From Prochlorothrix hollandica PCC 9006 = CALU 1027 (GTDB taxonomy: Bacteria; Cyanobacteriota; Cyanobacteriia; Prochlorotrichales; Prochlorotrichaceae): a stretch of DNA of 64,000 nt. Under the pieces are notes generated by a model. The model ran no database searches. It was given only the letters and a program-made list of their open reading frames with translations, and was not told the DNA's origin. The stretch is taken from positions 773,101 through 837,100 of the forward strand of contig NZ_KB235933.1 of the NCBI RefSeq assembly GCF_000332315.1, read 5' to 3'. Positions 1 through 64,000 of this stretch are shown one piece after another (within the stretch, counting starts at the first letter, position 1; each line of letters opens with the position of its first letter). Made by a program: the position numbers and the translations under genes.

Positions 1-1250
1 GGAAGAAGCAGAGGAGGAAGAGGGGGAAAAAGGGGAGAAAGGGGACAAAGCGGAAGAAGACGATGGTCTAAAACCCATTAAAGTCAAGGAGGGCTATTCA
101 CGAGACCATCGACCCGACTTAAAGCAAATCATGATGGGATTAGTGACCAATGGGGCAGAAGGGATCCCCTTGATGATGGCCGTCAGAGATGGGAACGAAG
201 CTGATGGCAAACATTTACATTGGATCATGAAACAGTTCATCAAGTTATGGGATGGGAACCAGATGAACTTTTTTGTCATGGACAGTGCAGGATATACCCC
301 AGACAACGTGAAGACAGATTGGGGGATGATGAATTGGATTGTCAGAGTTCCCGCTACAATCAAAGAAGCAAAGAAATGGCTGCAAGGCTCAAAAGAGCAA
401 GAGTTTGTTGAAGACCAGAATGACAAACGATATAAACTGCTGAGCGTGACCAGCGACTACTTAGGAATCACGCAGAGGTGGTTTATCGTCCAAAGCGAGC
501 CAAGACGAAAAGAGGACCTGAAGAAATTAGAGCGGGATATTGCAAAAGAGAAAGAGAGAAAGCTGAAAGAGTTTGCCCAAGCAACTAAGAAGGGATTTGC
601 TTGTGAAGAGGATGCATCAGCAGCAGTGAATCAGTTACAAAAAGAAACTGAAATTTCATGAAGTCAAGGCATTAGAAACCATACAAAAACCCTTTTATAG
701 TCATCCAGGTAGACCGAAAGCAGGTGAAGAACCTCAAGGATATTACTATCATCCTCAAATCACATTAGAGCAATCAGAGGCATTGATTTTACCTTACAAG
801 AATCAAACAGGGCGGTTTATTTTAGCGACGAATCATCTTGATCCGGAAATGTTGTCTCCGTTTCAAGCTTTATCCTTTTATAAAGAGCAACAAGGAACAG
901 AAAGAGGGTTTCGGTTTATCAAAGACCCTTTGTTTTTTGCTTCTAGTGTTTTTCTCAAAAGTACGAGTCGAATAATGGCTCTGGCTTTTATTATGGCTCT
1001 GTCTTTACTGGTATATTCGTTGGGACAACGAAAGCTTCGCATGGCACTACAACAAGCTGAAGCTTCTGTGCCCAATCAAAAAGGGAAGCCGACTGCTCGA
1101 CCGACTTTACGATGGATTTTTCAGGGTTTTCAATCGATTCATGTAGTCTTGATAGATGGGGTCAAGTCTTTGATTAAATTGACTGAATTTCAACGTCTAG
1201 TCTTGAGATTTTTGGGAAGCCACTGTCAAAAATACTATTGCTTGAGTTGA
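1..1250 (+). pseudogene. IS1634-family transposase, 5'-truncated by the window and frameshifted
   Basis: The reading frame is open from the window edge in frame 2 and runs to a stop at 659-661. It encodes an acidic stretch, then a DDE-transposase core: GYSRDHRPDLKQI, then VTNGAEGIPL, DGNEAD and FFVMDSAGYT, which carries a probable catalytic Asp. The rest of the protein continues in frame 3 from about 640 (KKLKFHEVKALE) to 1250 and includes YKEQQGTERGFRF with the probable catalytic Glu, and LVYSLGQRKLR. These are features of the IS1634 family as I know it. The break lies in an A-rich run (caaaaagaaac) near 640-650, so a single-base indel is likely. I know of no programmed frameshifting in this family. 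No right-end inverted repeat was identified. The sequence is more AT-rich than its surroundings. Confidence 0.8.
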
Positions 1251-1499
1251 GCATCCTGCTCTCTCAAGGGAGGAACAGCTCTATCCCCTTGATCTTGCTC
1301 TATCCCCCTCTGGCTCTGGGTTCCCTTAATTTTCTGTTTATCTTAGAAACCTGCTGAATGTGGGTTTTAATGGCTTTAATTTGGTTTTCTGCACCCAAGG
1401 TCACCCTGGGAGGTTGGCCAGCGATCGGTACCGAGTTTTTTTCCCCGTTGTTCCCTGCCATGAGCCGTCCCCCCGATCGACCAACAGCCAACTTTAGCT

Positions 1500-1967
1500 C
1501 TAGGCTTCCAAGCGTTGGCGAATTTGGCCGAGGACTATGGCGCGGCCCATGACCTTAGCGGATTGGGGTCCAATTTGGACATAGACCTGGCTCGCTGTCC
1601 AGCCCAGGTTAGAGGCCGATCGTTGATACAGCAACACCGGCAGCTTGGGGGCGGCATCGGGTTCGGGGGCGGCGGGGGCATCCTCCGGTTCCCAAACCCC
1701 CTGGGGACTAAAGCCCAAATCCCGTAGCACTTGATCTAAGCGGTTACCAAAGCGTTTGGGGCTAGTCACCGGCCATTCCACGGTTTGGTTACGGTTGAAA
1801 TAGGTGCCGACGATCGCCACACTCAACCCCGCCAATGCCCCCAGTTCATAGGGCAAAGGGCTAGCTAAATCCAATTTCAACAGGCGGGAAAAGAGATAGG
1901 CCGACAACAACAAGGTGGCGCTGAAGTAATAGGCAAAGGTTAAACGAAAGCCAGGGCCGTTGGGCAT
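1500..1967 (-). CDS. small two-helix membrane protein, unknown function
   Basis: A 155-residue protein starting at ATG (MPNGPGFRLTF). Residues about 8-28 and 38-58 are hydrophobic and probably form two membrane helices. The rest is soluble, with an Ala/Pro/Glu-rich linker near residues 96-108 and a terminal domain of about 45 residues (VLLYQRSASNLGW ... VLGQIRQRLEA). It resembles cyanobacteria-restricted membrane proteins with a cytosolic tail, but I cannot assign a family. It lies downstream of ftsY on the same strand, separated by about 150 bp. Codon use and HIP1 content match the core genome, which supports it being a real gene. Confidence 0.65.
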   Translation of the reverse strand: MPNGPGFRLTFAYYFSATLLLSAYLFSRLLKLDLASPLPYELGALAGLSVAIVGTYFNRNQTVEWPVTSPKRFGNRLDQVLRDLGFSPQGVWEPEDAPAAPEPDAAPKLPVLLYQRSASNLGWTASQVYVQIGPQSAKVMGRAIVLGQIRQRLEA

Positions 1968-2117
1968 AGGTCTAGGGTAAGGGTGCAGGGCAATAATACA
2001 GGTTGATCCCGATGACTAGGGCAGGGATTCGGGTTCAGGTTTCCTACAAAAATTACCACGACCTGACTGAACTGCACTGACCTTAAACGGCTCAGCACCC
2101 CGGCCTAGGGTTCACCT

Positions 2118-4070
2118 TTAGCCCCCCAACAGCGCTTCCACAAATTCATAGCTGGCAAAGGGGCGCAAATCCTCGATCCCTTCCCCGGCCCCGATGAAGC
2201 GAATGGGTAGGCCCAATTTTTGGGTCACCGCCAGGGCCACTCCCCCTTTCGCGCTGCCGTCCAGCTTGGTTAGCACCACCCCGGTGAGGTTGGCCGCTTC
2301 CGCAAACACCTCCGCTTGGCGGATACCATTTTGACCCAGGCTGGAATCCAACACTAAGAGGGACTCGATGACGGCATCAGGAGCATTTTTATCGATAATG
2401 CGGCGAATCTTGCTCAGTTCGGCCATCAAGTTCTTTTTATTTTGCAACCGTCCCGCCGTATCCACCAGCAACAACTCTGTCCCCCTGGCCTTAGCCGCTG
2501 CGATCGCATCAAAGACCACCGCCGCCGGATCCGTATTTTGACCGGGGTTGGCGATCACCTCAATGCCCGTGCGATCGCCCCAGGTTTGTACCTGTTGCAC
2601 CGCTGCCGCCCGGAAGGTGTCCGCCGCCGCAATTAAACAGGAATACTCTGATTTTTTGCCTAGGTGGGCCAGTTTACCGATGGTGGTGGTTTTCCCGGCC
2701 CCATTCACCCCCGTCAGGAGCCAAATATTAAGCTGGCCATGGTGGGGCGCAAGAACTGGGTTGTTCTGGGCTTTGAGGGGGCGATCGAGGATATCCCGCA
2801 AAATCCCCTTCAGGTAGATAATGGCCTGGTCTGGGGGCAGGGCTTCTTGGCGCAACTTGGCTTGCAGGGCTTCCACAATAAAGTCTGTGGCCTCCACCCC
2901 CACATCAGCCTGGAGCAACAGGGCTTCAATGTCCATCAGGGCATCGGCACCCAGGGGACCTTGGCCTACCACACTTTTCAGTTGGTTCAGCAGGTTCTGG
3001 CGCGTTTTGCCCAGACCTTGGCGCAGTTGCTTCAGCCAGTCGATTTCCTCCACGGATACCTGTTCCGGCTCCCGTCCCTGGGCCGCTAAGACTTCCGCTG
3101 ACCAGACAAAATCGTCATCAAAGGTTAAGGCTGAGGGGGGTGCGTCCGGGCTGGGGGCAGGGGGTTCCGGTTCCGGGGGATCTGCGGCCTTGAGGCGATC
3201 GAGGCGGGCTTGGCGTTCTGCTTCGGCCCGTTGCAGGAAGGACACCGGGGCAGCGGTCCCCCCAGCCGGGTCTAGGCTGGAGTCGGGCCGATCGGCAACC
3301 GCTGGCGGATCGATCGTTGGTAGATCGATCGTTGGTGGATCGATCGTTGGCGGGTCGATCGCAGCATCAGTACCTGTAGCAATACCTGTAGTAATACCTG
3401 TAGTAATACCTGTAGTAATACCTGTAGCATCGCTACCCTTGGTTTCAATGGTTAAGGCAGCGGTAACAGCCCCTTCGCTAGCCATTGGCTCCGTGGGGTC
3501 CGGTGCTGTGGAGTCCGGTGCTGTGGGGTCCGGTGCTGTGGGGTCCGGGTCCGATCGAATCCCTGGAGCCTCGGCAACTTCGCCAGGGGTCAGTGCAGCA
3601 GCGTCTGCACTGGTAGCGTCTGCACTGGTAGCGTCTGCACTGGTAGCGTCTGCACTGGTAGCGTCTGCACTGGTAGCGTCTGCACTGGTAGCGTCTGGAC
3701 TAGCCGCTTCAGCCTTAGCTGCCCCGGTACCATCCGCTATGGCATCAACAACCGCAGATTTAGCCGGTTCTGCCACAGCCGTTTCTGGGGCTGGGGTCAC
3801 CGTGCCCCCTGTCTCTGCTGCTGCCCCTGGGATTTGGGCGGCAAGGCTTGCGGCTTCCTGTTGTTTCAGGTTCTGGAAGGCCGCTTTTGCCCAGGCTAAA
3901 TAGTTTTCTGCATCGGACTCTGATGTAGCCTCTGGGTTGGGATCCGAGGGATCCACGTTGGGGGTTGGGTCTGGTTTGGGGGGTGGCGTAGCCTCCGCCG
4001 CCTTAGGCGGGTCTGGCTCGGTTTTGCCCTGGGCTTGGTTATATTGCCGACGAAACCAATCAAAAACCAT
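2118..4070 (-). CDS. ftsY: signal recognition particle receptor FtsY
   Basis: FtsY is the SRP receptor GTPase that docks SRP-bound ribosomes at the membrane. The NG domain fills about residues 340-650. Visible motifs are G1 GVNGAGKTTT (about 450), AADTFRAAA, the G3-region DTAGRL, TKLDGSAKGG (G4) and a C-terminal GAGEGIEDLRPF. All key residues are present, so it should be active. The protein (650 aa) is much longer than the roughly 300 aa minimal FtsY. The first 340 residues are acidic and low-complexity, with in-frame tandem repeats: DATSA (about 127-157), a DPTAP type (about 172-196), GITT (about 215-230) and IDPPT (about 237-256). The start ATG encodes MVFDWFRRQYNQ, a typical FtsY beginning. 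A family 1 element lies just upstream. Confidence 0.97.
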   Translation of the reverse strand: MVFDWFRRQYNQAQGKTEPDPPKAAEATPPPKPDPTPNVDPSDPNPEATSESDAENYLAWAKAAFQNLKQQEAASLAAQIPGAAAETGGTVTPAPETAVAEPAKSAVVDAIADGTGAAKAEAASPDATSADATSADATSADATSADATSADATSADAAALTPGEVAEAPGIRSDPDPTAPDPTAPDSTAPDPTEPMASEGAVTAALTIETKGSDATGITTGITTGITTGIATGTDAAIDPPTIDPPTIDLPTIDPPAVADRPDSSLDPAGGTAAPVSFLQRAEAERQARLDRLKAADPPEPEPPAPSPDAPPSALTFDDDFVWSAEVLAAQGREPEQVSVEEIDWLKQLRQGLGKTRQNLLNQLKSVVGQGPLGADALMDIEALLLQADVGVEATDFIVEALQAKLRQEALPPDQAIIYLKGILRDILDRPLKAQNNPVLAPHHGQLNIWLLTGVNGAGKTTTIGKLAHLGKKSEYSCLIAAADTFRAAAVQQVQTWGDRTGIEVIANPGQNTDPAAVVFDAIAAAKARGTELLLVDTAGRLQNKKNLMAELSKIRRIIDKNAPDAVIESLLVLDSSLGQNGIRQAEVFAEAANLTGVVLTKLDGSAKGGVALAVTQKLGLPIRFIGAGEGIEDLRPFASYEFVEALLGG

Positions 4071-4118
4071 GACACAACACCTCTACGGACTCCGCTACGG
4101 ATTTTTAAAATAGGATTT

Positions 4119-4218
4119 TACAGCAACCCTAAATCAGTTGTAGGCATCTCGATGGCTGAAACCCTTGGTGTGGTGTGCCCCCGGAGGCACACCACACGAC
4201 CCATTTAGGACTGCTGTA
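4119..4218. mobile_element. family 1 MITE-like element, copy 1
   Basis: A palindromic element of about 100 bp bounded by TA and ending in CAGCA(A/G)(C/T)CCTAAAT inverted repeats. A central hairpin carries GTGGTGTGCCCCC and its complement. It is the first of eleven copies in the window. It lies about 50 bp upstream of the ftsY start and could affect that promoter. Confidence 0.85.
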
Positions 4219-5569
4219 TTAGGATCGTCACAACACTTTTCGGGATGGTTGCGGACAGGGAGTACCCCTGCTGGAGGTGGGGGCGCTACCCGATGGTCCA
4301 CCATTGCCGTGAAAAAGCTGTCAGGCCCGGTCTGAGTCGGGGGACTCGTCTTGGGTTCATCCTTCCTTTAACAATACAAGACCCGGAACCATACAAGACC
4401 CGGAACCATACAAGACCGGTTGCCCCCTGTCGCCATGGGCCGATGGGTGACGGGAACCCTGGACCCCGGCGAACACCTGGGTCAAACTCTAGGCCAGCCC
4501 CTGGGCCAAAACTCTGGGCCAAAACTCTGGGCCAAAACTCTGGGCCAAAACTCTGGGCCAAAACTCTGGGCCAAAACTCTGGGCCAAAACTCAGATCAAA
4601 GACCCGACACCCCAACCTTGCGGCTCCCCCGGTTTCACGGCATAATGCTTTATGCATTGTCGTCGCCGGGGTGCGCTGTAACCTTAGGGTTCCAGGCCCA
4701 GGGATTGATGGCCTTGCCCCTAACCCTAGAGATAATGAACCCAAATCTGTGAACCCGTTGGGCGATCGTCTGACGGTGCGATCGCGGCTTTGGGTGCTGC
4801 GGTAACCTTGCCCTAGTAGGGGTCCAATCCCTGACTAGGTTCCTGATTGCTGGGTTTCTCCTGCACTATGAACAACTTGCCTATAAACCGCTTTATTGCC
4901 AAGCCTGACCCAAGGCCAAGGAGACAGAACCCCAGGGTTCCCCATGTCCCCGATGCCCCACCGTTGGACCTAGCGCTAAACTAGCGTATTCCACTCCCCA
5001 GGGGACCCCTCCGTTCCCCCGATCCTAGGTATGGAAAATGCTATACAACCCTATAACCCTTAAAGATAGAGACTTGTTCCGCTGTCGATCGTTGGCCCCC
5101 AGGCTCCCAGGCTCTTAGGTTTGGTTCTGGGACTGTTCTAAGTGTTCTAAATGTTGGCATTTGCCAGGTTTGACGCTTCTGGTATGGCGATCGCTGCTCT
5201 GCGGCCCCTTGATTCCCCTGGCACTGATCCAGCAGTGATCTAGCAGTTACCCCCTATGGGTGCTGACTGATCCGATTTGATGGGTAGAACCATGGGTTTT
5301 CCCTCTCCTAGCCTGGAACAGGCGACGATCGAGGATGACCCTATATCCCACCGCAACCTTGGGCCGATCGCCTGGAGATCGGCCTAGGGATAGGGGTTCT
5401 GCCAAGGGGTTACAACGGGTTGCCCAGGGACTCATTCCTGGGTCTGTATTGAAACTGTTTAGGTCTGTATTTCGGTTTATATCACGCTGTTGTTCTTGCA
5501 CAGGGTAGTTCTTGCACACGGTAGTTCCTGGACGCTGTTCTTGCACACTGTTGTTCTTGCACACTGTTG
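4219..5569. other. long non-coding spacer with tandem repeats
   Basis: No convincing gene is seen. Overlapping open frames on both strands exist only because of repeats. It holds about 2.5 copies of a 17-bp unit (CAAGACCCGGAACCATA, 4376-4417) and about seven copies of a 13-bp unit (AAAACTCTGGGCC, about 4505-4592). A degenerate GTTCTTGCACAC(T/G)GTT repeat of about 17 bp lies at 5484-5570. Confidence 0.6.
4505..4592. repeat. 13-bp tandem repeat, about 7 units
   Basis: The unit AAAACTCTGGGCC is repeated almost perfectly. The period is not a multiple of three, which argues against the long open frames predicted here on both strands being genes. Confidence 0.85.
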
Positions 5570-5979
5570 GTAACTATTCAGGGGGGGACGAAGTTAGTAG
5601 GGTTTCAGCCCGACGATCGCCGGTCAGGACCGGATCAACGGGATGTATTTCACCTGGGAACCATCGACTTCGGGTAGGGTTCTTGCCCCCGTGCCGACCC
5701 TCTTGGCGACCCCCAACCGCACAACCGGGGCAACCACGGGGGGATTGCCCCTACCCAAATCGGTGAATCCCCCCAAGTTGAGCCGGGGCAACCACGGGGG
5801 GATTGCCCCTACCCAAATTGGTGAATCCCCCCAACCGCACAACCGGGGCAACCACGGGGGGATTGCCCCTACCCAAATTGGTGAATCCCCCCAAGTTGAG
5901 ATGGACCCTCTCCAATCGCCTAAGGTCTGTTGTCTAGAGCCTGAAACCCTTATTCTCCTGTGGACCTCTGAATAATTAC
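5570..5979. repeat. family 4 element with internal triplication
   Basis: Ends are GTAACTATTCAGGGG and, inverted, a degenerate GTAATTATTCAGAGG. The body contains 'gtagggtttcagccc', a GCAACCACGGGGGGATTGCCC hairpin and the tail 'tctagagcctgaaaccctcattctcc'-type sequence. Here the hairpin unit (about 58 bp) occurs three times (5710-5895), making this copy about 410 bp against about 280-290 bp for the complete copies at 22653 and 35768. No flanking direct repeat is visible. Confidence 0.7.
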
Positions 5980-6086
5980 AGGTTAGGGCTGGATGGCGGG
6001 GCAAGGCTACTGTTAGGGGGAAACCTCTGGGTTATCTACAGTCTCTTATCAACTTTACTTTTACGACCAACCGTACACCAATCCTT

Positions 6087-6605
6087 ATGAATATGAAGCG
6101 CTTATCCATTTTTGTAGATGGAAATAATATGTTCTATGCCCAGCAAAAAAATGGCTGGTTTTTCGATCCCCGTCGAGTTTTGGAGTACTTTACCCGCGAC
6201 TTGGTGTTGATGAATGCCTTTTGGTATACGGGCATTAAGGATCCCCAGGATCAACGGGGCTTTCGGGATGCCCTCATTAGTTTGGGTTACACCGTTCGCA
6301 CGAAAATCCTGAAGGAATATTACGACGATAATTCGGGCCGCTATTCCCAAAAGGCCAACCTCGATATTGAAATTGTGATTGATATGTTTAATACCGTGGA
6401 GCAGTACGATCGGGTTGTTCTGTTTAGTGGCGATGGGGACTTTGAGCGGGCGATCGAACTGCTGCGATCCAAAAGTACCCACATCACCGTGGTCTCCACC
6501 GAGGGCATGATTGCCCGCGAACTGCGCAATGCCACGGATCACTACATCGATCTCAACAACATTCGTGAAGAAATCGAGAAGCTAGAAAATACCTGGTTGC
6601 CTTAA
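6087..6605 (+). CDS. NYN-domain protein, LabA/DUF88-like (first of two)
   Basis: A 172-residue protein made of a single NYN (PIN-like nuclease fold) domain. Acidic residues expected for metal binding are present: IFVDGNNMF near the N terminus, KANLDIEIVIDM (about 91-102) and LFSGDGDFERAI (about 112-123). The tail DHYIDLNNIREEIEK is typical of cyanobacterial LabA-type proteins. LabA of Synechococcus elongatus acts in circadian output; whether this paralogue does is not shown by sequence. ATG at 6087 is chosen; a second ATG follows at 6093. It stands alone after a 2-kb repeat-rich spacer. A paralogue of 203 aa lies at 15413-16024. Confidence 0.88.
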   Translation: MNMKRLSIFVDGNNMFYAQQKNGWFFDPRRVLEYFTRDLVLMNAFWYTGIKDPQDQRGFRDALISLGYTVRTKILKEYYDDNSGRYSQKANLDIEIVIDMFNTVEQYDRVVLFSGDGDFERAIELLRSKSTHITVVSTEGMIARELRNATDHYIDLNNIREEIEKLENTWLP

Positions 6606-6718
6606 GTGCGATCGCCAGCAGGGCAACTCTAGATCCCATAGCAACGGTCTTTAGAAACGGCATATAAACCCAGTCATTGCATTGACATACCGCTGCCCTC
6701 GCTACCCCACCCCCCCCT

Positions 6719-8722
6719 ATGTCCAACTTCCTGTCCCTATCGGCGCTGATCGCCCCGTGGCGAACCCTGCCCCATCGCTTCAATAATCTGCCCCTACCCC
6801 TGTTGGGGGGGGTGCTGGCGGGGGCGATCGTCGTTCTCGATGGCCTGGGAACCTGGCGGATGTTGGAGTGGCAGGGGTATCGCATTACCCATAACCTGCG
6901 GGAGGGCTTGGGGTTGGAGCAACCCTGGGACGATCGCCTTGCCGTGATTGCCATTGACGAAAAAAGTATCCAAGCTTACGGCCAGTTCAACACCTGGAGC
7001 CGCAACTACTACACCCAACTGCTCCAAACCCTAGAGGCCAGCCCCCCCATCGCCATCGGTTTTGATATTCTGCTGTCGGAATCCACCCCCGATGACCCCG
7101 CCCTCGCCGAAGCCATGTGGATCAACGGTAGCACTGTGTTAGCGGTAGCTGCCGACGACAAGGGCCATAGCTTTAACCCCACCAGTTTCTTGGATTCCGC
7201 CGCTGCCCTAGGCCATGTCCTTCACCGTTCCGATTCCGACGGTCTCACCCGTCACCTGTGGCTGTATATTCCCAGTTCCCCCGTCCCCCGTTCCCCCGTC
7301 CCCAGTTCCCCCGTCCCCAGTTCCCCCGTCCCCGATGCCGGCCAAGCCGTCCCCCACCTCAGCCTTGCCCTTGCGGAAGTCTATAACCTGTACCAAAGCA
7401 CGACCCTTGATCTCCCAGAGGATGCTGCTGACCCGCCACCCAGTTCCCCCGGCACCATTGCCATTCCCCCACCCCAGCCCACCCTCGCCGCTAACGAAGT
7501 CCTGATCCATTGGCCCACCCTCCCCAGCAAGCTGCCCACCTACTCTTTGGTGGATGTCCTAGATGGAGACATTGCCCCGGAGATCTTCCAGAATAAAATT
7601 GTTCTGCTGGGGATTACAGCCCTGGGGTTTGATCCCCTCCAAACCCCGTTTTACAAAGAACCCTTAACCACCGGGGTTTATCTCCACGGGGTAGCCCTCC
7701 ATAACCTACTCCAGGACTCCTTTCTGCGCCGGGTTCCCTTTCCCCTGCAAGCCCTGGGCCTCATTCTCCTGGGCAGCATCAGTGCGCCGTTGCTGAAGCG
7801 GGGGGGGATCAAGGAGCAAGTGGCTGTGTTGACCCTTGTTCCCCTGGGATGGCTGGGGGTGGCGGTGGTGGGGCTGGGGGCTTCCTGGTGGTTGCCCCTA
7901 GTCACCCCTATGGCAACTTTGCTGACGGTGACCCTAGGCGTGCAACTGAAGGAGCGCCAGGAAAAGCGCATGTTGATGTATCTGTTCTCCCAGCATGTGG
8001 CCCCGGAAATGGCCCAGTTAATTTGGGATCGACGATCGGAAATCTTTGATGGGGGAGAACTCCAAGCCCAGGAGCTAGAGGCCACGGTGCTGTTCATGGA
8101 TATCCGCAACTTCACCACCATTTCTGAAGGCTCCCAGCCGACCCAGCTTCTGCGCTGGCTCAATCGCTACTTGGAAGCCATGACGGATTGCATTATGAAC
8201 CAAGGGGGGGTGGTGGATAAATACATTGGCGATGCCATCATGGCGGTGTTTGGCATTCCCGTGCCCCGTCAAAACCAGGATGAGGTGCGCCAAGATGCCT
8301 GTAATGCCATTACCGCCAGCTTAGCGATGCACCGCCGCTTACAACTGCTGAACCAGGAGTTTGCCCAGGAAGGGTTGCCCCTGGTGCGGTTCGGCATTGG
8401 GATTCACACGGGGCGGCTGGTGGCGGGCACCGTGGGCAGTTCCCGCCGCCTCAACTATTCGGTGCTGGGGGACACCGTTAATGTGGCGGCTCGTATTGAA
8501 GCGCTCAATAAAAATCAGCAGGAGGATAACCCCTTTGATCTGTTGATTAGTGGTCGCACCTTTGCCTATGTGCGCGATCGCTACGATGCCAAACAACTCA
8601 ATGCCATCAAGCTCAAAGGCAAGGCCACAGCCACCCTGATCTACGCCATCCAAGGGGAGCGGCAGGGAGATGGGGGAGAGCAAAAACCGAGACCGGTCTC
8701 CCCCTTGCGATCGCTGACCTAA
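6719..8722 (+). CDS. CHASE2-domain membrane adenylate/guanylate cyclase
   Basis: A 667-residue sensor cyclase. After an N-terminal hydrophobic segment comes a CHASE2 sensor domain (about 40-335; VIAIDEKSIQAYGQF, GFDILLSE, NKIVLLG), then two or three membrane helices (about 340-415) and a class III catalytic domain (about 450-645). Metal Asp residues lie in LFMDIRNFT and YIGDAIMAVFG. The purine-binding Lys is in VVDKYIGD and the transition-state Asn/Arg are in GDTVNVAARIE. At the second purine-specificity position it has Ser (LNYSVLGDTVN), as in class IIIb bicarbonate-responsive adenylyl cyclases, so cAMP is the likely product. A 15-bp in-frame tandem repeat (SSPVP units, nt 7272-7332) sits inside CHASE2. 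The stop codon overlaps the convergent TerB-like gene. Confidence 0.92.
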   Translation: MSNFLSLSALIAPWRTLPHRFNNLPLPLLGGVLAGAIVVLDGLGTWRMLEWQGYRITHNLREGLGLEQPWDDRLAVIAIDEKSIQAYGQFNTWSRNYYTQLLQTLEASPPIAIGFDILLSESTPDDPALAEAMWINGSTVLAVAADDKGHSFNPTSFLDSAAALGHVLHRSDSDGLTRHLWLYIPSSPVPRSPVPSSPVPSSPVPDAGQAVPHLSLALAEVYNLYQSTTLDLPEDAADPPPSSPGTIAIPPPQPTLAANEVLIHWPTLPSKLPTYSLVDVLDGDIAPEIFQNKIVLLGITALGFDPLQTPFYKEPLTTGVYLHGVALHNLLQDSFLRRVPFPLQALGLILLGSISAPLLKRGGIKEQVAVLTLVPLGWLGVAVVGLGASWWLPLVTPMATLLTVTLGVQLKERQEKRMLMYLFSQHVAPEMAQLIWDRRSEIFDGGELQAQELEATVLFMDIRNFTTISEGSQPTQLLRWLNRYLEAMTDCIMNQGGVVDKYIGDAIMAVFGIPVPRQNQDEVRQDACNAITASLAMHRRLQLLNQEFAQEGLPLVRFGIGIHTGRLVAGTVGSSRRLNYSVLGDTVNVAARIEALNKNQQEDNPFDLLISGRTFAYVRDRYDAKQLNAIKLKGKATATLIYAIQGERQGDGGEQKPRPVSPLRSLT

Positions 8723-9165
8723 CCTTGGTTCTTGATCAACATCACATCAATGATGTTTTTCGCCGTCTCTTCCGGCATTTCCAGCACCTGATACAGTTCA
8801 TCCAGGAATGCCTTCTCCTCTGGGGTGACGACCCCATCTGCCAACACCAGATCGGTGGCCACTGCAAAGGCGGTTTGGCGCAAGTGTTCCGGCAAAGAGT
8901 CCTTGGCGGACAGAAACAGCGCAGACACCCCCCCCCGCTTCAATCTGCCCAGCAACTTATCAAATAATCGCCGCATCATGTCATCGGAATAGGTTTGGAA
9001 TAACTTCATCCGCGAGAGAATAAAGGGAATGCTTTGGGCCTCCTCATCCGATAGATAGCCATCGGAGGCAACGGCTGCCAGGGCGATCGCGGCAAAGGAT
9101 TCCCCCGCATTGAGCTTTTCCATCTCTGGGGTGGGTGCCGAAACACCCTTGTCAAATAAGCCCAT
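8719..9165 (-). CDS. TerB-like (tellurite-resistance B fold) protein
   Basis: A 148-residue helical protein. The duplicated acidic motif of the TerB family is visible: AAVASDGYLSDEEAQSIPFI (about 31-50) and LVLADGVVTPEEKAFLDEL (about 106-124), where Asp/Glu residues probably bind metal. Such proteins are widespread in cyanobacteria and are usually not linked to tellurite; the function is unknown. It converges on the CHASE2 cyclase with a 4-bp overlap of the 3' ends. The ATG (MGLFDKG) is supported by an AGGAAGG-type purine tract upstream. Confidence 0.85.
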   Translation of the reverse strand: MGLFDKGVSAPTPEMEKLNAGESFAAIALAAVASDGYLSDEEAQSIPFILSRMKLFQTYSDDMMRRLFDKLLGRLKRGGVSALFLSAKDSLPEHLRQTAFAVATDLVLADGVVTPEEKAFLDELYQVLEMPEETAKNIIDVMLIKNQG

Positions 9166-9709
9166 GGTTCCTTCCTCTTCTATAAGGATTGCTGAATTTC
9201 AAAATGAGACCGATACAAGCAAACCGATACAAGTAGACCGATACAAGTAGACCGATACAAAGTGGCTCTAACCAGTGGCTCTAACTAGCGGCTCTAACCA
9301 GTGGCTCTAACCAGTGGCTTTAACCAGCGGCTCTAATTAACGGCTCTACCGACAGAGGTTCCCGCCATCGGATCTGCTGGGTTGCTGCAAACGCTTCCCA
9401 TTCTAAGGGCAGAATCGACGAAGGCCGGGGGAGGTTCCCAGAGATTTAAAGGTTGGTCTGGTGACAGGAAAATTTATACTGGAGACGGGATCAAGTTTTT
9501 GTTCAGATTGGTCTTTGTTTCCCAGTGGCTCTCGTTAACGAAAGTCTGGTGCGCAGAACCCTGCCCTGGGCGGTTTTCCTGGTCGCACTGGCCAGCCCTA
9601 GATTGTCCCCTGCCGGATCTGCCCTGCCGGATCTGCCCTGCCGGATTCCAAAGACCCATTGTCCTAGACCCAATCCCCACAGTCTTAGCCCGTGGAGAAC
9701 CTGGAAATC
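9166..9709. other. spacer with two short tandem arrays
   Basis: Between divergent genes. It holds a 14-bp repeat (ACCGATACAAGTAG, about four units, 9210-9258) and a 13-bp repeat (GTGGCTCTAACCA, about seven degenerate units, 9262-9350). A small CTGCCGGAT(CT)TGCC direct repeat lies at about 9610-9648. No gene is supported. Confidence 0.6.
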
Positions 9710-10129
9710 ATGAGTAAAGCGGAAGCCCCCCAACCCTCAGCCAAATCGACCCCAGCCCAGCGCCCTGGAATCCGACCCCCCCAATCCGCCCCTGCCCCCG
9801 CCCCAGCGTCCCCTGGGGAGACAACGGCAACACCGGATGCCCCCGCCCCAGGGACAGACCCCATGGCCACTGAACTCACCACCCGCCCGGTGCTGGACTT
9901 ACAGCCCAGCCAATCCCGGAACTTAACCGTGGCGGGCAATCGCCCCGTGGATCCCAGCGCGATGCAAGTGAGCTACACCGTATCCCTAGCGGGAATTCGA
10001 CCGATTATGCGTAATGAGGTCAGCTCAGCCCAAGCCATTGACTTCAAAACCACCGCTTATCACATGAATCGTCCGGTGGCTCCCAATGAAACGGAAGACA
10101 GCACCAAAATGCTGGAATATCTGGACTAA
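9710..10129 (+). CDS. conserved cyanobacterial protein, unknown function
   Basis: A 139-residue protein from ATG 9710 (MSKAEAPQPS). An in-frame GTG at 9692 is possible, but a GGAGAACC tract about 10 nt upstream of the ATG favours the later start. The first 75 residues are Pro/Ala-rich and probably disordered. The last 60 residues form the likely conserved part (VSYTVSLAGIRPIMRNEV, AYHMNRPVAPNET, KMLEYLD). There are no membrane segments. The next gene begins 3 bp after its stop, so the two are probably co-transcribed. I do not recognise a named family. Confidence 0.7.
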   Translation: MSKAEAPQPSAKSTPAQRPGIRPPQSAPAPAPASPGETTATPDAPAPGTDPMATELTTRPVLDLQPSQSRNLTVAGNRPVDPSAMQVSYTVSLAGIRPIMRNEVSSAQAIDFKTTAYHMNRPVAPNETEDSTKMLEYLD

Positions 10130-10132
10130 GCC

Positions 10133-10804
10133 TTGACTCCTCCTAAACCCCAAACCGATCTCCGCTGGTTGCCCCTCGTTGTGGGGGGGCTGGGGGGTAC
10201 GTTGTTATTCATCAATCGTCTCTTAACCCCGGTTCTGCTGGATTCCCAAGCCCGATCCGATGCCTTAGGGGTGTTCCTCAGTGCCCTGCTGATTTTGGTG
10301 GGGCTAGTGTGGCAACAGGTTCAACCCCGCAACCCTGAGGCGGTGGTGTTGGTGGGGGAGGCGGGCATGGAACTTCAGACGGATTTACCGGATGCTGTCC
10401 AGGTGGAGTTGGCCTGGATGTCCCAGATTTTGTTGACCAATACGGCGACGCGATCGCTGGTGGTGTGGTATGGCGATCGTATCCTGCTGCGGCGGGGGAT
10501 TTTGGCCCCAGGGAAGACCGTGACCCCAGGGGCGATCCTAGGGCGGGTGCTGGAAAAACAAAGACCGGTGTATCTGGTCAATCTCAAGCTCTATCCAGGG
10601 CGCTTTGAGTTTGACTATTTGCCTGAAAATACCCAGGGGGTTATTTGCCAACCCTTGGGCCGCAACGGTGTCCTGATTTTGGCGGCTAATGCGCCCCGCA
10701 GCTATACCCAACAGGATGAGCGCTGGGTGGAAGCCTTGGCGGAAAAGCTGACCCACAGCCTGGACCAATGGTCTTCTCTACCGGAAAATCCGGCCAACGG
10801 ATAG
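10133..10804 (+). CDS. cofactor assembly of complex C subunit B (CCB2/CCB4-like, DUF2930)
   Basis: A 223-residue membrane-anchored protein with two N-terminal hydrophobic helices (about 11-30 and 43-62, LPLVVGGLGGTLLFINRLL and GVFLSALLILVGLVW) followed by a soluble domain (VELAWMSQILLTNTATRSLVVWYGDRILLRRG ... GVICQPLGRNGVLILAAN). This layout matches the cyanobacterial/plastid CCB2-CCB4 family, which helps attach heme c(i) to cytochrome b6 of the b6f complex in thylakoids. The start is TTG at 10133, since no ATG occurs before the first helix. It is only 3 bp behind the preceding gene. Confidence 0.8.
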   Translation: MTPPKPQTDLRWLPLVVGGLGGTLLFINRLLTPVLLDSQARSDALGVFLSALLILVGLVWQQVQPRNPEAVVLVGEAGMELQTDLPDAVQVELAWMSQILLTNTATRSLVVWYGDRILLRRGILAPGKTVTPGAILGRVLEKQRPVYLVNLKLYPGRFEFDYLPENTQGVICQPLGRNGVLILAANAPRSYTQQDERWVEALAEKLTHSLDQWSSLPENPANG

Positions 10805-10876
10805 GTTCCGGTGTCCCGTCTGCCCATCCCTGCGTTGTCCGTCCAGGGTTCAAGGATAGATCATTGTGCTGGGTTT

Positions 10877-10960
10877 ACGTTTTTGAGACGCTGTTTCTGA
10901 GGCGCTGTTTCTGAGGCGCTATTTCTGAGGCGCTGTTTCTGAGACGCTATTTCTGAGACC
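10877..10960. repeat. 14-bp tandem repeat, about 6 units
   Basis: Units of TGTTTCTGAGGCGC with G/A variants, in the spacer downstream of the CCB-like gene. A family 1 element follows at 11089. Confidence 0.85.
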
Positions 10961-11088
10961 CTGGGGAGCGTCTGTAAAGACCGATACATAATTTCGTTGG
11001 AATTATCCCTTACCTGAGATAATGGCCGCAGACATTGGGTTGCCCTGGGTTTGTTTCTGAAAGACTTGCAACAATTCTTCACAGGTCT

Positions 11089-11191
11089 TACAGCAGTCCG
11101 AAATGGGTCGTGTGGTGTGCGCCCGGAAGGGGAACACCACCCAAAGGGTTTCAGCCATCGAGATCCTTACAACTGATTTAGGATTGCTGTA
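11089..11191. mobile_element. family 1 MITE-like element, copy 2
   Basis: TA-bounded, with TACAGCAGTCC at the left and GGATTGCTGTA at the right. The central hairpin has diverged (GTGCGCCCGGAAGGGGAACACC). It lies about 160 bp upstream of the DUF502 gene. Confidence 0.85.
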
Positions 11192-11351
11192 CAACTAATA
11201 GAGTGAAGTTAATGACGTGAAGTGTAATTCAGAAATAAGTCTGAAAATAGTCCCCTTCTCGCCCATACTGCCCACGGGACGCTCTGAGGGAGTTGTAGGT
11301 CTAGGGCTAGAGGTCAGTGGAAAAGTCTGCGCCTGCTGAGGAAGAGTATTT

Positions 11352-12107
11352 GTGTTTGAACGCTTGAAACAAGATTTTAAAAACGATCTTATTGCAGGGC
11401 TGCTGGTGGTGATTCCACTGGCGACAACCATTTGGTTAAGCACCACGATCGCCCGCTGGGTTTTCAGCCTCTTAACCAGGATCCCCAAGCAACTCAACCC
11501 CTTTAATGATCTCACCCCCCTGGTGGGCAATCTTCTTAATATTTCCATTGGTTTGGCGGTGCCCCTCTTGATCATCATGATCATTGGCTTGATGGCCCGG
11601 AACATTGTGGGCCGCTGGTTTTTGGATCTGGGGGAGCGCACCCTCCAAGCCATTCCCTTTGCGGGATCCCTGTATAAAACCCTGAAGCAACTGCTGGAAA
11701 CCATTTTCCGAGACACCCCCGATCGCTTCCGGCGGGTCGTTCTGCTGGAATATCCCCGCAAAGGGGTTTGGGCCATTGCCTTTGTCACGGGGGCCGTCGG
11801 CAGCAGTTTCCAAACCCACATGGAAACCCCCATGCTCAGTCTTTTTTTACCCACCACCCCCAACCCCACCACCGGCTGGTATGTCATCGTGGCCGAGAAT
11901 GAAATCATTGACACAGACATGTCCGTGGAAGATGCTTTTAAGGTTCTGATCTCCGGGGGCATTGTCTCCCCCAATACCCCCGCCTCAGGGTCGGCCCGCC
12001 CCCATCACACCGATCAACAGCCCACTGCTCAAGTCCCACCCCCACGGGTTCCCCAGACCCTTGCCCTGGAGGAAGAACCATCCCAATCCCTCCGACCCAT
12101 GCCTTGA
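11352..12107 (+). CDS. DUF502 family membrane protein
   Basis: A 251-residue protein with two N-terminal membrane helices (about 13-35, LIAGLLVVIPLATTIWLS, and about 58-82, NISIGLAVPLLIIMIIGLMARN), followed by the conserved cytosolic part (ERTLQAIPFAGSLYKTLKQLLETI, VVLLEYPRKGVWAIAFVTG, GWYVIVAENEIIDTDMSVEDAFKVLISGG). This is the DUF502 signature; the function is unknown. The start is GTG at 11352, preceded by GAGGAAGAG at a good distance. The Pro-rich tail after residue 215 is not conserved in the family as I know it. nusB follows after 15 bp, an arrangement common in cyanobacteria, so the two probably form an operon. Confidence 0.9.
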   Translation: MFERLKQDFKNDLIAGLLVVIPLATTIWLSTTIARWVFSLLTRIPKQLNPFNDLTPLVGNLLNISIGLAVPLLIIMIIGLMARNIVGRWFLDLGERTLQAIPFAGSLYKTLKQLLETIFRDTPDRFRRVVLLEYPRKGVWAIAFVTGAVGSSFQTHMETPMLSLFLPTTPNPTTGWYVIVAENEIIDTDMSVEDAFKVLISGGIVSPNTPASGSARPHHTDQQPTAQVPPPRVPQTLALEEEPSQSLRPMP

Positions 12108-12122
12108 CCTGAGTCTTTAACC

Positions 12123-12797
12123 ATGCAACGCCAACCCCGCCGTCTTGCCCGTGAACTTGCCCTGCTTGTGCTGGGCCAGACTGCTAACCGCCAAGCTAAC
12201 CTCACCGATGAGTCCACCTTGCAATCCCTACTGTTGGCCACGGTGCGCACCTTGGTGATGGAGGCCCATGACTCCCTAGAAGCTGCCACCACAGAACTGA
12301 CCCAAGGCAACGAGCAATTACTCAACAGCAACGTCCAAGCCCCCACCCTGGACAGTGCCAAGGCCATGGTGCAGGATGCTGCCGCATTAACCCAAAAAGC
12401 CATTAACCAGGTGGGCATTGCCCTGGAGTTGCCGGAACTGATCCAAATGGCCCGCCAGGATGACATTCGCACCTTTGCCATCACCCTCTGCCAGGAAGTC
12501 CACAGCCAGCGATCGCGGTTGGATGCTGTGCTCAACCAAGCCATGGTGGACTGGCAACTGAGCCGCCTGCCTCGGGTGGATCAAGATATCCTCCGCATTG
12601 CGGTGGCCGAAATCCTCTGCTTGGATATCGGCCATCAGGTGGCCATTAATGAAGCGGTGGAACTGTCGAAGCGCTATAGCGATGAGGAAGGACGACGACT
12701 GATCAATGGGATTTTGCGCCGGGTGGTGCAATCCCTAGAGGCGGAGACCCTGGGGGAGGAAAACACCGATCCGGCGGCGATCGCCGATCTGAGTTAA
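12123..12797 (+). CDS. nusB: transcription antitermination protein NusB
   Basis: NusB with NusE (S10) binds boxA RNA and keeps RNA polymerase processive through rRNA operons. The 224-residue protein starts RQPRRLARELALLVLGQ. It ends with the diagnostic NusB core (RLDAVLNQAMVDWQLSRLPRVDQDILRIAVAEIL ... VAINEAVELSKRYSDEEGRRLINGILRRV). It is longer than E. coli NusB (139 aa), with an inserted region at about residues 55-120, as is usual in cyanobacteria. It lies 15 bp after the DUF502 gene. A family 2 element begins 32 bp downstream. Confidence 0.96.
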   Translation: MQRQPRRLARELALLVLGQTANRQANLTDESTLQSLLLATVRTLVMEAHDSLEAATTELTQGNEQLLNSNVQAPTLDSAKAMVQDAAALTQKAINQVGIALELPELIQMARQDDIRTFAITLCQEVHSQRSRLDAVLNQAMVDWQLSRLPRVDQDILRIAVAEILCLDIGHQVAINEAVELSKRYSDEEGRRLINGILRRVVQSLEAETLGEENTDPAAIADLS

Positions 12798-12829
12798 AAA
12801 CTGAACTCTCAGGAGGCCCGGAAACTAAA

Positions 12830-12925
12830 GGGCACCTCGAAAAATCAAAATTCTCGCCCCTGTACCCACGCAAGAATCAGGGTTGTGGCGGGCGGCTTCG
12901 CTCAACCCAATTAATCGAGGTGCCC
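12830..12925. mobile_element. family 2 element with 4-bp target duplication (TAAA)
   Basis: A 96-bp element with inverted ends GGGCACCTCGA, flanked on both sides by TAAA (12826-12829 and 12926-12929). The inner part carries 'cgcaagaatcagggttgtggcggg', common to all copies. Confidence 0.85.
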
Positions 12926-13130
12926 TAAACTAGGTTTTTTGAGGGAATTCTGGGAATTTAGGGTTTAGTTTTGTAAAGCAATGTTGATATATCTAATATT
13001 TTCTCATTTTTAGACCCGTATTCCCACCGTTATCTCTCAGGTAAGTCACAATAAGACTAGTTTCCTGATGGCTGATCCATTCACTTCGGCATAAGTCGTA
13101 TAGTAATTTCTACTGTTTCTAACAAGTCCT

Positions 13131-14735
13131 GTGAACGCCCCCTCAAAACCTTTTGCCATTACAACTCCCCTTTATTACGTCAACACCGTTCCCCACATTG
13201 GCAGCGCTTACACCACCATTGCCGCTGATGCCCTCAGCCGCTTTCACCGTCTCCAAGGCCATCCCACCCTATTTATCACGGGCACCGATGAACATGGCCA
13301 GAAAATTCAGCGCATGGCGGAACAACGGCAACTGTCGCCCCAGGAACATTGTGACGAAATTGTGGGAGGGTTCAAAACCCTTTGGGATAAACTCCTGATT
13401 CGGTACGATCGCTTTAGCCGAACCACCGATCCCCGCCATGAAACGATCGTGGGCGAGTTTTTCCAGCGGGTGAAGGAGCAGGGAGATATTTACTTAGGCC
13501 AACAACAGGGATGGTACTGTGTCGCCTGTGAAGAGTTCAAGGAGGAGCGAGAGCTACTGGATGGCGATCGCCCCGAAAAACGGTGCCCCATCCACAGCAA
13601 CCAAAGCGTGGAATGGCGCGATGAACGCAACTATTTCTTTCGTCTCTCCAAGTACCAAGCAGCCCTAGAAGCCCTCTACGATAGCCAACCGGACTTTATT
13701 CAGCCCCCCAGTCGCCGCAATGAAGTCCTCAGTTTCGTCAAACGGGGTCTCCAAGACTTCTCCATTTCCCGCATTAATTTGGATTGGGGCTTTCCCGTGC
13801 CGGGGGATCCGGAGCATACCCTCTATGTCTGGTTCGATGCCCTGCTGGGGTATGTCACCGCTCTGCTGGAACCCGATGATGAGGTTAGCCTCGATCGTGC
13901 CCTGGCCCAGTGGTGGCCCATCAACCTCCACCTAATCGGCAAAGATATCCTCCGCTTCCATGCCGTTTATTGGCCCGCCATGTTGATGTCAGCGGGTTTG
14001 CCCCTGCCCGATCGGGTCTTCGGTCATGGTTTCCTCACCAAAGACGGCCAGAAAATGGGTAAAAGTCTCGGCAATACCTTAGATCCGGTGGCCCTGGTGG
14101 ACACTTACGGAGCCGATGCCGTCCGCTACTATTTCCTCAAGGAAATTGAGTTTGGCCGCGATGGGGATTTCCAACAGACCCGCTTTGTCCATAGCTTAAA
14201 TGCGGACCTAGCCAACGATCTGGGTAATCTACTTAACCGCACCTTGACCATGGCTAAACGCTATTGCCAACAACAGGTGCCCGCCCTCAGCGGTGCGGAC
14301 TTTCCAGCGGATCATCCCCTGAAACAAGTGGGGCAGTCTCTCCAGGAACGGGTCCCCCAGGCTTACCACGCTGTAGCCTTCAGTGTCGTCTGTGAAGGGG
14401 TGCTGGAACTGGTGCGGTTGGGTAACAAATACCTGGATCGAGAAGCGCCCTGGAGCCGCTATAAAGCAGGGGACCAGGCGGCTGTGGAGCAGATTCTCTA
14501 TGGGGTGCTGGAGTCGGTGCGGTTGGGTGCCTACTGGCTGTCTCCCATTATTCCCAGCCTCAGTACAGCCATTTACCAACAATTAGGATTTTCCGTAGAC
14601 TTTAACGATTTTACAAATTTACACGTTACGCTAGGAAATAATACTCATCACACTTGGGGAATTTTACCGGGGGGACAACCCTTGCAAGACCCCACTCCCA
14701 TTTTCCGCACCTTAGATCTGCCGGAGGGGGAGTAG
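13131..14735 (+). CDS. metG: methionyl-tRNA synthetase
   Basis: Charges tRNA-Met. The 534-residue class I synthetase has the HIGH-type motif PHIGSAYTT (about residues 21-29), a zinc-type knuckle region (WYCVACEEF ... RCPIHSNQ) and the signature KMGKSLGNTLDP (KMSKS equivalent, about 305). The anticodon-binding helical domain occupies about 350-500. There is no C-terminal EMAP/Trbp111 dimerisation domain, the usual short cyanobacterial form. The start is GTG at 13131 (VNAPSKPFAITTPLYYVN); no upstream in-frame ATG is present. Confidence 0.97.
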   Translation: MNAPSKPFAITTPLYYVNTVPHIGSAYTTIAADALSRFHRLQGHPTLFITGTDEHGQKIQRMAEQRQLSPQEHCDEIVGGFKTLWDKLLIRYDRFSRTTDPRHETIVGEFFQRVKEQGDIYLGQQQGWYCVACEEFKEERELLDGDRPEKRCPIHSNQSVEWRDERNYFFRLSKYQAALEALYDSQPDFIQPPSRRNEVLSFVKRGLQDFSISRINLDWGFPVPGDPEHTLYVWFDALLGYVTALLEPDDEVSLDRALAQWWPINLHLIGKDILRFHAVYWPAMLMSAGLPLPDRVFGHGFLTKDGQKMGKSLGNTLDPVALVDTYGADAVRYYFLKEIEFGRDGDFQQTRFVHSLNADLANDLGNLLNRTLTMAKRYCQQQVPALSGADFPADHPLKQVGQSLQERVPQAYHAVAFSVVCEGVLELVRLGNKYLDREAPWSRYKAGDQAAVEQILYGVLESVRLGAYWLSPIIPSLSTAIYQQLGFSVDFNDFTNLHVTLGNNTHHTWGILPGGQPLQDPTPIFRTLDLPEGE

Positions 14736-14885
14736 CGATGAGCTTAGGGTGATGTAGCCTACCCTGCCCGATCGGGTCACCGACAGTCCGGGCTAGGTTG
14801 TGCAGAACCCTAACCATCCATGGATGGATTTTCTAGACAAAGGAAACGGAAACTGTTCCTCACCCCTCTGCCTGGATCATCCTAA

Positions 14886-14988
14886 TACAGCAGTCCTCAA
14901 TGGGTCGTGTGGTGTGCGCCCGGAGGGCGCACACCACCCAAGGGGTTTCAGAGATCGAGAGCCTTACAACTGATTTAGGGTTGCTGTA
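14886..14988. mobile_element. family 1 MITE-like element, copy 3
   Basis: TA-bounded, 103 bp, TACAGCAGTCCTCAATGGGT at the left and ATTTAGGGTTGCTGTA at the right, with a GCGCCCGGAGGGCGC central hairpin. It lies in the spacer downstream of metG. Confidence 0.87.
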
Positions 14989-15131
14989 TCATCACGGTGT
15001 CCAACTGTCATCACGGTGTTAACTGTATAATTGCCAACTCTATACAAGACGGCGAAAGGGTACAGTACCTCTGATGGGCTTCCGCCTGCGGTAGAGGGTG
15101 ATTTTGATACCCCTTGAGAGTGGGTCTCATA

Positions 15132-15218
15132 ATGGGCATCGCCATGGTCATAGGCATGGCTATCGGTCTGGGCATCGCCCTAGTTCTGGGCATTGCCCTA
15201 GTCAGCATCTTTTTATAA
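15132..15218 (+). CDS. possible 28-residue hydrophobic peptide
   Basis: ATG at 15132 opens a frame of 28 codons ending TAA at 15216-15218: MGIAMVIGMAIGLGIALVLG followed by IALVSIFL. It would be a single membrane helix with no charged residue. The DNA is itself made of GGCATCGCC/GGCATTGCC-like repeats, so it may be a repeat by-product. The purine-rich GAGAG lies about 11 nt upstream. No family is recognised; treat as tentative. Confidence 0.25.
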   Translation: MGIAMVIGMAIGLGIALVLGIALVSIFL

Positions 15219-15412
15219 GCTTCCTAGATGTTTCCTGCACCTAAATACTACTGACTCCTCAATTTTGGAGTTGTGGGGAGTTCAGGGGATCGATCAAATT
15301 CTCGTCCTCAGCGGGGGAAAATCGACCCCTGTGACACCACGATCGCCCCGTCCCCGTTCAGTTTCCTTTCTCATAAAAAACACTTTTTCAGCCCTAAGGA
15401 TTAATAAAAATC

Positions 15413-16024
15413 ATGTTCAATGATGTAGATCGAGATTCTATCTTTACCCCAGAACAGGTTCTAGAAAACCGAGGTCGGGTTGCTATTTTCATCGACGGTT
15501 CCAACCTCTTCTATGCCGCCCTACAATTGGGCATTGAGATTGATTACACCAAGCTCCTCTCTAGACTTACGGGTGGCTCTAGGCTACTGAGATCCTTCTT
15601 TTATACGGGAGTCGATCGTACCAACGAGAAACAACAGGGCTTTTTGCTGTGGATGCGGCGCAATGGTTATCGGGTCATTTCCAAAGACCTGGTACAACTG
15701 CCGGATGGCTCTAAAAAGGCTAATCTGGATGTGGAAATCGCGGTGGACATGATGGCCTTAGTGGGATCCTATGACACGGCTGTTCTGGTGAGCGGGGACG
15801 GGGATCTAGCCTATGCGGTGGATTCCGTCAGCTATCGTGGGGTGCGGGTGGAGGTGATGAGCCTGCGATCGATGACCAGTGATAGCTTGATTAATGTGGC
15901 CGATCGCTATATTGATCTAGAAACCATCAAAGAGGAAATCCAGAAAACGCCCCGCCACCCCTATACCTACAGTCCCTTGCCTTTGGGGATTGTCAAGGAG
16001 CATGACCATTCCAAATCCTTGTAG
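15413..16024 (+). CDS. NYN-domain protein, LabA/DUF88-like (second of two)
   Basis: A 203-residue protein with an N-terminal extension of about 20 residues and one NYN domain (about 24-180). Acidic metal-site residues appear in VAIFIDGSNLF, KKANLDVEIAVDMMAL and VLVSGDGDLAYAV; the tail DRYIDLETIKEEIQ is shared with the paralogue at 6087-6605. LabA-type proteins have been linked to circadian output in Synechococcus, but the molecular activity is not settled. ATG at 15413 follows an A/T-rich leader. The next gene begins close to or overlapping its 3' end, suggesting co-transcription. Confidence 0.88.
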   Translation: MFNDVDRDSIFTPEQVLENRGRVAIFIDGSNLFYAALQLGIEIDYTKLLSRLTGGSRLLRSFFYTGVDRTNEKQQGFLLWMRRNGYRVISKDLVQLPDGSKKANLDVEIAVDMMALVGSYDTAVLVSGDGDLAYAVDSVSYRGVRVEVMSLRSMTSDSLINVADRYIDLETIKEEIQKTPRHPYTYSPLPLGIVKEHDHSKSL

Positions 16025-16034
16025 GCTCAGCCCG

Positions 16035-17405
16035 ATGAGTCCCATCAGCCCATCCTTCAGCGGTAACCCTCCCCAGGCCGAGGTTGGTCTGAGGGATCGG
16101 TTTGGCCTATGGGCAAGATTGCTACATGTCTTGTCTAGACCCTTGTCCAGACCCTTGTCCAGACCCTCGTCTCTTTCCCCCTCCATACCCCCAACACACC
16201 AGATCACCGAACCTGGGCCGATCGCCCCCCTCCCTAGGGTCAGGGGTACAGGGCAGAAGAGCCGGAACCGGTGGGGACAGCGAAGCTGGAATTGGCTGCT
16301 GCTGGGGTTGCTGGTGGGCAGCAGTGCCCTCCAGGGCTGTGCCCCCCGATTGCAGGGAATCCGCGAGGAGTTGGAGGCGGTGGAACCCCTGGAAGATCTA
16401 GCCTTTGACGACATCACCCTGCAACAGGCCGATGATGATGGCAAACCCCTCTGGAGTCTGACCGCCGATCGCGCCACCTATCAGCAAGATGCCAGCATTG
16501 CCCAGGTTGAGCAGCCCGATGGTGTGATTTTCCAGCAGGGGGTCACCACCTATACGGTGCGGGCGGAAACGGGACAGATTTACGATGATGGCAAGCGCAT
16601 TGTGCTGAGCAGCAATGTGGTGGTGTCCCATGTGCCGAAAAATGCCCTGCTCCAGGGGGATGAACTGGAATGGTTCCCTGAGGAGGATCGTCTGATCCTG
16701 CGCCGTAACCTGGCGGGCACCTACAAGGATTTGACCCTCAAGGCGGAGGAACTCCAGTTCAATGGCCAGACCAATCAAGTGACGTTGGCGGGTTCCATTG
16801 AAGCGGTGATGACGGATTCCCAGGTGCGGCTGCAAACCGATGGGCTGTTGTGGTTCATTGATGAGGCGCGGATCACCAGCGATCGCCCCGTGCTGTTAGA
16901 GCATTTTGAGGCGGCTAATCCCCCACAGGTGATCGATCGGGCCACCGGGGACGGTTTAGCGGTGGATTTGGCCAGCCAGCGATCGACCCTGCAACCGAAC
17001 GCCCTGGTGAACCTGGGGCAACCGGCCTTTGATATCCGCAGTGACTCCCTGACCTGGGATGCCAAAGCCAATGTGGTGGAAGCCAATAAACCGGTCACCA
17101 TTGTTAACCGCATCGATCAAACCACCATGGCGGCCCAGCAGGGGGTGATGGATCTGGTGCAGCGGGTGGTCACCCTCACCGGCCAAGTTCAGGGCCAGAG
17201 TCCGCCCCAACAGGCTACCCTCACCGCCGATCGCCTAATCTGGAACCTGACCCAAAATCAGGTGGATGCGACGGGCAATGTCTTTTATGGGCGATCGAGT
17301 CCGGTGTTGCAAATGTCGGGATCCCGTGCGATCGGTAATCTCAACGAGGAAACCCTCAAGGTGACGGGAGATCAGCCGGTGAAGACGGTTTATATGCTGG
17401 AGTAG
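16035..17405 (+). CDS. lptC: LptC-like periplasmic lipoprotein (LPS export)
   Basis: LptC bridges the inner-membrane LPS transporter LptBFG to the periplasmic LptA bridge. The protein has a lipoprotein signal with lipobox at LLLGLLVGSSALQGC, then a long beta-jellyroll-type region with OstA-like repeats (LTADRATYQQ, VRAETGQIYDDGKRIVLSSNVVV, LILRRNLAGTYKDLTLKAEEL). Starts at 15990 (TTG), 16002 or 16035 are possible. Any of them leaves about 85-100 residues before the signal helix, which is unusual, so the true start may be a later non-ATG codon. A 12-bp in-frame repeat (LSRP units, nt 16132-16170) lies in this leader. Two OstA-type stretches make it longer than E. coli LptC (191 aa). Confidence 0.75.
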   Translation: MSPISPSFSGNPPQAEVGLRDRFGLWARLLHVLSRPLSRPLSRPSSLSPSIPPTHQITEPGPIAPLPRVRGTGQKSRNRWGQRSWNWLLLGLLVGSSALQGCAPRLQGIREELEAVEPLEDLAFDDITLQQADDDGKPLWSLTADRATYQQDASIAQVEQPDGVIFQQGVTTYTVRAETGQIYDDGKRIVLSSNVVVSHVPKNALLQGDELEWFPEEDRLILRRNLAGTYKDLTLKAEELQFNGQTNQVTLAGSIEAVMTDSQVRLQTDGLLWFIDEARITSDRPVLLEHFEAANPPQVIDRATGDGLAVDLASQRSTLQPNALVNLGQPAFDIRSDSLTWDAKANVVEANKPVTIVNRIDQTTMAAQQGVMDLVQRVVTLTGQVQGQSPPQQATLTADRLIWNLTQNQVDATGNVFYGRSSPVLQMSGSRAIGNLNEETLKVTGDQPVKTVYMLE

Positions 17406-17496
17406 GTGAATGTCTGGGCTGCGCGACTACCCCATGCTGCGCGACTACCCAATCGACTACCCAATAATGATCAGCTAAACTTCGGATCCTATGTTA

Positions 17497-17542
17497 GGGC
17501 ACCTCGATTAATGGGGTCACGCAGCTTCGCCGCCCAACCCCA
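17497..17542. repeat. family 2 element, left-end fragment
   Basis: It begins GGGCACCTCGATTAAT and continues into the GCTTCGCCGCCCAACCC stretch, then homology stops. The right end is missing, so target duplication cannot be tested. It is followed by three copies of CTAGACAAGGGGCTTAC (about 17571-17622). Confidence 0.65.
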
Positions 17543-17669
17543 CCCCCTGACTGACTGACACAAGTCCCTGACTAGACAAGGGGCTTACCTAGACAAGGGG
17601 CTTACCTAGACAAGGGGCTTAAGCCCCTTGCTCCTGACTGACACAAGTCCCTGAAGCGACGCGAACTCG

Positions 17670-17915
17670 GAGAGTGTCACTCCAATAATGTCGAGTACAA
17701 CTCGACAATCCCCCTGGGAGACTCGACAATCCCCCTGGGAGACTCGACAATCCCCCTGGGAGAGCCGACTTGTAGTCGGCTTAGGGTCGAGTACAACTCG
17801 ACAATCCCATCTCAACGTTCGAGAGGGTCCAGCCAATGGGATGAGGCATCATGACCCAGGCCAACAGATGCTAGCGATCGCCATCGGCCAACAGCATTAT
17901 TTGAGTGAAACTCTC
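17670..17915. mobile_element. family 3 element, copy A, with 8-bp flanking repeat (one mismatch)
   Basis: A 246-bp element with inverted ends GAGAGTGTCACTCCAATAATG and CATTATTTGAGTGAAACTC, flanked by CGAACTCG (17662-17669) and CAAACTCG (17916-17923). Inside are palindromes GTCGAGTACAACTCGAC and AGCCGACTTGTAGTCGGCT and extra copies of the 21-bp unit containing CTCGACAATCCCCCTGGGA. The same element lies inverted at 52974-53240. Confidence 0.75.
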
Positions 17916-17957
17916 CAAACTCGTAACGAAATTCCAACGGCTTAAGTTGATACCCCA

Positions 17958-19505
17958 TTATTTGACTGAAACGCTCTGATAAGTTGCAATCAGATTCTCT
18001 AGTTGGCTGATGGAAATAGGCTGGTTTTCCCCTGGAATCTGATCTTCCCCCACATTCACCACCGTAACATAGCCGGTAAAGTCCTTGCCCCCCACTTGGG
18101 TCAGAGCCGCCAAGACGTGGGGCATATCCCCCTGGAGCAATTGTCCCGCGTCATCATAGAGTTCCTGGGCAGACAGGCAACCAATGGCGGGATTCCAACC
18201 CGCACTGGTGGGAAACCGTTGGTTATTGCGGAAAAAGTCGGTGGCTTCCCCGGTGCCGTGGATCCGGAAGAGGCTGCGCCCCAGCTTGCCCGCCCAGTAG
18301 GTTTGCTGAATCGGCCAATACCCCCGCCACCGGGGCGGCAGGAGGGCTTGATAGGCTCCCAGTCCCCCCTGGAGTGTCCCGGCCTGGGGGGGCACAAAGG
18401 CTTCTACGTCTGGCTCAAAGGGCACATAGAGATTGACCAGATCAAAAAAACCGAAGGCCCGAAAATAGAGGGTGTCAGGCTGGGGAACGGTGCCTTCCAG
18501 GCGATACAGACCCTGGGGCGTTTCCCCCCGCGACAGGTACCAGGGTAAATCGTGGAGCGATCGCCCGGACAGCAACACGGAGGACAGGGGATCAGCGGCC
18601 TGATGGCCAGGGGTTTCCCCCAGTTTCTGGGTCTCACGGTAAAATTGCCCGTCCCGATCCTTGAGCAAGGTGCGGCAGAGCACACCCCGATCGGGACGGC
18701 ACAACACATAGAGTTGCGGCTCCCCCGTGACACTTTGCCATTGCAGCAAATCTTCCAGGGGGGGCGACTGGGTCGGCAGATCCACCACCGTCAGATCCCG
18801 CAGGGCCACGTTCAAGGGCAAAATTTGCACCCATTGGGGAAAGCGGGTTTTGACCTGAGTTAAGAGGCTTTGGCGATCGTCGGCATCCAGACCCGCCCTC
18901 ACCAGGGCCGATAGGGCCAGGGCGACCCAGATGGCATCAGGGCTACGATCGACCGTGGTGCGCAGGCCCACAGCCAGAGGGCCATAGCCTTGGGGATCAC
19001 TACCATAGAGTTGGTGGCTGATTTGGAGGGCCATTTCCACCATTCGCTGTTGGGCCGGATCCAAATCACGGCGGGGTGTGAGATTGAGAAACGCCCCCAA
19101 GGCTGCCAGCACCGCCGGATCCTGGGGTTCCCGCAGGGCTGTCGCCCACAGGGTCTCCCGCCAGTGACGCTCCTGAGCGGCGGTTAACGGGTGTTGGCTC
19201 AGGTCATAGCGATCGGGGGCGCTGCGATCGTCCTGGTCCTGGGCTTGGCGCGATCGGGCCGCAGCCGTGGCTTCCGGCAGGGGCGGGGGGCTGCTGACTC
19301 CGGGGGGCTGGGCAGCGGCGAGGGGGTTCACCCATCCCCAGATCACCGCACTGCTCCAGGCCAGGACCAGTGCCCGCCCTAGGCTGGGTCGTCTGGATCG
19401 CTGTGGCAGTTCCCCCCGTTCCCCCCGGTTAAGTCCCTGGTGCCTCGGCTGGAACAGCGTCCATGCTGGTGCTGTCCCCATCCCCGACTGTCTTTCATTG
19501 AACAC
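17958..19505 (-). CDS. secreted protein of unknown function with L,D-transpeptidase-like motif
   Basis: A 515-residue protein. A hydrophobic stretch (ALVLAWSSAVIWGWVNPLAAA, about 46-66) looks like a signal segment or anchor, followed by a Pro/Ala-rich linker and an alpha-helical region (about 100-230). Near the C terminus (about 418-446) RIHGTGEATDFF followed by PAIGCLSAQELY resembles the His-Gly-Thr ... Gly-Cys catalytic pattern of YkuD L,D-transpeptidases, but the usual Ser-His-Gly-Cys spacing is not clear, so this is a hint only. A later ATG (19481) is possible. The last codons (YQSVSVK) match a family 3 end sequence, so the C terminus may have been rewritten by an insertion. Confidence 0.65.
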   Translation of the reverse strand: MFNERQSGMGTAPAWTLFQPRHQGLNRGERGELPQRSRRPSLGRALVLAWSSAVIWGWVNPLAAAQPPGVSSPPPLPEATAAARSRQAQDQDDRSAPDRYDLSQHPLTAAQERHWRETLWATALREPQDPAVLAALGAFLNLTPRRDLDPAQQRMVEMALQISHQLYGSDPQGYGPLAVGLRTTVDRSPDAIWVALALSALVRAGLDADDRQSLLTQVKTRFPQWVQILPLNVALRDLTVVDLPTQSPPLEDLLQWQSVTGEPQLYVLCRPDRGVLCRTLLKDRDGQFYRETQKLGETPGHQAADPLSSVLLSGRSLHDLPWYLSRGETPQGLYRLEGTVPQPDTLYFRAFGFFDLVNLYVPFEPDVEAFVPPQAGTLQGGLGAYQALLPPRWRGYWPIQQTYWAGKLGRSLFRIHGTGEATDFFRNNQRFPTSAGWNPAIGCLSAQELYDDAGQLLQGDMPHVLAALTQVGGKDFTGYVTVVNVGEDQIPGENQPISISQLENLIATYQSVSVK

Positions 19506-19821
19506 CGCCCTGTCTCCTTTCCCCTGGGGAATCGATGGTTCTCTACGATGACCGCTGTCTACGATGACTAAGGTACGATGGCGGATCCCCGGATCCTCTT
19601 GATCAGGGTAAGCTCCTGGGGACCACTCCCACCCATCCAGGATAGTAACCCCCTAGGGAGACAGCCTGAAGGGGACAACCCGGACTAGTTCCTTAACCCC
19701 AGGCACCAGACGGGGGAACCTTTACCCTGAAATGCCATCAGACCTGTTAAAACAGCTCTACAGTGGGGTTTTTCCATACCCTAGCCGTGGGGTTTCTCCA
19801 TACCCTTATTGGTGCTATTTG

Positions 19822-20691
19822 ATGACAGTCAATTTATCGCGATCGCGGTTGCTAGGTCGATGCCTGGGCCTGGTGAGTCTTACCCTAGGCGGTACTGCCT
19901 TGCTGGGATCCGACAGCCTCACCGCCCAAACCCTCCGAACTGCTAGCCAGCGCTGGCTCAACGTCCAACAGACCCAGGGCAGCGTTACCTATCTGGCCAA
20001 TGGCAGTCGCCCTGCCCGAGTGGGCGATCGCCTCACCGCCACGGGTCAAGGTATTCGCACGGGATCCCGTTCCAGCGCCATCCTCAATGTTGATGATGGC
20101 ATTGGTGTTGTGCGCATCGCAGAAAATACCAACTTGGTGGTCAGCAGTTTGTCTACCCAAGCCAATGGAGGCAAGGTCACCGAAATGAACGTGACCCAGG
20201 GACAGGCCCGACTCCAGGTGCGTCGCTTTAATAACCCCGGTTCCCGTCTGGAAATCAAAACCCCCGCAGGAGTGGCAGCGGTACGGGGCACAGAATTTGG
20301 GGTGACCGTCAGCAGTCTCAGCGGCAAACTAGGCGTTGCCACCACCTCAGGAGCCGTGGCCGTCAGCGCCCAGAACCAAAGCGTCTTAGTCCAGCCCAAC
20401 CAATTTTCCACCATCAACCCTGGGCAAGCCCCCACCCCCCCCGCTCCCTTCAATCCCAATATCCGCATGGATGTGCAGGAGTTGGTACGCCAAGGCGGTG
20501 GCAATTATCAGCTTCGGGCCATGACGGATCCCCCCAACCTGGTGTTTATTAACGGTCAACCCATTGAAGTCAGCACAACGGGCCTGGTCAGTGCGGTGGT
20601 TCCCGCTCAGCCCGGTGGCATGATCACCCTATTGATCCGCAATCCCGTCGGCACAGAGCAGGTCTATCAACTGGCTACCCCTACCCCCTAA
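19822..20691 (+). CDS. FecR-domain secreted protein
   Basis: A 289-residue protein from ATG 19822 (MTVNLSRSRLLGRCLG); this start puts a signal peptide (LGLVSLTLGGTALLGSDSLTAQ) at the N terminus, whereas an ATG at 19732 would add 30 unlikely residues. The FecR domain occupies about residues 50-190 (GDRLTATGQGIRTGSRSSAIL, VTQGQARLQVRRFNNPGSRLEIKTPAG, VRGTEFGV, TTSGAVAVSAQNQSVLVQPNQ). The C-terminal 90 residues form a small Ig-like module (PPNLVFINGQPIEVSTTGLVSAVV). In cyanobacteria such proteins often sit next to CHASE2 cyclases; here the nearest is 11 kb away. It is probably periplasmic; the ligand is unknown. Confidence 0.85.
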   Translation: MTVNLSRSRLLGRCLGLVSLTLGGTALLGSDSLTAQTLRTASQRWLNVQQTQGSVTYLANGSRPARVGDRLTATGQGIRTGSRSSAILNVDDGIGVVRIAENTNLVVSSLSTQANGGKVTEMNVTQGQARLQVRRFNNPGSRLEIKTPAGVAAVRGTEFGVTVSSLSGKLGVATTSGAVAVSAQNQSVLVQPNQFSTINPGQAPTPPAPFNPNIRMDVQELVRQGGGNYQLRAMTDPPNLVFINGQPIEVSTTGLVSAVVPAQPGGMITLLIRNPVGTEQVYQLATPTP

Positions 20692-20738
20692 CCCCTGGAT
20701 CGGGTTGACTGTTCTGGTTGACTGAATAATGGCCACGG

Positions 20739-20814
20739 ATTGCCACGCAACCCACCTATTGCCACGCAACCCACCTATTGCCACGCAACCCACCTATTGC
20801 CACACAACCCATCT
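20739..20814. repeat. 19-bp tandem repeat, four units
   Basis: The unit ATTGCCACGCAACCCACCT is repeated four times, the last copy degenerate. It lies between the convergent FecR and radical SAM genes, reaching the latter's stop codon. Confidence 0.9.
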
Positions 20815-22474
20815 AGGAGGCGAGTTGCTCCACGGCAGCATCATCTGGGCAATGTTCCGCAGTTTTTGCCACAGATTGAGCTGCCTGCCACCGGCCTCTC
20901 ACCCGCGCTTCCTCCTCCAAACACGCCGCTAACTGGGACTCAATATTGGCCTTGACCACCTCTCGATACTCCAAGAAATGCTCAATTTGGGCACAGACCC
21001 CTAAATAGCTAGCAATTCCGCCCCGATTGTGCTGAAACATTTCCCAGAGGTACACCCAGAAGCGCACCCGCGTTTCTCGCACAACACCCTGTCGCCACGC
21101 TAGAATACCCAAAGCCCGAAGCATCTTCCCATCAACACCCTTACCCTTACCCTTGGGTTTGCCCTGGCGCTTTTCGCGGCGCTTTTGGTGACAGGGCGCA
21201 GTGCCCAGAATGCGGTAGTGGCGATAGGTTCGATCGAGGAAATTCAACGGATCATATAACTGCATAAACCCATCAATATACTCCTGGGCAATCTCCGCCA
21301 TGGGCCGAGTGGGCACAAAATTCATTAATGTTGTTTGGTTAATATTGCCCGTACCATTCATTAACCGCTCTTCCTTGGAGAGGCGATGCCATAGGGCTGT
21401 ATCTGGAAGCGCTTGCAAAATGCTGTAGAATGCCGTGGGAATGTTGGTTTTCTCCACAAACTCCACCAATCGTTGCCCTGCTCCTGGTTTTTCCCCATCA
21501 AAGCCAATAATAAATCCAGCCATCACCCGCAAGCCGGAACTTGTGATTTTATGAATCGACTCACTGAGGGGATCGCGGGTATTTTGAAACTTTTTCGTCA
21601 CTGCTAAACTGGACTCATCGGGTGTTTCAATGCCCAAAAAGACCGCTCCAAACCCTGCCGCTGTCATCAGATCCATTAACTCTTGATCACTGGCTAGATC
21701 CACCGATGCTTCCGTGTCAAATGAGAAGGGATATCCCCGCTCTTCCATCCAGGGAACCATGTCTTGCAGCAACCGTTTGACGTTGCGCTTATTGCCAATG
21801 AAGTTATCATCCACCATGAAAATTCCCCGTCGCCAGCCCAGTTCATAGAGGCGATCGAGTTCGGCCATAAGCTGGCTGGGTTCCTTAGTGCGGGGCTTGC
21901 GTCCATACAGCACAATAATGTCACAAAACTCACATTGGAAAGGGCAACCTCGCGAAAACTGCACCGCCATTTCCGAATAGGCATCCAGATCTAATAAATC
22001 GAACCGAGGCACCGGGGTTATGGTTATATCGGGTTTTTCTATGGCTCGGAAGCGTCCTGTTTCCTGTCCCTGATTGACCGCTTCCACAAATAGCGGTAGG
22101 GTAATTTCTCCCTCATCCAAAATTAAATAATCAGCCCCCACTGCTTCCACTTCTTCCGGTAAAGCGGTTGCATAGGGTCCACCTACCGCCACTTTTTTAC
22201 CCCGTTTCTTGGCTTCTTGAACTTGGTCTAAGAGATCCTCTTTCTGGACAATCATCCCCGATAAAATAACCAGATCGGCCCACTCCCAATCTGCCTCTGT
22301 GACTTGGCTGACATTGCGATCGCACAGGCGAAAATTCCACTCCTGGGGCAAAATAGCTGCAACTGTGACCAAACCTAAGGGCGGTAGCATGGCCTTGCGG
22401 CCTACCAGTTCTAGGGTCTTTTCAAAAGACCAAAAGCTTTTGGGAAAAAGGGGATAAAGTAATAAAACATTCAT
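20813..22474 (-). CDS. B12-binding radical SAM protein with DUF4070-type tail
   Basis: A 553-residue protein. The N-terminal cobalamin-binding-like domain (about 1-140; LPPLGLVTVAAIL, KVAVGGPYATALPEE) is followed by a radical SAM barrel with Cys177, Cys181 and Cys184 (RGCPFQCEFCD), which hold the 4Fe-4S cluster. The region from about 390 matches the DUF4070 type. This family contains the hopanoid 2-methylase HpnP and many uncharacterised cyanobacterial paralogues; HpnP identity cannot be decided by eye. There are no hopanoid genes nearby. The C terminus is rich in Lys/Arg (about 425-440, KRREKRQGKPKGKGKG). ATG 22474 is the first codon of the conserved start MNVLLLYPLFPKSFW. Confidence 0.88.
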   Translation of the reverse strand: MNVLLLYPLFPKSFWSFEKTLELVGRKAMLPPLGLVTVAAILPQEWNFRLCDRNVSQVTEADWEWADLVILSGMIVQKEDLLDQVQEAKKRGKKVAVGGPYATALPEEVEAVGADYLILDEGEITLPLFVEAVNQGQETGRFRAIEKPDITITPVPRFDLLDLDAYSEMAVQFSRGCPFQCEFCDIIVLYGRKPRTKEPSQLMAELDRLYELGWRRGIFMVDDNFIGNKRNVKRLLQDMVPWMEERGYPFSFDTEASVDLASDQELMDLMTAAGFGAVFLGIETPDESSLAVTKKFQNTRDPLSESIHKITSSGLRVMAGFIIGFDGEKPGAGQRLVEFVEKTNIPTAFYSILQALPDTALWHRLSKEERLMNGTGNINQTTLMNFVPTRPMAEIAQEYIDGFMQLYDPLNFLDRTYRHYRILGTAPCHQKRREKRQGKPKGKGKGVDGKMLRALGILAWRQGVVRETRVRFWVYLWEMFQHNRGGIASYLGVCAQIEHFLEYREVVKANIESQLAACLEEEARVRGRWQAAQSVAKTAEHCPDDAAVEQLAS

Positions 22475-22506
22475 GGCATTAAAGTCTCTAAGTATCTAAA
22501 ACCAGC

Positions 22507-22609
22507 TACAGCAGTCCGAAATGGGTCGTGTGGTGTGCCCCCGGAGGGAGCACACCACACCAAGGGTTTCAGCGATCGAGATCCTTACAACTGATTTAGG
22601 ATTGCTGTA
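22507..22609. mobile_element. family 1 MITE-like element, copy 4
   Basis: 103 bp, TA-bounded, TACAGCAGTCCGAAATGGGT ... GATTTAGGATTGCTGTA. It lies 33 bp upstream of the radical SAM start and opens a pile-up of repeats. Confidence 0.87.
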
Positions 22610-22652
22610 TCGACTTAAGCCGAGACAGTGCGCACCGTGTCCCACTGTTCCG
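22610..22652. repeat. family 5 element relic
   Basis: CGACTTAAGCCGAGACAGTG ... GTGTCCCACTGTTCCG matches the first half of the family 5 elements at 35571 and 59290. It is interrupted at 22653 by a family 4 insertion. Confidence 0.6.
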
Positions 22653-22931
22653 GTAATTATTCAGGGGTCCACAGGAGAATGAGGGTTTCAGGCTCTAGAC
22701 AACAGACCTTAGGCGATGTGAGAGGATCCATTTCCCTGGGGTGGGTTCACCGATTTTGGTAGGGGCAATCCCCCCGTGGTTGCCCCGGTTGTAGGTCCCT
22801 AAGAGGGTCGGCACGGGGACGAGAACCCTAGCCGAGGTCGATGGTTCCCAGGTGAAATGCACTCCGTTGATCCGGCTCTGACCGGCGATCGTAGGGCTGA
22901 AACCCTACTCACTTTCCCCCTGAATAGTTAC
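22653..22931. mobile_element. family 4 element with 9-bp target duplication
   Basis: The element runs from GTAATTATTCAGGGG to the inverted CCCCTGAATAGTTAC and is flanked by ACTGTTCCG on both sides (22644-22652 and 22932-22940). Its body is in the opposite orientation to the copy at 35768. The target lies in a family 5 relic. Confidence 0.8.
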
Positions 22932-22944
22932 ACTGTTCCGCCAA

Positions 22945-23023
22945 ACTCCCGCCTTTGTACCAACGCAAGAATAGGGGTTGTGGCGGGAGGTTTCGCCGCT
23001 CAACCCAATGAATCGAGGTGCCC
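22945..23023. repeat. family 2 element, right-end fragment
   Basis: It contains 'ccaacgcaagaataggggttgtgg'-type sequence and ends TCGAGGTGCCC at 23023. The left end is missing. From 23024 to 23254 nothing recognisable is seen. Confidence 0.65.
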
Positions 23024-23254
23024 TGAAGAGGGAATTGACCTCTACTGTGCCACATTTAAGTGAATTATGCGGGTCAAGGGGGGTTAAACGTCAAGGAGCG
23101 TTGGCACACGACGGGATCCCGTCGGCATGTTGTTAACGGTGTGGAGCGCGATCGGGTTTGCCTCCAGCGCACCTAGGCCGCACAATAGCGGTGACCCTGT
23201 GGTGAGCGCTTTGGCTATCGCTCTGGGATTCGCTATGTTTCATTGGCCTTTGTT

Positions 23255-23890
23255 ATGCCCGCTGGTCGGATCCACGATCGCATTACCCTTTGGACCTTGC
23301 CCTATGTGACGGTGCTGGTCTTTGCCCTCAGCCGGGATGGGGAGTTGACCCTGCTGGCGGCGGGGGGCTATTTGCTGGGAGGGTTGCTGTTGGGTCCGGA
23401 TCTGGATATCCACTCTCGCCCTTTTAAGCGCTGGGGTCCCCTGCGCTGGATTTGGCTTCCCTACCAACGGGGGCTGCGCCATCGATCCCTGTGGTCCCAT
23501 GGGCCGATCGTGGGCACAACCTTACGATTGCTGTATTTGGGGCTGTGGCTGGGGTTGGGGCTGGGGCTGGGGGCGCTGCTGTGGGGGCTGCTGGTGGGAG
23601 GGTCCGGGTGGAGAACGGTGGCCTGGGACATCCTGGAGCAGGGGGGGGCTAGGGTGGGGCGATCGCTGCAAACCCACCCCCAAGCCTATGTTATGGCTTA
23701 CTGCGGTTTGGAGGCAGGAGCCATGAGCCATTCCCTCAGTGATTACATTGGCTCGGCGGTCAAGCGCTATCAACGCCAGGGTTGGCGGGGACTTTGGCCG
23801 AAGGCTAAATCTGGCAAAAAATCATCAGACAAAAAACTAGCGACCAAAAAACCATCGGTCAGAAAACTATCGGCCAAAAAACGGCGTTGA
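23255..23890 (+). CDS. DUF2227 putative metal-binding membrane protein
   Basis: A 211-residue protein from ATG 23255 (MPAGRIHDRITLW). Conserved His/Asp residues suggest a metal site: GRIHDRIT, GPDLDIHSRPFKRWGPLRWIW, GLRHRSLWSHGP, and SHSLSDYIGSAVK near residue 165. Membrane segments are seen at about 15-50 and 90-120 (the second is Leu/Gly-rich). The Lys/Ser-rich tail after about 185 has a short repeat (KKLATKKPSVRKLSAKK). DUF2227 proteins are common in cyanobacteria and have no established function. An upstream TTG (23243) is possible but less likely. Confidence 0.82.
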   Translation: MPAGRIHDRITLWTLPYVTVLVFALSRDGELTLLAAGGYLLGGLLLGPDLDIHSRPFKRWGPLRWIWLPYQRGLRHRSLWSHGPIVGTTLRLLYLGLWLGLGLGLGALLWGLLVGGSGWRTVAWDILEQGGARVGRSLQTHPQAYVMAYCGLEAGAMSHSLSDYIGSAVKRYQRQGWRGLWPKAKSGKKSSDKKLATKKPSVRKLSAKKRR

Positions 23891-23975
23891 TAAACGACGG
23901 GATCAATTCGGGCTGAAAACCCTATAACCTCGTTCAGTTTCAACCGGTGATCTACCAACGCCATCCATCACCGCC

Positions 23976-24040
23976 TGGGATTGTCGAGTTTTACTCGACC
24001 TCCTGAAGCCGACTACAAGTCGGCTCTCCCAGGGGGGAGG
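23976..24040. repeat. family 3 fragment
   Basis: Contains GTCGAGTTTTACTCGAC and AGCCGACTACAAGTCGGCT palindromes and the CTCCCAGGGGGGA end. Neither terminal GAGAGTTTCACTC repeat is present. It lies directly at the 3' end of prfC and may serve as a transcription-stop hairpin. Confidence 0.6.
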
Positions 24041-24046
24041 GAGGTT

Positions 24047-25678
24047 TTAGGAGGCTGCGATCGGCATTTGGCCCACGGTGACGGGGGCGATCGCCTGCAA
24101 ATGCAAACTGGGATGATCCCCCAAGAGCTGCCCCACATTCCACTCATTGCGGAACAGCAGCACCGGGCGTTGCCAGCTATCCTTCACCGTGATGCTATTA
24201 AACAGACGGCCCAGGGGTTCCAGGGCAGGCCAGCCCCCCTCCACCCATCGCGCCACCGTATAGGGCAGTAATTCCACCAGGGTTTCCACGCCATATTCAT
24301 ACTCCAGGCGGAAGCGCACCACCTCCAGTTGTAACTGGCCCACCGCTGCCAGGATTGGATCCCGCTTGGATTCATCCACCGAATACATAATCTGGACGGC
24401 CCCTTCTTCCCGCAGTTCCGACACCCCCTTATTGAACTGCTTAAACTTGGAGGGGTTGGGATTGCGCAGTAGGGCAAAGATTTCTGGAGAAAAACAGGGA
24501 ATCCCCTCATATTCCAGCTTCTTACCGGTGTAAATGGTATCGCCAATGGTGAAAACCCCCGGATTGTTGAGACCAATGACATCACCGGGAAAGGCTTCAT
24601 CCACGGATTCCCGATCTTGGGCAAAGAGCTTCTGGGGTCGGGAGAGGCGCACCGTTTTGCCGGTGCGGGCATGGTTAACGGTCATGTCCTTTTCAAACTT
24701 GCCGGAACAGACCCGCACAAAAGCCACGCGATCGCGGTGCTTGGGGTCCATATTGGCTTGCAACTTGAAAATAAAACCAGAAAACTCTGGATAATCTGGC
24801 TCAATATCGCCCTGGGTGCTGCGGTGGTAACCGGGCTTGAGTCCATAATCCAAAAAGGACTTGAGAAACAACTCCACGCCGAAGTTGGTCATAGCGCTGC
24901 CAAAGAAAACAGGGGTCATGGCACCGCCATGGACTTGGGTCAAGTCAAAATCTTCCCCTACCCCTTCCAGCAGTTCCACCTCTTCCTGGAGTTTGCTATA
25001 GAGATCTGGCTCCAAGAGGCGTTCCAACTGGGGATCCCCTAGGGTCAGAATTTGGTTGGTGGCTTGGCGCTTGCCATGGGTGCTGCGCTCGAACAGATGA
25101 ACGGTCTGGGAGCGGCGATCGAACACGCCCCGGAAGCGATCGCCGTTGCCAATGGGCCAGTTCACTGCATAGGTTTTCAGAGCTAGGCGCTGTTCGATTT
25201 CATCTAATAGTTCCAGTGGCTCCCGCCCAGGCCGATCCATCTTATTCATGAAGGTAAAGATGGGAATTCGGCGCATCCGACAGACTTCAAACAACTTCAG
25301 GGTCTGGGGTTCCAAGCCCTTGGCCCCATCCTCCAACATCACCGCATTGTCAGCGGCGGCAAGGGTGCGATAGGTATCTTCGCTAAAGTCCTGGTGACCT
25401 GGGGTGTCCAGCAAATTGATGTGGTAGCCGTCATAGTCAAATTGCAGCACGGTGGAGGTAATGGAAATTCCCCGTTGCTTTTCCATTTCCATCCAGTCGG
25501 AGGTGGCTTGGCGCTGGCTGCGGCGGGCTTTGACGGCTCCCGCTTCCTGGATTGCGCCCCCATACAGCAGCAACTTTTCGGTGAGGGTGGTTTTCCCAGC
25601 GTCGGGGTGGGAAATGATGGCGAAATTACGGCGTTGATCGACGGCGGATTGGATTAGGGATTGGAGTTCGGCGGACAT
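24047..25678 (-). CDS. prfC: peptide chain release factor 3
   Basis: RF3 is the GTPase that removes RF1/RF2 from the ribosome after peptide release. The 543-residue product from ATG 25678 ([25 protein letters not shown]) has G1 [12 protein letters not shown], switch [15 protein letters not shown] and G4 NKMDRPGR, and RF3-specific sequence [17 protein letters not shown]. An upstream in-frame start at 25759 would add 27 residues with no homology, so it is rejected. Length is normal for RF3 (about 530). It is monocistronic. Confidence 0.96.
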
Positions 25679-25813
25679 GGGCGGGGCAAGGGCAACGGCG
25701 AGGGGGGGCAAGTCAGGGAAACGAGCGCCAAGGTGCACGAAGGGCGATCGCCGGGGCAAGACTTGGCGCAGCCACGACCCGCTGGCACTGCATTGTGGAT
25801 TGGGGGCTGGTGC

Positions 25814-25993
25814 CTAATCCGCAGCCGCAGTGCTAGTCGTGTTTTCCTCGTTATTCGTGGTATTTTCTTCAGAACGGGTGTCCTGATGGGAACGACGGGA
25901 ATTCCCACGGCCCCGGTTACGCTTACGGAACTTCCGGGCATAGGCTTCGTTGCGCAATGCCTTTTCTTTTTTCAAGTTGCGGCGTTTGGCCAT
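25814..25993 (-). CDS. small conserved basic protein
   Basis: 59 residues from ATG 25993 (MAKRRNLKKEKALRNEAYAR). The first 35 residues are strongly basic (KFRKRNRGRGNSRR) and match a small protein type I know from many cyanobacteria; the tail is acidic/Asn-Thr-rich (EENTTNNEENTTS). It may bind RNA or ribosomes, but this is inference from charge only. A start four codons upstream (26005) is less likely. Confidence 0.7.
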   Translation of the reverse strand: MAKRRNLKKEKALRNEAYARKFRKRNRGRGNSRRSHQDTRSEENTTNNEENTTSTAAAD

Positions 25994-26170
25994 GGAACTC
26001 TCCAATTTACAAAGACTTTCTATTCTAACACATCATCCCAGGGGATCCTAGGCGGCTTGTCTATCAACACAGCAGGTCAAAGCGTCGGGCCAGTATCCCC
26101 CCGGTTTGCCCCTGGAGGCGATCGCCCCAGCCTTGGCCCAGGAACTGGAGGACTAGCCCAGTCCTACAGC

Positions 26171-27751
26171 CTACATCAGGGAGAGAATGCCCCCCGGTGC
26201 CCCAATACCCAGGCGACTGGCCAAACTGGGGGTGAAGGGTAACAGCACCAACACCATCAGCAGCAGCGCCGCCAAGCCCCAGAGGGCGCGGTTATCATCG
26301 GGTTCCGTCAGTTCTTCCAGGCTGGGTCGTTCCTGTTGCCGTTGCAAGAACACCGCCAAAATAGCCCAGTACAAGACCACGGGATTACTGAGGGAAGCCA
26401 CAATTAAAAAAACAATGGCGGCGATCGTGGTGCGTCCTGCGGTCTTGCGGCCATAGATGGCCTGGACAATGCGTCCCCCATCCAACTGCCCCAGGGGTAC
26501 CAGGTTCAGGGCCGTAATCACCAGCCCCAGCCAGCCAGCCACAAACAGCGGATGGAGCATGACGGTGGCATCTTGGAGTTGCCCCCCCAGGCAGAGCCGA
26601 CCCAAGGTCCCCACCAACAGGGATCCCTGGAAGAAGGGGGTGGGCAGGGCAATGCCCAAGTCACCAGGGGGCAGCACCAGCCCCAGCCCCAGGGCCACCA
26701 ACGCCAGAATCCCCCCCACTGCCGGACCGGCCAGGGAAATATCAAACAACACCGATCGATTGGGCAACACCGACTCAAACCGGGTGATCGCCCCAAAGGA
26801 TCCCAACTGCCAGGAGGGGATAAAGAAGGGAAAGCCCAGGCGCACCTGATGGCGGCGGGCCATGAACCAGTGGCCCAACTCGTGGCCCACCAAAATCGTG
26901 ACTAACCCCAAACCAATGGGTAGGGCTTCCCGGAGGCGATCGAAGGATTCCAGCAGCTCAAAGCCATATTGCAGCCCCCCCCGCTCCAGGGCCGTAAACA
27001 CCGTCACCAGGAAAATCCCCACCGCCAAGATCTGTTGGGGGAGAGTCAAAACACGGGGAGCATTGGTGCTGGGTAAAACAATGGCCGTGGGGCGATCGGT
27101 GGGATCCGCCACCAAATAGAGGCGGTAGTAGTCCCCCAGCACCTGCTGCAACTTAGTCGCCATGCGCTCATAGGATACCTGAGCTTCCCCCCGTAAATTG
27201 CCCTTAAAGATAACCCCGTCCTGATAGGGAATGGTTTCTGTGGCAAAAAAGGTATCAATGCCAAAAATACCCTTGATTTTTTGGAGATCGTCTGGAGGGA
27301 CTGCTTTGAATGCAGCCGGGGGTAGGGACGGCAGGGGTTGGGGGGAGAGAGCATCGGGCGTGGACACATCCGTGGGCTGATGCTCCCCAGGGCGATCGGG
27401 GCTAACGCTGTCCCCCTCGGCTTTGAGATCGGCCCGCGCCTTTTCTTCCGCTAACATCCGGGCCACCCGTTCCCGCAGCATTTCCTCCTGGCCCATCTCC
27501 CGCAGCCGTCGCCCCAGGTAGATGTAAACACCTGCCGCCATCAGAAAGAGAAAGAGAATCAAGGCAAAATTGACATAAATGCCCAGGGAGAATAGCCCAA
27601 AAAACAGCAGCCACGGGGCCAATAAAATAATGGACTGGAGCCAGGTCAGGATCCCCAACTTACCGTAGGGACGCGCCCGCACAAAGCCCCAGCCAATGGT
27701 TCCAAGGGCCACCAGGGCAAAGAAAATGGTTGTTGCGTTATCTGCCGCCAT
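26171..27751 (-). CDS. site-2 protease family intramembrane metalloprotease (EGY1-like)
   Basis: A 526-residue zinc protease with about eight membrane segments. The catalytic HExxH is in LVGHELGHWFMARRHQ (about residue 290) and the second zinc-binding motif is LVPLGQLDGGRIVQAIYG (about 435). The N-terminal half has two helices, a cytosolic Glu/Arg-rich linker and a domain typical of cyanobacterial/plastid EGY proteins (LQKIKGIFGIDTFFATETIPYQDG). Its substrate is unknown. ATG 27751 is preferred over TTG 27769. Confidence 0.92.
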   Translation of the reverse strand: MAADNATTIFFALVALGTIGWGFVRARPYGKLGILTWLQSIILLAPWLLFFGLFSLGIYVNFALILFLFLMAAGVYIYLGRRLREMGQEEMLRERVARMLAEEKARADLKAEGDSVSPDRPGEHQPTDVSTPDALSPQPLPSLPPAAFKAVPPDDLQKIKGIFGIDTFFATETIPYQDGVIFKGNLRGEAQVSYERMATKLQQVLGDYYRLYLVADPTDRPTAIVLPSTNAPRVLTLPQQILAVGIFLVTVFTALERGGLQYGFELLESFDRLREALPIGLGLVTILVGHELGHWFMARRHQVRLGFPFFIPSWQLGSFGAITRFESVLPNRSVLFDISLAGPAVGGILALVALGLGLVLPPGDLGIALPTPFFQGSLLVGTLGRLCLGGQLQDATVMLHPLFVAGWLGLVITALNLVPLGQLDGGRIVQAIYGRKTAGRTTIAAIVFLIVASLSNPVVLYWAILAVFLQRQQERPSLEELTEPDDNRALWGLAALLLMVLVLLPFTPSLASRLGIGAPGGILSLM

Positions 27752-27892
27752 CGCGCTATTCCAATGCAAAGTTACGGGCGTTCTCCCTGGGAAGGGGTAT
27801 GGCCATCTCTTCCTAATTTACTGGAGTTTCCCCACCCCTTTGGGTGTGGATTGCCGTTATCCAGCTCTTCCCTGGCCGTTGTCATCAAAAAA

Positions 27893-28768
27893 CTAGAGTA
27901 AACTGCGGCGCAGAGCGGGCTGAATCAACCCCAGGGACAGGCCACTAAAGGCCACCAACACCCCCAGGGCTGCCCCCAGGGATACGCCCCCAAAGGGAGC
28001 CTCTAGGACAATGCTGCCCCAACTCCAATCGCTGTGGAGGTAGAGATAGCGGACGGGTTCGATGGCGTAGCTGAGGGGATTGAGGCTGGCCACCCATTGT
28101 AACCAGGGGGGCATGAAGGAGAGGGGAGCGAGGGCAGTGCTGGCGAAGAGCAGGGGCAGGTTGGTGACAAAGATCACGGCAATTAATTCAATGTGTCCCG
28201 GCAAGCTGAAGGCCAGACCCAGGCTCAAGGCTGTGACCCCCAGCACCAGCACCATGACGATCAGGGCCACTACCAATAGGCCAGCTAGATTGGGCAGGCT
28301 GGATCCCAGGAGGGCACTGGTGCCAATGATGGCGACGGTTTGCACCATGGTGAGGGCCATGATGTAGAGGGCGGAGGCCAGGACAATGGAAAAACGGGAG
28401 GCCAGGGGAGCCACCAGCAGCCGGTTGAGAAAGCCGAATTCCCGATCGAACATCACCGGCAATCCCGCATTGAGGGCACCACTAAAGGCGGTGAAGACAA
28501 TGACCCCGGCCCCCAAGAATTGGCCATAGCTGACCTGGTTCCCAAACAGTCCCTGGGGTGCATTTTGGAACAGGGCACCAAACAACACCAACCACATCAG
28601 GGGCTGGATCACCCCGGCGATCAGGGTGCTGGGGCGGCGTTGGAGTTGGATAAACAAGCGACGGTTGAGGGCAAAGGTTTCCTGCCAAAACTCCGGGGAG
28701 AGGAGTCCCGGTGCCGCGTCGGTGCTGAGGCTGGGCAGTTGGGGGGCGCTGGGGAGAGTGGTAGTCAT
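27893..28768 (-). CDS. ABC-2 type transporter permease
   Basis: A 291-residue integral membrane protein with six predicted helices and the ABC-2 signature region (NPLSYAIEPVRYLYLH near residue 225). It resembles the permeases of DrrB-type exporters; the substrate is unknown. No ATP-binding subunit is encoded next to it, so the partner must be elsewhere. The N terminus (SAPGLLSPEFWQETFALNRRLFIQLQRRPSTL) contains the amphipathic helix usual in this family. ATG 28768. Confidence 0.9.
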   Translation of the reverse strand: MTTTLPSAPQLPSLSTDAAPGLLSPEFWQETFALNRRLFIQLQRRPSTLIAGVIQPLMWLVLFGALFQNAPQGLFGNQVSYGQFLGAGVIVFTAFSGALNAGLPVMFDREFGFLNRLLVAPLASRFSIVLASALYIMALTMVQTVAIIGTSALLGSSLPNLAGLLVVALIVMVLVLGVTALSLGLAFSLPGHIELIAVIFVTNLPLLFASTALAPLSFMPPWLQWVASLNPLSYAIEPVRYLYLHSDWSWGSIVLEAPFGGVSLGAALGVLVAFSGLSLGLIQPALRRSLL

Positions 28769-29257
28769 AACGGGGAAGGGGTAGGATGGCGATCGAGGTA
28801 GGAAAACAGGATAAACTGGAGTTTTTCGAGGGAAATGGGGTGAAATAGGCTAGAATGAAGGGAAATAGGGTGAACTGGGGTGAACTGGCGGGGCGCGATC
28901 GCCCAAGATTTAATTTTAAACCCCCAGGGTCTGGGGTGTAAGGTTACCGCTGTGGACCTGATGGGTTGGGGGGATCTGACAGGAGATGGCCGTTGCAGTC
29001 AGCCATAAAAGCGGAGCAGCAAGGCAGGGAACAACCTAACCCATCCTATAGCAATCCCATGGGGTTCACCCAAAGCCCGCGCCTTCTGCGCCCCAGGTGA
29101 CGCTGCTTCGGGGACCGGGCCATAAAAATGGTGCAGGTCGTTTAACGGTCTGCACCAGTGTTAGTGATAGTTTGTTGCGATCGAGTGACTAACCGGTTCC
29201 TAGGTTCAGGAGCCAGGGGTTAGCCACTGTCTGCGGTTCATGGGTATCTGCGATTCA
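28769..29257. other. non-coding spacer
   Basis: No gene is supported. It includes a degenerate GGGTGAAATAGG/GGGTGAACTGG short repeat (28840-28890) and a HIP1 site. Nothing else is recognised. Confidence 0.5.
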
Positions 29258-29360
29258 TACAGCAACCCTAAATCAGTTGTAGGCATCTCGATGGCTGAAA
29301 CCCTTGGTATGGTGTGACCCCGGAGGGATCACACCACACGACCCATTTAGGGCTGCTGTA
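29258..29360. mobile_element. family 1 MITE-like element, copy 5
   Basis: TA-bounded, 103 bp, TACAGCAACCCTAAATCAGT at the left and ATTTAGGGCTGCTGTA at the right, hairpin GTGTGACCCCGGAGGGATCACAC. It lies 34 bp beyond the amt stop codon and could act as a 3' hairpin. Confidence 0.87.
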
Positions 29361-29394
29361 GGCATCTAACGTTATGCCATCAGACTCTGGAATC

Positions 29395-30876
29395 CTACTC
29401 CGAAATACCGACACCGCTGCTGTCCTTAAGGAAGCCGCTGTAGGCTTCCATGTCATGCTCAGCCACGTCAAGGCCAATTTTCTCCTCTTCAGGCTCCACG
29501 CGAATGCCGACGGTGGCCTGGAGAGCGTACCAAAGGCCCGCTGTGGTGATTAATGTCCAGATACCATAGGCAAAGACACCGATGAACTGGTGAATGAGCT
29601 GGGTCATGCCACCGCCGAACAAGAGACCATTCATGCCTTCAATGTGACCATTGGCAAACAGACCCACGGCCAAGGTGCCCCACACGCCATTAACCAAGTG
29701 CACCGAGGTGGCTCCCACGGGGTCATCGATCTTCAGGCTATCAAAGGTATAGACGGAGAAGACCACAAGGATACCGGCGATAAAACCGATGATGAAGGCA
29801 CCGCCCATGCCCACCACGCTACAGCCAGCGGTGACTCCCACCAAGCCAGCCAGGATGCCATTAATGGTCATGGACAGGTCAGGCTTGCCGGCGGTAAACC
29901 AAGAAGTCGCCGTGGCTGCAATGCCTCCAGCGGCTCCGGCTAGGTTGGTGGTGACGGCAATGTAGGGCACCTCTGAGTCCATGGCTAACTGAGAACCGGG
30001 GTTGAATCCAAACCAGCCAATCCAGAGAATCAAACACCCTAAGGTGGCAATGCTGAGGTTGTGACCCGGCAGAGCCTGGGGGGTTCCGTTTTCGCTGTAT
30101 TTCCCTAAACGGGGACCGAGAATAAAAGCCCCAGTGAGGGCTGCCCAACCCCCGACGGAGTGCACTAGGGTTGATCCAGCAAAATCATAGAATCCCAGTT
30201 GGTTCAGCCAACCGCCATTCCATTGCCAGCCCCCGGCGATGGGGTAAATGAAGCCCGTGAGGACTAAGCTGAAAATTAAAAAAGCCGTGAATTTAATGCG
30301 TTCAGCCACTGCCCCAGACACGATGGTGGCGGATGTACCCGCAAAGGCTGCCTGGAAGAGAAAGTCCAAGGATGGAACTAGCTTGGCTTCGGCAATATAC
30401 TCGGCTTCATCAAAGCTGGGGTCAAAGAAGAGACCATCGAAATGGAACCAGCCGTTACCCTCCCCATACATCAGGGAATAACCGATAAACCAGTAGGCAG
30501 CGGTGGCCAAGGTAAAGACAATCAAGTTCTTGGAGAGAACGTTGACAGCGTTCTTTTGGCGACAAAGCCCGGTTTCCAGCATCCCGAATCCGGCGTTCAT
30601 GAAAATAACCAGGATGGCTCCCACAAAGACCCACAGGTTATTAAGCAGGAAAATGGGATACATGGGATCCATTTCCGGGGCATCTTGGGCATGGGCTGCC
30701 AGTCCCCAGCCGATGACAATGAGGGCTGTGAGGGGCACACAGGCAACCCATGCCCACTGGAAACGGGGTAGAAATTGACGAAGGCTGTGGACGATCGCGT
30801 CGGCATCGAAGCCAGCCGCACCGGAGTGCTGCCGTCGATCCCGTGGTGTTCTGCTGTGATCTGCCATGTGCGACAT
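29395..30876 (-). CDS. amt: ammonium transporter (Amt family)
   Basis: A 493-residue membrane protein with the Amt fold of 11 helices. Family signatures visible: [56 protein letters not shown] (pore His), [39 protein letters not shown] (second pore His). An N-terminal stretch of about 40 residues precedes the first helix ([11 protein letters not shown]), so an alternative start may exist, but ATG 30876 and ATG 30867 are the only early ones. Expression under nitrogen control by NtcA is expected from family knowledge; I found no clear GTA-N8-TAC box in the 250 bp upstream. Confidence 0.95.
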
Positions 30877-31520
30877 CGTTAAAAAAGTTCCTAAAGGACT
30901 GAGGGATGGTTACATCCATGAAGGGGGTGAGCCGACTAGTAGCACTCGAAAAACTGGGGAATAGTGCCGCTGGGGTTTCCCTAGATTGCCGAGTAGCTTG
31001 GGTGTGAGCACACCGTGGCGTAGGGCAAGGGTGGATGCAACCTCTGTTCCAATCAAATCAACATACGTTCAGGGGATGGTCTTGTTAAAGAAGACCGGGT
31101 TCTATGGGAGCACTATAAAGCGTTGAACCCAACGCTAGCGGTACCGTGGATAACAGCTAAAGGATCCAATGGGGTATATCAATGCCAAGATCCGAGGTCT
31201 GGTTAGTGCCTGGAGATTGCCATGGAACCCAAGGGGCAGGTCTGCATGGGTAGGCCGACCCTAGCACTACAATTGATGGCTATCTGTTGATGGCTATCTG
31301 TTGATGGCTATCTGCGGATAGGTAGGCATCCATGGCTTGCGGATCCACAGGCGGATCCACAGATTGTTGGGCCTATGGATCTACCCGATAACCCAAATCT
31401 GGTTCCCCTGGGTGGCGGTAACTGGTTCTCGATCGAAAAAGTTCCACCACTCGTTCTAAACCGGAGTTTAGGCATCACGTTCTGATTGCACCAATTCTCT
31501 CTAGGCAAATTCTGTATCTC
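30877..31520. other. intergenic region between divergent amt and FetB-like genes
   Basis: 644 bp with no supported gene. A 14-bp tandem repeat (GATGGCTATCTGTT, three units, 31274-31315) and a repeated GCGGATCCACAG (31339 and 31351) are present. Confidence 0.55.
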
Positions 31521-32318
31521 ATGTTACTAACTTCCCTGGATCCCCTAGATGGACTCTTGGCTCTGGGTCTCGGAATTCTGGCGATCGCCCTCAGTTGGCG
31601 ACATCATCTCGCCTTAGAACTATCCTTGCTGACAGCGTTTGGGCGGGCCACCCTCCAATTGCTGGTGTTGGCCTATGGCCTAGCTTTGGCCTTTAGTTTT
31701 TCCTCCCCCTGGGTCTGGGGATCTGTTTTGGTCGGGGTGGCCTTGCTCCTGGGGATCAAAATGAATCAAACCCTAGACCACCACATTTCTGGCTGGCGAC
31801 TTAGTCTGCTACTCCTGACACAATTATTGCCGCCCTTGGCCTATGGCGTGCTGGTGGTGATTCGCCCCAACCCTTGGTTTGCTAGTCCCTATTGGTTGGT
31901 GTTGGGGCTGGGGGGGCTGGGAACCCTGGCCCAAGTGGGGAGCCGATCGGGGGAATTATTTCTGCAAACTCTCCAGGCCCAGCGGGGGGATATTGAAACC
32001 CGTCTGAGTTTAGGGGCGACGGCTGCCCAGGCGATCGCCCCCCACCGTCAGCAAGTCCTGCGCTTGGTTCTTGCGCCCCTGATCCAAACCCTGACCTTAG
32101 CGGGATTGTTGACCTTGCCCCCGTTGTTGGGGGGGTTGGTGCTGGCGGGGGTGGATCCGGCAGTGGCGGTCTTTTATCAATTGTTGTTTTGGGGTGTGGG
32201 GTTGGCCAGTGGTATCGGCATGGCGGTGGCCGTGGTCGATCGTTTGGGCCAGCAGTATGTCCAGGGATCGGTTGTGGGATTCCCGCGCCGATCGCCTAAC
32301 ACTGCCGGTAAGGGATGA
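31521..32318 (+). CDS. FetB/YbbM-type (UPF0014) ABC transporter permease
   Basis: A 265-residue membrane protein with about seven helices. The UPF0014 signature is seen: ALGLGILAIALSWR, LSLLTAFGRATLQLLVLAYGLA, GDIETRLSLGATAAQAIAPHRQQVLRLVLAPLIQ and LPPLLGGLVLAGVDPAVAVFYQL. In E. coli FetB works with the ATPase FetA and has been linked to iron efflux; no FetA-like gene is adjacent, so this is an orphan permease here. ATG 31521 (MLLTSLDPLDGLLA). Confidence 0.87.
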   Translation: MLLTSLDPLDGLLALGLGILAIALSWRHHLALELSLLTAFGRATLQLLVLAYGLALAFSFSSPWVWGSVLVGVALLLGIKMNQTLDHHISGWRLSLLLLTQLLPPLAYGVLVVIRPNPWFASPYWLVLGLGGLGTLAQVGSRSGELFLQTLQAQRGDIETRLSLGATAAQAIAPHRQQVLRLVLAPLIQTLTLAGLLTLPPLLGGLVLAGVDPAVAVFYQLLFWGVGLASGIGMAVAVVDRLGQQYVQGSVVGFPRRSPNTAGKG

Positions 32319-32423
32319 TTTGCTTGGCATCTTGGCAATCCTTGGGAAACAATAGTTAATGGGGGTATCCCGCCATCCATCCCGACCCTCGATCGCAGCC
32401 CCATTCACCCCGTCCCTGCCTCT

Positions 32424-34241
32424 ATGACCGACATTGCCGTTTCCCAAATCCGTAACTTTTCCATCATTGCCCACATTGACCATGGTAAATCGACCCTGGC
32501 CGATCGCCTGCTCCAGGCCACCGGCACCGTGGCCGATCGGGAGATGAAAGAGCAATTCCTCGACAACATGGATTTGGAGCGGGAACGGGGGATTACCATC
32601 AAGCTCCAGGCTGCCCGCATGGACTACACCGCCCAGGATGGCCAGCAGTATGTGTTAAATCTGATCGACACACCGGGCCATGTGGACTTTTCCTATGAGG
32701 TGTCGCGATCGCTGATTGCCTGTGAAGGGGCGCTGCTGGTGGTGGATGCGTCCCAGGGAGTGGAGGCCCAGACCCTGGCCAATGTCTATCTGGCCCTGGA
32801 GCATGACCTGGAAATTATTCCGGTGTTGAACAAAATTGATCTACCGGGGTCCGATGCCGATCGCGTGGGCCAGGAGATCGAGGAAATTATTGGGCTGGAC
32901 TGTAGTGGAGCCATTCACGCTTCCGCAAAGCAAGGGTTAGGGATCACGGAAATTTTGGAGTCTGTGGTGCTTTTGGTGCCTCCGCCGGAGGATAACACCC
33001 ATAAACCCCTGCGGGCCTTGATTTTCGATAGCTATTACGATGCCTATCGGGGGGTCATTGTTTATTTCCGGGTCATGGATGGGCTGGTCAATAAGGGCGA
33101 TCGGGTGCGACTGATGGCCTCCGGCAAAGAATATGACATTGATGAATTGGGGGTGCTGTCTCCCAATCAAATTCAAGTGGGTTCCCTCCATGCGGGGGAA
33201 GTGGGCTATTTCGCCGCGTCCATCAAGGCCGTTGCCGATGCCCGCGTCGGCGACACCATCACCCTCGCCAAGGCCCGCGCCCCGGAACCCCTACCGGGCT
33301 ATGCCGAGGCTAAACCCATGGTCTTCTGTGGCATGTTCCCCACCGATGCCGACCAATACCCCGATTTGCGGGAAGCCCTGGAAAAGCTGAAGCTCAGCGA
33401 TGCCGCCCTGAAATATGAACCGGAAACCTCCAGTGCCATGGGGTTTGGCTTCCGCTGTGGCTTTTTGGGGCTGCTGCACATGGAAATTGTCCAGGAACGG
33501 CTGGAGCGGGAATACAATTTAGACTTGATTACCACGGCCCCCTCGGTGATTTATAAGGTGGTGCTGCTGGATGGCTCTGAAATTTATATCGATAACCCCA
33601 GCACCTTGCCCGCTCCCCAAGGGCGGGATCACATTGAGGAACCCTATGTGCGTTTGGATATCATTACGCCGGAGGGGTATGTGGGGGCGCTGATGGAACT
33701 GTGCCAAACCCGCCGAGGCACCTTTAAGGATATGAAATACCTGACCCCTGAGCGCACGACGTTGATGTATGAAATGCCCTTGGCGGAGGTGGTGACGGAC
33801 TTTTTCGATCAAATGAAGTCTCGCACTAAGGGCTATGCCAGTATGGAGTACCAATTTATTGGCTACCGCACCAATGAGCTGGTGCGCATGGATATTTTGA
33901 TTAATGGGGATGCGGTGGATCCGTTGGCGTCGATCGTCCACCGGGACAAGGCTTATTACATGGGCAAAGCCTTGGTGGAAAAGCTGAAGGAATTGATTCC
34001 CCGCCACCAATTTAAAATTCCCCTCCAGGCTTCCATTGGCAGTCGGGTCATTGCCAGTGAAAGTATTCCCGCCCTGCGCAAAGATGTGTTGGCCAAGTGC
34101 TATGGCGGGGACATTAGCCGCAAGAAAAAGCTGTTGCAAAAACAGGCTAAGGGCAAGAAACGAATGAAGTCGATCGGGACGGTCGATGTGCCCCAAGAAG
34201 CGTTTATGGCGGTCCTAAAGCTAGATCAGAAACCGAGTTAG
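32424..34241 (+). CDS. lepA: elongation factor 4 (LepA)
   Basis: A translational GTPase that acts on stalled or mis-translocated ribosomes. The 605-residue length is normal. Motifs: G1 [12 protein letters not shown]4-type effector region [40 protein letters not shown], then the EF4-specific C-terminal domain ([14 protein letters not shown]; basic [18 protein letters not shown]). All domains are intact. A family 2 element begins 44 bp downstream. Confidence 0.97.
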
Positions 34242-34285
34242 ACCCGTGCGGTGTAGGCATAGTGTTGCACTGTCCTTATCCTAGG

Positions 34286-34384
34286 GGGCACCTCGAAAAA
34301 TTCAAATTTTCGTCCAGTGACCCACGCAAGAATCAGGGTTGTGGCGGGCGGCTTCGCCGCCCAACCCAATTAATCGAGGTCATC
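34286..34384. mobile_element. family 2 element with 4-bp target duplication (TAGG), decayed right end
   Basis: The left end is GGGCACCTCGAAAAATTC. The right end reads TCGAGGTCATC in place of TCGAGGTGCCC. Flanks are TAGG (34282-34285) and TAGG (34385-34388). Confidence 0.75.
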
Positions 34385-34468
34385 TAGGGATGGCGCAATA
34401 CCTGGATTTTGGCTTCTTTACCTGGAGATTAAGCCCCCTGTCTCGCTAAGGGTAGCGTTGGCGCTGAC

Positions 34469-35545
34469 TTAATCCAGTTGCTGCTGTTGCAATATGGCAT
34501 CCAACAACACCTCCCCGCCCCAGCGCACCACATCCGCACAGGGTAGACCCGTTTCGGACTCGGTGTGGGCCAGGGCTGCTTGGGCCTCCGCCACCGACAG
34601 GCCAAAGGTATTGAGGGCAATGCCCACCACCGGAGCCGGGGTAAAGGCACCGGCGCTGCTGGCTAAGGCTTCGTAGAGGGCGATGACCTGGGGTAAGGGG
34701 GGAATGGGACATTCCGGACGCTTATAGATGTGGGCTTGGCCAGCCCGGTGCACCAAGAGCAGATGGGTGGGCTGGGAGCCTCGCACCAGGGGCAAGGGGG
34801 CGGTGGAACTGGGGTGCAACAGGGATCCCTGGCCTTCGATCCAGACCACATCTGCCCCAGCACCCTGGCGTAAGACCTGGGCCTCCACGGACCCTGCCGC
34901 AAAATCTACCCGCACTGCATCCAGGGGAATCCCTTCCCCGCAAATCATAATGCCCGCTTGCCCCGTGGCCACAAACCGCGATCGCAGCCCCCGATCCTGG
35001 GCCAGTCGGTTCAGCTCTAAACCAGTGGACATCTTACCCACCGCCATATCTGTGCCCACGGTCAACACCCGCCGACAGGACAGGTTCCGGGCCGCTGCGG
35101 TTGCTGTGGTCAAGCCGGGGGGTTCCTGGCGCAGATCCCAGACCCAGGGAGCCGACGGCGATCCTGCTGCTGTCGCCAAGAGGGCCGCAATCTCCGGATC
35201 CAGGGCCAGTAACTGGTGCAAGCCATTGACCACCGACAACCCCGCTGCCACGGCTTGCCGCACTTCTTTTAACCAGGGCAAGGGCAACTGTCCCCCCAGG
35301 GGCGCAATGCCAATCACCAGTACATCGGGGTTATGGGCTAGGGCATCGGCCACGGAAGCCACGATCGGCACCGATCGATCAATCCCCGTCAGATCCCCCA
35401 GGGACTGGCCAGCGGTGTCTTGATCAATGACGACCACGATCGTCCCCTTGCGGTAGCGCAGCAGGGCTAAGCCGGTTTTGCCATCGATGCCATTCACGCC
35501 GCCATGGAGCAGCACCGCAACACGATGATCAGGGGTGAGTAACAT
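34469..35545 (-). CDS. DUF1611 family P-loop protein (DgcN-like)
   Basis: A 358-residue protein. The N-terminal half is Rossmann-like (DGKTGLALLRYRKGTIVVVIDQDTAG); the C-terminal half carries the P-loop VGTDMAVGKMSTGLEL (about 170) and ICGEGIPLDAVRVDFAAG and WIEGQGSLLHP, typical of DUF1611. A related protein, DgcN, has been described in D-glutamate metabolism, but the reaction of the cyanobacterial members is not established. ATG 35545. It is flanked by repeats on both sides and stands alone. Confidence 0.83.
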   Translation of the reverse strand: MLLTPDHRVAVLLHGGVNGIDGKTGLALLRYRKGTIVVVIDQDTAGQSLGDLTGIDRSVPIVASVADALAHNPDVLVIGIAPLGGQLPLPWLKEVRQAVAAGLSVVNGLHQLLALDPEIAALLATAAGSPSAPWVWDLRQEPPGLTTATAAARNLSCRRVLTVGTDMAVGKMSTGLELNRLAQDRGLRSRFVATGQAGIMICGEGIPLDAVRVDFAAGSVEAQVLRQGAGADVVWIEGQGSLLHPSSTAPLPLVRGSQPTHLLLVHRAGQAHIYKRPECPIPPLPQVIALYEALASSAGAFTPAPVVGIALNTFGLSVAEAQAALAHTESETGLPCADVVRWGGEVLLDAILQQQQLD

Positions 35546-35570
35546 AAAATCTTATGGGTTAAGGATTTAA

Positions 35571-35650
35571 GGATATCAACTTAAGCCGGGACAGTGGGGC
35601 ACAGAGCACCCCACTACCCGTTAATCTTGTCCCGCTTTCAGCGGGAACCC
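35571..35650. mobile_element. family 5 element
   Basis: GGATATCAACTTAAGCCGGG ... CGCTTTCAGCGGGAACCC, about 80 bp with an internal hairpin around GACAGTGGGGCACAG. It is nearly the same sequence as the element inserted in vapC at 59290. A flanking repeat is not clear (GGATTTAAG against GAATTTAC). Confidence 0.65.
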
Positions 35651-35667
35651 GAATTTACATAGATGTA

Positions 35668-35766
35668 GGGCACCGCGAAAAATCCAAATTCTCGCCCCTG
35701 GGCCAACGCAAGAATAGGGGTTGTGGCGGGCGGCGAAGCCGCCCAACCCAATTAATCGAGGTGCCC
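35668..35766. mobile_element. family 2 element with 4-bp target duplication (TGTA)
   Basis: A 99-bp element, GGGCACCGCGAAAAATCC ... TCGAGGTGCCC, flanked by TGTA at 35664-35667 and 35767-35770. The right flank overlaps the start of the family 4 element, so this insertion apparently hit its edge. Confidence 0.85.
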
Positions 35767-35767
35767 T

Positions 35768-36061
35768 GTAACTATTCAGGGGGAAACTATTCAGGGGGAA
35801 AGTGAGTAGGGTTTCAGCCCCACGATCGCCGGTCAGAGCCGAATCAACGAGGTGCATTTTACCTGGGAACCATCGGCCTCGGGTAGGGTTCTCGCCCCCG
35901 GGCCGACCCTCTTGGCGACCCACAACCGGGGCAACCACGGGGGGATTGCCCCTACCAAAATCGGTGAACCCACCCCAGTGACATGGACCCTCTCCAATCG
36001 CCTAAAGTCTGTTGTCTAGAGCCTGAAACCCTCATTCTCCTGTGGACCCCTGAATAATTAC
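35768..36061. repeat. family 4 element
   Basis: GTAACTATTCAGGGGG is present twice at the left end, and the right end is GTGGACCCCTGAATAATTAC. The body matches the copies at 5570 and 22653. No flanking direct repeat is visible. Confidence 0.75.
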
Positions 36062-36062
36062 T

Positions 36063-36165
36063 TACAGCAGTCCTAAATGGGTCGTATGGTGTGCCCCCGG
36101 AGAGGGCACACCACACCAAGGGTTTCAGCCGTCGAGATCCTTACAACTGATTTAGGGTTGCTGTA
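36063..36165. mobile_element. family 1 MITE-like element, copy 6
   Basis: TA-bounded 103-bp copy, TACAGCAGTCCTAAATGGGT at the left and ATTTAGGGTTGCTGTA at the right. It abuts the family 4 element. A 15-bp repeat (ATTAAGGTGCAGCAG) follows at 36172-36226 and reaches the stop of the TIGR02588 gene. Confidence 0.87.
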
Positions 36166-36214
36166 ATAGATTAAGGTGCAGCAGATTAAGGTGCAGTAAA
36201 TAAGGTGCAGCAGA

Positions 36215-36661
36215 TTAAGGTGCAGCGTCCTGGAGGGCTTGGGGACTGCGATAACTGGCCACCCGTAAACTTAAATCCCCATCCTGGGGATCATGGCTAA
36301 ACACAAAACTTCCCTTAATGGTTTCACTGCTGGACAGGGAATCCACCTGTTGTTCCCCGGTTTCTGGTTCATCCCCCTCAATGCGCAGTTCCGCCATAAT
36401 CTGAATGGCCTCTGCACTTTCTCCCCCCACATTGGTCACCGTAAAGGGCACATAAAACGCCCCATCCACCACTCGAAACGGCTCGGTTAACTCCGCCTTC
36501 AGAATCGGGGGTTGGTTTTGGGTCACCAGTCCGGCATAGATAATTAACCCCACCAGGGTGATTAAAATGCCAGTGGCTAGGATAAAGGTGAACCACCGCA
36601 GGGGCGATCGGGCTGGGGAAACGGGGGCTTGGAGGGTTGGGGGCACAGGACTAGAATCCAT
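36215..36661 (-). CDS. TIGR02588 family protein
   Basis: 148 residues from ATG 36661 (MDSSPVPPTLQ). One membrane helix (about 23-45, WFTFILATGILITLVGLIIYAGLV) is followed by a beta-rich extracytoplasmic domain (ILKAELTEPFRVVDGAFYVPFTVTNVGGESAEAIQIMAEL). This protein is found paired with the TIGR02587 membrane protein; the joint function is unknown. An in-frame ATG at 36706 would reach into the upstream repeat and is not used. The TIGR02587 gene lies upstream on the same strand, separated by a family 1 element. Confidence 0.82.
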   Translation of the reverse strand: MDSSPVPPTLQAPVSPARSPLRWFTFILATGILITLVGLIIYAGLVTQNQPPILKAELTEPFRVVDGAFYVPFTVTNVGGESAEAIQIMAELRIEGDEPETGEQQVDSLSSSETIKGSFVFSHDPQDGDLSLRVASYRSPQALQDAAP

Positions 36662-36697
36662 AGTAGGAACCACATTGGAACCGCATTGTCTCAGGCT

Positions 36698-36799
36698 TAC
36701 AGCCATCCTACATCAGTTGTAAGGTCTCGATGGCTGAAACCCTTTGGGGGGGGTGCGCCCTCCGGGCGCACCCCACACGACCCATTTCGGACGGCTGTA
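36698..36799. mobile_element. family 1 MITE-like element, copy 7
   Basis: TA-bounded, 102 bp, decayed left end TACAGCCATCCTACATCAGT and right end TTTCGGACGGCTGTA. The two ends match each other at the changed bases. It sits between the paired TIGR02587 and TIGR02588 genes. Confidence 0.82.
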
Positions 36800-36809
36800 G
36801 AACTCAAGT

Positions 36810-37778
36810 TTAAACAATAATGCGCCCTGCTGCGCCACCCATGGAAGCGGGTAACCCCAAAACAATGGTGTAGCTGAGCCATTTTTGCCAGGGGTCTGTG
36901 GGTCCCAGTTTATGGAAAAACCAAAGCATGGCTACCGCCGCTCCCAGGGAAATCAGGTAAGCAATGATGGTTTCGCTGAAGGGCTTTTGGAATAGTCCCT
37001 GCTGGTGTTGGCGTTCGCTTTGGTTGGGGAAGCCCGCCACAAAAACAATGATGTAGGAAATGAGGAGGGAGGTGAGCATCAGCACCAAGAGCCAGAGGGT
37101 GGGGATATCGGTAGCCAGGATGGCGACTTCATCGGTGGGGGCAATGTTGAAGGCAATGATAAACGCCCCCAACAGGGTGGCATCCAGATCGGCCAGGGTG
37201 TCTCCCCAGTCCAGGGGATGGGGCGTTGGCACAGGCTGGGGCACTGGGGGAGCTGGGGATCTGGCATCACCGGTAGCAGGCAGGGATCCCAGGAACAGGC
37301 GACGATCGCCCCCCAGCAAGGAGGAAGCCAGGGCTGACCCAAAGGAAAAGGGAATGGCTTCAAAGACAATTTTGCCCAGCACCTCCGGCAGGGGGGTGAT
37401 CCAGGTAATGCGCCGCAGCAGAAACAACGAGAGGGTCGCACAGACCACCCCCACCCCCAACACCTCCAAGGTATCTATGGCACTCTGCCCCAGGGCGGGT
37501 CGCTGGTGTCGTCGTAACCCTTCCACCTGTAACAACAAAAACACCACCACAAAGCCAATGGCCAAGGCTCCCAACAGCCAGTAGGGGCGGGTGGTTTCCC
37601 CAATGACCCACAATTCCACGGTATAGAGCAGGGGCACCCCAAACAGGAAGCCCCCAGCGGCGCGGCGCAACAGATAGCGCAGGTCGTTGCGCCAGGAGGG
37701 TCGGGGTGGCCCTAGCTGGGGCTGTACGGACTGGGGCTGGGGTTGCGATAGCTCTGGTGGTGACGGTTGTGGTTCCAT
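36810..37778 (-). CDS. TIGR02587 family membrane protein
   Basis: A 322-residue protein with about eight hydrophobic helices starting near residue 42 (AGGFLFGVPLLYTVELWVIGE). The family signature region includes FNIAPTDEVAILATDIPTLWLLVLML (about 213-238) and a C-terminal Gly-rich helix (TIVLGLPASMGGAAGRIIV). The N-terminal 40 residues are Pro/Gln-rich. It is the partner of the TIGR02588 gene that follows; function unknown. ATG 37778. Confidence 0.85.
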   Translation of the reverse strand: MEPQPSPPELSQPQPQSVQPQLGPPRPSWRNDLRYLLRRAAGGFLFGVPLLYTVELWVIGETTRPYWLLGALAIGFVVVFLLLQVEGLRRHQRPALGQSAIDTLEVLGVGVVCATLSLFLLRRITWITPLPEVLGKIVFEAIPFSFGSALASSLLGGDRRLFLGSLPATGDARSPAPPVPQPVPTPHPLDWGDTLADLDATLLGAFIIAFNIAPTDEVAILATDIPTLWLLVLMLTSLLISYIIVFVAGFPNQSERQHQQGLFQKPFSETIIAYLISLGAAVAMLWFFHKLGPTDPWQKWLSYTIVLGLPASMGGAAGRIIV

Positions 37779-37818
37779 GAAGTCTTTTCCTAGAGCAACG
37801 ATCGGCTACCAAACATAA

Positions 37819-37917
37819 GGGCACCTCGATTCATTGGGTTGGGCGGCTTCGCCGCCCGCCACACCTCCTATTCTTGCGTTGCTACAGGGGCGAGAATTTG
37901 GATTTTTCGAGGTGCCC
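37819..37917. mobile_element. family 2 element (inverted) with 4-bp target duplication (ATAA)
   Basis: A 99-bp element from GGGCACCTCGATTCATTGGG to TTTTTCGAGGTGCCC, in the opposite orientation to the copies at 12830, 34286, 35668 and 49283. It is flanked by ATAA at 37815-37818 and 37918-37921. Confidence 0.85.
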
Positions 37918-37976
37918 ATAAGGCGGAAGAATTAAGGCGAAAGAATTAGGGGCAGAGCGCCCCACGGTAGGCGAAC

Positions 37977-39101
37977 TTACTCCTCAGCGTGATGGTCCGC
38001 CTCGTGGAGGAGAAAATAGGTGGTCATTTCGCCTCGGCCCTTGATGTCTACATCGCCCCGTTTTTGAAAACAGAACTTGGTTTTGAGACGATCGTACACC
38101 GGCTGCGTCACTTGAATGGTGTTGGGTATACCATTGGATTCCATGCGCGAAGCCACATTAACCGTATCGCCCCACAGATCATAACTAAATTTCTTTTTAC
38201 CAATAACCCCCGCCGTGACTGGCCCTAAATTAATGCCAATGCGTAACTGTATGGGATGACTTCGATCAAACTCAAACTGACTCATACACCGTTGCATCGC
38301 GATCGCCAGGTGGGCGATCGCTGTCGTATGATTCTCATGATATAAGGGTAATCCCCCCACCACCATATAGGCATCGCCGATAGTTTTGATCTTTTCCAGT
38401 TGATAGCTTTCTGTTAAATCATCAAAACAACTAAAGATACGATTGAGCAGGGTCACCAAATCCTTGGAGTCCTTCGTAGAGGCTAGGTGGGTAAAGTCCA
38501 CTAAGTCCGCAAAGAGGACACTAACATCCCCAAAGGCATCGGCAATAATGCCCTGATTTTGCTTGAGGCGCTGGGCAATGGGAAACGGTAAAATATTGAG
38601 GAGCAAGCGATCGGCAGCGTCCTTCTGTTGGCGTAACTCTGCTTCGGCTGTCTGGGTTGCAACAATTTGCTGTTGCAAACGCTCGTTATTGTTTTGTAAT
38701 TCCCGTTGCAGGGTCTGAATCCGTAATTGATTGTTGATGCGGGCGATAACTTCTGGAGCCTGAAACGGCTTATTGATATAATCAACACCACCCACCTCGA
38801 AGGCTTTTACTTTATCAAAAATAGCATCTAGGGCACTGAGAAAAATGATTGGTAAATGCTCTGTTACCAGATTGTTCTTAAGCCAAGAGCAAACTTCATA
38901 TCCATCTAGATCAGGCATTAAGATATCCAACAGAATCAAGTCGGGCATACAGCTTTCTAATACTGTTAGTGCCGCAGCCCCACTGTTTACTGTTAATACC
39001 TGATAGCCTTGCCGTTCTAGGATCATACTGATGAAATGCAGGTTTACTGCATTGTCATCAACGACGAGGATAAGAGAATCTGAGGGATTTATGGTTTGCA
39101 T
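37977..39101 (-). CDS. response regulator with class III nucleotide cyclase output
   Basis: 374 residues from ATG 39101 (MQTINPSDSLILVVDD). The REC domain (about 8-130) has the acidic pair VVDDN, the phosphorylatable Asp59 in LILLDILMPD and the Lys of INKPF. A coiled-coil linker (about 135-190) follows, then a class III cyclase domain (about 195-365) with SVLFADLVDFT, IKTIGDAYMVVGG and YDLWGDTVNVASRME. Unlike the CHASE2 cyclase at 6719, the second purine-specificity residue here is Asp (SYDLWG), the classical adenylyl cyclase type. No cognate histidine kinase is adjacent. An ATG at 39128 is possible. Confidence 0.92.
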   Translation of the reverse strand: MQTINPSDSLILVVDDNAVNLHFISMILERQGYQVLTVNSGAAALTVLESCMPDLILLDILMPDLDGYEVCSWLKNNLVTEHLPIIFLSALDAIFDKVKAFEVGGVDYINKPFQAPEVIARINNQLRIQTLQRELQNNNERLQQQIVATQTAEAELRQQKDAADRLLLNILPFPIAQRLKQNQGIIADAFGDVSVLFADLVDFTHLASTKDSKDLVTLLNRIFSCFDDLTESYQLEKIKTIGDAYMVVGGLPLYHENHTTAIAHLAIAMQRCMSQFEFDRSHPIQLRIGINLGPVTAGVIGKKKFSYDLWGDTVNVASRMESNGIPNTIQVTQPVYDRLKTKFCFQKRGDVDIKGRGEMTTYFLLHEADHHAEE

Positions 39102-39219
39102 GAACCAACAAAATGCTACGGATGGCAACCGCAGAGGTGCGAAAGAGTTAATCTAACGCCGTACTCCAAAGCGTTACTCTGGGGCGATCGGCAGGCAAAG
39201 CAACACGTTAGGAGGCTCT

Positions 39220-39272
39220 GTTGTTTGAGGCTAGTCTGGTGAGGCTAGTCTGGTGAGGCTAGTCTGGTGAGG
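39220..39272. repeat. 14-bp tandem repeat, about 3.5 units
   Basis: Units of GAGGCTAGTCTGGT upstream of the response-regulator cyclase. A family 6 element starts at its end. Confidence 0.85.
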
Positions 39273-39368
39273 CTAAGTAGGCTGGGTAAAATAAACAGGG
39301 TTAAAAGTGGCTGAAACCCTTACTCTGTTGTCATCTCTACCTCGGATTACTTATCCTGACCTACTTAG
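39273..39368. repeat. family 6 element, copy 1
   Basis: CTAAGTAGGCTGGG ... GACCTACTTAG, about 96 bp with short inverted ends, carrying 'tgtcatctctacctcggatta' also present in the copy at 58302. The terminal TATCCTGACCTACTTAG is itself duplicated (to 39386). Confidence 0.6.
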
Positions 39369-39565
39369 TTATCCTGACCTACTTAGTCTTTTGAGGCTAG
39401 TTTTACTCTAGCCTGATTCTTCAGTGAAACGAAATTCTGTTACGAATTTTGGTAGGATTCCCCCGATATGGAGGCTGATGGCGGTGGACAACCACCCAAC
39501 CGGATGTTGGTCATTTACCATAATTTCTCGGCGATCGACGTGATCAATCTTAAATATTATCAACT

Positions 39566-40573
39566 ATGGCGACTAATTTTTATAAAAATCAATCAGAACC
39601 CAAAACAATCCTTAAATCTACTGGTATTGTTACCCTTTTAACGGATTTTGGGCTACAGGATACCTATGTCGGTGCCATGAAAGGGGTGATGCTGGGTCTT
39701 CAGCCGTCCCTGATTCTGGTGGATTTGACCCATGAGATCCCCCCCCAACAGATCTTGGCGGCTAATTTTCAGTTAACCACCATCCAGGGCTATTTCCCGC
39801 CGGGAACCGTGCATTTGGCGGTGGTGGATCCGGGGGTGGGCACAACGCGACGGGCGATCGCCGTGGCCACGGCCCAGGCTTGGCTAGTGGGTCCGGATAA
39901 TGGCCTTTTCAGCGGTTTCCTAGCTCAGGATCCCCCGCTGGCGGCGGTGGAATTGACTAATTCCCACTATTGGCGCACGCCCACCCCCAGCGCCACCTTT
40001 CAAGGGCGGGATATTTTTGCCCCGGTGGCGGCCCATCTGGCGGGGGGCGTTCCCCTAGCAGCCCTGGGCACTGCCATCGATCCCGCCACCTTGATCACCT
40101 TGCCCAACTTGGTGCCCCGCCGTTTTCCTGTCCGGGGGCGATCGCTAGACGGTTCCCCAGCCGATGCCAGTCCCACCACGGCCCTGGTGCCCTCGGACTC
40201 CCCGGACTCCCCGGACTCCCTGAGCGCTGCCCAATGGGTCTGGCAAGGGGTGGTGCAGCACATCGATCGCTTTGGCAATTTGATTACCTCAATTCCGGCC
40301 TCGGTTGTGCCCGCTGAACCCTGGTTAGTGCAACTGGAGTATCTCCAAATTCCAGCAGTGACCACCTATGGCACGCACAATGGCACGCACAATGGCACGC
40401 ACAATAGTACGCACAATAGTACTCACCATGGCACCCAGACCCAAGGCCAGTTGGTAGCCCTGGTGGGTAGCCAAGGCTGGGTGGAAGTGGCGGTGAGTGG
40501 GGGCAGTGCCCAGGCCATTTTGGGGGTGACGGTAGGCCAACCGATCCAGGTGCGAACCCGTGACGGCTGCTGA
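39566..40573 (+). CDS. SAM hydroxide adenosyltransferase (DUF62)
   Basis: A 335-residue homologue of the SAM-dependent chlorinase/fluorinase fold. Members of the non-halogenating branch hydrolyse SAM to adenosine and methionine. Visible family elements: VTLLTDFGLQDTYVGAMKGVM, DLTHEIPPQ, AVVDPGVGTTRRAIAV, GPDNGLFS, QHIDRFGNLITSI and a C-terminal beta-barrel (ALVGSQGWVEVAVSGGSAQAILG). The Asp-Arg-His set can be placed at D (TDFG), R (TTRR) and H (QHID). Two in-frame repeats are inserted in loops: 9-bp SPD units (nt 40195-40221) and 12-bp GTHN/STHN units (nt 40370-40434). ATG 39566. Confidence 0.9.
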   Translation: MATNFYKNQSEPKTILKSTGIVTLLTDFGLQDTYVGAMKGVMLGLQPSLILVDLTHEIPPQQILAANFQLTTIQGYFPPGTVHLAVVDPGVGTTRRAIAVATAQAWLVGPDNGLFSGFLAQDPPLAAVELTNSHYWRTPTPSATFQGRDIFAPVAAHLAGGVPLAALGTAIDPATLITLPNLVPRRFPVRGRSLDGSPADASPTTALVPSDSPDSPDSLSAAQWVWQGVVQHIDRFGNLITSIPASVVPAEPWLVQLEYLQIPAVTTYGTHNGTHNGTHNSTHNSTHHGTQTQGQLVALVGSQGWVEVAVSGGSAQAILGVTVGQPIQVRTRDGC

Positions 40574-40635
40574 GGAGTAACCCTAAGCCGTAACCCTAAG
40601 CCGCAACCTTTACCCGCAGATTCCATCAAAACCGG

Positions 40636-40869
40636 CTAAAACTGCACTTCAAAGCCCTGATCTTCAAACTCGACGCGATCGCCCGTGCGCAACTTACGAC
40701 CCCGGCGGGTTTCGATCTCATCATTGACTTGCACATAGCCCCCCTGAATCAAAATTTTGGCCTGTCCCCCCGTAGCCGCAATGCCCGTGAGCTTGAGGAA
40801 TTGATCCAATTTAATGAAGGGTTGAGAGGCCGGGTCTGGGGTGCCGTCGGGGACTAGTTCTGGGTTCAT
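40636..40869 (-). CDS. S4-domain RNA-binding protein (YbcJ-like)
   Basis: 77 residues from ATG 40869 (MNPELVPDG). It is a single S4 domain: FIKLDQFLKLTGIAATGGQAKILIQGGYVQVNDEIETRRGRKLRTGDRV. Small free-standing S4 proteins of this type bind RNA; the target is unknown. The first in-frame ATG is at 40902, but the later one leaves the conserved domain intact. It converges on the DUF62 gene. Confidence 0.88.
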   Translation of the reverse strand: MNPELVPDGTPDPASQPFIKLDQFLKLTGIAATGGQAKILIQGGYVQVNDEIETRRGRKLRTGDRVEFEDQGFEVQF

Positions 40870-40939
40870 GGGTGGGAGTCCACGGCAAGGCCATGGCAAC
40901 AATGGGGTGAGGATGATAGTTTAATGCAGGACAGCCCTG

Positions 40940-41125
40940 GGCGATCGTTCTGCGCAAGGTCTCAAAAAAATGACCCGCCACCAGGTTCATCTCTCCGGAG
41001 AGGTGGACACTGGGCGACGGGTGGGGCAACGGAAGGGACGGCCTGTGATCTTGGCGGTGGCAGCGGCAGATCTGGCCGCTACGGGGGAACCTTTCTACTG
41101 TTCCGAATTGCACAGGATTCACTCT
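40940..41125 (+). pseudogene. kptA: C-terminal remnant of an RNA 2'-phosphotransferase (KptA/Tpt1)
   Basis: The frame from 40940 reads GDRSAQGLKKM then TRHQVHLSGEVDTGRRVGQRKGRPVILAV and AAADLAATGEPFYCSE. This matches the C-terminal half of KptA as I remember it (HVHLS, VGxRxGKPVVL, FxxSENGVWL), which removes an internal 2'-phosphate using NAD. The upstream N-terminal half is missing. After FYCSE the expected NGVWL ending is lost, consistent with a frameshift near 41105. It is therefore a decayed fragment. Confidence 0.55.
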
Positions 41126-41638
41126 GGGTTTTTGGGTGAGTCAGAGACTGGGGAAAACATGATGGGCGATAAATGGGCGATAAAATAATGGGTAGGGATC
41201 CAGACGGAGGGACTGCACCTTCACCCCTGGGAAATTTTGCCCCCTTTGATCCTCAACCATATCGGCTTGCCCCTGATCTAGAATCCGTAGTTTCCACAGT
41301 ATGTTTCCACAGTATGTTTCCACAGTATTTTGTGAAGCATTGATGAAGCCCGTGAACGGTATTGGACTCCTAGGCTTACCTCTAGGGGTTGTTTCTGGTA
41401 CCCGGTCCCACGGATTAGGTCTAACTGGGGTACTGTCCCTCCGGTTGCTTGAGGCAGGTTGCTTGAGGCAGGTTGCTTGAGGCAGGGTCCGAGGGGATTA
41501 CCTGGTTGACTGACACAAGATGCTGCCTTGGGCGGGGAAACCTAGCCCCTAGCAGGGTTTAGCCGAGATAGAGGTCAGGTTTTCGGACCCTATTGGTGGG
41601 GTGGGGTTTTGGCAAGTTTTGCCGGTCACTCAGGGGGA
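41126..41638. other. spacer with two tandem arrays
   Basis: Holds a 13-bp repeat (GTATGTTTCCACA, about three units, 41287-41327) and a 14-bp repeat (TTGCTTGAGGCAGG, three units, 41449-41486). No gene is supported. Confidence 0.6.
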
Positions 41639-43285
41639 TTACCCCCGGTTTAAGGCACTGAAGGGCAGCACCCGGAACACTTCGGCGGGGGTGGTTAAGC
41701 CTTGGTTGAGTTTGGCGATCGCCGCTTGCTGAAACGACGTATAGCCCCGCCGCTGGAGATATTGCCGTAAATCTACCACCGTTCCCTGGTAAATCAACTG
41801 GCGCACCCGATCGTCCACGTCCAGTAATTCCACCACCGCCTCTCGCCCCAGAAACCCAGAGTCAAAACATTGCTCGCAGCCCGTCCCCTTACGCCATGCC
41901 TCCGTGCTGTGGTTGGGGGATAGGCCCAGGCGCTGCAACTCGTCCGGGGTGGGGGTGGAGGGCACGCCGCAGTGGGGACAGATCCGCCGCACCAGACGCT
42001 GGGCCACAATGCCGATGAGGGCATCACTAATTAAACCGGGATCCGGTCCAATGTCCTTGAGGCGGGGGATGGTGCTGATGGCATCGTTGGTGTGGAGGGT
42101 GGTCAGCACCAGGTGACCGGTGAGGGCAGCTCGCACCGCTGTTTCGGCGGTTTCCTGATCCCGGATTTCCCCCACCATGATGATGTCGGGATCCTGGCGC
42201 AGGATCGATCGCAGCCCCGCCGCAAAGGTCATGCCCGCTTTCTCATTGACCTGGGTTTGGTTAATGCGCCTCAGCACATACTCCACGGGATCCTCCACAG
42301 TGATCACATTAACCTCCGAGGTGGCAATGGACTGGAGGCTGGTGTAGAGGGTGCTGGTTTTGCCGGAGCCAGTGGGACCGGTGAAGATAATCATGCCCTG
42401 GGGTTGGTGGAGCCAGCGATGGTAGATGGCGAGGGCTGGGGGCGTAAAACCCAGGTCATCCAGGGACTCAAAGGGGTTTTGCTGGGGTAATAGGCGGATA
42501 ACGGCCTTCTCACCGCCAATGCAGGGCAGCGTACTGACCCGCATATCCAGCCCTACGGAAGCCGTGTCCCCCGCCTTATACTTTTCCCCAATGCGGCCAT
42601 CCTGGGGGCGACGGCTGTCGGAAATATCCATCTCTGACATGACCTTAAGGGCAACAATCACCCGCCGTTTCAGGGCCGGATCGAGGGTGGTGATGTCCCG
42701 CAGAACCCCGTCAATGCGATAGCGAACCCGCAGACCTTCTGCCGCTGGTTCCAGGTGAATATCACTGGCTCGGTTGCGTAGTGCCCCAGAAATAATGGTT
42801 TTGAGGCGACTAATTTGATCAACGGCTTTTTTAAGGAATATCTCTGTGACTTCACTAATATCTTCCTGTTCAGTTTGCCCGGTGAGGGGGTTGATCAGTT
42901 GATCGGCATTAATGTGGTTGGGATCGAGGCGGGTGGTGTGGTACCAGGTGCGATAACTTTTTTCCGAAATGGGCAGGACTTTGATTTGACACAGCCCTTG
43001 GTAAGCCATCTGTTCCACCAGATCTGGCTCCACGGCCTGGGGACTGCCCAAGTAGTAGCAGTTTTGCCACAGCAACAGGGGCAGCAGGGGGGGCAGGGTT
43101 TGCCGCTGACCGGAGGCCGATCGCAGCCCTTCTGGAAACTCCCGAAAAAAGCGCTGGCTCACCTCCGTATCCAAGAGGGTCAAGTTTACGGCTCCTTTGC
43201 TGTCTACCAGTAGTTTCAGGGCTTCGTCACAGGTGATGATTTGCTGGCGGAGGCGTTGCCATGCCGATCGGGCGCTAGTATCCAT
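41639..43285 (-). CDS. GspE/PilB-family secretion ATPase
   Basis: A 548-residue hexameric ATPase of the type II secretion/type IV pilus class. Motifs: Walker A TGPTGSGKTSTLYTSL (about 303), Asp box VNVITVEDPVEY, Walker B PDIIMVGEIRDQETAETA, His box LVLTTLHTNDA, and a zinc-binding tetracysteine CPHC ... CEQC (about 430-475). The N-terminal region (about 150 residues) differs from standard PilB and is shorter, so it may be a paralogue. No pilin or platform gene is adjacent. ATG 43285 (MDTSARSAWQRLRQQ). Confidence 0.92.
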   Translation of the reverse strand: MDTSARSAWQRLRQQIITCDEALKLLVDSKGAVNLTLLDTEVSQRFFREFPEGLRSASGQRQTLPPLLPLLLWQNCYYLGSPQAVEPDLVEQMAYQGLCQIKVLPISEKSYRTWYHTTRLDPNHINADQLINPLTGQTEQEDISEVTEIFLKKAVDQISRLKTIISGALRNRASDIHLEPAAEGLRVRYRIDGVLRDITTLDPALKRRVIVALKVMSEMDISDSRRPQDGRIGEKYKAGDTASVGLDMRVSTLPCIGGEKAVIRLLPQQNPFESLDDLGFTPPALAIYHRWLHQPQGMIIFTGPTGSGKTSTLYTSLQSIATSEVNVITVEDPVEYVLRRINQTQVNEKAGMTFAAGLRSILRQDPDIIMVGEIRDQETAETAVRAALTGHLVLTTLHTNDAISTIPRLKDIGPDPGLISDALIGIVAQRLVRRICPHCGVPSTPTPDELQRLGLSPNHSTEAWRKGTGCEQCFDSGFLGREAVVELLDVDDRVRQLIYQGTVVDLRQYLQRRGYTSFQQAAIAKLNQGLTTPAEVFRVLPFSALNRG

Positions 43286-43353
43286 GGATCAGGAGCCAAG
43301 GTAAAGGAATGGGGCACTCATAACCGGAGGTTAATCCTAGCTTAAAGCAAGGA

Positions 43354-43456
43354 TACAGCAGTCCTAAATGGGTCGTGTGGTGTGCCCCCGGAGGGGGCAC
43401 ACCACACCAAGGGTTTCAGCCATCGAGATCCTTACAACTGATTTAGGAGTGCTGTA
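43354..43456. mobile_element. family 1 MITE-like element, copy 8
   Basis: TA-bounded, 103 bp, TACAGCAGTCCTAAATGGGT ... ATTTAGGAGTGCTGTA. Central hairpin GTGTGCCCCC/GGGGGCACAC is perfect here. It lies upstream of the GspE-type gene. Confidence 0.88.
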
Positions 43457-43787
43457 GATCCGGAGTGGCTGACACAACTGGCCAGAACCCAACTTTACGG
43501 GAAGGGTCAGCAAATTCGACGACGAATACAAATTCGATGTCTTAATGGCCATCATTCCCCCCTGAATTGAGTCACACCTTTCACCCCTTGCGGCTTCGGT
43601 TACCGCAGTCCCTTAGGGCAAGTGATCATACCCCACCACACCCCTACCACACCCGATCGCGATCCCACCCCAGCACCCCAAATCCCCCTTGCTCTTGCGG
43701 CGAATCGGGTTCATAATCACAGCAAAAGCTGCGGGGATTAAAGGCTGGGAGATTAAGAACTAGAGCCGTCAAAGGGGTAGAGGACAG
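43457..43787. other. spacer, nothing recognised
   Basis: 331 bp. No gene, tRNA or repeat family is seen apart from a short duplication of CAAATTCGA (43510 and 43530) and CCACACCC runs. Confidence 0.4.
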
Positions 43788-44912
43788 ATGTGGATTTATG
43801 AACAGCCAGATTGGCCGAACTTTCAGTGGAAGCAAGACTCACTGCTACACCCTCTGGCAAACCTACGCCATCGCCAAGGCTATTTGCTGGGTTTAATCAC
43901 CGGATTAGGGCTAGATTTTTCCAAAACTGCCAACCTCACCACCCTCACCGAAGAAACCGTGAAATCCTGGGCGATCGAAGGCCAAGCCCTTGATGCAAAG
44001 GCTGTTAAGTCTTCCCTCGCGCAACGCTTGGGAATGCCCCATCCTCCCTCAACGGGCCTCGATCGCTCGATCGAAGGCATCACCGCCATGATGCTGGATG
44101 CCACCCAAAACGCAGGTGACCCCCTAACGCGAGAGCGCCTTTGGAGTTGGCACGCCGCCCTCTTTCCCACTGGCTACAGCGGCCTGAGGGCGATCGAGGT
44201 GGGCCAGTGGCGCACCGACGCAAGCGGCCCCATGCAAGTGGTTTCCGGTCCCATGGGCCGCGAAACCCTCCACTACCAAGCCCCCAGAGCCTTGCAACTG
44301 CCCAAAGCTATGACCCAGTTCCTGCGGTGGTTCAATCAGCCCCCCAGCGACTTAGAACCCATCCTTCAGGCCGGAATTGCCCACTTTTGGTTCCTCACCC
44401 TCCATCCCTTCGAGGACGGAAATGGTCGGATCGCCCGCGCCCTCACCGAACTGGCCCTAGCCCGCGCCGATGGCTCACCCTTGCGGTTTTACAGCCTTTC
44501 TGCCCAAATCGCAGCCGATCGTAAACAGTACTACCTCATCCTAGAGCGACAACAACGGAGCAGTTTAGACCTCACCCCCTGGCTTCTGTGGTTTTTGGGC
44601 TGCTGCGATCGTGCTCTCACCCGCGCTGAAACCGTCGTCAGCACCCTACGCTACCAAGCCACCCTCTGGCAGCACCTCAGCCAGCACAGCCTCAACGCCA
44701 GACAGCGTAAAATCATCAGCCGTCTCCTAGACCCCTTCAAAGGCAACCTTACTACCTCAAAATATGCCAAACTGGCTAAATGCTCCACCGACACCGCCCT
44801 CAGAGACATTCAAGCCTTGCTAGACTATGGAGCCTTAATCCGAAATCCAGCCCAAGGACGCAGCACCAGTTACCGACTGCCCACACCAGCAGAGCTAAAT
44901 ATCAGTGAATAA
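43788..44912 (+). CDS. Fic family protein (class II, with DUF4172-type N terminus)
   Basis: A 374-residue Fic protein. Fic enzymes usually transfer AMP to target proteins. The N-terminal DUF4172-like region contains an inhibitory-helix motif KSWAIEGQ (S-x-x-x-E-G type, about 60-66), characteristic of class II. The catalytic loop HPFEDGNGRIARAL (about 205-218) is complete, with His and both Gly-Asn-Gly-Arg elements. The C-terminal winged-helix domain (TTSKYAKLAKCSTDTALRDIQALLDYGALIRN, about 325-356) suggests DNA binding. No toxin/antitoxin partner gene adjoins. ATG 43788 (MWIYEQPDWPNF, a typical start for this subfamily). Confidence 0.93.
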   Translation: MWIYEQPDWPNFQWKQDSLLHPLANLRHRQGYLLGLITGLGLDFSKTANLTTLTEETVKSWAIEGQALDAKAVKSSLAQRLGMPHPPSTGLDRSIEGITAMMLDATQNAGDPLTRERLWSWHAALFPTGYSGLRAIEVGQWRTDASGPMQVVSGPMGRETLHYQAPRALQLPKAMTQFLRWFNQPPSDLEPILQAGIAHFWFLTLHPFEDGNGRIARALTELALARADGSPLRFYSLSAQIAADRKQYYLILERQQRSSLDLTPWLLWFLGCCDRALTRAETVVSTLRYQATLWQHLSQHSLNARQRKIISRLLDPFKGNLTTSKYAKLAKCSTDTALRDIQALLDYGALIRNPAQGRSTSYRLPTPAELNISE

Positions 44913-45036
44913 CGACTGATATCCAGCTAGATCAAGTCTAATCACTGTCTAGTAACCCTAGATTCCAGCGTTCATAGCGGGTATTCAGCCGATCGGCCAA
45001 CAGATCAGCCTCTAGCCCCTCCATAGCACCCCCATC

Positions 45037-45195
45037 CGTTTCGGGTAGGGGTCGTGCCCCCGTGCCGACCCTCTTCGCGGCCAACCACCGGGGCAACCAC
45101 GGGGGGATTGCCCCTACCAGAATCGGGGAATCTGCCAACGTGAAGTTGTCTGGAGCCTGAAACCCTCATTCTCCCGTGACCTCCTGAATAATTAC
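45037..45195. repeat. family 4 element, right-end portion
   Basis: Includes the GGGTAGGGGTCGTGCCCC stretch, the GCAACCACGGGGGGATTGCCC-type hairpin and the end CCTGAATAATTAC. The left terminal repeat is absent. The rest of this spacer to 45387 shows nothing recognisable. Confidence 0.65.
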
Positions 45196-45387
45196 GGTCC
45201 CCTGGGTATTGATGGATGTGTTGTTTCCATTAGTTCAACTTTCCAGCGAGTGGAAAGTATTACCGTGGAAGTGGTCGTGTGACCTGACACTGGTTCAACC
45301 TATGCTACCCACAGGAAGTCTTGCTAATCCATTGCTGCGATCGCCAAATTAAACCCACCCCTAACCCCGATCTGGTCGGGAACCAGA

Positions 45388-46746
45388 CTAAACCCCCACG
45401 GTGAACCCCACGGCGGTTCCTGTCAGGCTGAAGGGGCGCACCTGTTGGATCTTGACGGCGATGGTTTGGCCCTGGAGTTGCTGAATATCCCCCTCAAAAA
45501 AGGTGAGGCGGTTGCTGCGGGTGCGGCCCATGACCTGCTGGGGGTTCTTGGGGTTAACCTCTTCGACCAAAATTTCTTCAATGCGATCGCCATAGCGTTG
45601 GGAGCGTTCCGCCACCTTGGTATTGACCAAATGGTTTAAACGCTGAAGCCGATCGGCCTTGACCTCCTCCGACAATTGATCGCCCCAGGTGGCAGCGGGG
45701 GTCTGGGGGCGGGGGGAATAGGCGGCGGTATTCACCTGGTCAAAGCCAATGTCCTCCACTAGGCGCAGGGTGTCGTTGAACTGGGCTTCCGTTTCGCCGG
45801 GGAAGCCAACAATGGCATCGGCACTGATGGCGGCATCGGGGATATAGTGGCGCACCTTATCGATAATCTGGCGGTAGCGCTCCTGGCTATAGCCCCGGCC
45901 CATGGCCTTGAGAATCTCGTTATTGCCGGACTGGAAAGGAATGTGGAAATGTTCGCAGACCTTGGGCAACTCCCCACAGGCCCGGATCAGGCGATCGGTA
46001 AAGTAACGGGGGTGGCTGGTGGCAAAGCGCAGGCGATCGATCCCCGGCACATCATGGACAAAGTACAGCAGATCCGTGAGGGTGTGTAAATGGCGACCTT
46101 CCGGCGTGCTGCCCGGTAAATCCCGCCCATAGGCATCGATGTTTTGCCCCAGCAGCGTCACTTCCCGGTAGCCCTGGCGGCTGAGGGTTTCCATTTCGGC
46201 GCGGATGGCTTCGGGGCTGCGGGACTGCTCCAGACCCCGCACATTGGGCACCACGCAATAGGTACAGCGCTCGTTGCAACCGTAAATGACATTAACCCAA
46301 GCCGTTACGGCACTGTCTCGCCGGGGCTTGGTGATGTCCTCCATAATGTGGATCGGCTCCGTCGCCACCACCTGATCCCCGGCAAACACCTGCTCTAGGA
46401 GATCCTGGAGACGGTTGGCATGGTGGGGACCCATGACCAAATCCAATTCTGGCACCCGCCGCAACAGTTGCTCTCCTTCCTGCTGGGCTACGCAACCCGC
46501 CACCACCAAGGTGAGGCTGGGGTCCTGGTGCTTGCGCTTGGCCTGTCGCCCCAGATAGGAATAAACCTTCTGTTCGGCGTTGTCCCGAATGGTGCAGGTG
46601 TTGTAGAGCACCACATTGGCCAGTTCGGGGTTTTCTTCCCACTCAAAGCCCATGCCGTCGAGGATGCCTGCCATGCGCTCGGAGTCGGCTTTGTTCATCT
46701 GACAGCCAAAGGTGACGATGTGGTAGCGGCGGGGGGTGGGGAGCAT
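45388..46746 (-). CDS. miaB: tRNA-2-methylthio-N6-dimethylallyladenosine synthase MiaB
   Basis: A radical SAM methylthiotransferase that adds ms2 to i6A37 in tRNA. 452 residues from ATG 46746 ([23 protein letters not shown]). The N-terminal UPF0004 domain holds three Cys ([30 protein letters not shown]). The radical SAM cluster motif is [19 protein letters not shown]-terminal TRAM domain ([27 protein letters not shown]) completes the enzyme. Length and motifs are normal. The aminotransferase gene lies 64 bp upstream of it on the same strand. Confidence 0.96.
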
Positions 46747-46810
46747 GGGCACGAGTCCGGGATCTAAAGGCCATTGCTTATGCTACCCCAGGAACCCCCG
46801 CGATCGACGG

Positions 46811-48043
46811 CTACCCAGGGATCCCAACGAAGGATTGCACCGCCGCCACCAACTGGGCCACCTCCTCTTCGGTGGTCAAATAGTGGGTACAAGCCCGCAC
46901 ACAGGCCGGATTGCGAATCTTGCGCACCAAAATCTGTTGGGCTTCCAGGTATTGCACCAGATCCTGGGGATCGCGATCGGCCACCTGAAACGAGACAATG
47001 CCCGTGGTGGGGGGCAAGTCCTGGAGACAGGTGATCCCCGGAATGGTCTGCAACTGCTGCCAGAGGGACTGGCCCAGGGATCGCAGGCGCTCATAGCGTT
47101 GGCTGGCGCTGCCCCAAGCCTGATGCACCCGCAAGGACTCCAGCAATCCGGCATAGAGGGGATAGGCGGAGGTGGCCACTTCATAGCGTTGGCCATTGTC
47201 TTTCCAGCCTGTGGGTGTCCCCGATTCATCCTCCACGATGCCCCGCCATGCGGCAAAGGTGGGTTGCAGTTCATCCCGAACCCCAGGGCGCACATACAGC
47301 CCCCCCACCCCCTCCGGTCCGCACCACCATTTGTGGCCCGTAAAGGCATAGAAATCCACCCCCAGATCCTGAAGGTTGAGGGCTTGGGATCCCACGGATT
47401 GGGCGGCATCCACCAACAGGCGCACGGGGTAGCGCCCGGATTCTGCTTTCTGGCAGCCTTGGACAATTTCCCGCAGGGGCAACACATGGCCCGTGTTCCA
47501 CAGCACATGGCTCAACACCACCAGCCGCGTGTTGTTCTGGAGACCCTTGAGGATGGCCTGCACCGGATCCCCGCTGTTGAGCAGGGGCAACAGGGCCACG
47601 GTGGAGACCCGCAGATCAAAGCGCCGCTGTAGCTCTTGGATCACGGCCACGATGCCGGGATGTTCGCAGTCCGTCAGCAAAATGTGATCCCCCGCTTGCC
47701 ACGGCAGTCCCCAGAGGGCAATGTTGCAGCCCACGGAGACGTTTTCCGTCAGGGTGATGGTGTCGGGATGGACGCTGAATTCCCCAGCCATTTGAATGCG
47801 CAGTTGCTGGGCAATGGTTTGGCCCCAGCCATTGGCGGCGCTGGAAAAGGGACCGATTTCCTGGAGTTGGGTGTAGGCTTTGGCGATCGCCCCCAAACTG
47901 CCCCAAGGCAGGGGTCCTTGGCCACCATAGTTGAAATAACGCTTATTCTGGAGGGCGGGGAAGGCGGAACGGTGGTTCCCATAATCGACTTCGGGAGTCT
48001 GGAGCACAGTGGGGGGTTGGAAGATCAACACGGGCTTAGGCAC
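46811..48043 (-). CDS. class V aminotransferase, cysteine lyase/desulfurase-like
   Basis: A PLP enzyme of about 410 residues. The PLP-binding Lys lies in FYAFTGHKWWCGPEGVGGLYV; VLSHVLWNTGHVLPL and VDAAQSVGSQAL are also family features. It is closest, as I recall, to the cyanobacterial L-cysteine/cystine C-S-lyase (C-DES) that delivers persulfide for Fe-S assembly. The true start is uncertain: the open frame extends to 48268 but that part crosses non-coding sequence. GTG at 48043 (VPKPVLIFQPPTVLQTPEV) with GGAGG about 12 nt upstream is preferred; GTG 48055 is the alternative. It may be co-transcribed with miaB. Confidence 0.85.
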   Translation of the reverse strand: MPKPVLIFQPPTVLQTPEVDYGNHRSAFPALQNKRYFNYGGQGPLPWGSLGAIAKAYTQLQEIGPFSSAANGWGQTIAQQLRIQMAGEFSVHPDTITLTENVSVGCNIALWGLPWQAGDHILLTDCEHPGIVAVIQELQRRFDLRVSTVALLPLLNSGDPVQAILKGLQNNTRLVVLSHVLWNTGHVLPLREIVQGCQKAESGRYPVRLLVDAAQSVGSQALNLQDLGVDFYAFTGHKWWCGPEGVGGLYVRPGVRDELQPTFAAWRGIVEDESGTPTGWKDNGQRYEVATSAYPLYAGLLESLRVHQAWGSASQRYERLRSLGQSLWQQLQTIPGITCLQDLPPTTGIVSFQVADRDPQDLVQYLEAQQILVRKIRNPACVRACTHYLTTEEEVAQLVAAVQSFVGIPG

Positions 48044-48369
48044 GGAATTCAGCACCCTCCATGGGGGACAAAGATAGGGGACAAGGCAACACCCCATTAT
48101 TCCCCATTGCCTCCCATCCTGGAAAAATCTGGGGGACACTGGCCAGAACCCTACCCCACTGGAAGGGTCAGGAAACCTGACCCCGACATGGATCAAAATC
48201 CGGGTAATGCACCCAAGCCTGGGAGGGACCGGGTTTCCCCGCCCCATGCAGCATCTTGTGTCAGGCAACCAGGGGGGAGGTCACCTCCGGCAACCCAGCG
48301 GCTATAAAATCCCAGGGGTAGCCATGTATACTATTTTTTTCAGGATTTACTTATTACGGTGAAACCTTT
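48044..48369. other. spacer between divergent aminotransferase and ftrV genes
   Basis: 326 bp. A TATACT at 48327-48332 could be a -10 box for ftrV but no good -35 box is seen. Nothing else is recognised. Confidence 0.4.
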
Positions 48370-48594
48370 ATGAATGTTGGCGATCGTGTTCGAGTCAAAA
48401 CTCCCGTAGTGGTCTATCACAACCCTGAGCAACGGAACGAAGCCTGTGATATCCAGGGACTGGAGGGGGAAGTGGTGGGATTGGCCACGGAATGGAAGGG
48501 CAAGGCCATCAGTGCCAACTTTCCGATTCAAGTTAAGTTTAGTCCTAAGTTCCGCGCCCATTTACGGGAGGATGAACTGGAACTGGCGGATTAG
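48370..48594 (+). CDS. ftrV: ferredoxin-thioredoxin reductase, variable chain
   Basis: 74 residues, the beta-barrel subunit that binds the catalytic FtrC in the enzyme passing electrons from ferredoxin to thioredoxin. Signature residues: MNVGDRVRVKTPVVVYHNPE, GLEGEVVGLATEWKGKAISANFPI, KFSPKFRAHLREDELEL. Length is typical (about 75). It is a hallmark of oxygenic phototrophs. ATG 48370. FtrC is not in the window. Confidence 0.96.
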   Translation: MNVGDRVRVKTPVVVYHNPEQRNEACDIQGLEGEVVGLATEWKGKAISANFPIQVKFSPKFRAHLREDELELAD

Positions 48595-48671
48595 GCCCAG
48601 GGCGATCGCAAGAGGGTTGGGTCGAGGGAGGGGTACAGTCACGATCGTAGCGATCGCGATCGTAGTCGATC

Positions 48672-48776
48672 GTAGGTTGGGTTGAGCCTTGCGAAACCCA
48701 ACACAACCATCTATTGCAAAGTCCCTCGTTGTATTGCAAGGTCCCTCGTTGGGTTTCGTTCCTCTACCCAACCTAC
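48672..48776. repeat. family 7 element, copy 1
   Basis: Starts GTAGGTTGGGTTGAGC and ends in the inverted ACCCAACCTAC, with an internal CGAAACCCAAC/GTTGGGTTTCG pair. TTGCAAAGTCCCTCGTTG is partly duplicated inside. Confidence 0.7.
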
Positions 48777-48797
48777 ACAATGAAAAACCTCGCGATC

Positions 48798-48912
48798 GTA
48801 GGTTGGGTTGAGCTGCTCAACGTTTTAAGCACACGCCCCCACCTCACGGGCGAAACCCAACGAGGCACTTTGAAAGGTCTCTTGTTGGGTTTCGTTCCTC
48901 TACCCAACCTAC
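48798..48912. repeat. family 7 element, copy 2
   Basis: Same ends (GTAGGTTGGGTTGAGC ... ACCCAACCTAC) with a different centre. 22 bp separate it from copy 1. The stretch from 48913 to 49220 holds a duplicated GGGGATCT(G/A)TGCTT(T/C)ACGAG and no gene. Confidence 0.7.
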
Positions 48913-49220
48913 ACGCTACACGCTCCCGATATTGAAAGATTCCTCGAACATCCCCGGTTTCTGATGGAGCAACGCAGACCCGTTAACAACCCCGCCCCAG
49001 AAACCGGGGATCTGTGCTTTACGAGTCTCGTGCCATCGGGGATCTATGCTTCACGAGACTCGTCCCGATCGTCAGCCACGAGTGAGGAATCACTCCGCCA
49101 TTTCTGGCATTTCCCTGGAATTCCTCAGAAAACTATAAAGAAGTTCATAGGTCTTAAAACAAAGCATTAAAAACCGTCAGCCCGCGATCGAAGTCATCAA
49201 ACGGTGACGTATAACAGACT

Positions 49221-49271
49221 TAATCTATAGACGTTATCTACAAACGTTATCTACAAACGTAATCTACAGAC
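49221..49271. repeat. 13-bp tandem repeat
   Basis: Units ACGTTATCTACAA (three to four, the last degenerate). A family 2 element begins 12 bp further on. Confidence 0.75.
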
Positions 49272-49282
49272 GCAGAACAAAC

Positions 49283-49381
49283 GGGCACCTCGAAAAATCC
49301 AAATTCTCGCCCCTGTGCCAACGCAAGAATAGGGGTTGTGGCGGGCGGCGAAGCCGCCCGCCACAATTAATCGAGGTGCCC
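49283..49381. mobile_element. family 2 element with 4-bp target duplication (AAAC)
   Basis: A 99-bp element, GGGCACCTCGAAAAATCC ... ATTAATCGAGGTGCCC, flanked by AAAC at 49279-49282 and 49382-49385. It lies about 70 bp upstream of the SSADH gene. The flanks are part of a short-repeat region, so the match could partly pre-exist. Confidence 0.8.
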
Positions 49382-49451
49382 AAACGTAGAACAAACATTG
49401 CTAAGGTATTAGACCTGCCAGCGGGGTTTGCAGTTAGGAGGAACGATCGCC

Positions 49452-50843
49452 GTGAGTATTACTACCATCAATCCAGCCACCGGAGTTAAGATCAAAGACG
49501 TTGAACCCATCACCCCCGCAGCCCTAGAGGCTAAATTGGTATTGGCAACGGCAGCCTTTGAACGCCACCGCCGCACCTCATTTTACGATCGCGCTAGCAA
49601 ACTACGCCGAGTAGCTGATCTCCTGGAAGCCCGCCAAGCCGATCTGGGGAAACTGATGACCCTGGAAATGGGCAAGCCCCTCAAAGGAGCCATGGCCGAA
49701 GTGGTGAAATGTGCCATGGTCTGCCGTTACTATGCCGATCATGGGGAAGATTTCTTAGCAGATAGTCCGGCCCAAACCGATGCCAGCCACAGCTATGTGC
49801 GCTATGAACCCCTGGGGATTATTCTGGCGGTGATGCCCTGGAACTTCCCCTTTTGGCAAGTGTTGCGCTTTGCGGCTCCGACCCTGATGGCGGGCAATGT
49901 GGCCTTGCTCAAACATGCCTCCAACGTGCCCCAGTGTGCCCAAGCCATTGAAGACCTGTTGCGGGAAGCGGGGTTTGAGGCGGGGGTGTTCCAGAATCTG
50001 CCCCTGGAGGCCAACCGGGTGGTGGGGCTGGTGCAGGACGATCGCGTTAAAGCCGCCACCCTCACCGGTAGTGAACTGGCCGGGTCCAGCTTAGCGGCGG
50101 CCTGTGGCAGTGTCATCAAAAAAACTGTCCTGGAACTGGGGGGCAGTGATCCCTTTATCGTCACCCCCAGCGCCGATCTGGCCACCGCCGCCCGCATCGG
50201 TACCCAGGCCCGGATGCTCAACAACGGCCAGTCTTGCATTGCCGCCAAGCGCTTTATTGTGGTGGATTCGGTGGCCGATGCCTTTACGGACTATCTGGTG
50301 CAGGAGTTTCTGGCCCTGAAGGTGGGGGATCCCCTGGACTTGGCCACGGACATCGGACCCTTAGCCACGCCGGGGATTCTGGCGGAGTTGGATCAACAGG
50401 TGCAAACCTGTCTGCGCCTGGGGGCAAAAGCCTTGGTGGGGGGGCAGTCCCTCCAGGGTAGCGATCGCCTCCCGGCAGATCTGCGATCGGGCTATTTCTA
50501 TACCCCCACCCTGTTGGCGGATTTTCCACCGGGCACCCCCGCCGATCAGGAGGAATTCTTTGGACCGGTGGCGCTGCTGTTCCGGGTGGCGGACTTGGAT
50601 GAAGCCATTGCCCTGGCCAATTCCACTAGTTTTGGCCTGGGAGCCAGTGCCTGGACGACAGTGGAGGCGGAGCGCGATCGCTTGATCCAAGATTTGGAAG
50701 CCGGAGCGGTGTTTATCAATGGGCTGGTGAAGTCCGACCCCCGGTTACCCTTTGGCGGCATTAAGCGATCGGGCTATGGTCGGGAGTTGGGCCAGGATGG
50801 GATGCGAGAATTTGTTAACGCCAAAACCGTTTGGATTAAGTAA
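49452..50843 (+). CDS. gabD: succinic semialdehyde dehydrogenase
   Basis: 463 residues from GTG 49452 (VSITTINPATGVKIKD), preceded by TTAGGAGG at 49434-49441, which decides the start. Aldehyde dehydrogenase features: VMPWNFPFWQVLRF, catalytic Glu in LELGGSDPFIV, catalytic Cys in NNGQSCIAAKRF, EEFFGPVALLFRV. With the decarboxylase gene 480 bp downstream it forms the two-step cyanobacterial bypass of 2-oxoglutarate dehydrogenase: 2-oxoglutarate to succinic semialdehyde to succinate. This pair was characterised in Synechococcus PCC 7002. Coenzyme preference is not evident by eye. Confidence 0.92.
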   Translation: MSITTINPATGVKIKDVEPITPAALEAKLVLATAAFERHRRTSFYDRASKLRRVADLLEARQADLGKLMTLEMGKPLKGAMAEVVKCAMVCRYYADHGEDFLADSPAQTDASHSYVRYEPLGIILAVMPWNFPFWQVLRFAAPTLMAGNVALLKHASNVPQCAQAIEDLLREAGFEAGVFQNLPLEANRVVGLVQDDRVKAATLTGSELAGSSLAAACGSVIKKTVLELGGSDPFIVTPSADLATAARIGTQARMLNNGQSCIAAKRFIVVDSVADAFTDYLVQEFLALKVGDPLDLATDIGPLATPGILAELDQQVQTCLRLGAKALVGGQSLQGSDRLPADLRSGYFYTPTLLADFPPGTPADQEEFFGPVALLFRVADLDEAIALANSTSFGLGASAWTTVEAERDRLIQDLEAGAVFINGLVKSDPRLPFGGIKRSGYGRELGQDGMREFVNAKTVWIK

Positions 50844-50852
50844 ATTTGTCCC

Positions 50853-51084
50853 AGGTCAGAGCCGGATCAACGGGATGCATTTCACCTGGGAACCCTCGAC
50901 CTCGGGTAGGGTTCTCGCCCCCGGGCCGACCCTCTTGGCAACCCACAGCCGGGGCAACCACGGGGGGATTGCCCCTACCCAAATCGGTGAACCCACCTAA
51001 GTGAAATGGACCCTCTCAAATCGCCTAAGGTCTGTTGTTTAGAGCCTGAAACCCTCATTCTCCTGTGGACCCCTGAATCATTAC
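50853..51084. repeat. family 4 element, left end missing
   Basis: Starts in the 'gtcagagccggatcaacggg' body, with the GCAACCACGGGGGGATTGCCC-type hairpin, and ends GGACCCCTGAATCATTAC. It separates the two TCA-shunt genes together with the next element. Confidence 0.7.
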
Positions 51085-51090
51085 ACCCAG

Positions 51091-51193
51091 TACAGCAGTC
51101 CTAAATGGGTCGTGTGGTGTGCCCCCGGAGGGGGCACACCACACCAAGGGTTTCAGCCGTCGAGATCCTTACAACTGATTTAGGGTTGCTGTA
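51091..51193. mobile_element. family 1 MITE-like element, copy 9
   Basis: TA-bounded 103-bp copy with a perfect central GTGTGCCCCC/GGGGGCACAC hairpin. It lies between the SSADH and 2-oxoglutarate decarboxylase genes, 133 bp before the latter's start. Confidence 0.88.
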
Positions 51194-51325
51194 GGGGCGG
51201 GGTTTCCCCGCCCAATGCAGAATCTTTTGTCAGTCACGCAGTACCAAACCTCTCCTGGGGACTGTTTTTAGACCGGTTTTTAAGACGGTTGTGCAGACCC
51301 CCTTTCACCCTCACCCAGGACCTTT

Positions 51326-52963
51326 ATGAACACCGCAGAATTGTTGATCCAATGCCTAGAAAATGAAGGGGTTGAATATATCTTTGGGCTACCGGGAGAA
51401 GAAAACCTCCATGTTTTAGAAGCCCTTCAAGGGAGTTCCATTCAGTTTATTACCACCCGCCATGAACAGGGGGCCGCTTTTATGGCCGATGTTTATGGAC
51501 GACTGACCGGGAAAGCGGGGGTTTGCCTGTCTACCCTGGGTCCGGGGGCCACCAACTTGATGACGGGAGTGGCTGATGCCAACTTGGACGGAGCGCCCTT
51601 GGTGGCCATTACGGGACAGGTGGGCACCGATCGGATGCACATTGAATCCCACCAATATTTAGACCTGGTGGCCATGTTTAACCCGGTCACCAAATGGAAC
51701 ACCCAAATTGTCCGGCCCAATAATACTCCGGAAATTGTCCGTAAAGCCTTCAAACAGTCCCAATCGGAAAAACCGGGGGCCGTCCACATTGACTTGCCGG
51801 AAAACATTGCCGCCATGGCAGCGGAGGGAAAAGCCCTCAAGCGGGATAACCAGGAAAAAACCTTTGCAGCCTACCATGGCTTAAATCAGGCGGCTACTCT
51901 GATTTCCCAGGCGGTTAATCCCCTGATTTTGGTGGGGAACGGGGCCATTCGGGCCAATGCCAGCGAAGCCCTGACGGAGTTTGCCACCCAGTTACAAATT
52001 CCCGTGGCCAATACCTTTATGGGCAAAGGGGTGATTCCCTATACCCATCCCCTGGCCCTGTGGACTGTGGGGTTGCAGCAGCGGGATTTGATTAGCTGTG
52101 GCTTCGATCGCACCGATCTCGTCATTGCTGTTGGCTATGATCTCATTGAATATTCCCCCAAACGCTGGAACGCCGAGGGCAAGATTCCCATTATTCACCT
52201 AGGCAATAACCCCGCTGAAATTGACAGCAGCTATATCCCAGCGGTGGAAGTGGTGGGGGATATTTCCGACTCCCTGATGGAAATTCTGCGGCGCACCGAT
52301 CGCAGCCAAAAAGCCAAGCCCTACGCCACCAGTCTCCGGCCCGGCCTTTGTGCCGACTATGAGCAATATGCTAAGGATGAGGAATTTCCCGTTAAGCCCC
52401 AAAAAATTATTTACGATCTGCGATCGGTGATGGGGGATGAAGACATTGTGATTTCCGATGTGGGTGCCCATAAAATGTGGATGGCCCGCCATTACCACTG
52501 TTCCCGCCCCAACACCTGCATCATTTCCAATGGGTTTGCAGCCATGGGGATTGCCATCCCCGGAGCCTTGGCCGCGAAGTTGGTTTACCCCGATCGCAAG
52601 GTGGTGGCAGTGACCGGAGATGGGGGCTTTATGATGAACTCCCAGGAGTTGGAAACGGCCCTGCGTATTGGCACCGCCTTTGTGACCTTGATCTTCCATG
52701 ATGGGGGCTATGGTCTCATTGAATGGAAGCAACAAAACCACTTTGGCCACTCGTCCTTTATCAAGTTTAATAACCCTGATTTTGTCAAGTTTGCCGAAAG
52801 CATGGGTCTCAAAGGCTACCGCGTGGAAACCACAGCCGATCTGGTTCCCATCCTCCAGGAAGCCCTAGCCCAGGATGTGCCAACGGTGATCGACTGTCCT
52901 GTGGACTATCGGGAAAACCTCATGTTCACCAAGAAAGCAGGTCAATTACTCTGTTCTACCTAG
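51326..52963 (+). CDS. 2-oxoglutarate decarboxylase (annotated elsewhere as acetolactate synthase large subunit)
   Basis: A 545-residue thiamine diphosphate enzyme. The catalytic Glu lies in TTRHEQGAAFMADVYGR; the ThDP/Mg motif begins TGDGGFMMNSQELETALRIG and ends FHDGGYGLIEWKQ. The central domain is normal (LILVGNGAIRANASEALTEF). By motifs alone it is an AlsS/IlvB-type protein. The neighbouring SSADH gene in the same orientation argues for the 2-oxoglutarate decarboxylase of the cyanobacterial TCA shunt. No acetolactate synthase small subunit or ilvC is nearby. ATG 51326 (MNTAELLIQCLENEGVEYIFGLPG). Confidence 0.85.
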   Translation: MNTAELLIQCLENEGVEYIFGLPGEENLHVLEALQGSSIQFITTRHEQGAAFMADVYGRLTGKAGVCLSTLGPGATNLMTGVADANLDGAPLVAITGQVGTDRMHIESHQYLDLVAMFNPVTKWNTQIVRPNNTPEIVRKAFKQSQSEKPGAVHIDLPENIAAMAAEGKALKRDNQEKTFAAYHGLNQAATLISQAVNPLILVGNGAIRANASEALTEFATQLQIPVANTFMGKGVIPYTHPLALWTVGLQQRDLISCGFDRTDLVIAVGYDLIEYSPKRWNAEGKIPIIHLGNNPAEIDSSYIPAVEVVGDISDSLMEILRRTDRSQKAKPYATSLRPGLCADYEQYAKDEEFPVKPQKIIYDLRSVMGDEDIVISDVGAHKMWMARHYHCSRPNTCIISNGFAAMGIAIPGALAAKLVYPDRKVVAVTGDGGFMMNSQELETALRIGTAFVTLIFHDGGYGLIEWKQQNHFGHSSFIKFNNPDFVKFAESMGLKGYRVETTADLVPILQEALAQDVPTVIDCPVDYRENLMFTKKAGQLLCST

Positions 52964-52973
52964 GACGCTGTTC

Positions 52974-53240
52974 GAGAGTTTCACTCAAATAATGCTGTTG
53001 GTCGATGGCGATCGCTAGCATCTGTTGGCCTGGGTCGTGATGCCTCATCCCATTGGCTGGACCCTCTCGAACGTTGAGATGGGATTGTCGAGTTGTACTC
53101 GACCCTAAGCCGACTACAAGTCGGCTCTCCCAGGGGGATTGTCGAGTCTCCCAAGGGGATTGTCGAGTCTCCCAAGGGGATTGTCGAGTCTCCCAAGGGG
53201 ATTGTCGAGTTGTACTCGACATTATTGGAGTGAAACTCTC
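52974..53240. mobile_element. family 3 element, copy B (inverted), with 8-bp flanking repeat (one mismatch)
   Basis: Ends GAGAGTTTCACTCAAATAATG and ATTATTGGAGTGAAACTCTC, flanked by CGCTGTTC (52966-52973) and CGCTGCTC (53241-53248). It has three internal 21-bp CTCGACAATCCCCTTGGGA-type units against two in copy A. It starts 11 bp after the decarboxylase stop. Confidence 0.75.
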
Positions 53241-53310
53241 CGCTGCTCCACTTAAACACTGTTCTACTTAAACGCTGCTCCACTTAAACACTGTTCTACT
53301 TAAACGCTGT
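53241..53310. repeat. 16-bp tandem repeat, about four units
   Basis: CTGCTCCACTTAAACA alternating with CTGTTCTACTTAAACG, between the family 3 element and the GAF gene stop. Confidence 0.8.
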
Positions 53311-53326
53311 TGCACCCTTGGGGGGG

Positions 53327-53923
53327 CTAGCGTTTGGTGCGGTTCGCGATGATTTGGGCGTTTTCCACCAGGAGGGTCATGGTGTCGGTGCTGAGGAGTA
53401 ATTGTTGGATCAAGGCATCCCCAAAGTAACCGGGCTGGGAATGCATCAGGGTCAGGATGCCCAACACCACCTTGTTGCGCATCAGGGGCACTGCCAGGGC
53501 CGATCGAGTATCATAGGGCTGGCTAGACAGTTGGATCCAACGCTCATCGGTGTAGGTATCCTCCACCATCCCCAGTTGCTGATGGCGATAGACCCAACCC
53601 GCTAGCCCTTGATTTAAAACTTGGCCAATGAGGTTTTGCTTCATTTCCTGGATCACGGGACCCCGCGCCAAAATACTTTCCACAAAGACCCCCGATCGAT
53701 CAATCAGAAAAAGACTACCCACCTCAGCTCCGGACACCTTGTTAGCCACCTGCAAAATGTGCTGAAGGGTAGATTTCATTAAAAACTGGCTATTGGTGGT
53801 GCGAGCAAGATTGATGGCACCCTTGAGTAAATCCTGGTTCGTGCCATAGGCTACCTTTAGGGCTTGCAACTGATGGAGTTCGTCGGGGAAGGTGGTCAGC
53901 GATGGAACAAAGGTTGCGGACAT
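53327..53923 (-). CDS. GAF-domain protein
   Basis: A 198-residue protein consisting of one GAF domain (about 35-190): LMKSTLQHILQVANKVSGAEVGSLFLIDRSGVFVESILARG, QVLNQGLAGWVYRHQQLGMVEDTYTDERW, RSALAVPLMRNKVVLGILTLMHSQPGYF. There is no output domain and no bilin-binding Cys pattern, so it is probably a small-molecule or protein-binding sensor whose partner is elsewhere. ATG 53923 (MSATFVPSLTTFP). Function unknown. Confidence 0.88.
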   Translation of the reverse strand: MSATFVPSLTTFPDELHQLQALKVAYGTNQDLLKGAINLARTTNSQFLMKSTLQHILQVANKVSGAEVGSLFLIDRSGVFVESILARGPVIQEMKQNLIGQVLNQGLAGWVYRHQQLGMVEDTYTDERWIQLSSQPYDTRSALAVPLMRNKVVLGILTLMHSQPGYFGDALIQQLLLSTDTMTLLVENAQIIANRTKR

Positions 53924-54053
53924 GAGACCTATGCCTAGGATTGCAAGATAGCAGTGTGCGGGAAAATCGTGTATTCTCGTCGGTGTTTAAACTCGGCGTT
54001 TACCAGCCCGACCTGAGGGGATTCTACTACCCTAAACCCTGCTTGGCTGACCA

Positions 54054-54155
54054 TACAGCAACCCTAAATCAGTTGTAGGCATCTCATGGCTGAAACCCTT
54101 GGTGTGGTGTGCCCCCTCCGGGGGCACACCACACGACCCATTTAGGACTGCTGTA
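54054..54155. mobile_element. family 1 MITE-like element, copy 10
   Basis: TA-bounded 102-bp copy, TACAGCAACCCTAAATCAGT ... ATTTAGGACTGCTGTA. Its right TA is shared with the start of the family 7 element (GTAGGTTGGG). Confidence 0.87.
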
Positions 54156-54224
54156 GGTTGGGTTGAGCCTTGCCAAATCCAACACAACCATTGGGGCTGT
54201 TGGGTTTTGTTCCTCTCAACCTAC
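54153..54224. repeat. family 7 element, copy 3
   Basis: GTAGGTTGGGTTGAGCCTTG ... CTCAACCTAC, about 72 bp, shorter than the copies near 48.7 kb. The 200 bp from 54225 to 54430 hold no recognised feature. Confidence 0.65.
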
Positions 54225-54430
54225 AGCGACCCTCTTGTGTCAGTCAACCAGCCCTCAAACCGTCGAAATTCCCAAGGCAACCCTGGGGATCATGGGGGAA
54301 TACTAATTAGGCGCGGATTTTTAGGTGCGGATTTAGTTCGGGGTTTAGTTAGGGACGAGTCTAATTCTGTTTTCCGAAGCAATGGGTAACGTCCGGATGG
54401 GTGTGTGTTGAGGAGCAACTAGAACCAGTT

Positions 54431-55795
54431 ATGAAGCAGCTTTATTACGGTGGCATCGGGTTACTGGGGGTGACCCTCATGGCATTACTGTGGCAAGGGC
54501 CACCCCAGGGTCATGGCTCCCATGATTCTGCTGCCCAGTCCTCCAGCCCAACCCCAGAGACTGCAGCCACCTCTGGGGAACCCGCCCAAGACGTGGCCGT
54601 GGCTCCCACCCCGCCGCCCCTGCCCCAACCCACCATCGATCCCGAACTGCAAACCCTGGTGACGGACTATGTGGACACCCTGAAAAGCCTGGGGTTTGAT
54701 CCGGCGATCCAGGGGGTGTGGGTGGAATCGAGCACGGGCACGGCGGCAGCATACCAGGCCGATCGTCCCCTGCCTGCGGCCTCCCTCACCAAACTGGCCA
54801 CCACCCTCTTGGCCCTCGATCGCTGGCCAGCGGACTACCGCTTTTATACCCGCATTGCCGCCACCGGTCCCGTGGTGGATGGGGTCTTGCAGGGGGATTT
54901 AGTGGTGCTGGGGGGGGGCGATCCCTTTTATGTGTGGGAAACAGCCATCATGCTGGGGAATCGCCTCAATGCCTTGGGAATCCGCCAGGTGCAAGGGCAA
55001 CTGGTCATTGACAATGCTAACCATATATTTGTCATGAATTTCGAGCGCGATCGGGCCACTGCCGGGGAATTGCTACGGCAAGCTCTGGATTCTCGCCTCT
55101 GGAACCAAGAAGCCTATGGGCAATACCAAACCTTACCGGAGGGTACCCCCGAACCCCAGGTGGAGATCAACGGTGGCGTTGTCCTGCGGGCTGTGGCCGA
55201 TGCCGACAAGCTGACCTTGATCGTTGCCCAGCCCTCCCTAACCCTGGCGGAGGTGCTGAAGCAGATGAATATGTATAGCAATAATGTGATGGCCGAGTTA
55301 CTGGCGGATCTCCTGGGGGGGGCACCGGCCCTGACGACTAAAACCCAGGAACTGACGAATTTGCCAGGGGCGGAAGTGAGCTTTATTAATGGGTCTGGGC
55401 TGGGTCCAGAAAATCAACTATCGGCGCGGGGAGCCTGTCGCATTCTCGGCACCATTGCCCAGCAACTGGAACCCCAGGGGTTGGGGTTGCCTGATGTGCT
55501 GCCGATCGCGAACCAAGATGCAGGCACCCTGTCTTGGCGGGATCTGCCGACGGGCACCATTGCCAAAACGGGGACCCTGTGGAATGTCAGCACCTTGGCA
55601 GGGTTGGTACCCCAGGTGGATGCCCCAGCGGCGGCGTTGTCCCGCGATCGCAGTCTCTGTTTTGCTATTTTCAACCACGGGGAAAACATCGATCTGTTCC
55701 ATGCGCAACAGGAGCAACTGGTCACCGCCCTCAAGCTCTCCCTGCAACCTGACCCTGCCCCCCCAACCCCTAGCCCCACCCCCGCCACACCTTAA
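54431..55795 (+). CDS. dacB: D-alanyl-D-alanine carboxypeptidase/endopeptidase (PBP4, S13 family)
   Basis: 454 residues from ATG 54431 (MKQLYYGGIGLLGVTLMALL, signal/anchor helix); an upstream GTG (54401) is less likely. A Pro-rich linker is followed by the S13 domain. Catalytic motifs are complete: SxxK in AASLTKLATTLL, SxN in YSNNVMAELLADL and KTG in AKTGTLWNVSTLAG. It trims or cross-cuts peptidoglycan in the periplasm. A Pro/Thr tail ends the protein. The gene for a peptidoglycan amidase converges from the other side, about 330 bp away. Confidence 0.92.
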   Translation: MKQLYYGGIGLLGVTLMALLWQGPPQGHGSHDSAAQSSSPTPETAATSGEPAQDVAVAPTPPPLPQPTIDPELQTLVTDYVDTLKSLGFDPAIQGVWVESSTGTAAAYQADRPLPAASLTKLATTLLALDRWPADYRFYTRIAATGPVVDGVLQGDLVVLGGGDPFYVWETAIMLGNRLNALGIRQVQGQLVIDNANHIFVMNFERDRATAGELLRQALDSRLWNQEAYGQYQTLPEGTPEPQVEINGGVVLRAVADADKLTLIVAQPSLTLAEVLKQMNMYSNNVMAELLADLLGGAPALTTKTQELTNLPGAEVSFINGSGLGPENQLSARGACRILGTIAQQLEPQGLGLPDVLPIANQDAGTLSWRDLPTGTIAKTGTLWNVSTLAGLVPQVDAPAAALSRDRSLCFAIFNHGENIDLFHAQQEQLVTALKLSLQPDPAPPTPSPTPATP

Positions 55796-55849
55796 CCGGT
55801 GTCCCCCAGGAGTGGGTCCTAGGACACCCGGATGTCAGTTCCCCTCCGC

Positions 55850-56106
55850 TCCCCCCTGGGAGAGCCGACTTGCAGTCGGCATTGGGTCGAGTACAACTCG
55901 ACAATCCCCCCTGGGAGAGCCGACTTGTAGTCGGCATTGGGTCGAGTACAACTCGACAATCCCCCCTGGGAGAGCCGACTTGCAGTCGGCTGTGGGTCGA
56001 GTACAACTCGACAATCCCCCCTGGGAGAGCCGACTTGCAGTCGGCATTGGGTCGAGTACAACTCGACAATCCCAGGTGATGGGTTTGTGTTGAGTGAAAC
56101 TTTCTG
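55850..56106. repeat. family 3 array of four tandem hairpin units
   Basis: About 58-bp units, each AGCCGACTT(G/T)(C/T)AGTCGGC plus GGTCGAGTACAACTCGACA plus CCCCCTGGGAG, repeated four times. The degenerate end TTGAGTGAAACTTTCTGA (56089-56106) matches the family terminal repeat. It lies between the convergent dacB and amidase genes and could stop transcription from both sides. Confidence 0.8.
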
Positions 56107-56125
56107 ATAGTGAAGCCGCAGCCTA

Positions 56126-57745
56126 CTAGGGAGCGAGGGCGGTTTGTTGGGCATAGGTCAAAATCCCTTGGGCGATCGCCTGGGCAATTTGTCCACGGGC
56201 TTCGCTGTTACGGAACCGAGCCGCATCCTCAGAACCTGTCACAAACCCGGTTTCCACCAGCACCGACGGCATCGACGTATTGCGCAGCACATAAAAGCGG
56301 GCTTGACGCACCCCCCGATCGCGCAGATCCGTTCCCCGCAGAATACTGTTGTGGATAGTTTGGGCCAAACCAGAACCAGAGTCATAGTAATAGGTCTCCA
56401 AACCGTTGACCTCAGGGCGATCCATGGAAATGGCATTGGCATGGATACTGACAAACAGTTGGGCTGCCATGCGCTCCGCCTGATCAACCCTGGGTTCCAA
56501 CTCCACTTCCACATCTCCAGGACGAGTCAACATCACGGCAATGCCCCGACTTTCCAGAATCTGTTGAACGCGGCGGGCAATATCCAGGTTGATTTCCTTT
56601 TCCTGTAAGCCCCCGATGCCCACGGCACCGGGATCACGACCCCCATGGCCGGGATCTAAGATCACCCGGATCCGTCCCACGGGAATTTGGGTGGGGGGCA
56701 GGGGATTGGGGGATTGGGGATTGGGCAGGGGGGGATTGGGACGGGGGGGCACGACACCGGTGCCCTGGATGATTTGGGCCGGGATCCGCGCTGCCATCAG
56801 GTTCTGTTGCAGCTCGATCGCCCGCCACTGTTCCTGAAATAACCCCGCCTGGATCACCGACTGGCCGTTGAGGGTGGTGCGGAATGCCCCCGGTTCCACC
56901 GCCTGGACGCGGCGTTGGGTGTCGGCGCTGGTGTTGGGCACAATGACCCGGTAATTGGTCGCTGCCCCCGGATTGCCGGAGGGGGGACCCGGAAGAGTGG
57001 GGGGAGAGGGCACCACCACCGGAGGCAAGGGATTGGGTTGCGGGACGGGTTGGCGGGGGGGAGTCGCCACGATGGGGGGCGTGGTCACGGGGGGGGGCAC
57101 GGGGGCACTGGGGACCCCAGCCAGGGCCGCCAGGGATTGATCATGGGTGACATAGACATGGCCCAAGGGCTGACCGTTGTAGAGGCGTTGGGTCAGCCGC
57201 CAACCCGGATCTAAGGACACCTTGAGAAACCCCTCCCCCAGGCCATTGGTGCGACCGATGGTGAGGGGGGGAGCAGCACGGTTGGCCGCTGACACGGCTT
57301 GCAACACCAGTTGCCCCCCCTGCTTCACCAGTTGCAGCCGATATTGCCAGTTGAGGTCTTCCCCGGCAAGGCGCACTGAATAGCCGTTGCTGTCAACGCT
57401 GCGGTCACAAATCCCCGTGAAGTCGAAGTTCAGTAACAGGGGATCAATGCGAGTGGGCTGTCCCGGCAGTTCTTGCCAGCAGGCCCGCTGGTTGCTGACT
57501 TGGCGCAAAATCAGCAGTTGGTAAAAGCGCCCATTATCTACGGGTTTGGCGACGGCAATGGTGCGGCTTTGATCCAGTTCCTGTTGGCCAAACTCAGACA
57601 GGGCTAGGGCGGGGGCGCTCAGCCCGCCGAGGGTGGCGGTGAGGGCGGTGGCGGTGACCAGGGCCATGGGGGTGAGGCGATGGAGAAGGCCACGGCGGAG
57701 AACAGCAGCACGGCGGATAGAGGAGCGAAGGAGGGCAGTGATCAT
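56126..57745 (-). CDS. N-acetylmuramoyl-L-alanine amidase with N-terminal DUF3747-type domain
   Basis: A 539-residue secreted protein. Signal peptide (about 25-48, ALVTATALTATLGGLSAPALA), then a domain of DUF3747 type (about 50-210, ELDQSRTIAVAKPVDNGRFYQLLILRQV), a Pro-rich linker, a SPOR-like segment (about 265-325, NYRVIVPNTSADTQRRVQ) and Amidase_3 (about 355-535). Zinc and catalytic residues: His in DPGHGGRDPGA, Glu in LQEKEINLDIA, His in FVSIHANAIS, Glu in SVLVETGFVTG. It cleaves the stem peptide from peptidoglycan during cell separation. ATG 57745. Confidence 0.93.
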   Translation of the reverse strand: MITALLRSSIRRAAVLRRGLLHRLTPMALVTATALTATLGGLSAPALALSEFGQQELDQSRTIAVAKPVDNGRFYQLLILRQVSNQRACWQELPGQPTRIDPLLLNFDFTGICDRSVDSNGYSVRLAGEDLNWQYRLQLVKQGGQLVLQAVSAANRAAPPLTIGRTNGLGEGFLKVSLDPGWRLTQRLYNGQPLGHVYVTHDQSLAALAGVPSAPVPPPVTTPPIVATPPRQPVPQPNPLPPVVVPSPPTLPGPPSGNPGAATNYRVIVPNTSADTQRRVQAVEPGAFRTTLNGQSVIQAGLFQEQWRAIELQQNLMAARIPAQIIQGTGVVPPRPNPPLPNPQSPNPLPPTQIPVGRIRVILDPGHGGRDPGAVGIGGLQEKEINLDIARRVQQILESRGIAVMLTRPGDVEVELEPRVDQAERMAAQLFVSIHANAISMDRPEVNGLETYYYDSGSGLAQTIHNSILRGTDLRDRGVRQARFYVLRNTSMPSVLVETGFVTGSEDAARFRNSEARGQIAQAIAQGILTYAQQTALAP

Positions 57746-58301
57746 GGTGTTGGCTGAATCAGGAAAAGGCAGGTCATGGATCGAGTCCCGGCGATGGCCC
57801 AGGCCAAAGAGAACCGGTTCCTCGGTTGATGGTGCGCACCCCTCGTCTCGTCCCTCATCTGGTCCATCCTGGAGACGATGGGGAGACCCACCGGGGGGTA
57901 ACCCTGGGCTGGGGGCATCGGTTCCTAGGGGGGGGACTGCTCCGGCGAGGGGAGGCTTGGGAAGTCTCGACTCTCTGATGGCTCCCCAATGTTCCCCGAT
58001 CGACTTTTGAGTGTACGGTGAGGGGGCGTTAAAGGCGAGGGTTATCTAACCCGTTAGGGTTGCTAGGACTCCCCTAGGTCTTCCGAGGGGATGGGCGCTA
58101 TTTCTGATCAGAGGGGTCACTTTTCCAGGTGGTTCAGGTTCACCGATCGAGGCGGGGGGTGTTAAGAATGCCGGGTTGTGGCTTAGGGTGATGAAGGTTC
58201 CCTGAGGTGAACCGGGCACACTCAACTGAGTGAAGCAAATGAGTTAAGCAGGGCTAAAGCCCTTACTCAAAAACAATTACGGTTTGATCGATTCGTTCGC
58301 T
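57746..58301. other. spacer, no gene recognised
   Basis: Between the divergently placed amidase and the toxin-antitoxin genes. ORFs here look like artefacts. GAGTTAAGCAGGGCTAAAGCC at 58230-58250 is hairpin-like. A family 6 element follows at 58302. Confidence 0.45.
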
Positions 58302-58396
58302 TTAAGTAGGCGGGGGAAAATAAACAGGGTTGAAAACGGATGTAACCCTCACTCTGCTGTCATCTCTACCTCGGATTAATTATCCTGACCTACTTA
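58302..58396. repeat. family 6 element, copy 2
   Basis: TTAAGTAGGCGGGGGAAAA ... CCTGACCTACTTA, with the 'tgtcatctctacctcggatta' centre shared with 39273-39368. Ends are short inverted repeats (AAGTAGG). Confidence 0.6.
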
Positions 58397-58410
58397 TTAC
58401 CTTGATCTCC

Positions 58411-58884
58411 TTAGCTATGTTTTTGGAGCAGTTGTTGCAGCAGGCGATCAGAGACCCAAAAGGAAGTCTTCTGGAGTTTTTCGATCACGGAGGGTAGATC
58501 GATGAGCTGCTGGGAAGCTGCCCGATCGAGGAGACCTAAAGTACCCGTAACTGAAAGTCCCTGGCTTTGAGCAATCTCTCTCGCCCGAAGATCGTCTAAA
58601 AGGACTAAGTTGGCTTGCATATCTTGGGCTAAGAGAATAGCCTCAGTTTCACCGGGATCCAGACCTTGAAGCCAGGAGGTAGGGGGAATGAAAACAGGCT
58701 GGATTTGGATCCAAGATGGTAACTGATTAGCCCAAGCTTGAACAATGGCGGGAGCGTCAGTGTGTTTAAGCTCTGTGTGGACGGCTGGAGGGATGGTCAC
58801 GGTGCTAAAAAGTTGGGGGAGAATCTCCACCTCCCCAATAACGGTTAAGTAGTTGAGGGGGGTTGTATTGGAAACAATGATCAT
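58411..58884 (-). CDS. PIN-fold toxin-like protein (DUF3368)
   Basis: A 157-residue PIN-domain protein. Beginning MIIVSNTTPLNYLTVIG, central DPGETEAILLA and LVLLDDLRAREIAQ are DUF3368 hallmarks; the Asp/Glu residues form the presumed nuclease site, with SN replacing the first Asp as usual in this family. It overlaps the upstream antitoxin gene by 4 bp (ATGA), the standard layout of a UPF0175/DUF3368 pair. Confidence 0.88.
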   Translation of the reverse strand: MIIVSNTTPLNYLTVIGEVEILPQLFSTVTIPPAVHTELKHTDAPAIVQAWANQLPSWIQIQPVFIPPTSWLQGLDPGETEAILLAQDMQANLVLLDDLRAREIAQSQGLSVTGTLGLLDRAASQQLIDLPSVIEKLQKTSFWVSDRLLQQLLQKHS

Positions 58885-59150
58885 GGAGTGCCGAGCACTT
58901 GATTTAAGGTTTGGCTGTCTTGCTCAAGGGTGTCCTGATGGTAAGGGATGTAGGCTTGTTCGGTTTTGAGAAATTCATAGGTTTGCCAGCGGCTGCTGAA
59001 ACCGAGGTATTGGCGGACTTGGGCGGCGCTGAGGTGGCCTTGGCGATATTGGTCAGCAATGAGGAGTTCGAGGATGCGACGGGAGAGGTGAAGGGGAGGG
59101 GGAATGAGTTGAGGGGGGAGAGTATCGGGGAATTCGATCGTGATTTGCAT
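58881..59150 (-). CDS. UPF0175 family antitoxin
   Basis: An 89-residue protein. UPF0175 signature: ITIEFPDTLP ... RRILELLIADQYRQGHLSAAQVRQYLGFSSRWQTYEFLKTEQAYIPYHQDTLEQD. It is a DNA-binding antitoxin that also autoregulates, by family knowledge. ATG 59150; it is the first gene of the two-gene module with the DUF3368 toxin. Confidence 0.9.
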   Translation of the reverse strand: MQITIEFPDTLPPQLIPPPLHLSRRILELLIADQYRQGHLSAAQVRQYLGFSSRWQTYEFLKTEQAYIPYHQDTLEQDSQTLNQVLGTP

Positions 59151-59207
59151 GGCTTAACGTTCCTGGAGGGAGGGGGTGGCTGTTGACGACGATCGCGCGG
59201 GTCTCAA

Positions 59208-59700
59208 CTAGCTGAGCCAGTTTTCGAGGGATAGGTTGGGAACCCGTGAGAATTCGCGAGTATTGTCGGTCACTAGGGTTAAATTAAGGGTATCAACTTA
59301 AGCCGGGACAGTGGGGCGCGGAGCGCCCCACTGTCCCGTTAATCTTGTCCCGCTTTAAGCGGGAACCCAAATTAAGGCTGAGGGCGTGGGCAGCAATGAG
59401 GAGATCCATCGGGCCGATCGGGGTTCCTTGTTGCTCTAGGGTGCATCGTAAAACACCGTAATACTGATGGGTTGGTCGTTCCAGAGGCAGCACAGTTATA
59501 TGCTCCAAGATGGACTGAATGCGATCGCTCAGCGGGGGAGAATTACGCTTTTGGGCACCAAAGGAGAGTTCGCAGGCAACAATAATACTGGTGCAAACTG
59601 TGTCAGAACCCACACGGGCTAAGTTCCGAAAAACTCTACCTTGGGGATTTTTGATGAAGTCTGAAAGGATGTTGGTATCTAGAAGGTACTGATAAGTCAT
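59208..59700 (-). pseudogene. vapC: VapC-type PIN toxin interrupted by a family 5 element
   Basis: ATG 59700 (MTYQYLLDTNILSDFI). PIN acids are present at LLDTN, ACELSFG and GPMDLLIAA. After ALSLNL the current frame enters the inserted element and stops at 59293, giving 135 residues with a foreign C terminus. Downstream of the element, the frame LTLVTDNTREFSR then VPNLSLENWLS ends at the TAG at 59208-59210. Removing 59281-59368 (element plus one 9-bp repeat) joins the two parts to a 134-residue VapC, the normal length. The fourth catalytic Asp (VTDN) is lost in the interrupted form. I infer the toxin is inactive. Confidence 0.85.
59290..59368. mobile_element. family 5 element inside vapC, 9-bp target duplication
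   Basis: A 79-bp element with a perfect internal hairpin around GACAGTGGGGCGC/GCGCCCCACTGTC. Imperfect inverted ends are GGGTATCAACTTAAG and GGGTTCCCGCTTAAA. AAATTAAGG flanks it at 59281-59289 and 59369-59377. The restored empty site gives a full vapC frame. Confidence 0.85.
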
Positions 59701-59707
59701 GGGATTT

Positions 59708-59947
59708 TTAAAGATCAATGTCATCTTCTAGGGGCAGCAGTCCTTGATCACAGTCAGGCCAGTCTTCGTCGAGGGGGGAGAGGGTGGCGGCGAAGGCAAG
59801 CAGGGATTTGGGTTCAGGGGAGGGCAGTTGAAAAGGGTTTGAGGGGAGCCAGTGGGTGTCGATCGACTGGAGGAGTTCAGAGGCGAGGCGAATTTGGTCG
59901 GGGAGGCTGAGTTCTTTGGCGGCGGTGAGCAGTTCGGTGAAGGTCAT
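59708..59947 (-). CDS. VapB-like antitoxin partner of vapC
   Basis: A 79-residue acidic protein (MTFTELLTAAKELSLPDQIRLASELL, with acidic C terminus LPLEDDIDL). The N-terminal helix resembles cyanobacterial VapB-type antitoxins, and it ends 8 bp before the vapC ATG, so the two form a module. No ribbon-helix-helix sequence is evident, so the assignment rests mainly on context. Confidence 0.7.
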   Translation of the reverse strand: MTFTELLTAAKELSLPDQIRLASELLQSIDTHWLPSNPFQLPSPEPKSLLAFAATLSPLDEDWPDCDQGLLPLEDDIDL

Positions 59948-60246
59948 GGTTGGGTTTCCTGGGGAGGAGGTAAAGGGCTGACGGTTTTTTGTCGCGGCTG
60001 ACTTAGTAGCGTTGGATGAATCGCTTGGTCATAAATTGGGCGGATGCCAACCAACGGCGACCCATCGCTGGCGTGCTGCAACAAGGTTGTGTCAATCAAA
60101 AGACTCTAAATCATTTGTACTACAGAGCTACGTTTTGTTTGCAATTCTCCTGAATTTCGTATCAGCTATGATACCGTTTGAATTTAAAACTGCTGCAGAC
60201 GCGCTTATCCTGCGTTGTTAATGCACCCTAATGAACGGAACGGGCA
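59948..60246. other. spacer, nothing recognised
   Basis: 299 bp without a supported gene. A 69-residue open frame on the + strand (60012-60221) has no recognisable content. Confidence 0.4.
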
Positions 60247-61824
60247 CTATTTGGATTCATCAAATGCAGTTCCTAAGTTGCGTTTCTTTATTGAGTGCGT
60301 ACCTTTAAGCGGTCTTGATTCAGTTTCCTCTGTTTGTGCTGGTATAGGTTGCTTATCGTCATGAGTTAGATCGTGAGTTGGATCTTTTGCAGGTTGATTG
60401 AAAGCGGAACCAAGCTTATCGTGGGGGGAGGTGATTGTTTCTTGTGGGGAGATGGTTGTTTCTTGTACTGATATAGGTTGATTATCGTCAAGTTTGAAAG
60501 CGGAACCAAGCTTATTATGAAGGGTGATGGTTGTTGTCAAATTCGGTACGATTGCAAACTCTGCTACAACTTTAATGTCAGATGTTAGGGCGATCGTAAC
60601 AGACGTTTTAGCAACATTAATATCACCAATATCACCTGTCCAACGGCTAAAGCGCCATGTGTCTGAATTAGACCAAGCATTAATGTTTACAAGTGTTCCG
60701 ATTTTGTGATTACCAGCACCACTAACTTTGACAAATTCTTGGGCTTCAATTGGAAAGATTTCGATTTGGATCGAGCCAAATGGTTTTGGTATTTTTTCAT
60801 ATCGGGCAATTATTTTTATGTTTTTATCTATCACGAGATCGAGGCTGTTATTAGATTCTACAATATCGCCATCCCATCCGATAAACTCCCAGTCAGGAAA
60901 AGCAGTCGCTTTAACATTAACTTGTCTGCCTTCGGCATATTTGCCACCGCCTTCGACTTTACCTGCTTCTGGCGGATCTAGTTCTATTTCAAGAATATAC
61001 TTGGGCTTGAGTCCGCCGCTAGATTCAGGTTCCCGTTTAATCTCGGTTTCTGGTATTTCGATCGGGTTTGAAGGAGCATTAACTTCTGCTGCCGTATCGG
61101 AAAAGATATCGGTTAGAGCTTTTTTCAGTTCTTGAAAGAGGTTACGCATACGTTTAAACCGTTGGCTAGGATCGGGGTTGGTTGCTTGGAGATACCATGA
61201 TGATGAGCAAATATTGGGACACCAGTAAGCGATCGTTTTGGCAAAGGCGTAGGTGTCAATGGTGTCCCTAGATTTATTTGCTGAGTTTGCATCGGTTATT
61301 TCGGGTGGTAAAAAATCACCACAATCTTCGATCGCGTCTTTATTACCTTGCATTAGAAATGGCGCATAGCCAAATCCGCTTAAATAAACTTTATTGTCTT
61401 TAAGAATAAAACTTTCGGGATTAACTTGTCCGTGAATTAGTTTTTTATTGTTGAGAATATGGAGTAATTCGGATGCTTCAAATAAATATTTTAAAACCAA
61501 CTCAAGACTAGGATTTCTCGATAAGTCTAAAATACTACCAAAAAATTCTGGATAAATGATGACCAAAGGTAGATCTTTATTTGATATGACTTGTTCGGGG
61601 GGGATAATTCCTTGACGGTGAACATTTTTAAGATCATCAAAATAATCAAAGGCTTCTTTCACTTCTCCTTTTTGGCAATCCTTTAAAAGAACTTGAATGG
61701 TATGGACTTTTTGTGTGTTTAAGTTGATTCCTCCAATCCATTGATACAAATGAGATTCTTTCAGAGCTTTAATTAGCGCATATTTTCCTGCGATCGTTTG
61801 CCCGATTTTAGTTTGGTGTTGCAT
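60247..61824 (-). CDS. pseudokinase with two InlB-type beta-repeat domains
   Basis: A 525-residue protein. Residues about 1-230 have a Ser/Thr kinase-like layout (HGQVNPESFILKDNKVYLSGFGYAPF, DFLPPEI, DTYAFAKTIAYW). The catalytic positions are lost: HRD is HGQ, DFG is GFG and no Lys is seen at the expected beta3 site (HTIQVL). About residues 270-345 (ELDPPEAGKVEGGGKYAEGR ... FIGWDGDIV) and 355-435 (SRWTGDIGDI) form InlB-type beta-repeats. The tail (about 440-525) has LGSAF, LGSAF and LGTAF in a charged, disordered region. No signal peptide or membrane helix. It is the last gene of a three-gene cluster; function unknown. ATG 61824. Confidence 0.75.
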   Translation of the reverse strand: MQHQTKIGQTIAGKYALIKALKESHLYQWIGGINLNTQKVHTIQVLLKDCQKGEVKEAFDYFDDLKNVHRQGIIPPEQVISNKDLPLVIIYPEFFGSILDLSRNPSLELVLKYLFEASELLHILNNKKLIHGQVNPESFILKDNKVYLSGFGYAPFLMQGNKDAIEDCGDFLPPEITDANSANKSRDTIDTYAFAKTIAYWCPNICSSSWYLQATNPDPSQRFKRMRNLFQELKKALTDIFSDTAAEVNAPSNPIEIPETEIKREPESSGGLKPKYILEIELDPPEAGKVEGGGKYAEGRQVNVKATAFPDWEFIGWDGDIVESNNSLDLVIDKNIKIIARYEKIPKPFGSIQIEIFPIEAQEFVKVSGAGNHKIGTLVNINAWSNSDTWRFSRWTGDIGDINVAKTSVTIALTSDIKVVAEFAIVPNLTTTITLHNKLGSAFKLDDNQPISVQETTISPQETITSPHDKLGSAFNQPAKDPTHDLTHDDKQPIPAQTEETESRPLKGTHSIKKRNLGTAFDESK

Positions 61825-61857
61825 AATAAATTAAGCATCCTATACTTTTACTTTTAA

Positions 61858-62753
61858 TTAGTTACGGATATACACTTTTAATTTATAACTAGTTGGATTT
61901 CTCCATACTCTAAAGGTATACAGCAACCCTAAATCAGTTGTAAGGATCTCGAAGGCTGAAACCCTTGGTGTGGTGTGCCCCCGGAGGGGGCACACCACAC
62001 AACCCATTTAGGACTGCTGTATGTTCCCGAAGAAGATACTGGAAAATTATTAACAACATCAGGGACAGAGCCATTATTCATTGACCTTGCTATTATTTGC
62101 TTATTGGCATTCAAAATTTCAAGATCAGCATCAGCAGCCATATCAAATAAGTAAGCATCAAAGCTTTGTGAAGCTTTGATATATATTTCATAATCATCAT
62201 GAGGGTTAACACTTGTCAACTCTCCTGAATATATTTTATAGTCGATGCTTGAATTCTCAAGAGCTTTAATTTTTTCATTATTAGTTATAATTTTTTGAGT
62301 TAATTCACTTTTTTCCCTCTCTAGTGTTTTTTTATCTCCTTCTAGTTTCTCTTTTTCTTCTGTTAGCGACTGGTTTTGTTTCTCCAGTTCTTCTTTATCT
62401 CTTTCAAGTGAGACGATATTTTGAATAAGGCTTTTCTTTTCTGCATTGTAAGTATAGACAATGGCGGAAAGAAGGAAAAAAGAAATTAAAGATAGGGTGA
62501 TAAGTGCTGCAGATGGTTTGAAAACTCTCTTGAAAGTAGCGGTAGCGGTTATATCTTTTTCCATCACAACAGAAAAGATCTGTTTAGAATGAGATAAGTC
62601 TCCAATCCATCCAATAAATTTCCACCCATCAAAGGCGCTTACATGAACTTGAACTTCTCTACCTTCAGCGTACTTTCCTGCACCATCAACTTTCCCCGCT
62701 ACTGGTGGATCAATGATAATTTTGAGTTCGTATTTTGGTGTAATTCCAGTCAT
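61858..62753 (-). pseudogene. membrane coiled-coil protein with beta-repeat, C terminus broken by a family 1 element
   Basis: ATG 62753 (MTGITPKYELKIIIDPP). Domains: InlB-type beta-repeat (about 1-75, KYAEGREVQVHVSAFDGWKFIGW), a membrane helix (about 82-104, LITLSLISFFLLSAIVYTY), a Glu/Lys coiled coil (about 108-165), and a beta-domain resembling pre-peptidase C-terminal (PPC) modules (about 172-245, IKASQSFDAYLFDMAADADLEI). At GTY the reading frame enters the element at 61919-62021 and stops at 61929 (274 residues). Removing the element and one TA gives TFRVWRNPTSYKLKVYIRN then a stop at 61858, a plausible beta-domain ending. The present version may still fold. The Hsp70 gene precedes it by 34 bp and the pseudokinase gene follows, making an operon likely. 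Confidence 0.8.
61919..62021. mobile_element. family 1 MITE-like element, copy 11, inserted in a gene
   Basis: TA-bounded, TACAGCAACCCTAAATCAGT ... ATTTAGGACTGCTGTA with central GTGTGCCCCC hairpin. In minus orientation it supplies about 29 foreign codons and a stop to the coiled-coil gene. Precise excision restores a continuous frame, which shows TA target use. Confidence 0.9.
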
Positions 62754-62787
62754 AGCTTTTGCACGAGTGTTTGATCATGTAATTCAT

Positions 62788-64000
62788 CTAGGCATATCCA
62801 AAGGAATCGCCCCAGCGATCGCCATCGATCTCGACAGTCACAGTGACATTTTGTTCTGTATCGACTTTGAATATCACCATGATGTCTAGTGATTCAGCTT
62901 TAGCTGGTGGTAAGTCTGTAATTTTGATTGTGCCAATCCTGGCATTATCTTGGACATCAGGTGCAGAACCTTGATAAACGTTAATGTCGAGCGATGTCAT
63001 GTTGTCTACATCATTCGTAAATAACTGACTGCGCTCCGAAGGTGTCGGTTGGTTAGCTGCAATTAATTCAAAGAATCTACCACCAGCTTTTTCTAAACCT
63101 AACGCATGACAGGTACGAGTTTTGACTTCGATCTCGCGTCCAAAAATCTCCCGATCGTCCAGATATGCTGCGTACATGGCTGCACCTTCCGCAACGCATA
63201 GGGATGGATTGATATTGCCATAGACTTTTTCTTCCCCAATCAAGTCACAAACCAAGGCTTTCATGCAAGGAATACGACTAGAGCCACCGACCAGAATTAC
63301 CCGATGCATATCCGATGGGCGCAAGTTGGCAACAGCCCAAAGTTTCTGGACGATCGCATCAATCTTTCTTGTGTAAGTTTGAATAGATTGCTCAAAGTCA
63401 TCGCGGGTTATTTTAATGTCAATATCTTTACCAGGAATGACACTACCTATCCCAACATATGCATAATCAGCAGCCGACAAAGTGATCTTTGTTTCAATGG
63501 CTTGTGCCATGACTTTTAGTCTTGCTTTTTTCTGCTCAATTTCAGTCAATCCAGATAAACTGACTTCACCTCTCTCTAAAATTAAATTATATAAACATTC
63601 ATCAAAATCCATGCCACCCAAGCGATCGTCTCCCCCTGTTGCCAAGACTTCAAACAACAACTTTTCAGGCGTTTGATGTAAGCAAAATAAGGTCAAATCA
63701 AAGGTTCCACCACCCAGATCAAACACTAAAATATTTTCTTTTATCTCTTGATCGGGACGATCTTGGACTAGTTGCCAAGCATAAGCAAGGGACGCAGCAA
63801 TCGGTTCTTGAATTAAACCAACTAACTCGATATTAGCAATCTCTGCGGCTTTTCGAGTGTGAGCGCATTGATGAGCTTTGAAGTAGTAGGGAACCGTCAC
63901 GATCGTACCGCGACTTTTAAAACTCTGTCCATCTCCATGTTGTTTAGCAACATTTTGATATAACTCATGCAAGATCTTTGCAGATAGATCAATGGGAGAA
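62788..64000 (-). CDS. Hsp70-family ATPase, start beyond the window
   Basis: Open from the window edge (SPIDLSAKILHELYQNVAKQHG) to the stop at 62788, about 400 residues seen. Hsp70 nucleotide-binding motifs: TVPYYFKAHQ, EPIAASLAYAW, VFDLGGGTFDLTLF and VILVGGSSRIPCMKAL. A short substrate-binding beta domain follows (CHALGLEKAGGRFFELIAANQPTPSERSQLF ... NVTVTVEIDGD) and there is no helical lid, unlike DnaK. Such short Hsp70 relatives occur in cyanobacteria with unknown clients. It is the first gene of the three-gene cluster in this view. The first ~100 residues are missing only because the window ends. Confidence 0.9.
   Translation of the reverse strand, partial: SPIDLSAKILHELYQNVAKQHGDGQSFKSRGTIVTVPYYFKAHQCAHTRKAAEIANIELVGLIQEPIAASLAYAWQLVQDRPDQEIKENILVFDLGGGTFDLTLFCLHQTPEKLLFEVLATGGDDRLGGMDFDECLYNLILERGEVSLSGLTEIEQKKARLKVMAQAIETKITLSAADYAYVGIGSVIPGKDIDIKITRDDFEQSIQTYTRKIDAIVQKLWAVANLRPSDMHRVILVGGSSRIPCMKALVCDLIGEEKVYGNINPSLCVAEGAAMYAAYLDDREIFGREIEVKTRTCHALGLEKAGGRFFELIAANQPTPSERSQLFTNDVDNMTSLDINVYQGSAPDVQDNARIGTIKITDLPPAKAESLDIMVIFKVDTEQNVTVTVEIDGDRWGDSFGYA

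Follow-up and report, generated by a model that had tools for sequence, protein, structure and literature searches.

We found that the window analysed here, a stretch of 64,000 nucleotides of the Prochlorothrix hollandica PCC 9006 genome, very probably holds a standard ssaD-ogdA gene pair in a genome overrun by repeats, in which a spacer of ordinary length was extended by one mobile element (A) and then by another (B), most likely with near-neutral effect. The two genes, ssaD for succinic semialdehyde dehydrogenase (49452-50843) and ogdA for a predicted 2-oxoglutarate decarboxylase (51326-52963), have intact reading frames and both lie on the forward strand. The original prediction was right about their positions and shared direction, while the spacer it had given as 480 bp measures 482 bp; of the two mobile elements it had placed there, both were recovered as high-copy elements, the first being a truncated copy. 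The median gap in 87 other ssaD-ogdA pairs is 123 bp, and the excess length here is accounted for by the two insertions, which total 334 bp and leave 148 bp of spacer when subtracted (482 - 334). Gaps of 511 to 1837 bp occur in 4 of those 87 pairs, so long gaps are not unique to the Prochlorothrix locus.

Mobile elements in and around the spacer

Element A (50854-51084, forward strand) starts 10 bp past the ssaD stop codon and is a miniature inverted-repeat transposable element (MITE), as its terminal repeats and target duplication indicate. The window copy is truncated, lacking the left 48 bp that include the left terminal repeat and that are present in the copies at window positions 22653-22931 and at L111:2492-2770. 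The A pattern gave 165 whole-genome matches vs 0 for the reversed control. Fourteen copies are complete, with both 15-bp terminal inverted repeats (up to 3 mismatches), a set from which L112:10410-10728 (poor ends) and an overlapping reading at window position 35783 were left out. The 9-bp target duplication is exact in 6 of these 14 and one more copy has a duplication of 8 bp, the chance of a match at 8 or more of the 9 positions being 0.010. Within the DDE_Tnp_1 family, the one searched for a parent insertion sequence, none of the 14 loci was bracketed by A ends.

Element B (51091-51193, forward strand; ends TACAGCAGTCCTAAAT and ATTTAGGGTTGCTGTA) is a 103-bp MITE of an IS630-type insertion sequence and contains an inner hairpin with a 15-bp perfect stem at 51112-51144. 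Its 31-bp pattern (up to 3 mismatches) was matched 532 times in the whole genome and never by the reversed control. The parent IS630-type insertion sequence is still resident in the genome, as all four DDE_3 transposase loci (L131-L134) have B-like ends on both left and right, with 22 of the left 23 bp and 21 of the right 26 bp identical when counted by eye. TA target duplication was observed for B in two single cases: at L119, removal of B with one TA restores the target duplication of an A copy at 8 of 9 positions, and at L122, where B lies within a D element, the D site has the matching length and carries one TA once B is removed. In being short and non-coding, with inverted ends, a TA target and ends common with a resident DDE_3 element, B resembles the IS630/Tc1-type MITEs of other bacteria, from which it differs in its high number of 532 pattern matches in 5.65 Mb; for ERIC in Photorhabdus, 711 copies are cited as a high figure (PMC10969869). 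The Chunjie MITE in a phosphate-uptake operon of Geobacter likewise lies within an operon, though the element and the genes are others (PMC10969869). Elements A and B presumably correspond to the families numbered 4 and 1, respectively, in the original prediction.

Two further repeats accompany the pair, beyond the elements predicted originally. Repeat C, at about 51191-51236 on the forward strand and abutting B directly downstream, is a short palindromic repeat (GGGGCGGGGTTTCCCCGCCC) that folds with -20.9 kcal/mol; window positions 51191-51240 gave 8 matches in 464 kb with E up to 1e-3, itself counted. Element D (49282-49381, forward strand), a repeat of about 100 bp with inverted ends GGGCACCTCGA and TCGAGGTGCCC, lies ~70 bp upstream of ssaD and folds with -62.6 kcal/mol (z -9.99). 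It had 24 matches in 464 kb, of which 19 were at least 80 bp long, and its pattern had 120 matches in the whole genome vs 0 for the control.

The ancestral ssaD-ogdA spacer probably measured about 100-150 bp, an ordinary length, and A would have inserted into it as a MITE making 9-bp target duplications. A later deletion probably took the left end of A together with all the spacer DNA beyond the first 10 bp after the ssaD stop codon, and B appears to have inserted at a TA six bases past the right end of A, probably within the remnant of the target duplication of A. We infer the insertion of A before B at this spacer from a comparable site, L119, the single place at which that order is seen.

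Repeat load of the genome

Two samples of the genome were compared for their repeat content: a first of 20 stretches (464 kb with the window) hand-picked at round coordinates, which may favour repeats, and a second of 20 more stretches (400 kb) at other round coordinates, on C1, C5 and C9. Dispersed repeats found in at least one other stretch made up 8.84% of the first sample and 10.54% of the second, and those found in at least three other stretches 6.08% and 5.12%, respectively. B was present in 57 copies in the first sample, window included, and in 29 in the second. This load of short repeats, about 8-10% of the sampled DNA, is more unusual than the gene pair itself. An insertion hot spot joining A and B was considered, as 5 of 25 A right ends in the first sample lay no more than 12 bp from a B end where 0.44 were expected (P about 1e-4), and was not replicated in the second sample, which gave 0 of 10. 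The window, chosen for such a pair, contributes 2 of the 5.

Effect of the insertions on expression

The insertions of A and B are most likely near-neutral spacers, because neither reading frame is interrupted, B lacks the features of a typical intrinsic terminator and B is tolerated between co-directional genes throughout the genome. With genes called by a crude script rather than a standard program, the classified B copies of the first sample (n=53) lay between co-directional, divergent and convergent genes in 24, 19 and 10 cases, which fits intergenic length (p 0.93), and those of the second (n=26) in 17, 8 and 1 cases (p 0.22); copies at stretch edges (4 and 2) or inside a predicted ORF (1) were left unclassed. 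In both samples B is thus about as frequent between co-directional genes as intergenic length predicts, with no depletion.

It is unlikely, though physically plausible, since the gap is highly structured (folding z -4.89) and the fold of B takes in nearly its whole length, that B serves as an RNA processing or stability signal setting the ratio of ssaD to ogdA after transcription, either through cleavage of the RNase III type or by blocking 3' ends as ERIC, Correia and REP elements do. A read-through transcript would carry a nearly closed hairpin of 103 nt, and the Correia element is reported to be subject to RNase-mediated cleavage (PMC10969869). Against this, B shows no significant preference for either orientation between co-directional genes, with 16 copies in the same and 8 in the opposite direction in the first sample (p 0.15) and 10 and 7 in the second. 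Decidedly doubtful is the wider reading that the load of short, largely MITE repeats (about 8-10% of the sampled DNA and roughly one fifth of the intergenic DNA of the first sample) comes near the plant share and that B is a widespread transcript-level element shaping operons such as ssaD-ogdA via RNA processing.

The original prediction held that the hairpins may uncouple expression of the two genes. In that case transcription begun at the ssaD promoter would stop at A, B or C, and ogdA would depend on its own promoter or be expressed at a lower level, which we regard as quite improbable. The stability of the hairpins (-64.6 kcal/mol and z -8.81 for B, in addition to the structured gap) speaks for it, as does the occurrence of ogdA without an adjacent ssaD in 15 of 48 genomes, where it must have a promoter of its own. 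However, no T-run follows the hairpins of the spacer, B being succeeded by GGGGCGGGG, and a terminator scan of the spacer returned no terminator-like site, so that intrinsic termination at these hairpins was rejected in spite of their G+C stems. Over 50600-51500 a sigma-70 consensus scan, blind to other promoter types, returned no promoter-like site, the fold of element A is no more stable than those of its shuffles (z -0.10), and B does not cluster at the 3' ends of convergent genes, where 10 of the 53 copies classified in the first sample and 1 of the 26 in the second lie. The uncoupling claim is left unsupported by these results and by the lack of depletion of B between co-directional genes, and near-neutral insertion remains the preferred reading; an experiment could still reveal an effect of the hairpins on expression through processing or polarity.

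Two other candidates for regulation were rejected. A search of Rfam over 49000-53500 (E up to 1) for known RNA families such as riboswitches or sRNAs gave three matches, all below their gathering thresholds (the best being tfoR with 27.3 bits vs 70). The one NtcA site, with one mismatch at 51159, lies inside B and hence within a mobile repeat.

Enzymes of the pair and their gene order

SsaD, of 463 aa, begins with GTG behind an AGGAGG at 49437-49442 and belongs to the aldehyde dehydrogenase fold family (PF00171, 408 bits). Its best solved match, over its full length (residues 1-463), is 4it9, 'Succinate-semialdehyde dehydrogenase' (E 4.4e-174). With NCBIfam NF006915 (NADP-dependent SSADH) it scored 618.3 bits, under the cut-off of 730, and it reached no cut-off among the best 25 of 39 families listed; this restricts the database name of SsaD, not the orthology given by gene order.

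OgdA, of 545 aa, has the architecture of ThDP (TPP) enzymes, with PF02776, PF00205 and PF02775 all over cut-off, and is by its sequence a predicted 2-oxoglutarate decarboxylase. It is 80% identical to the orthologue of Microcystis aeruginosa NIES-4325 (locus L068), presumably MiKGD, and conserves 17 of 17 active-site residues, both catalytic and in contact with alpha-KG, reported for the tested MaKGD (PMC10418658). As a control, the ALS-like paralogue (L149; C9:798665-800299), 35% identical to OgdA, has 5 of 14 checked residues. The prediction that the gene is easily mis-named proved correct, as its usual automatic name is acetolactate synthase and NF006187 'acetolactate synthase large subunit' is matched with 872.9 bits vs a cut-off of 509. 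That it is a true acetolactate synthase is highly improbable, for although NF006378 is also exceeded (528.2 bits, cut-off 510) and its best solved matches are acetolactate synthases, with no solved alpha-KG decarboxylase identified among them, the Microcystis identity and active site stand against it, as do the alpha-KG-contact residues (6/6 vs 1/6 in the paralogue), the paralogue that can fill the ALS role, and the tested Microcystis alpha-KG decarboxylase, for which pyruvate is reported to have yielded no aldehyde (PMC10418658).

These enzyme matches bear out the proposed TCA-shunt pair, in which 2-oxoglutarate would be converted to succinic semialdehyde and CO2 and then to succinate, and the pair appears to be the standard cyanobacterial ssaD-ogdA of this OgdA/SsaD bypass and in itself ordinary. 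The likeness to Synechococcus sp. PCC 7002 also held, the same two enzymes being encoded there by adjacent genes (A2770, A2771) termed an ogdA-ssaD operon (PMC5160925); the Prochlorothrix spacer measures 482 bp and contains two MITEs and a palindromic repeat. Nor are the contexts unrelated in relatives, which were of the same class as Prochlorothrix and none of the same order: of 48 other genomes that have an ogdA-class gene, 33 carry ssaD immediately upstream of it, as do 67 of 80 named loci. The adjacent pair is absent in 15 of the 48, so adjacency is not essential, and Microcystis differs in having no ssaD within 4 kb upstream of the ogdA-class gene in three loci (L068, L070 and L071).

The decarboxylase behind the automatic 'acetolactate synthase' label probably gives the genome its only route recognised by sequence that leads from 2-oxoglutarate to succinate, because 2-OGDH E1, glutamate decarboxylase and isocitrate lyase all stayed under their profile cut-offs in the Prochlorothrix genome. 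The ssaD-ogdA locus is a clean case in which MITEs lie inside a gene pair that is widely conserved and the parent insertion sequence of one of them is resident, so that what a bacterial MITE does to a metabolic operon could be measured there.

The ssaD and ogdA gene pair

The genes ssaD (49452-50843, + strand) and ogdA (51326-52963, + strand) are intact and co-directional, with a gap of 482 bp between them. SsaD was recognised as a succinic semialdehyde dehydrogenase by its best match among solved structures, the succinate-semialdehyde dehydrogenase 4it9 (E 4.4e-174, whole length covered), and scored below the NCBIfam cut-off (618.3 vs 730 bits). OgdA carries three TPP-enzyme domains, and the original prediction rightly warned that its gene is easily mis-named acetolactate synthase (ALS), as both the NCBIfam label (acetolactate synthase large subunit, NF006187, 872.9 vs a cut-off of 509) and the best solved-structure matches are ALS. 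PMC10418658 reports mutants and strict specificity for the Microcystis alpha-ketoglutarate decarboxylase and names its residues contacting ThDP or alpha-ketoglutarate, 17 of which we took as a test set. OgdA, 80% identical to the Microcystis NIES-4325 orthologue, was identical at all 17, whereas the ALS-like paralogue of this genome (C9:798665-800299, 35% identical to OgdA), taken as control, kept 5 of 14 checked residues and 1 of 6 alpha-ketoglutarate contacts. These residues identify the gene as ogdA and not ALS, with a predicted decarboxylase activity.

An ogdA-class match (at least 55% identity) was present in 48 of the 58 other genomes searched, and in 33 of these 48, with matches paired by hand, ssaD is the gene immediately upstream, in the same orientation. 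Among the other 15, G020 offers just 204 bp of contig on the upstream side, and G019 and G056 lack a close ssaD. The order was also found in 67 of 80 named loci, which are the best-kept matches of one scan and biased to near relatives, and four of the 13 misses have at most 621 bp of upstream sequence. As the comparison genomes all come from outside the order of the window's genome, the relatives are distant; in most of them the genes did not lie in the unrelated contexts that would count against the pair. The pair is ordinary and already known, being termed an operon in PCC 7002 (PMC5160925). The 87 other pairs measured have a median gap of 123 bp; in four of them the genes are more than 482 bp apart (511, 763, 992 and 1837 bp). 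The 1837-bp gap, in Leptolyngbya sp. PCC 6406, contains an ORF matching DarT (PF14487, 194.3 bits) and after it one resembling what we take to be its macro-domain partner, a toxin-antitoxin-like pair.

Elements within the gap

Element A (50854-51084) starts 10 bp after the ssaD stop. Copies elsewhere reach 48 bp further left, ending in the inverted end GTAACTATTCAGGGG or near it, and exact 9-bp target duplications flank 6 of 14 complete copies, with one more of 8 bp (chance of 8/9 or better, 0.010); the whole genome gave 165 pattern matches and the control 0. Because of this inverted end and the duplications, A is classed by its sequence as a MITE. Compared with the other copies, the one in the window is truncated on the left, through a deletion that took the native sequence next to ssaD with it.

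Element B (51091-51193, 103 bp; 532 whole-genome matches, control 0) has the ends TACAGCAGTCCTAAAT and ATTTAGGGTTGCTGTA; inside it lies a perfect hairpin of 15 bp. All four IS630-type DDE_3 transposase loci have these ends, with 22/23 bases identical on the left and 21/26 on the right, and their shared left end continues into the likely transposase start codon. These common ends identify B as a deletion derivative of a resident IS. The IS copies are about 1.18 kb long (L131 and L132, 1177 bp; L134, 1189 bp), apart from the longer L133 (1307 bp), which is broken; the former three have an open frame of ~380 codons and are a likely transposase source for B. Of 55 aligned copies of B, 20 have C-G and 25 have G-C at pair 33/43 of the inner stem. 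This double change leaves the stem intact; common ancestry, palindrome correction or selection may explain it.

In sample stretch L119, B has inserted at a TA within the target duplication of A: once B and one TA are taken out, the two sides match at 8/9 positions. The window B starts at a TA six bases past the end of A, which fits the same history: B would have inserted into the target duplication of A, whose left copy is now lost. The reverse nesting also occurs: at L120:12853-13058 an A element with a 9-bp duplication has inserted into a B hairpin. Besides, a short palindromic repeat, C, adjoins B. A further element, D, with 120 matches in the whole genome against 0 for the control, is located ~70 bp before the start of ssaD. 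Subtracting A and B leaves a gap of 148 bp, close to the median of 123 bp. The A and B insertions belong to known kinds, in a well-defined setting.

Short-repeat load of the genome

Dispersed repeats common to at least one other stretch make up 8.84% of the DNA in 20 stretches of 20 kb (L111-L130, a non-random set) of this genome (5.65 Mb, 54.7% G+C) and 10.54% in a second set (L213-L232); run on three other cyanobacterial genomes, again with 20 stretches apiece, the identical script gave 0.85, 0.29 and 2.54%. Family-by-family masking with 48 query families, some being fragments of one another, covered 7.69% of the first sample (464 kb with the window included); almost all of this fell outside predicted genes (intergenic share 35.6%). 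A MITE review (PMC10969869) gives 8-10% of the genome for plants and nothing so extreme for prokaryotes, a comparison limited by our counting repeats beyond demonstrated MITEs. A literature search pairing both terms found no paper on miniature inverted-repeat elements in Prochlorothrix. Tandem repeats of a GGGGATTGTCGAGT... unit lie at 53090-53222, beside ogdA, and at 55800-56100, and a family starting TGGGATTGTCGAGT (22 loci in 464 kb) looks related to this unit.

Expression and metabolic setting of the pair

The RNA of B folds along almost its whole length (-64.6 kcal/mol, z -8.81) and the whole gap folds strongly (z -4.89), while A folds no better than shuffles (z -0.10). RNA processing at these hairpins is possible. 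The strong folds also favour the original proposal that the hairpins uncouple ssaD from ogdA, but no T-run follows them, and a scan of 50600-51500 gave no promoter-like site and a single terminator-like site, inside ogdA and fewer than in shuffles. Moreover, a general terminator would cluster at convergent 3' ends and shun co-directional gaps, whereas B did neither: the 53 classified copies of the first sample (24/19/10 co-directional/divergent/convergent) fit intergenic length (p 0.93), as did those of the second (17/8/1, p 0.22). The strand bias of B was not significant in either sample (16 to 8, p 0.15; 10 to 7). As no T-run follows the hairpins, the gap holds no terminator-like site and B placement shows no significant bias, uncoupling is a testable idea that is unsupported.

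Searches of the window's genome for 2-OGDH E1 (best 18 bits vs a cut-off of 770), glutamate decarboxylase (37.4 vs 380.4 bits) and isocitrate lyase (55.3 vs 275.9 bits) all remained below cut-off, which probably leaves the SsaD/OgdA bypass as the one recognised way for it to turn 2-oxoglutarate into succinate. According to a proposal in PMC10418658, decarboxylase activity is higher where glutamate decarboxylase is missing; with that enzyme below cut-off here, the proposal predicts that OgdA of this genome would be an efficient enzyme.

Follow-up and report, generated by a model that had tools for sequence, protein, structure and literature searches.

Hsp70 is usually regarded as a housekeeping folding machine. 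Among the GAP1-N2 DO-GTPase conflict systems there are themes that include HSP70 with GrpE, or a kinase with PP2C and vWA (Kaur et al. 2020, PMC7159879). Hsp70 and TerY-P both occur in the type IV restriction systems termed CoCoNuTs (PMC11090510). The TerY-P triad itself comprises vWA, PP2C and kinase proteins (Anantharaman et al. 2012, as cited in PMC11090510), while ternary MoxR-vWA systems combine an NTPase chaperone with a vWA partner (PMC7159879).

We analysed a stretch of 64,000 nucleotides from Prochlorothrix hollandica PCC 9006 (the window), which contains the 3' end of an operon uniting Hsp70s, a GrpE-like protein, a vWA pair, a trypsin-like protease and a pseudokinase. Literature searches found no system with this exact composition, and the preliminary description had likewise known of none. 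The operon resembles GAP1-N2 systems in having HSP70 with GrpE, to which some of those systems add a second, shortened HSP70, in its membrane-linked parts, and in the vWA, kinase or trypsin parts of their sister themes (PMC7159879). However, no DO-GTPase, GAP1, FNIII/DnaJ or TPR component was found in it, and Pfam gave no GTPase or GAP1 match in the operon proteins. It has instead a pseudokinase, InlB repeats and four Hsp70s in which the beta substrate-binding domain is retained, and its hosts are cyanobacteria rather than actinobacteria or firmicutes.

With the TerY-P triad, as that is summarised in PMC11090510, the operon shares vWA proteins, a kinase-fold protein, a peptide-motif tail and a vWA1/vWA2 pair that is common to TerY-P-like loci. 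The pair is present, but not the adjacent set of PP2C, active kinase and TerY-type vWA that makes up the triad: there is no PP2C or TerY_C protein in the operon, the kinase is dead, and Hsp70s, GrpE and a protease are found instead. CoCoNuTs similarly bring Hsp70 homologues, coiled coils and a TerY-type vWA into one locus, but the operon is without McrB GTPase, McrC, HEPN or another nuclease (no McrB NxD GTPase or McrC homologue was matched among its proteins), and its Hsp70s stand alone as proteins and keep their ATPase residues, in contrast to the degenerate Walker A-like motifs reported in PMC11090510. The MoxR-vWA systems offer an NTPase chaperone with a vWA partner, a trypsin-like protease and exchangeable modules; here Hsp70 replaces the MoxR AAA+ ATPase, the operon has no AAA+ gene, and no VMAP/iSTAND was identified in it. 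PADLOC matches to MkoA, RT-Protease and PDC-M61B were rejected as evidence of membership, being shared common domains, and no PADLOC defence-protein model fits beyond such domains.

We tentatively read the operon as an Hsp70-driven signalling or conflict switch that resembles parts of GAP1-N2 and TerY-P systems without their defining genes. Against a conflict switch stands the fact that the core of the known conflict systems (MoxR, DO-GTPase-GAP1, McrB) is missing here, as is any J-domain protein. A related and somewhat doubtful possibility is that the operon represents a distinct Hsp70-centred class of switch, in which several lid-less Hsp70s with an exchange factor of their own would take the place of the AAA+ or GTPase motor of known conflict systems, and the vWA proteins would read repeated LGxAF/INPLF tail peptides and thereby govern both a pseudokinase tethered to the membrane and an HspB output module that can be swapped.

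Make-up and order of the operon

The operon contains about ten genes in the order vWA1–vWA2–trypsin-like protease–HspA–HspB–HspC–GrpE/coiled-coil–HspD–InlTM–PsK, of which HspD, InlTM and PsK form the 3' end and about 9 kb more lies outside the window. The preliminary description had treated these last three genes as a unit, lying on one strand with spacings of about 34 bp. All three are indeed clustered on the minus strand, but the functional unit is the ten-gene operon with its two vWA proteins, protease, four Hsp70s and GrpE-like protein. The spacing holds between HspD and InlTM (34 bp), but the present InlTM open reading frame, truncated at its 3' end by a MITE-like element, ends 104 bp from PsK. 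The frame that the element interrupts has its stop 33 bp from PsK. Neither a sensor nor a recognised toxic effector, such as a nuclease or a pore, was found in the operon, which counts against a conflict switch.

The preliminary description would have been refuted had the three genes never occurred together elsewhere, but the grouping recurs in Pseudanabaena cinerea, where the 3' end reads HspD-InlTM-InlTM-DUF29-PsK, and without InlTM in Pseudanabaena UBA1465 (HspD-DUF29-PsK). InlTM is the least constant part, with two copies in P. cinerea and none found in UBA1465.

InlTM, the pseudokinase and the vWA pair

InlTM (61929..62753, minus strand) was correctly described as a membrane protein with a coiled coil. 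It has an N-terminal InlB repeat (62526-62708), one hydrophobic transmembrane helix (residues 81-99, 62457-62513) and a coiled coil at about 62238-62450, all on the minus strand. The MITE-like palindromic insertion (61920..62020, inverted ends ACAGCARYCCTAAAT) is present in several copies within the window. Similarity of the InlTM reading frame to its homologue persists beyond the element, where the frame has its stop at 61858-61860. The P. cinerea homologue is uninterrupted, and InlTMb of that strain carries a PPC domain at the position where the InlTM C-terminus is interrupted here.

PsK (60247..61824, minus strand) consists of a pseudokinase domain at about 61219-61818, two InlB repeats at about 60553-60987 and a low-complexity tail. 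Profile comparison gives it kinase homology (probability 97%, E=8e-11), so that a kinase fold, as had been proposed, is predicted from sequence. The proposed loss of catalytic residues is also borne out, with the beta3 Lys replaced by Q44, the HRD Asp by Q133, the catalytic-loop Asn by S138 and the DFG Asp by Gly. PsK thus does not have the residues of an active kinase, and Q44, Q133 and N135 are invariant in the three orthologues. Structure prediction from a three-row alignment reached a mean pLDDT of 31. The InlB repeat that PsK was said to share with InlTM is recovered in both proteins by the Pfam profile Flg_new_2 (E=2e-17 in PsK, E=3e-10 in InlTM), and the two versions are 50% identical over 78 aa (E=7e-23), far above chance. 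Judged from these alignments, the kinship of the repeats is real.

The PsK tail, also on the minus strand, contains LGSAF at 60496..60510 and 60400..60414 and, near the C-terminus, LGTAF at 60262..60276. The context of this third motif, G[ST]AFxESK, is found in all three PsK orthologues. The tail motif is present in 3-4 copies compared with a shuffle mean of about 0.001, the wider motif pattern having been picked only after the tails had been seen. Matches to LGxAF in OmpA-vWA2 fusions were rejected as they are located in a transmembrane helix.

The metal-site pattern of the vWA domains, DxSxS...T...D, is invariant across 13 sequences. In other cyanobacteria the vWA1-vWA2 pair also heads loci with a TerY-type vWA, PP2C and a kinase, and the last genes of these loci encode X proteins with a related repeated motif in their tails. 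Both observations would suit a TerY-P-like stress-signalling relay with no role in defence, in which Hsp70 ATPases and a dead kinase have replaced the usual kinase and PP2C. We consider such a relay rather unlikely, since the operon has neither PP2C nor an active kinase, and a conflict system would accommodate the trypsin-like protease and the exchangeable module of HspB at least equally well. The tail motif shared with these TerY-P-like loci would be a directly testable candidate ligand for this vWA family, which is otherwise unexplained.

The Hsp70s and their proposed working

HspD lies on the minus strand at 62788..64000, and its full gene, of 498 aa, runs on beyond the window as far as window-equivalent 64284. 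The Hsp70s match the Pfam HSP70 family with E-values from 5e-79 (HspD) to 1e-115 (HspA). HspD has a nucleotide-binding domain with intact ATPase residues and a complete beta-type substrate-binding domain, after which it ends, in keeping with the initial view of it as a lid-less Hsp70. The predicted structure of its P. cinerea orthologue has a mean pLDDT of 85.7, and the Hsp70 model matches DnaK/BiP. The ATPase residues D8, K70, E171, D194 and T199 are retained in all of HspA-D. The canonical DnaK lid is missing from HspA, HspC and HspD and has another module in its place in HspB. Orthologues of HspB are 78% identical over 480 aa, after which the C-termini diverge between strains, with a vWA domain in UBA1465 compared with an unrelated module in P. 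cinerea. The latter matched no Pfam or NCBIfam family and nothing among solved structures. The GrpE-like coiled-coil protein matches Pfam GrpE at its end (residues 338-499, E=3.5e-10), with a score of 40.3 bits against a cut-off of 25.8. Values of dN/dS are low for the Hsp70s, vWA1 and the protease (0.05-0.10; 0.07 for HspD against UBA1465), while the GrpE protein and PsK evolve faster (0.25-0.33).

An operon that joins a serine protease to Hsp70 and GrpE, the PPC domain in the P. cinerea membrane protein and the strong purifying selection are what would be expected of membrane or envelope proteostasis, where dedicated Hsp70s, GrpE and the HtrA/trypsin-like protease fold, hold or degrade a particular set of surface or membrane proteins, with InlTM as receptor and PsK as scaffold. 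This is unlikely, as the operon contains no J-domain protein, the lid is missing and the canonical VLLLD linker altered in all four Hsp70s, and the operon is rare, transferred and decaying, unlike housekeeping proteostasis. It would also leave the vWA pair, the pseudokinase and the swapped HspB module unexplained.

Returning to the Hsp70-driven switch, the lid-less Hsp70s would not be general folding chaperones but would switch conformation or assembly at the expense of ATP, with the GrpE-like coiled-coil protein as a dedicated exchange factor and scaffold. Short peptide motifs, among them the LGxAF repeats of the PsK tail, may be read by the vWA pair, and the InlB repeats may join PsK to InlTM, giving a membrane-tied complex. 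When stress or invasion is signalled, the switch would release the variable output module on HspB or cut it by way of the protease. We infer a chaperone-based signalling role, and with it all of the interactions, the role of the motif, the step at which the protease acts and a purpose in conflict or stress. The rare operon may be a chaperone-run alarm or conflict system. If so, its fourfold lid-less Hsp70s, private GrpE-like protein, peptide-reading vWA pair and swapped output would show Hsp70 ATPases turned into switches for signalling or defence.

Transfer and decay

Operon DNA is 72–87% identical to, and largely collinear with, the operons of P. cinerea and UBA1465. The operon is absent from the remaining cyanobacterial genomes sampled, where the phylum search with HspA (limit E<=1e-130, three scored candidates per genome) excludes near-identical HspA only. 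One genome-contig scan for PsK relatives returned just two Pseudanabaena records. The region had been described as AT-richer than the core and possibly transferred, and GC content is 40.4% in the cluster compared with 55.7% in window positions 1-60000. The high DNA similarity to Pseudanabaena starts and stops with the operon, and most operon proteins are more alike to their Pseudanabaena counterparts than is housekeeping DnaK (66%). On the evidence of composition and similarity the operon is therefore horizontally acquired. Among plasmids, PsK, vWA1, the GrpE protein and the HspB module of P. cinerea had no match, and HspD and HspC recovered ordinary DnaK-like relatives only, under 60% identity. 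Alignments of GrpE, vWA and PsK brought up no relative in scans of viral contigs, which leaves a phage origin unsupported.

The system in P. hollandica is probably crippled, as HspB has an internal deletion, HspC is split by an ISL3 element and InlTM is interrupted by the MITE-like element. These three independent lesions and the shuffled flank duplications would fit selfish or non-adaptive cargo, a transferred block kept briefly without function in this genome, but such an account is decidedly unlikely given purifying selection across the divergence from Pseudanabaena and a gene order conserved in three genomes, and it applies to the present copy rather than to the system. The neighbouring genes noted earlier as toxin-antitoxin are confirmed as PIN/UPF0175/DUF3368 toxin-antitoxin-type genes, and a left-flank segment (59834..60084) has a 98% identical counterpart on the island's right flank (L009 16999-17249).

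The operon and its occurrence

The operon considered here is rare, transferred and partly broken, and its composition is unusual. HspD, a short lid-less Hsp70, InlTM, a membrane protein with an InlB repeat, and PsK, a pseudokinase with InlB repeats, are called as genes on the minus strand between window positions 60247 and 64000, where the preliminary description had placed them, and the HspD gene extends 284 bases beyond the window end to give a complete protein of 498 amino acids. The trio described there as a unit is real, but it is the last third of a larger co-directional operon, which we followed in the genomic surroundings including sequence past the window end (locus L009). This operon comprises vWA1 (L009 14331-15212), vWA2 (13318-14322), a trypsin-like protease (12720-13301), the HspD paralogues HspA (11132-12664), a remnant of HspB (10825-11121) and HspC in two pieces (10132-10737 and 7885-8904), and a coiled-coil GrpE-like protein, GrpE-cc (6414-7919 as listed, with a start near 7853 suggested by orthologues). 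It ends in the order GrpE-cc, HspD, InlTM, PsK, and the intergenic gaps are mostly 8-104 bp.

The whole set is present in Pseudanabaena cinerea FACHB-1277, together with two additional genes towards the 3′ end, in the order vWA1, second vWA1, vWA2, protease, HspA, HspB, HspC, GrpE-cc, HspD, InlTM, InlTM, DUF29, PsK. A short contig of Pseudanabaena sp. UBA1465, without the upstream part, carries HspB, HspC, GrpE-cc, HspD, DUF29 and PsK, with no InlTM between HspD and PsK. Comparison of both with L009 shows that gene order is conserved and that InlTM is the variable element; the order of the trio, whose conservation elsewhere had been left to be checked, recurs with a doubled InlTM and DUF29 before PsK in P. 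cinerea, and without InlTM in UBA1465.

A single scan covering 84,980 species genomes, sensitive to close relatives only, placed close relatives of PsK in these two genomes alone. A GrpE-cc profile run against 386 genomes from across the cyanobacteria, in which the present genome is the sole representative of its order, gave full-length matches in this genome alone, and in the Pseudanabaena family it matched 2 of 38 genomes, namely P. cinerea and UBA1465. The PsK profile likewise found this genome alone, plus weak matches to ordinary kinases. The vWA1 family is wider, occurring in 8 of the 386 genomes and in 5 of 120 in the order of one cyanobacterium, G125. In G125 the reading frame of a dynamin-family GTPase continues into the final portion of a vWA1 relative (L047 8426-10687), and a truncated relative of HspA, with 66% identity over 180 amino acids, comes next; this is probably a decayed sister locus.

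Hsp70 paralogues, pseudokinase and vWA pair

Pfam identifies HspD as an Hsp70, and the lid is absent from all four paralogues, as had been described for this one. All retain D8, K70, E171, D194 and T199 (DnaK numbering) and are without the canonical DnaK VLLLD linker. HspA, HspC and HspD end after the beta domain; the predicted structure of P. cinerea HspD (pLDDT 85.7) consists of a nucleotide-binding domain and a complete beta domain with nothing beyond, DnaK and BiP being the closest structures. From established DnaK biochemistry, loss of lid and linker suggests an altered coupling of ATP to substrate. The Hsp70 tree pairs HspA with HspB (100/99) and gives HspD a very long branch; its deeper joins are weak. 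HspB runs on past the beta domain into a different module: the P. cinerea and UBA1465 proteins are 78% identical over 480 amino acids and unrelated thereafter, the C-terminal module being a vWA domain in UBA1465 and an unclassified one in P. cinerea, whose 270 amino acids (L012 2083-2892) matched no Pfam or NCBIfam family, solved structure or plasmid protein. By eye only, the latter resembles a Rossmann or amidotransferase-like module. A constant body with exchanged C-terminal modules is a typical trait of conflict systems (see the common features set out in PMC7159879). The genome holds another unusual Hsp70 cluster (L010 8115-14754), in which the gene for a 734-residue Hsp70 precedes those for a LysM-like membrane protein, a TPR protein and a DnaJ-like membrane protein; both Pseudanabaena genomes encode Hsp70s of comparable length (741 residues).

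InlTM has one transmembrane helix and a coiled coil, in agreement with the preliminary description, and the InlB-type repeats (Flg_new_2) said to be common to InlTM and PsK are recognized by Pfam, with 50% identity over 78 amino acids. Both lobes of PsK align with cyanobacterial protein kinases (hhalign probability 97%, E=8e-11), and PsK also aligns with Aurora kinases across the catalytic loop region. The proposed lack of catalytic residues holds, the beta3 Lys, HRD Asp, loop Asn and DFG Asp all being substituted. Since Q44 and Q133 are invariant in both Pseudanabaena orthologues too, its sequence identifies PsK as a conserved pseudokinase.

No Pfam family matched vWA1 or vWA2, and their profile touches solved vWA domains weakly; the DxSxS...T...D metal-site pattern is invariant in an alignment of 13 sequences. 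Relatives in other cyanobacteria head loci with a TerY-type vWA, CAP, PP2C and kinase (L043, L075, L076), which are TerY-P-like loci, and the tails of the terminal proteins of these loci (X proteins) repeat INP[IL]F and LG[DT]AF. PsK tails hold 3-4 copies of an LG[ST]AF-like motif against a shuffle mean of about 0.001, one copy always lying near the C-terminus (G[ST]AFxESK). A wider pattern, [LIVM][GN]x[ALI]F, picked after seeing the tails, has 2-4 matches per tail in 7 of 7 tails and none in the bodies. Because both tail types have the vWA pair as a common neighbour, this pair would be the first candidate reader of the motifs. The same TerY-P-like content (vWA, CAP, PP2C, kinase) is seen across the loci headed by vWA-pair relatives (L042, L043, L046, L075, L076), often with an X protein bearing such a tail in last place. 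In the Pseudanabaena family, vWA2 relatives (L044 11149-13590, L045 7324-9606) are fused to a transmembrane helix and a long low-complexity region; the L044 fusion also carries an OmpA domain and has a canonical-type Hsp70 gene directly upstream.

Transfer and damage

The region is AT-richer than its surroundings, as had been noted, with a GC content of 40.4% for the island against 55.7% for window positions 1-60000; the P. cinerea operon, at 40.5%, is close to the island. DNA similarity to Pseudanabaena begins at vWA1 and stops in PsK, with 82-85% identity in the longest blocks and 70-87% across all aligned pieces. Protein identity is 88-93% for vWA1, the protease, HspA and the HspC piece and 75-88% for HspD, compared with 66% for the best housekeeping DnaK pair. 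GrpE-cc is just 40% identical to that of P. cinerea, and the source would therefore be nearer UBA1465 in that part. The suggestion of transfer is thus supported by the GC contrast, by similarity limited to the operon and by proteins closer than housekeeping DnaK. Horizontal transfer between lineages is the simplest reading of these comparisons, and GC points to this genome as the probable recipient. Pieces of the left flank, namely an amidase gene, its downstream spacer and an antitoxin-like gene (window 56532-56954, 57942-58149 and 59834-60084), are found again, 95-98% identical, on the right flank (L009 15755-16177, 16171-16378 and 16999-17249) with the parts between missing, and mark how the island was inserted or rearranged.

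The genes seen in the P. cinerea copy are uninterrupted. Here, what is left of HspB is about 95 codons from its start and a short segment resembling the end of the UBA1465 vWA-type HspB, the middle being deleted; an ISL3-type element, with GGCTCTCTGGGA/TCCCAGAGAGCC as its inverted ends, has broken HspC in two; and a palindromic MITE-like element of 101 bp (window 61920-62020) interrupts InlTM, the reading frame of which still resembles the P. cinerea homologue past the insertion. Palindromic elements of this sort, about 100 bp long and with ACAGCARYCCTAAAT at their ends, are frequent in the window, with further copies near 4120, 36064, 51092 and 54055.

Possible mode of action and known systems

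In the mechanism we propose, the Hsp70s would be an ATP-driven switch or assembly parts, GrpE-cc an exchange factor and scaffold, and the vWA pair a peptide reader; PsK would be joined to the membrane protein by InlB-InlB contact, the protease could be trigger or executor, and the HspB module would be the output. All these interactions are predicted. The evolutionary rates fit such a division of roles, dN/dS being 0.05-0.10 for the Hsp70s, vWA1 and the protease and 0.25-0.33 for PsK and GrpE-cc.

A literature search, with subscription papers mostly outside its reach, found no described system of this composition, as the preliminary description had held. Nearest in content are the GAP1-N2 conflict systems (PMC7159879), with the themes HSP70 plus GrpE and kinase plus PP2C plus vWA; the operon unites elements of both, but without the defining GTPase and GAP1. 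In CoCoNuTs (PMC11090510) Hsp70 is also paired with TerY-P, but McrB/McrC are required. Because these defining genes are absent, we assign the operon to none of these families. It would work like them if the proposed mechanism is right, and it is best filed as a variant among the NTPase-chaperone systems of conflict or signalling.

Two features lie apart from the operon. Intergenic short tandem repeats in the window (52960-53280 and 55810-56080) leave several frames open (GRADLQSAL.., SSTTRQS..). Locus L011 (3317-6077) holds three tandem, nearly identical genes of 290-301 amino acids (MNGIPDRYLNPLTDFGFKKLFG...), which we take to be of the type often annotated as Rpn/PD-(D/E)XK transposase-like.
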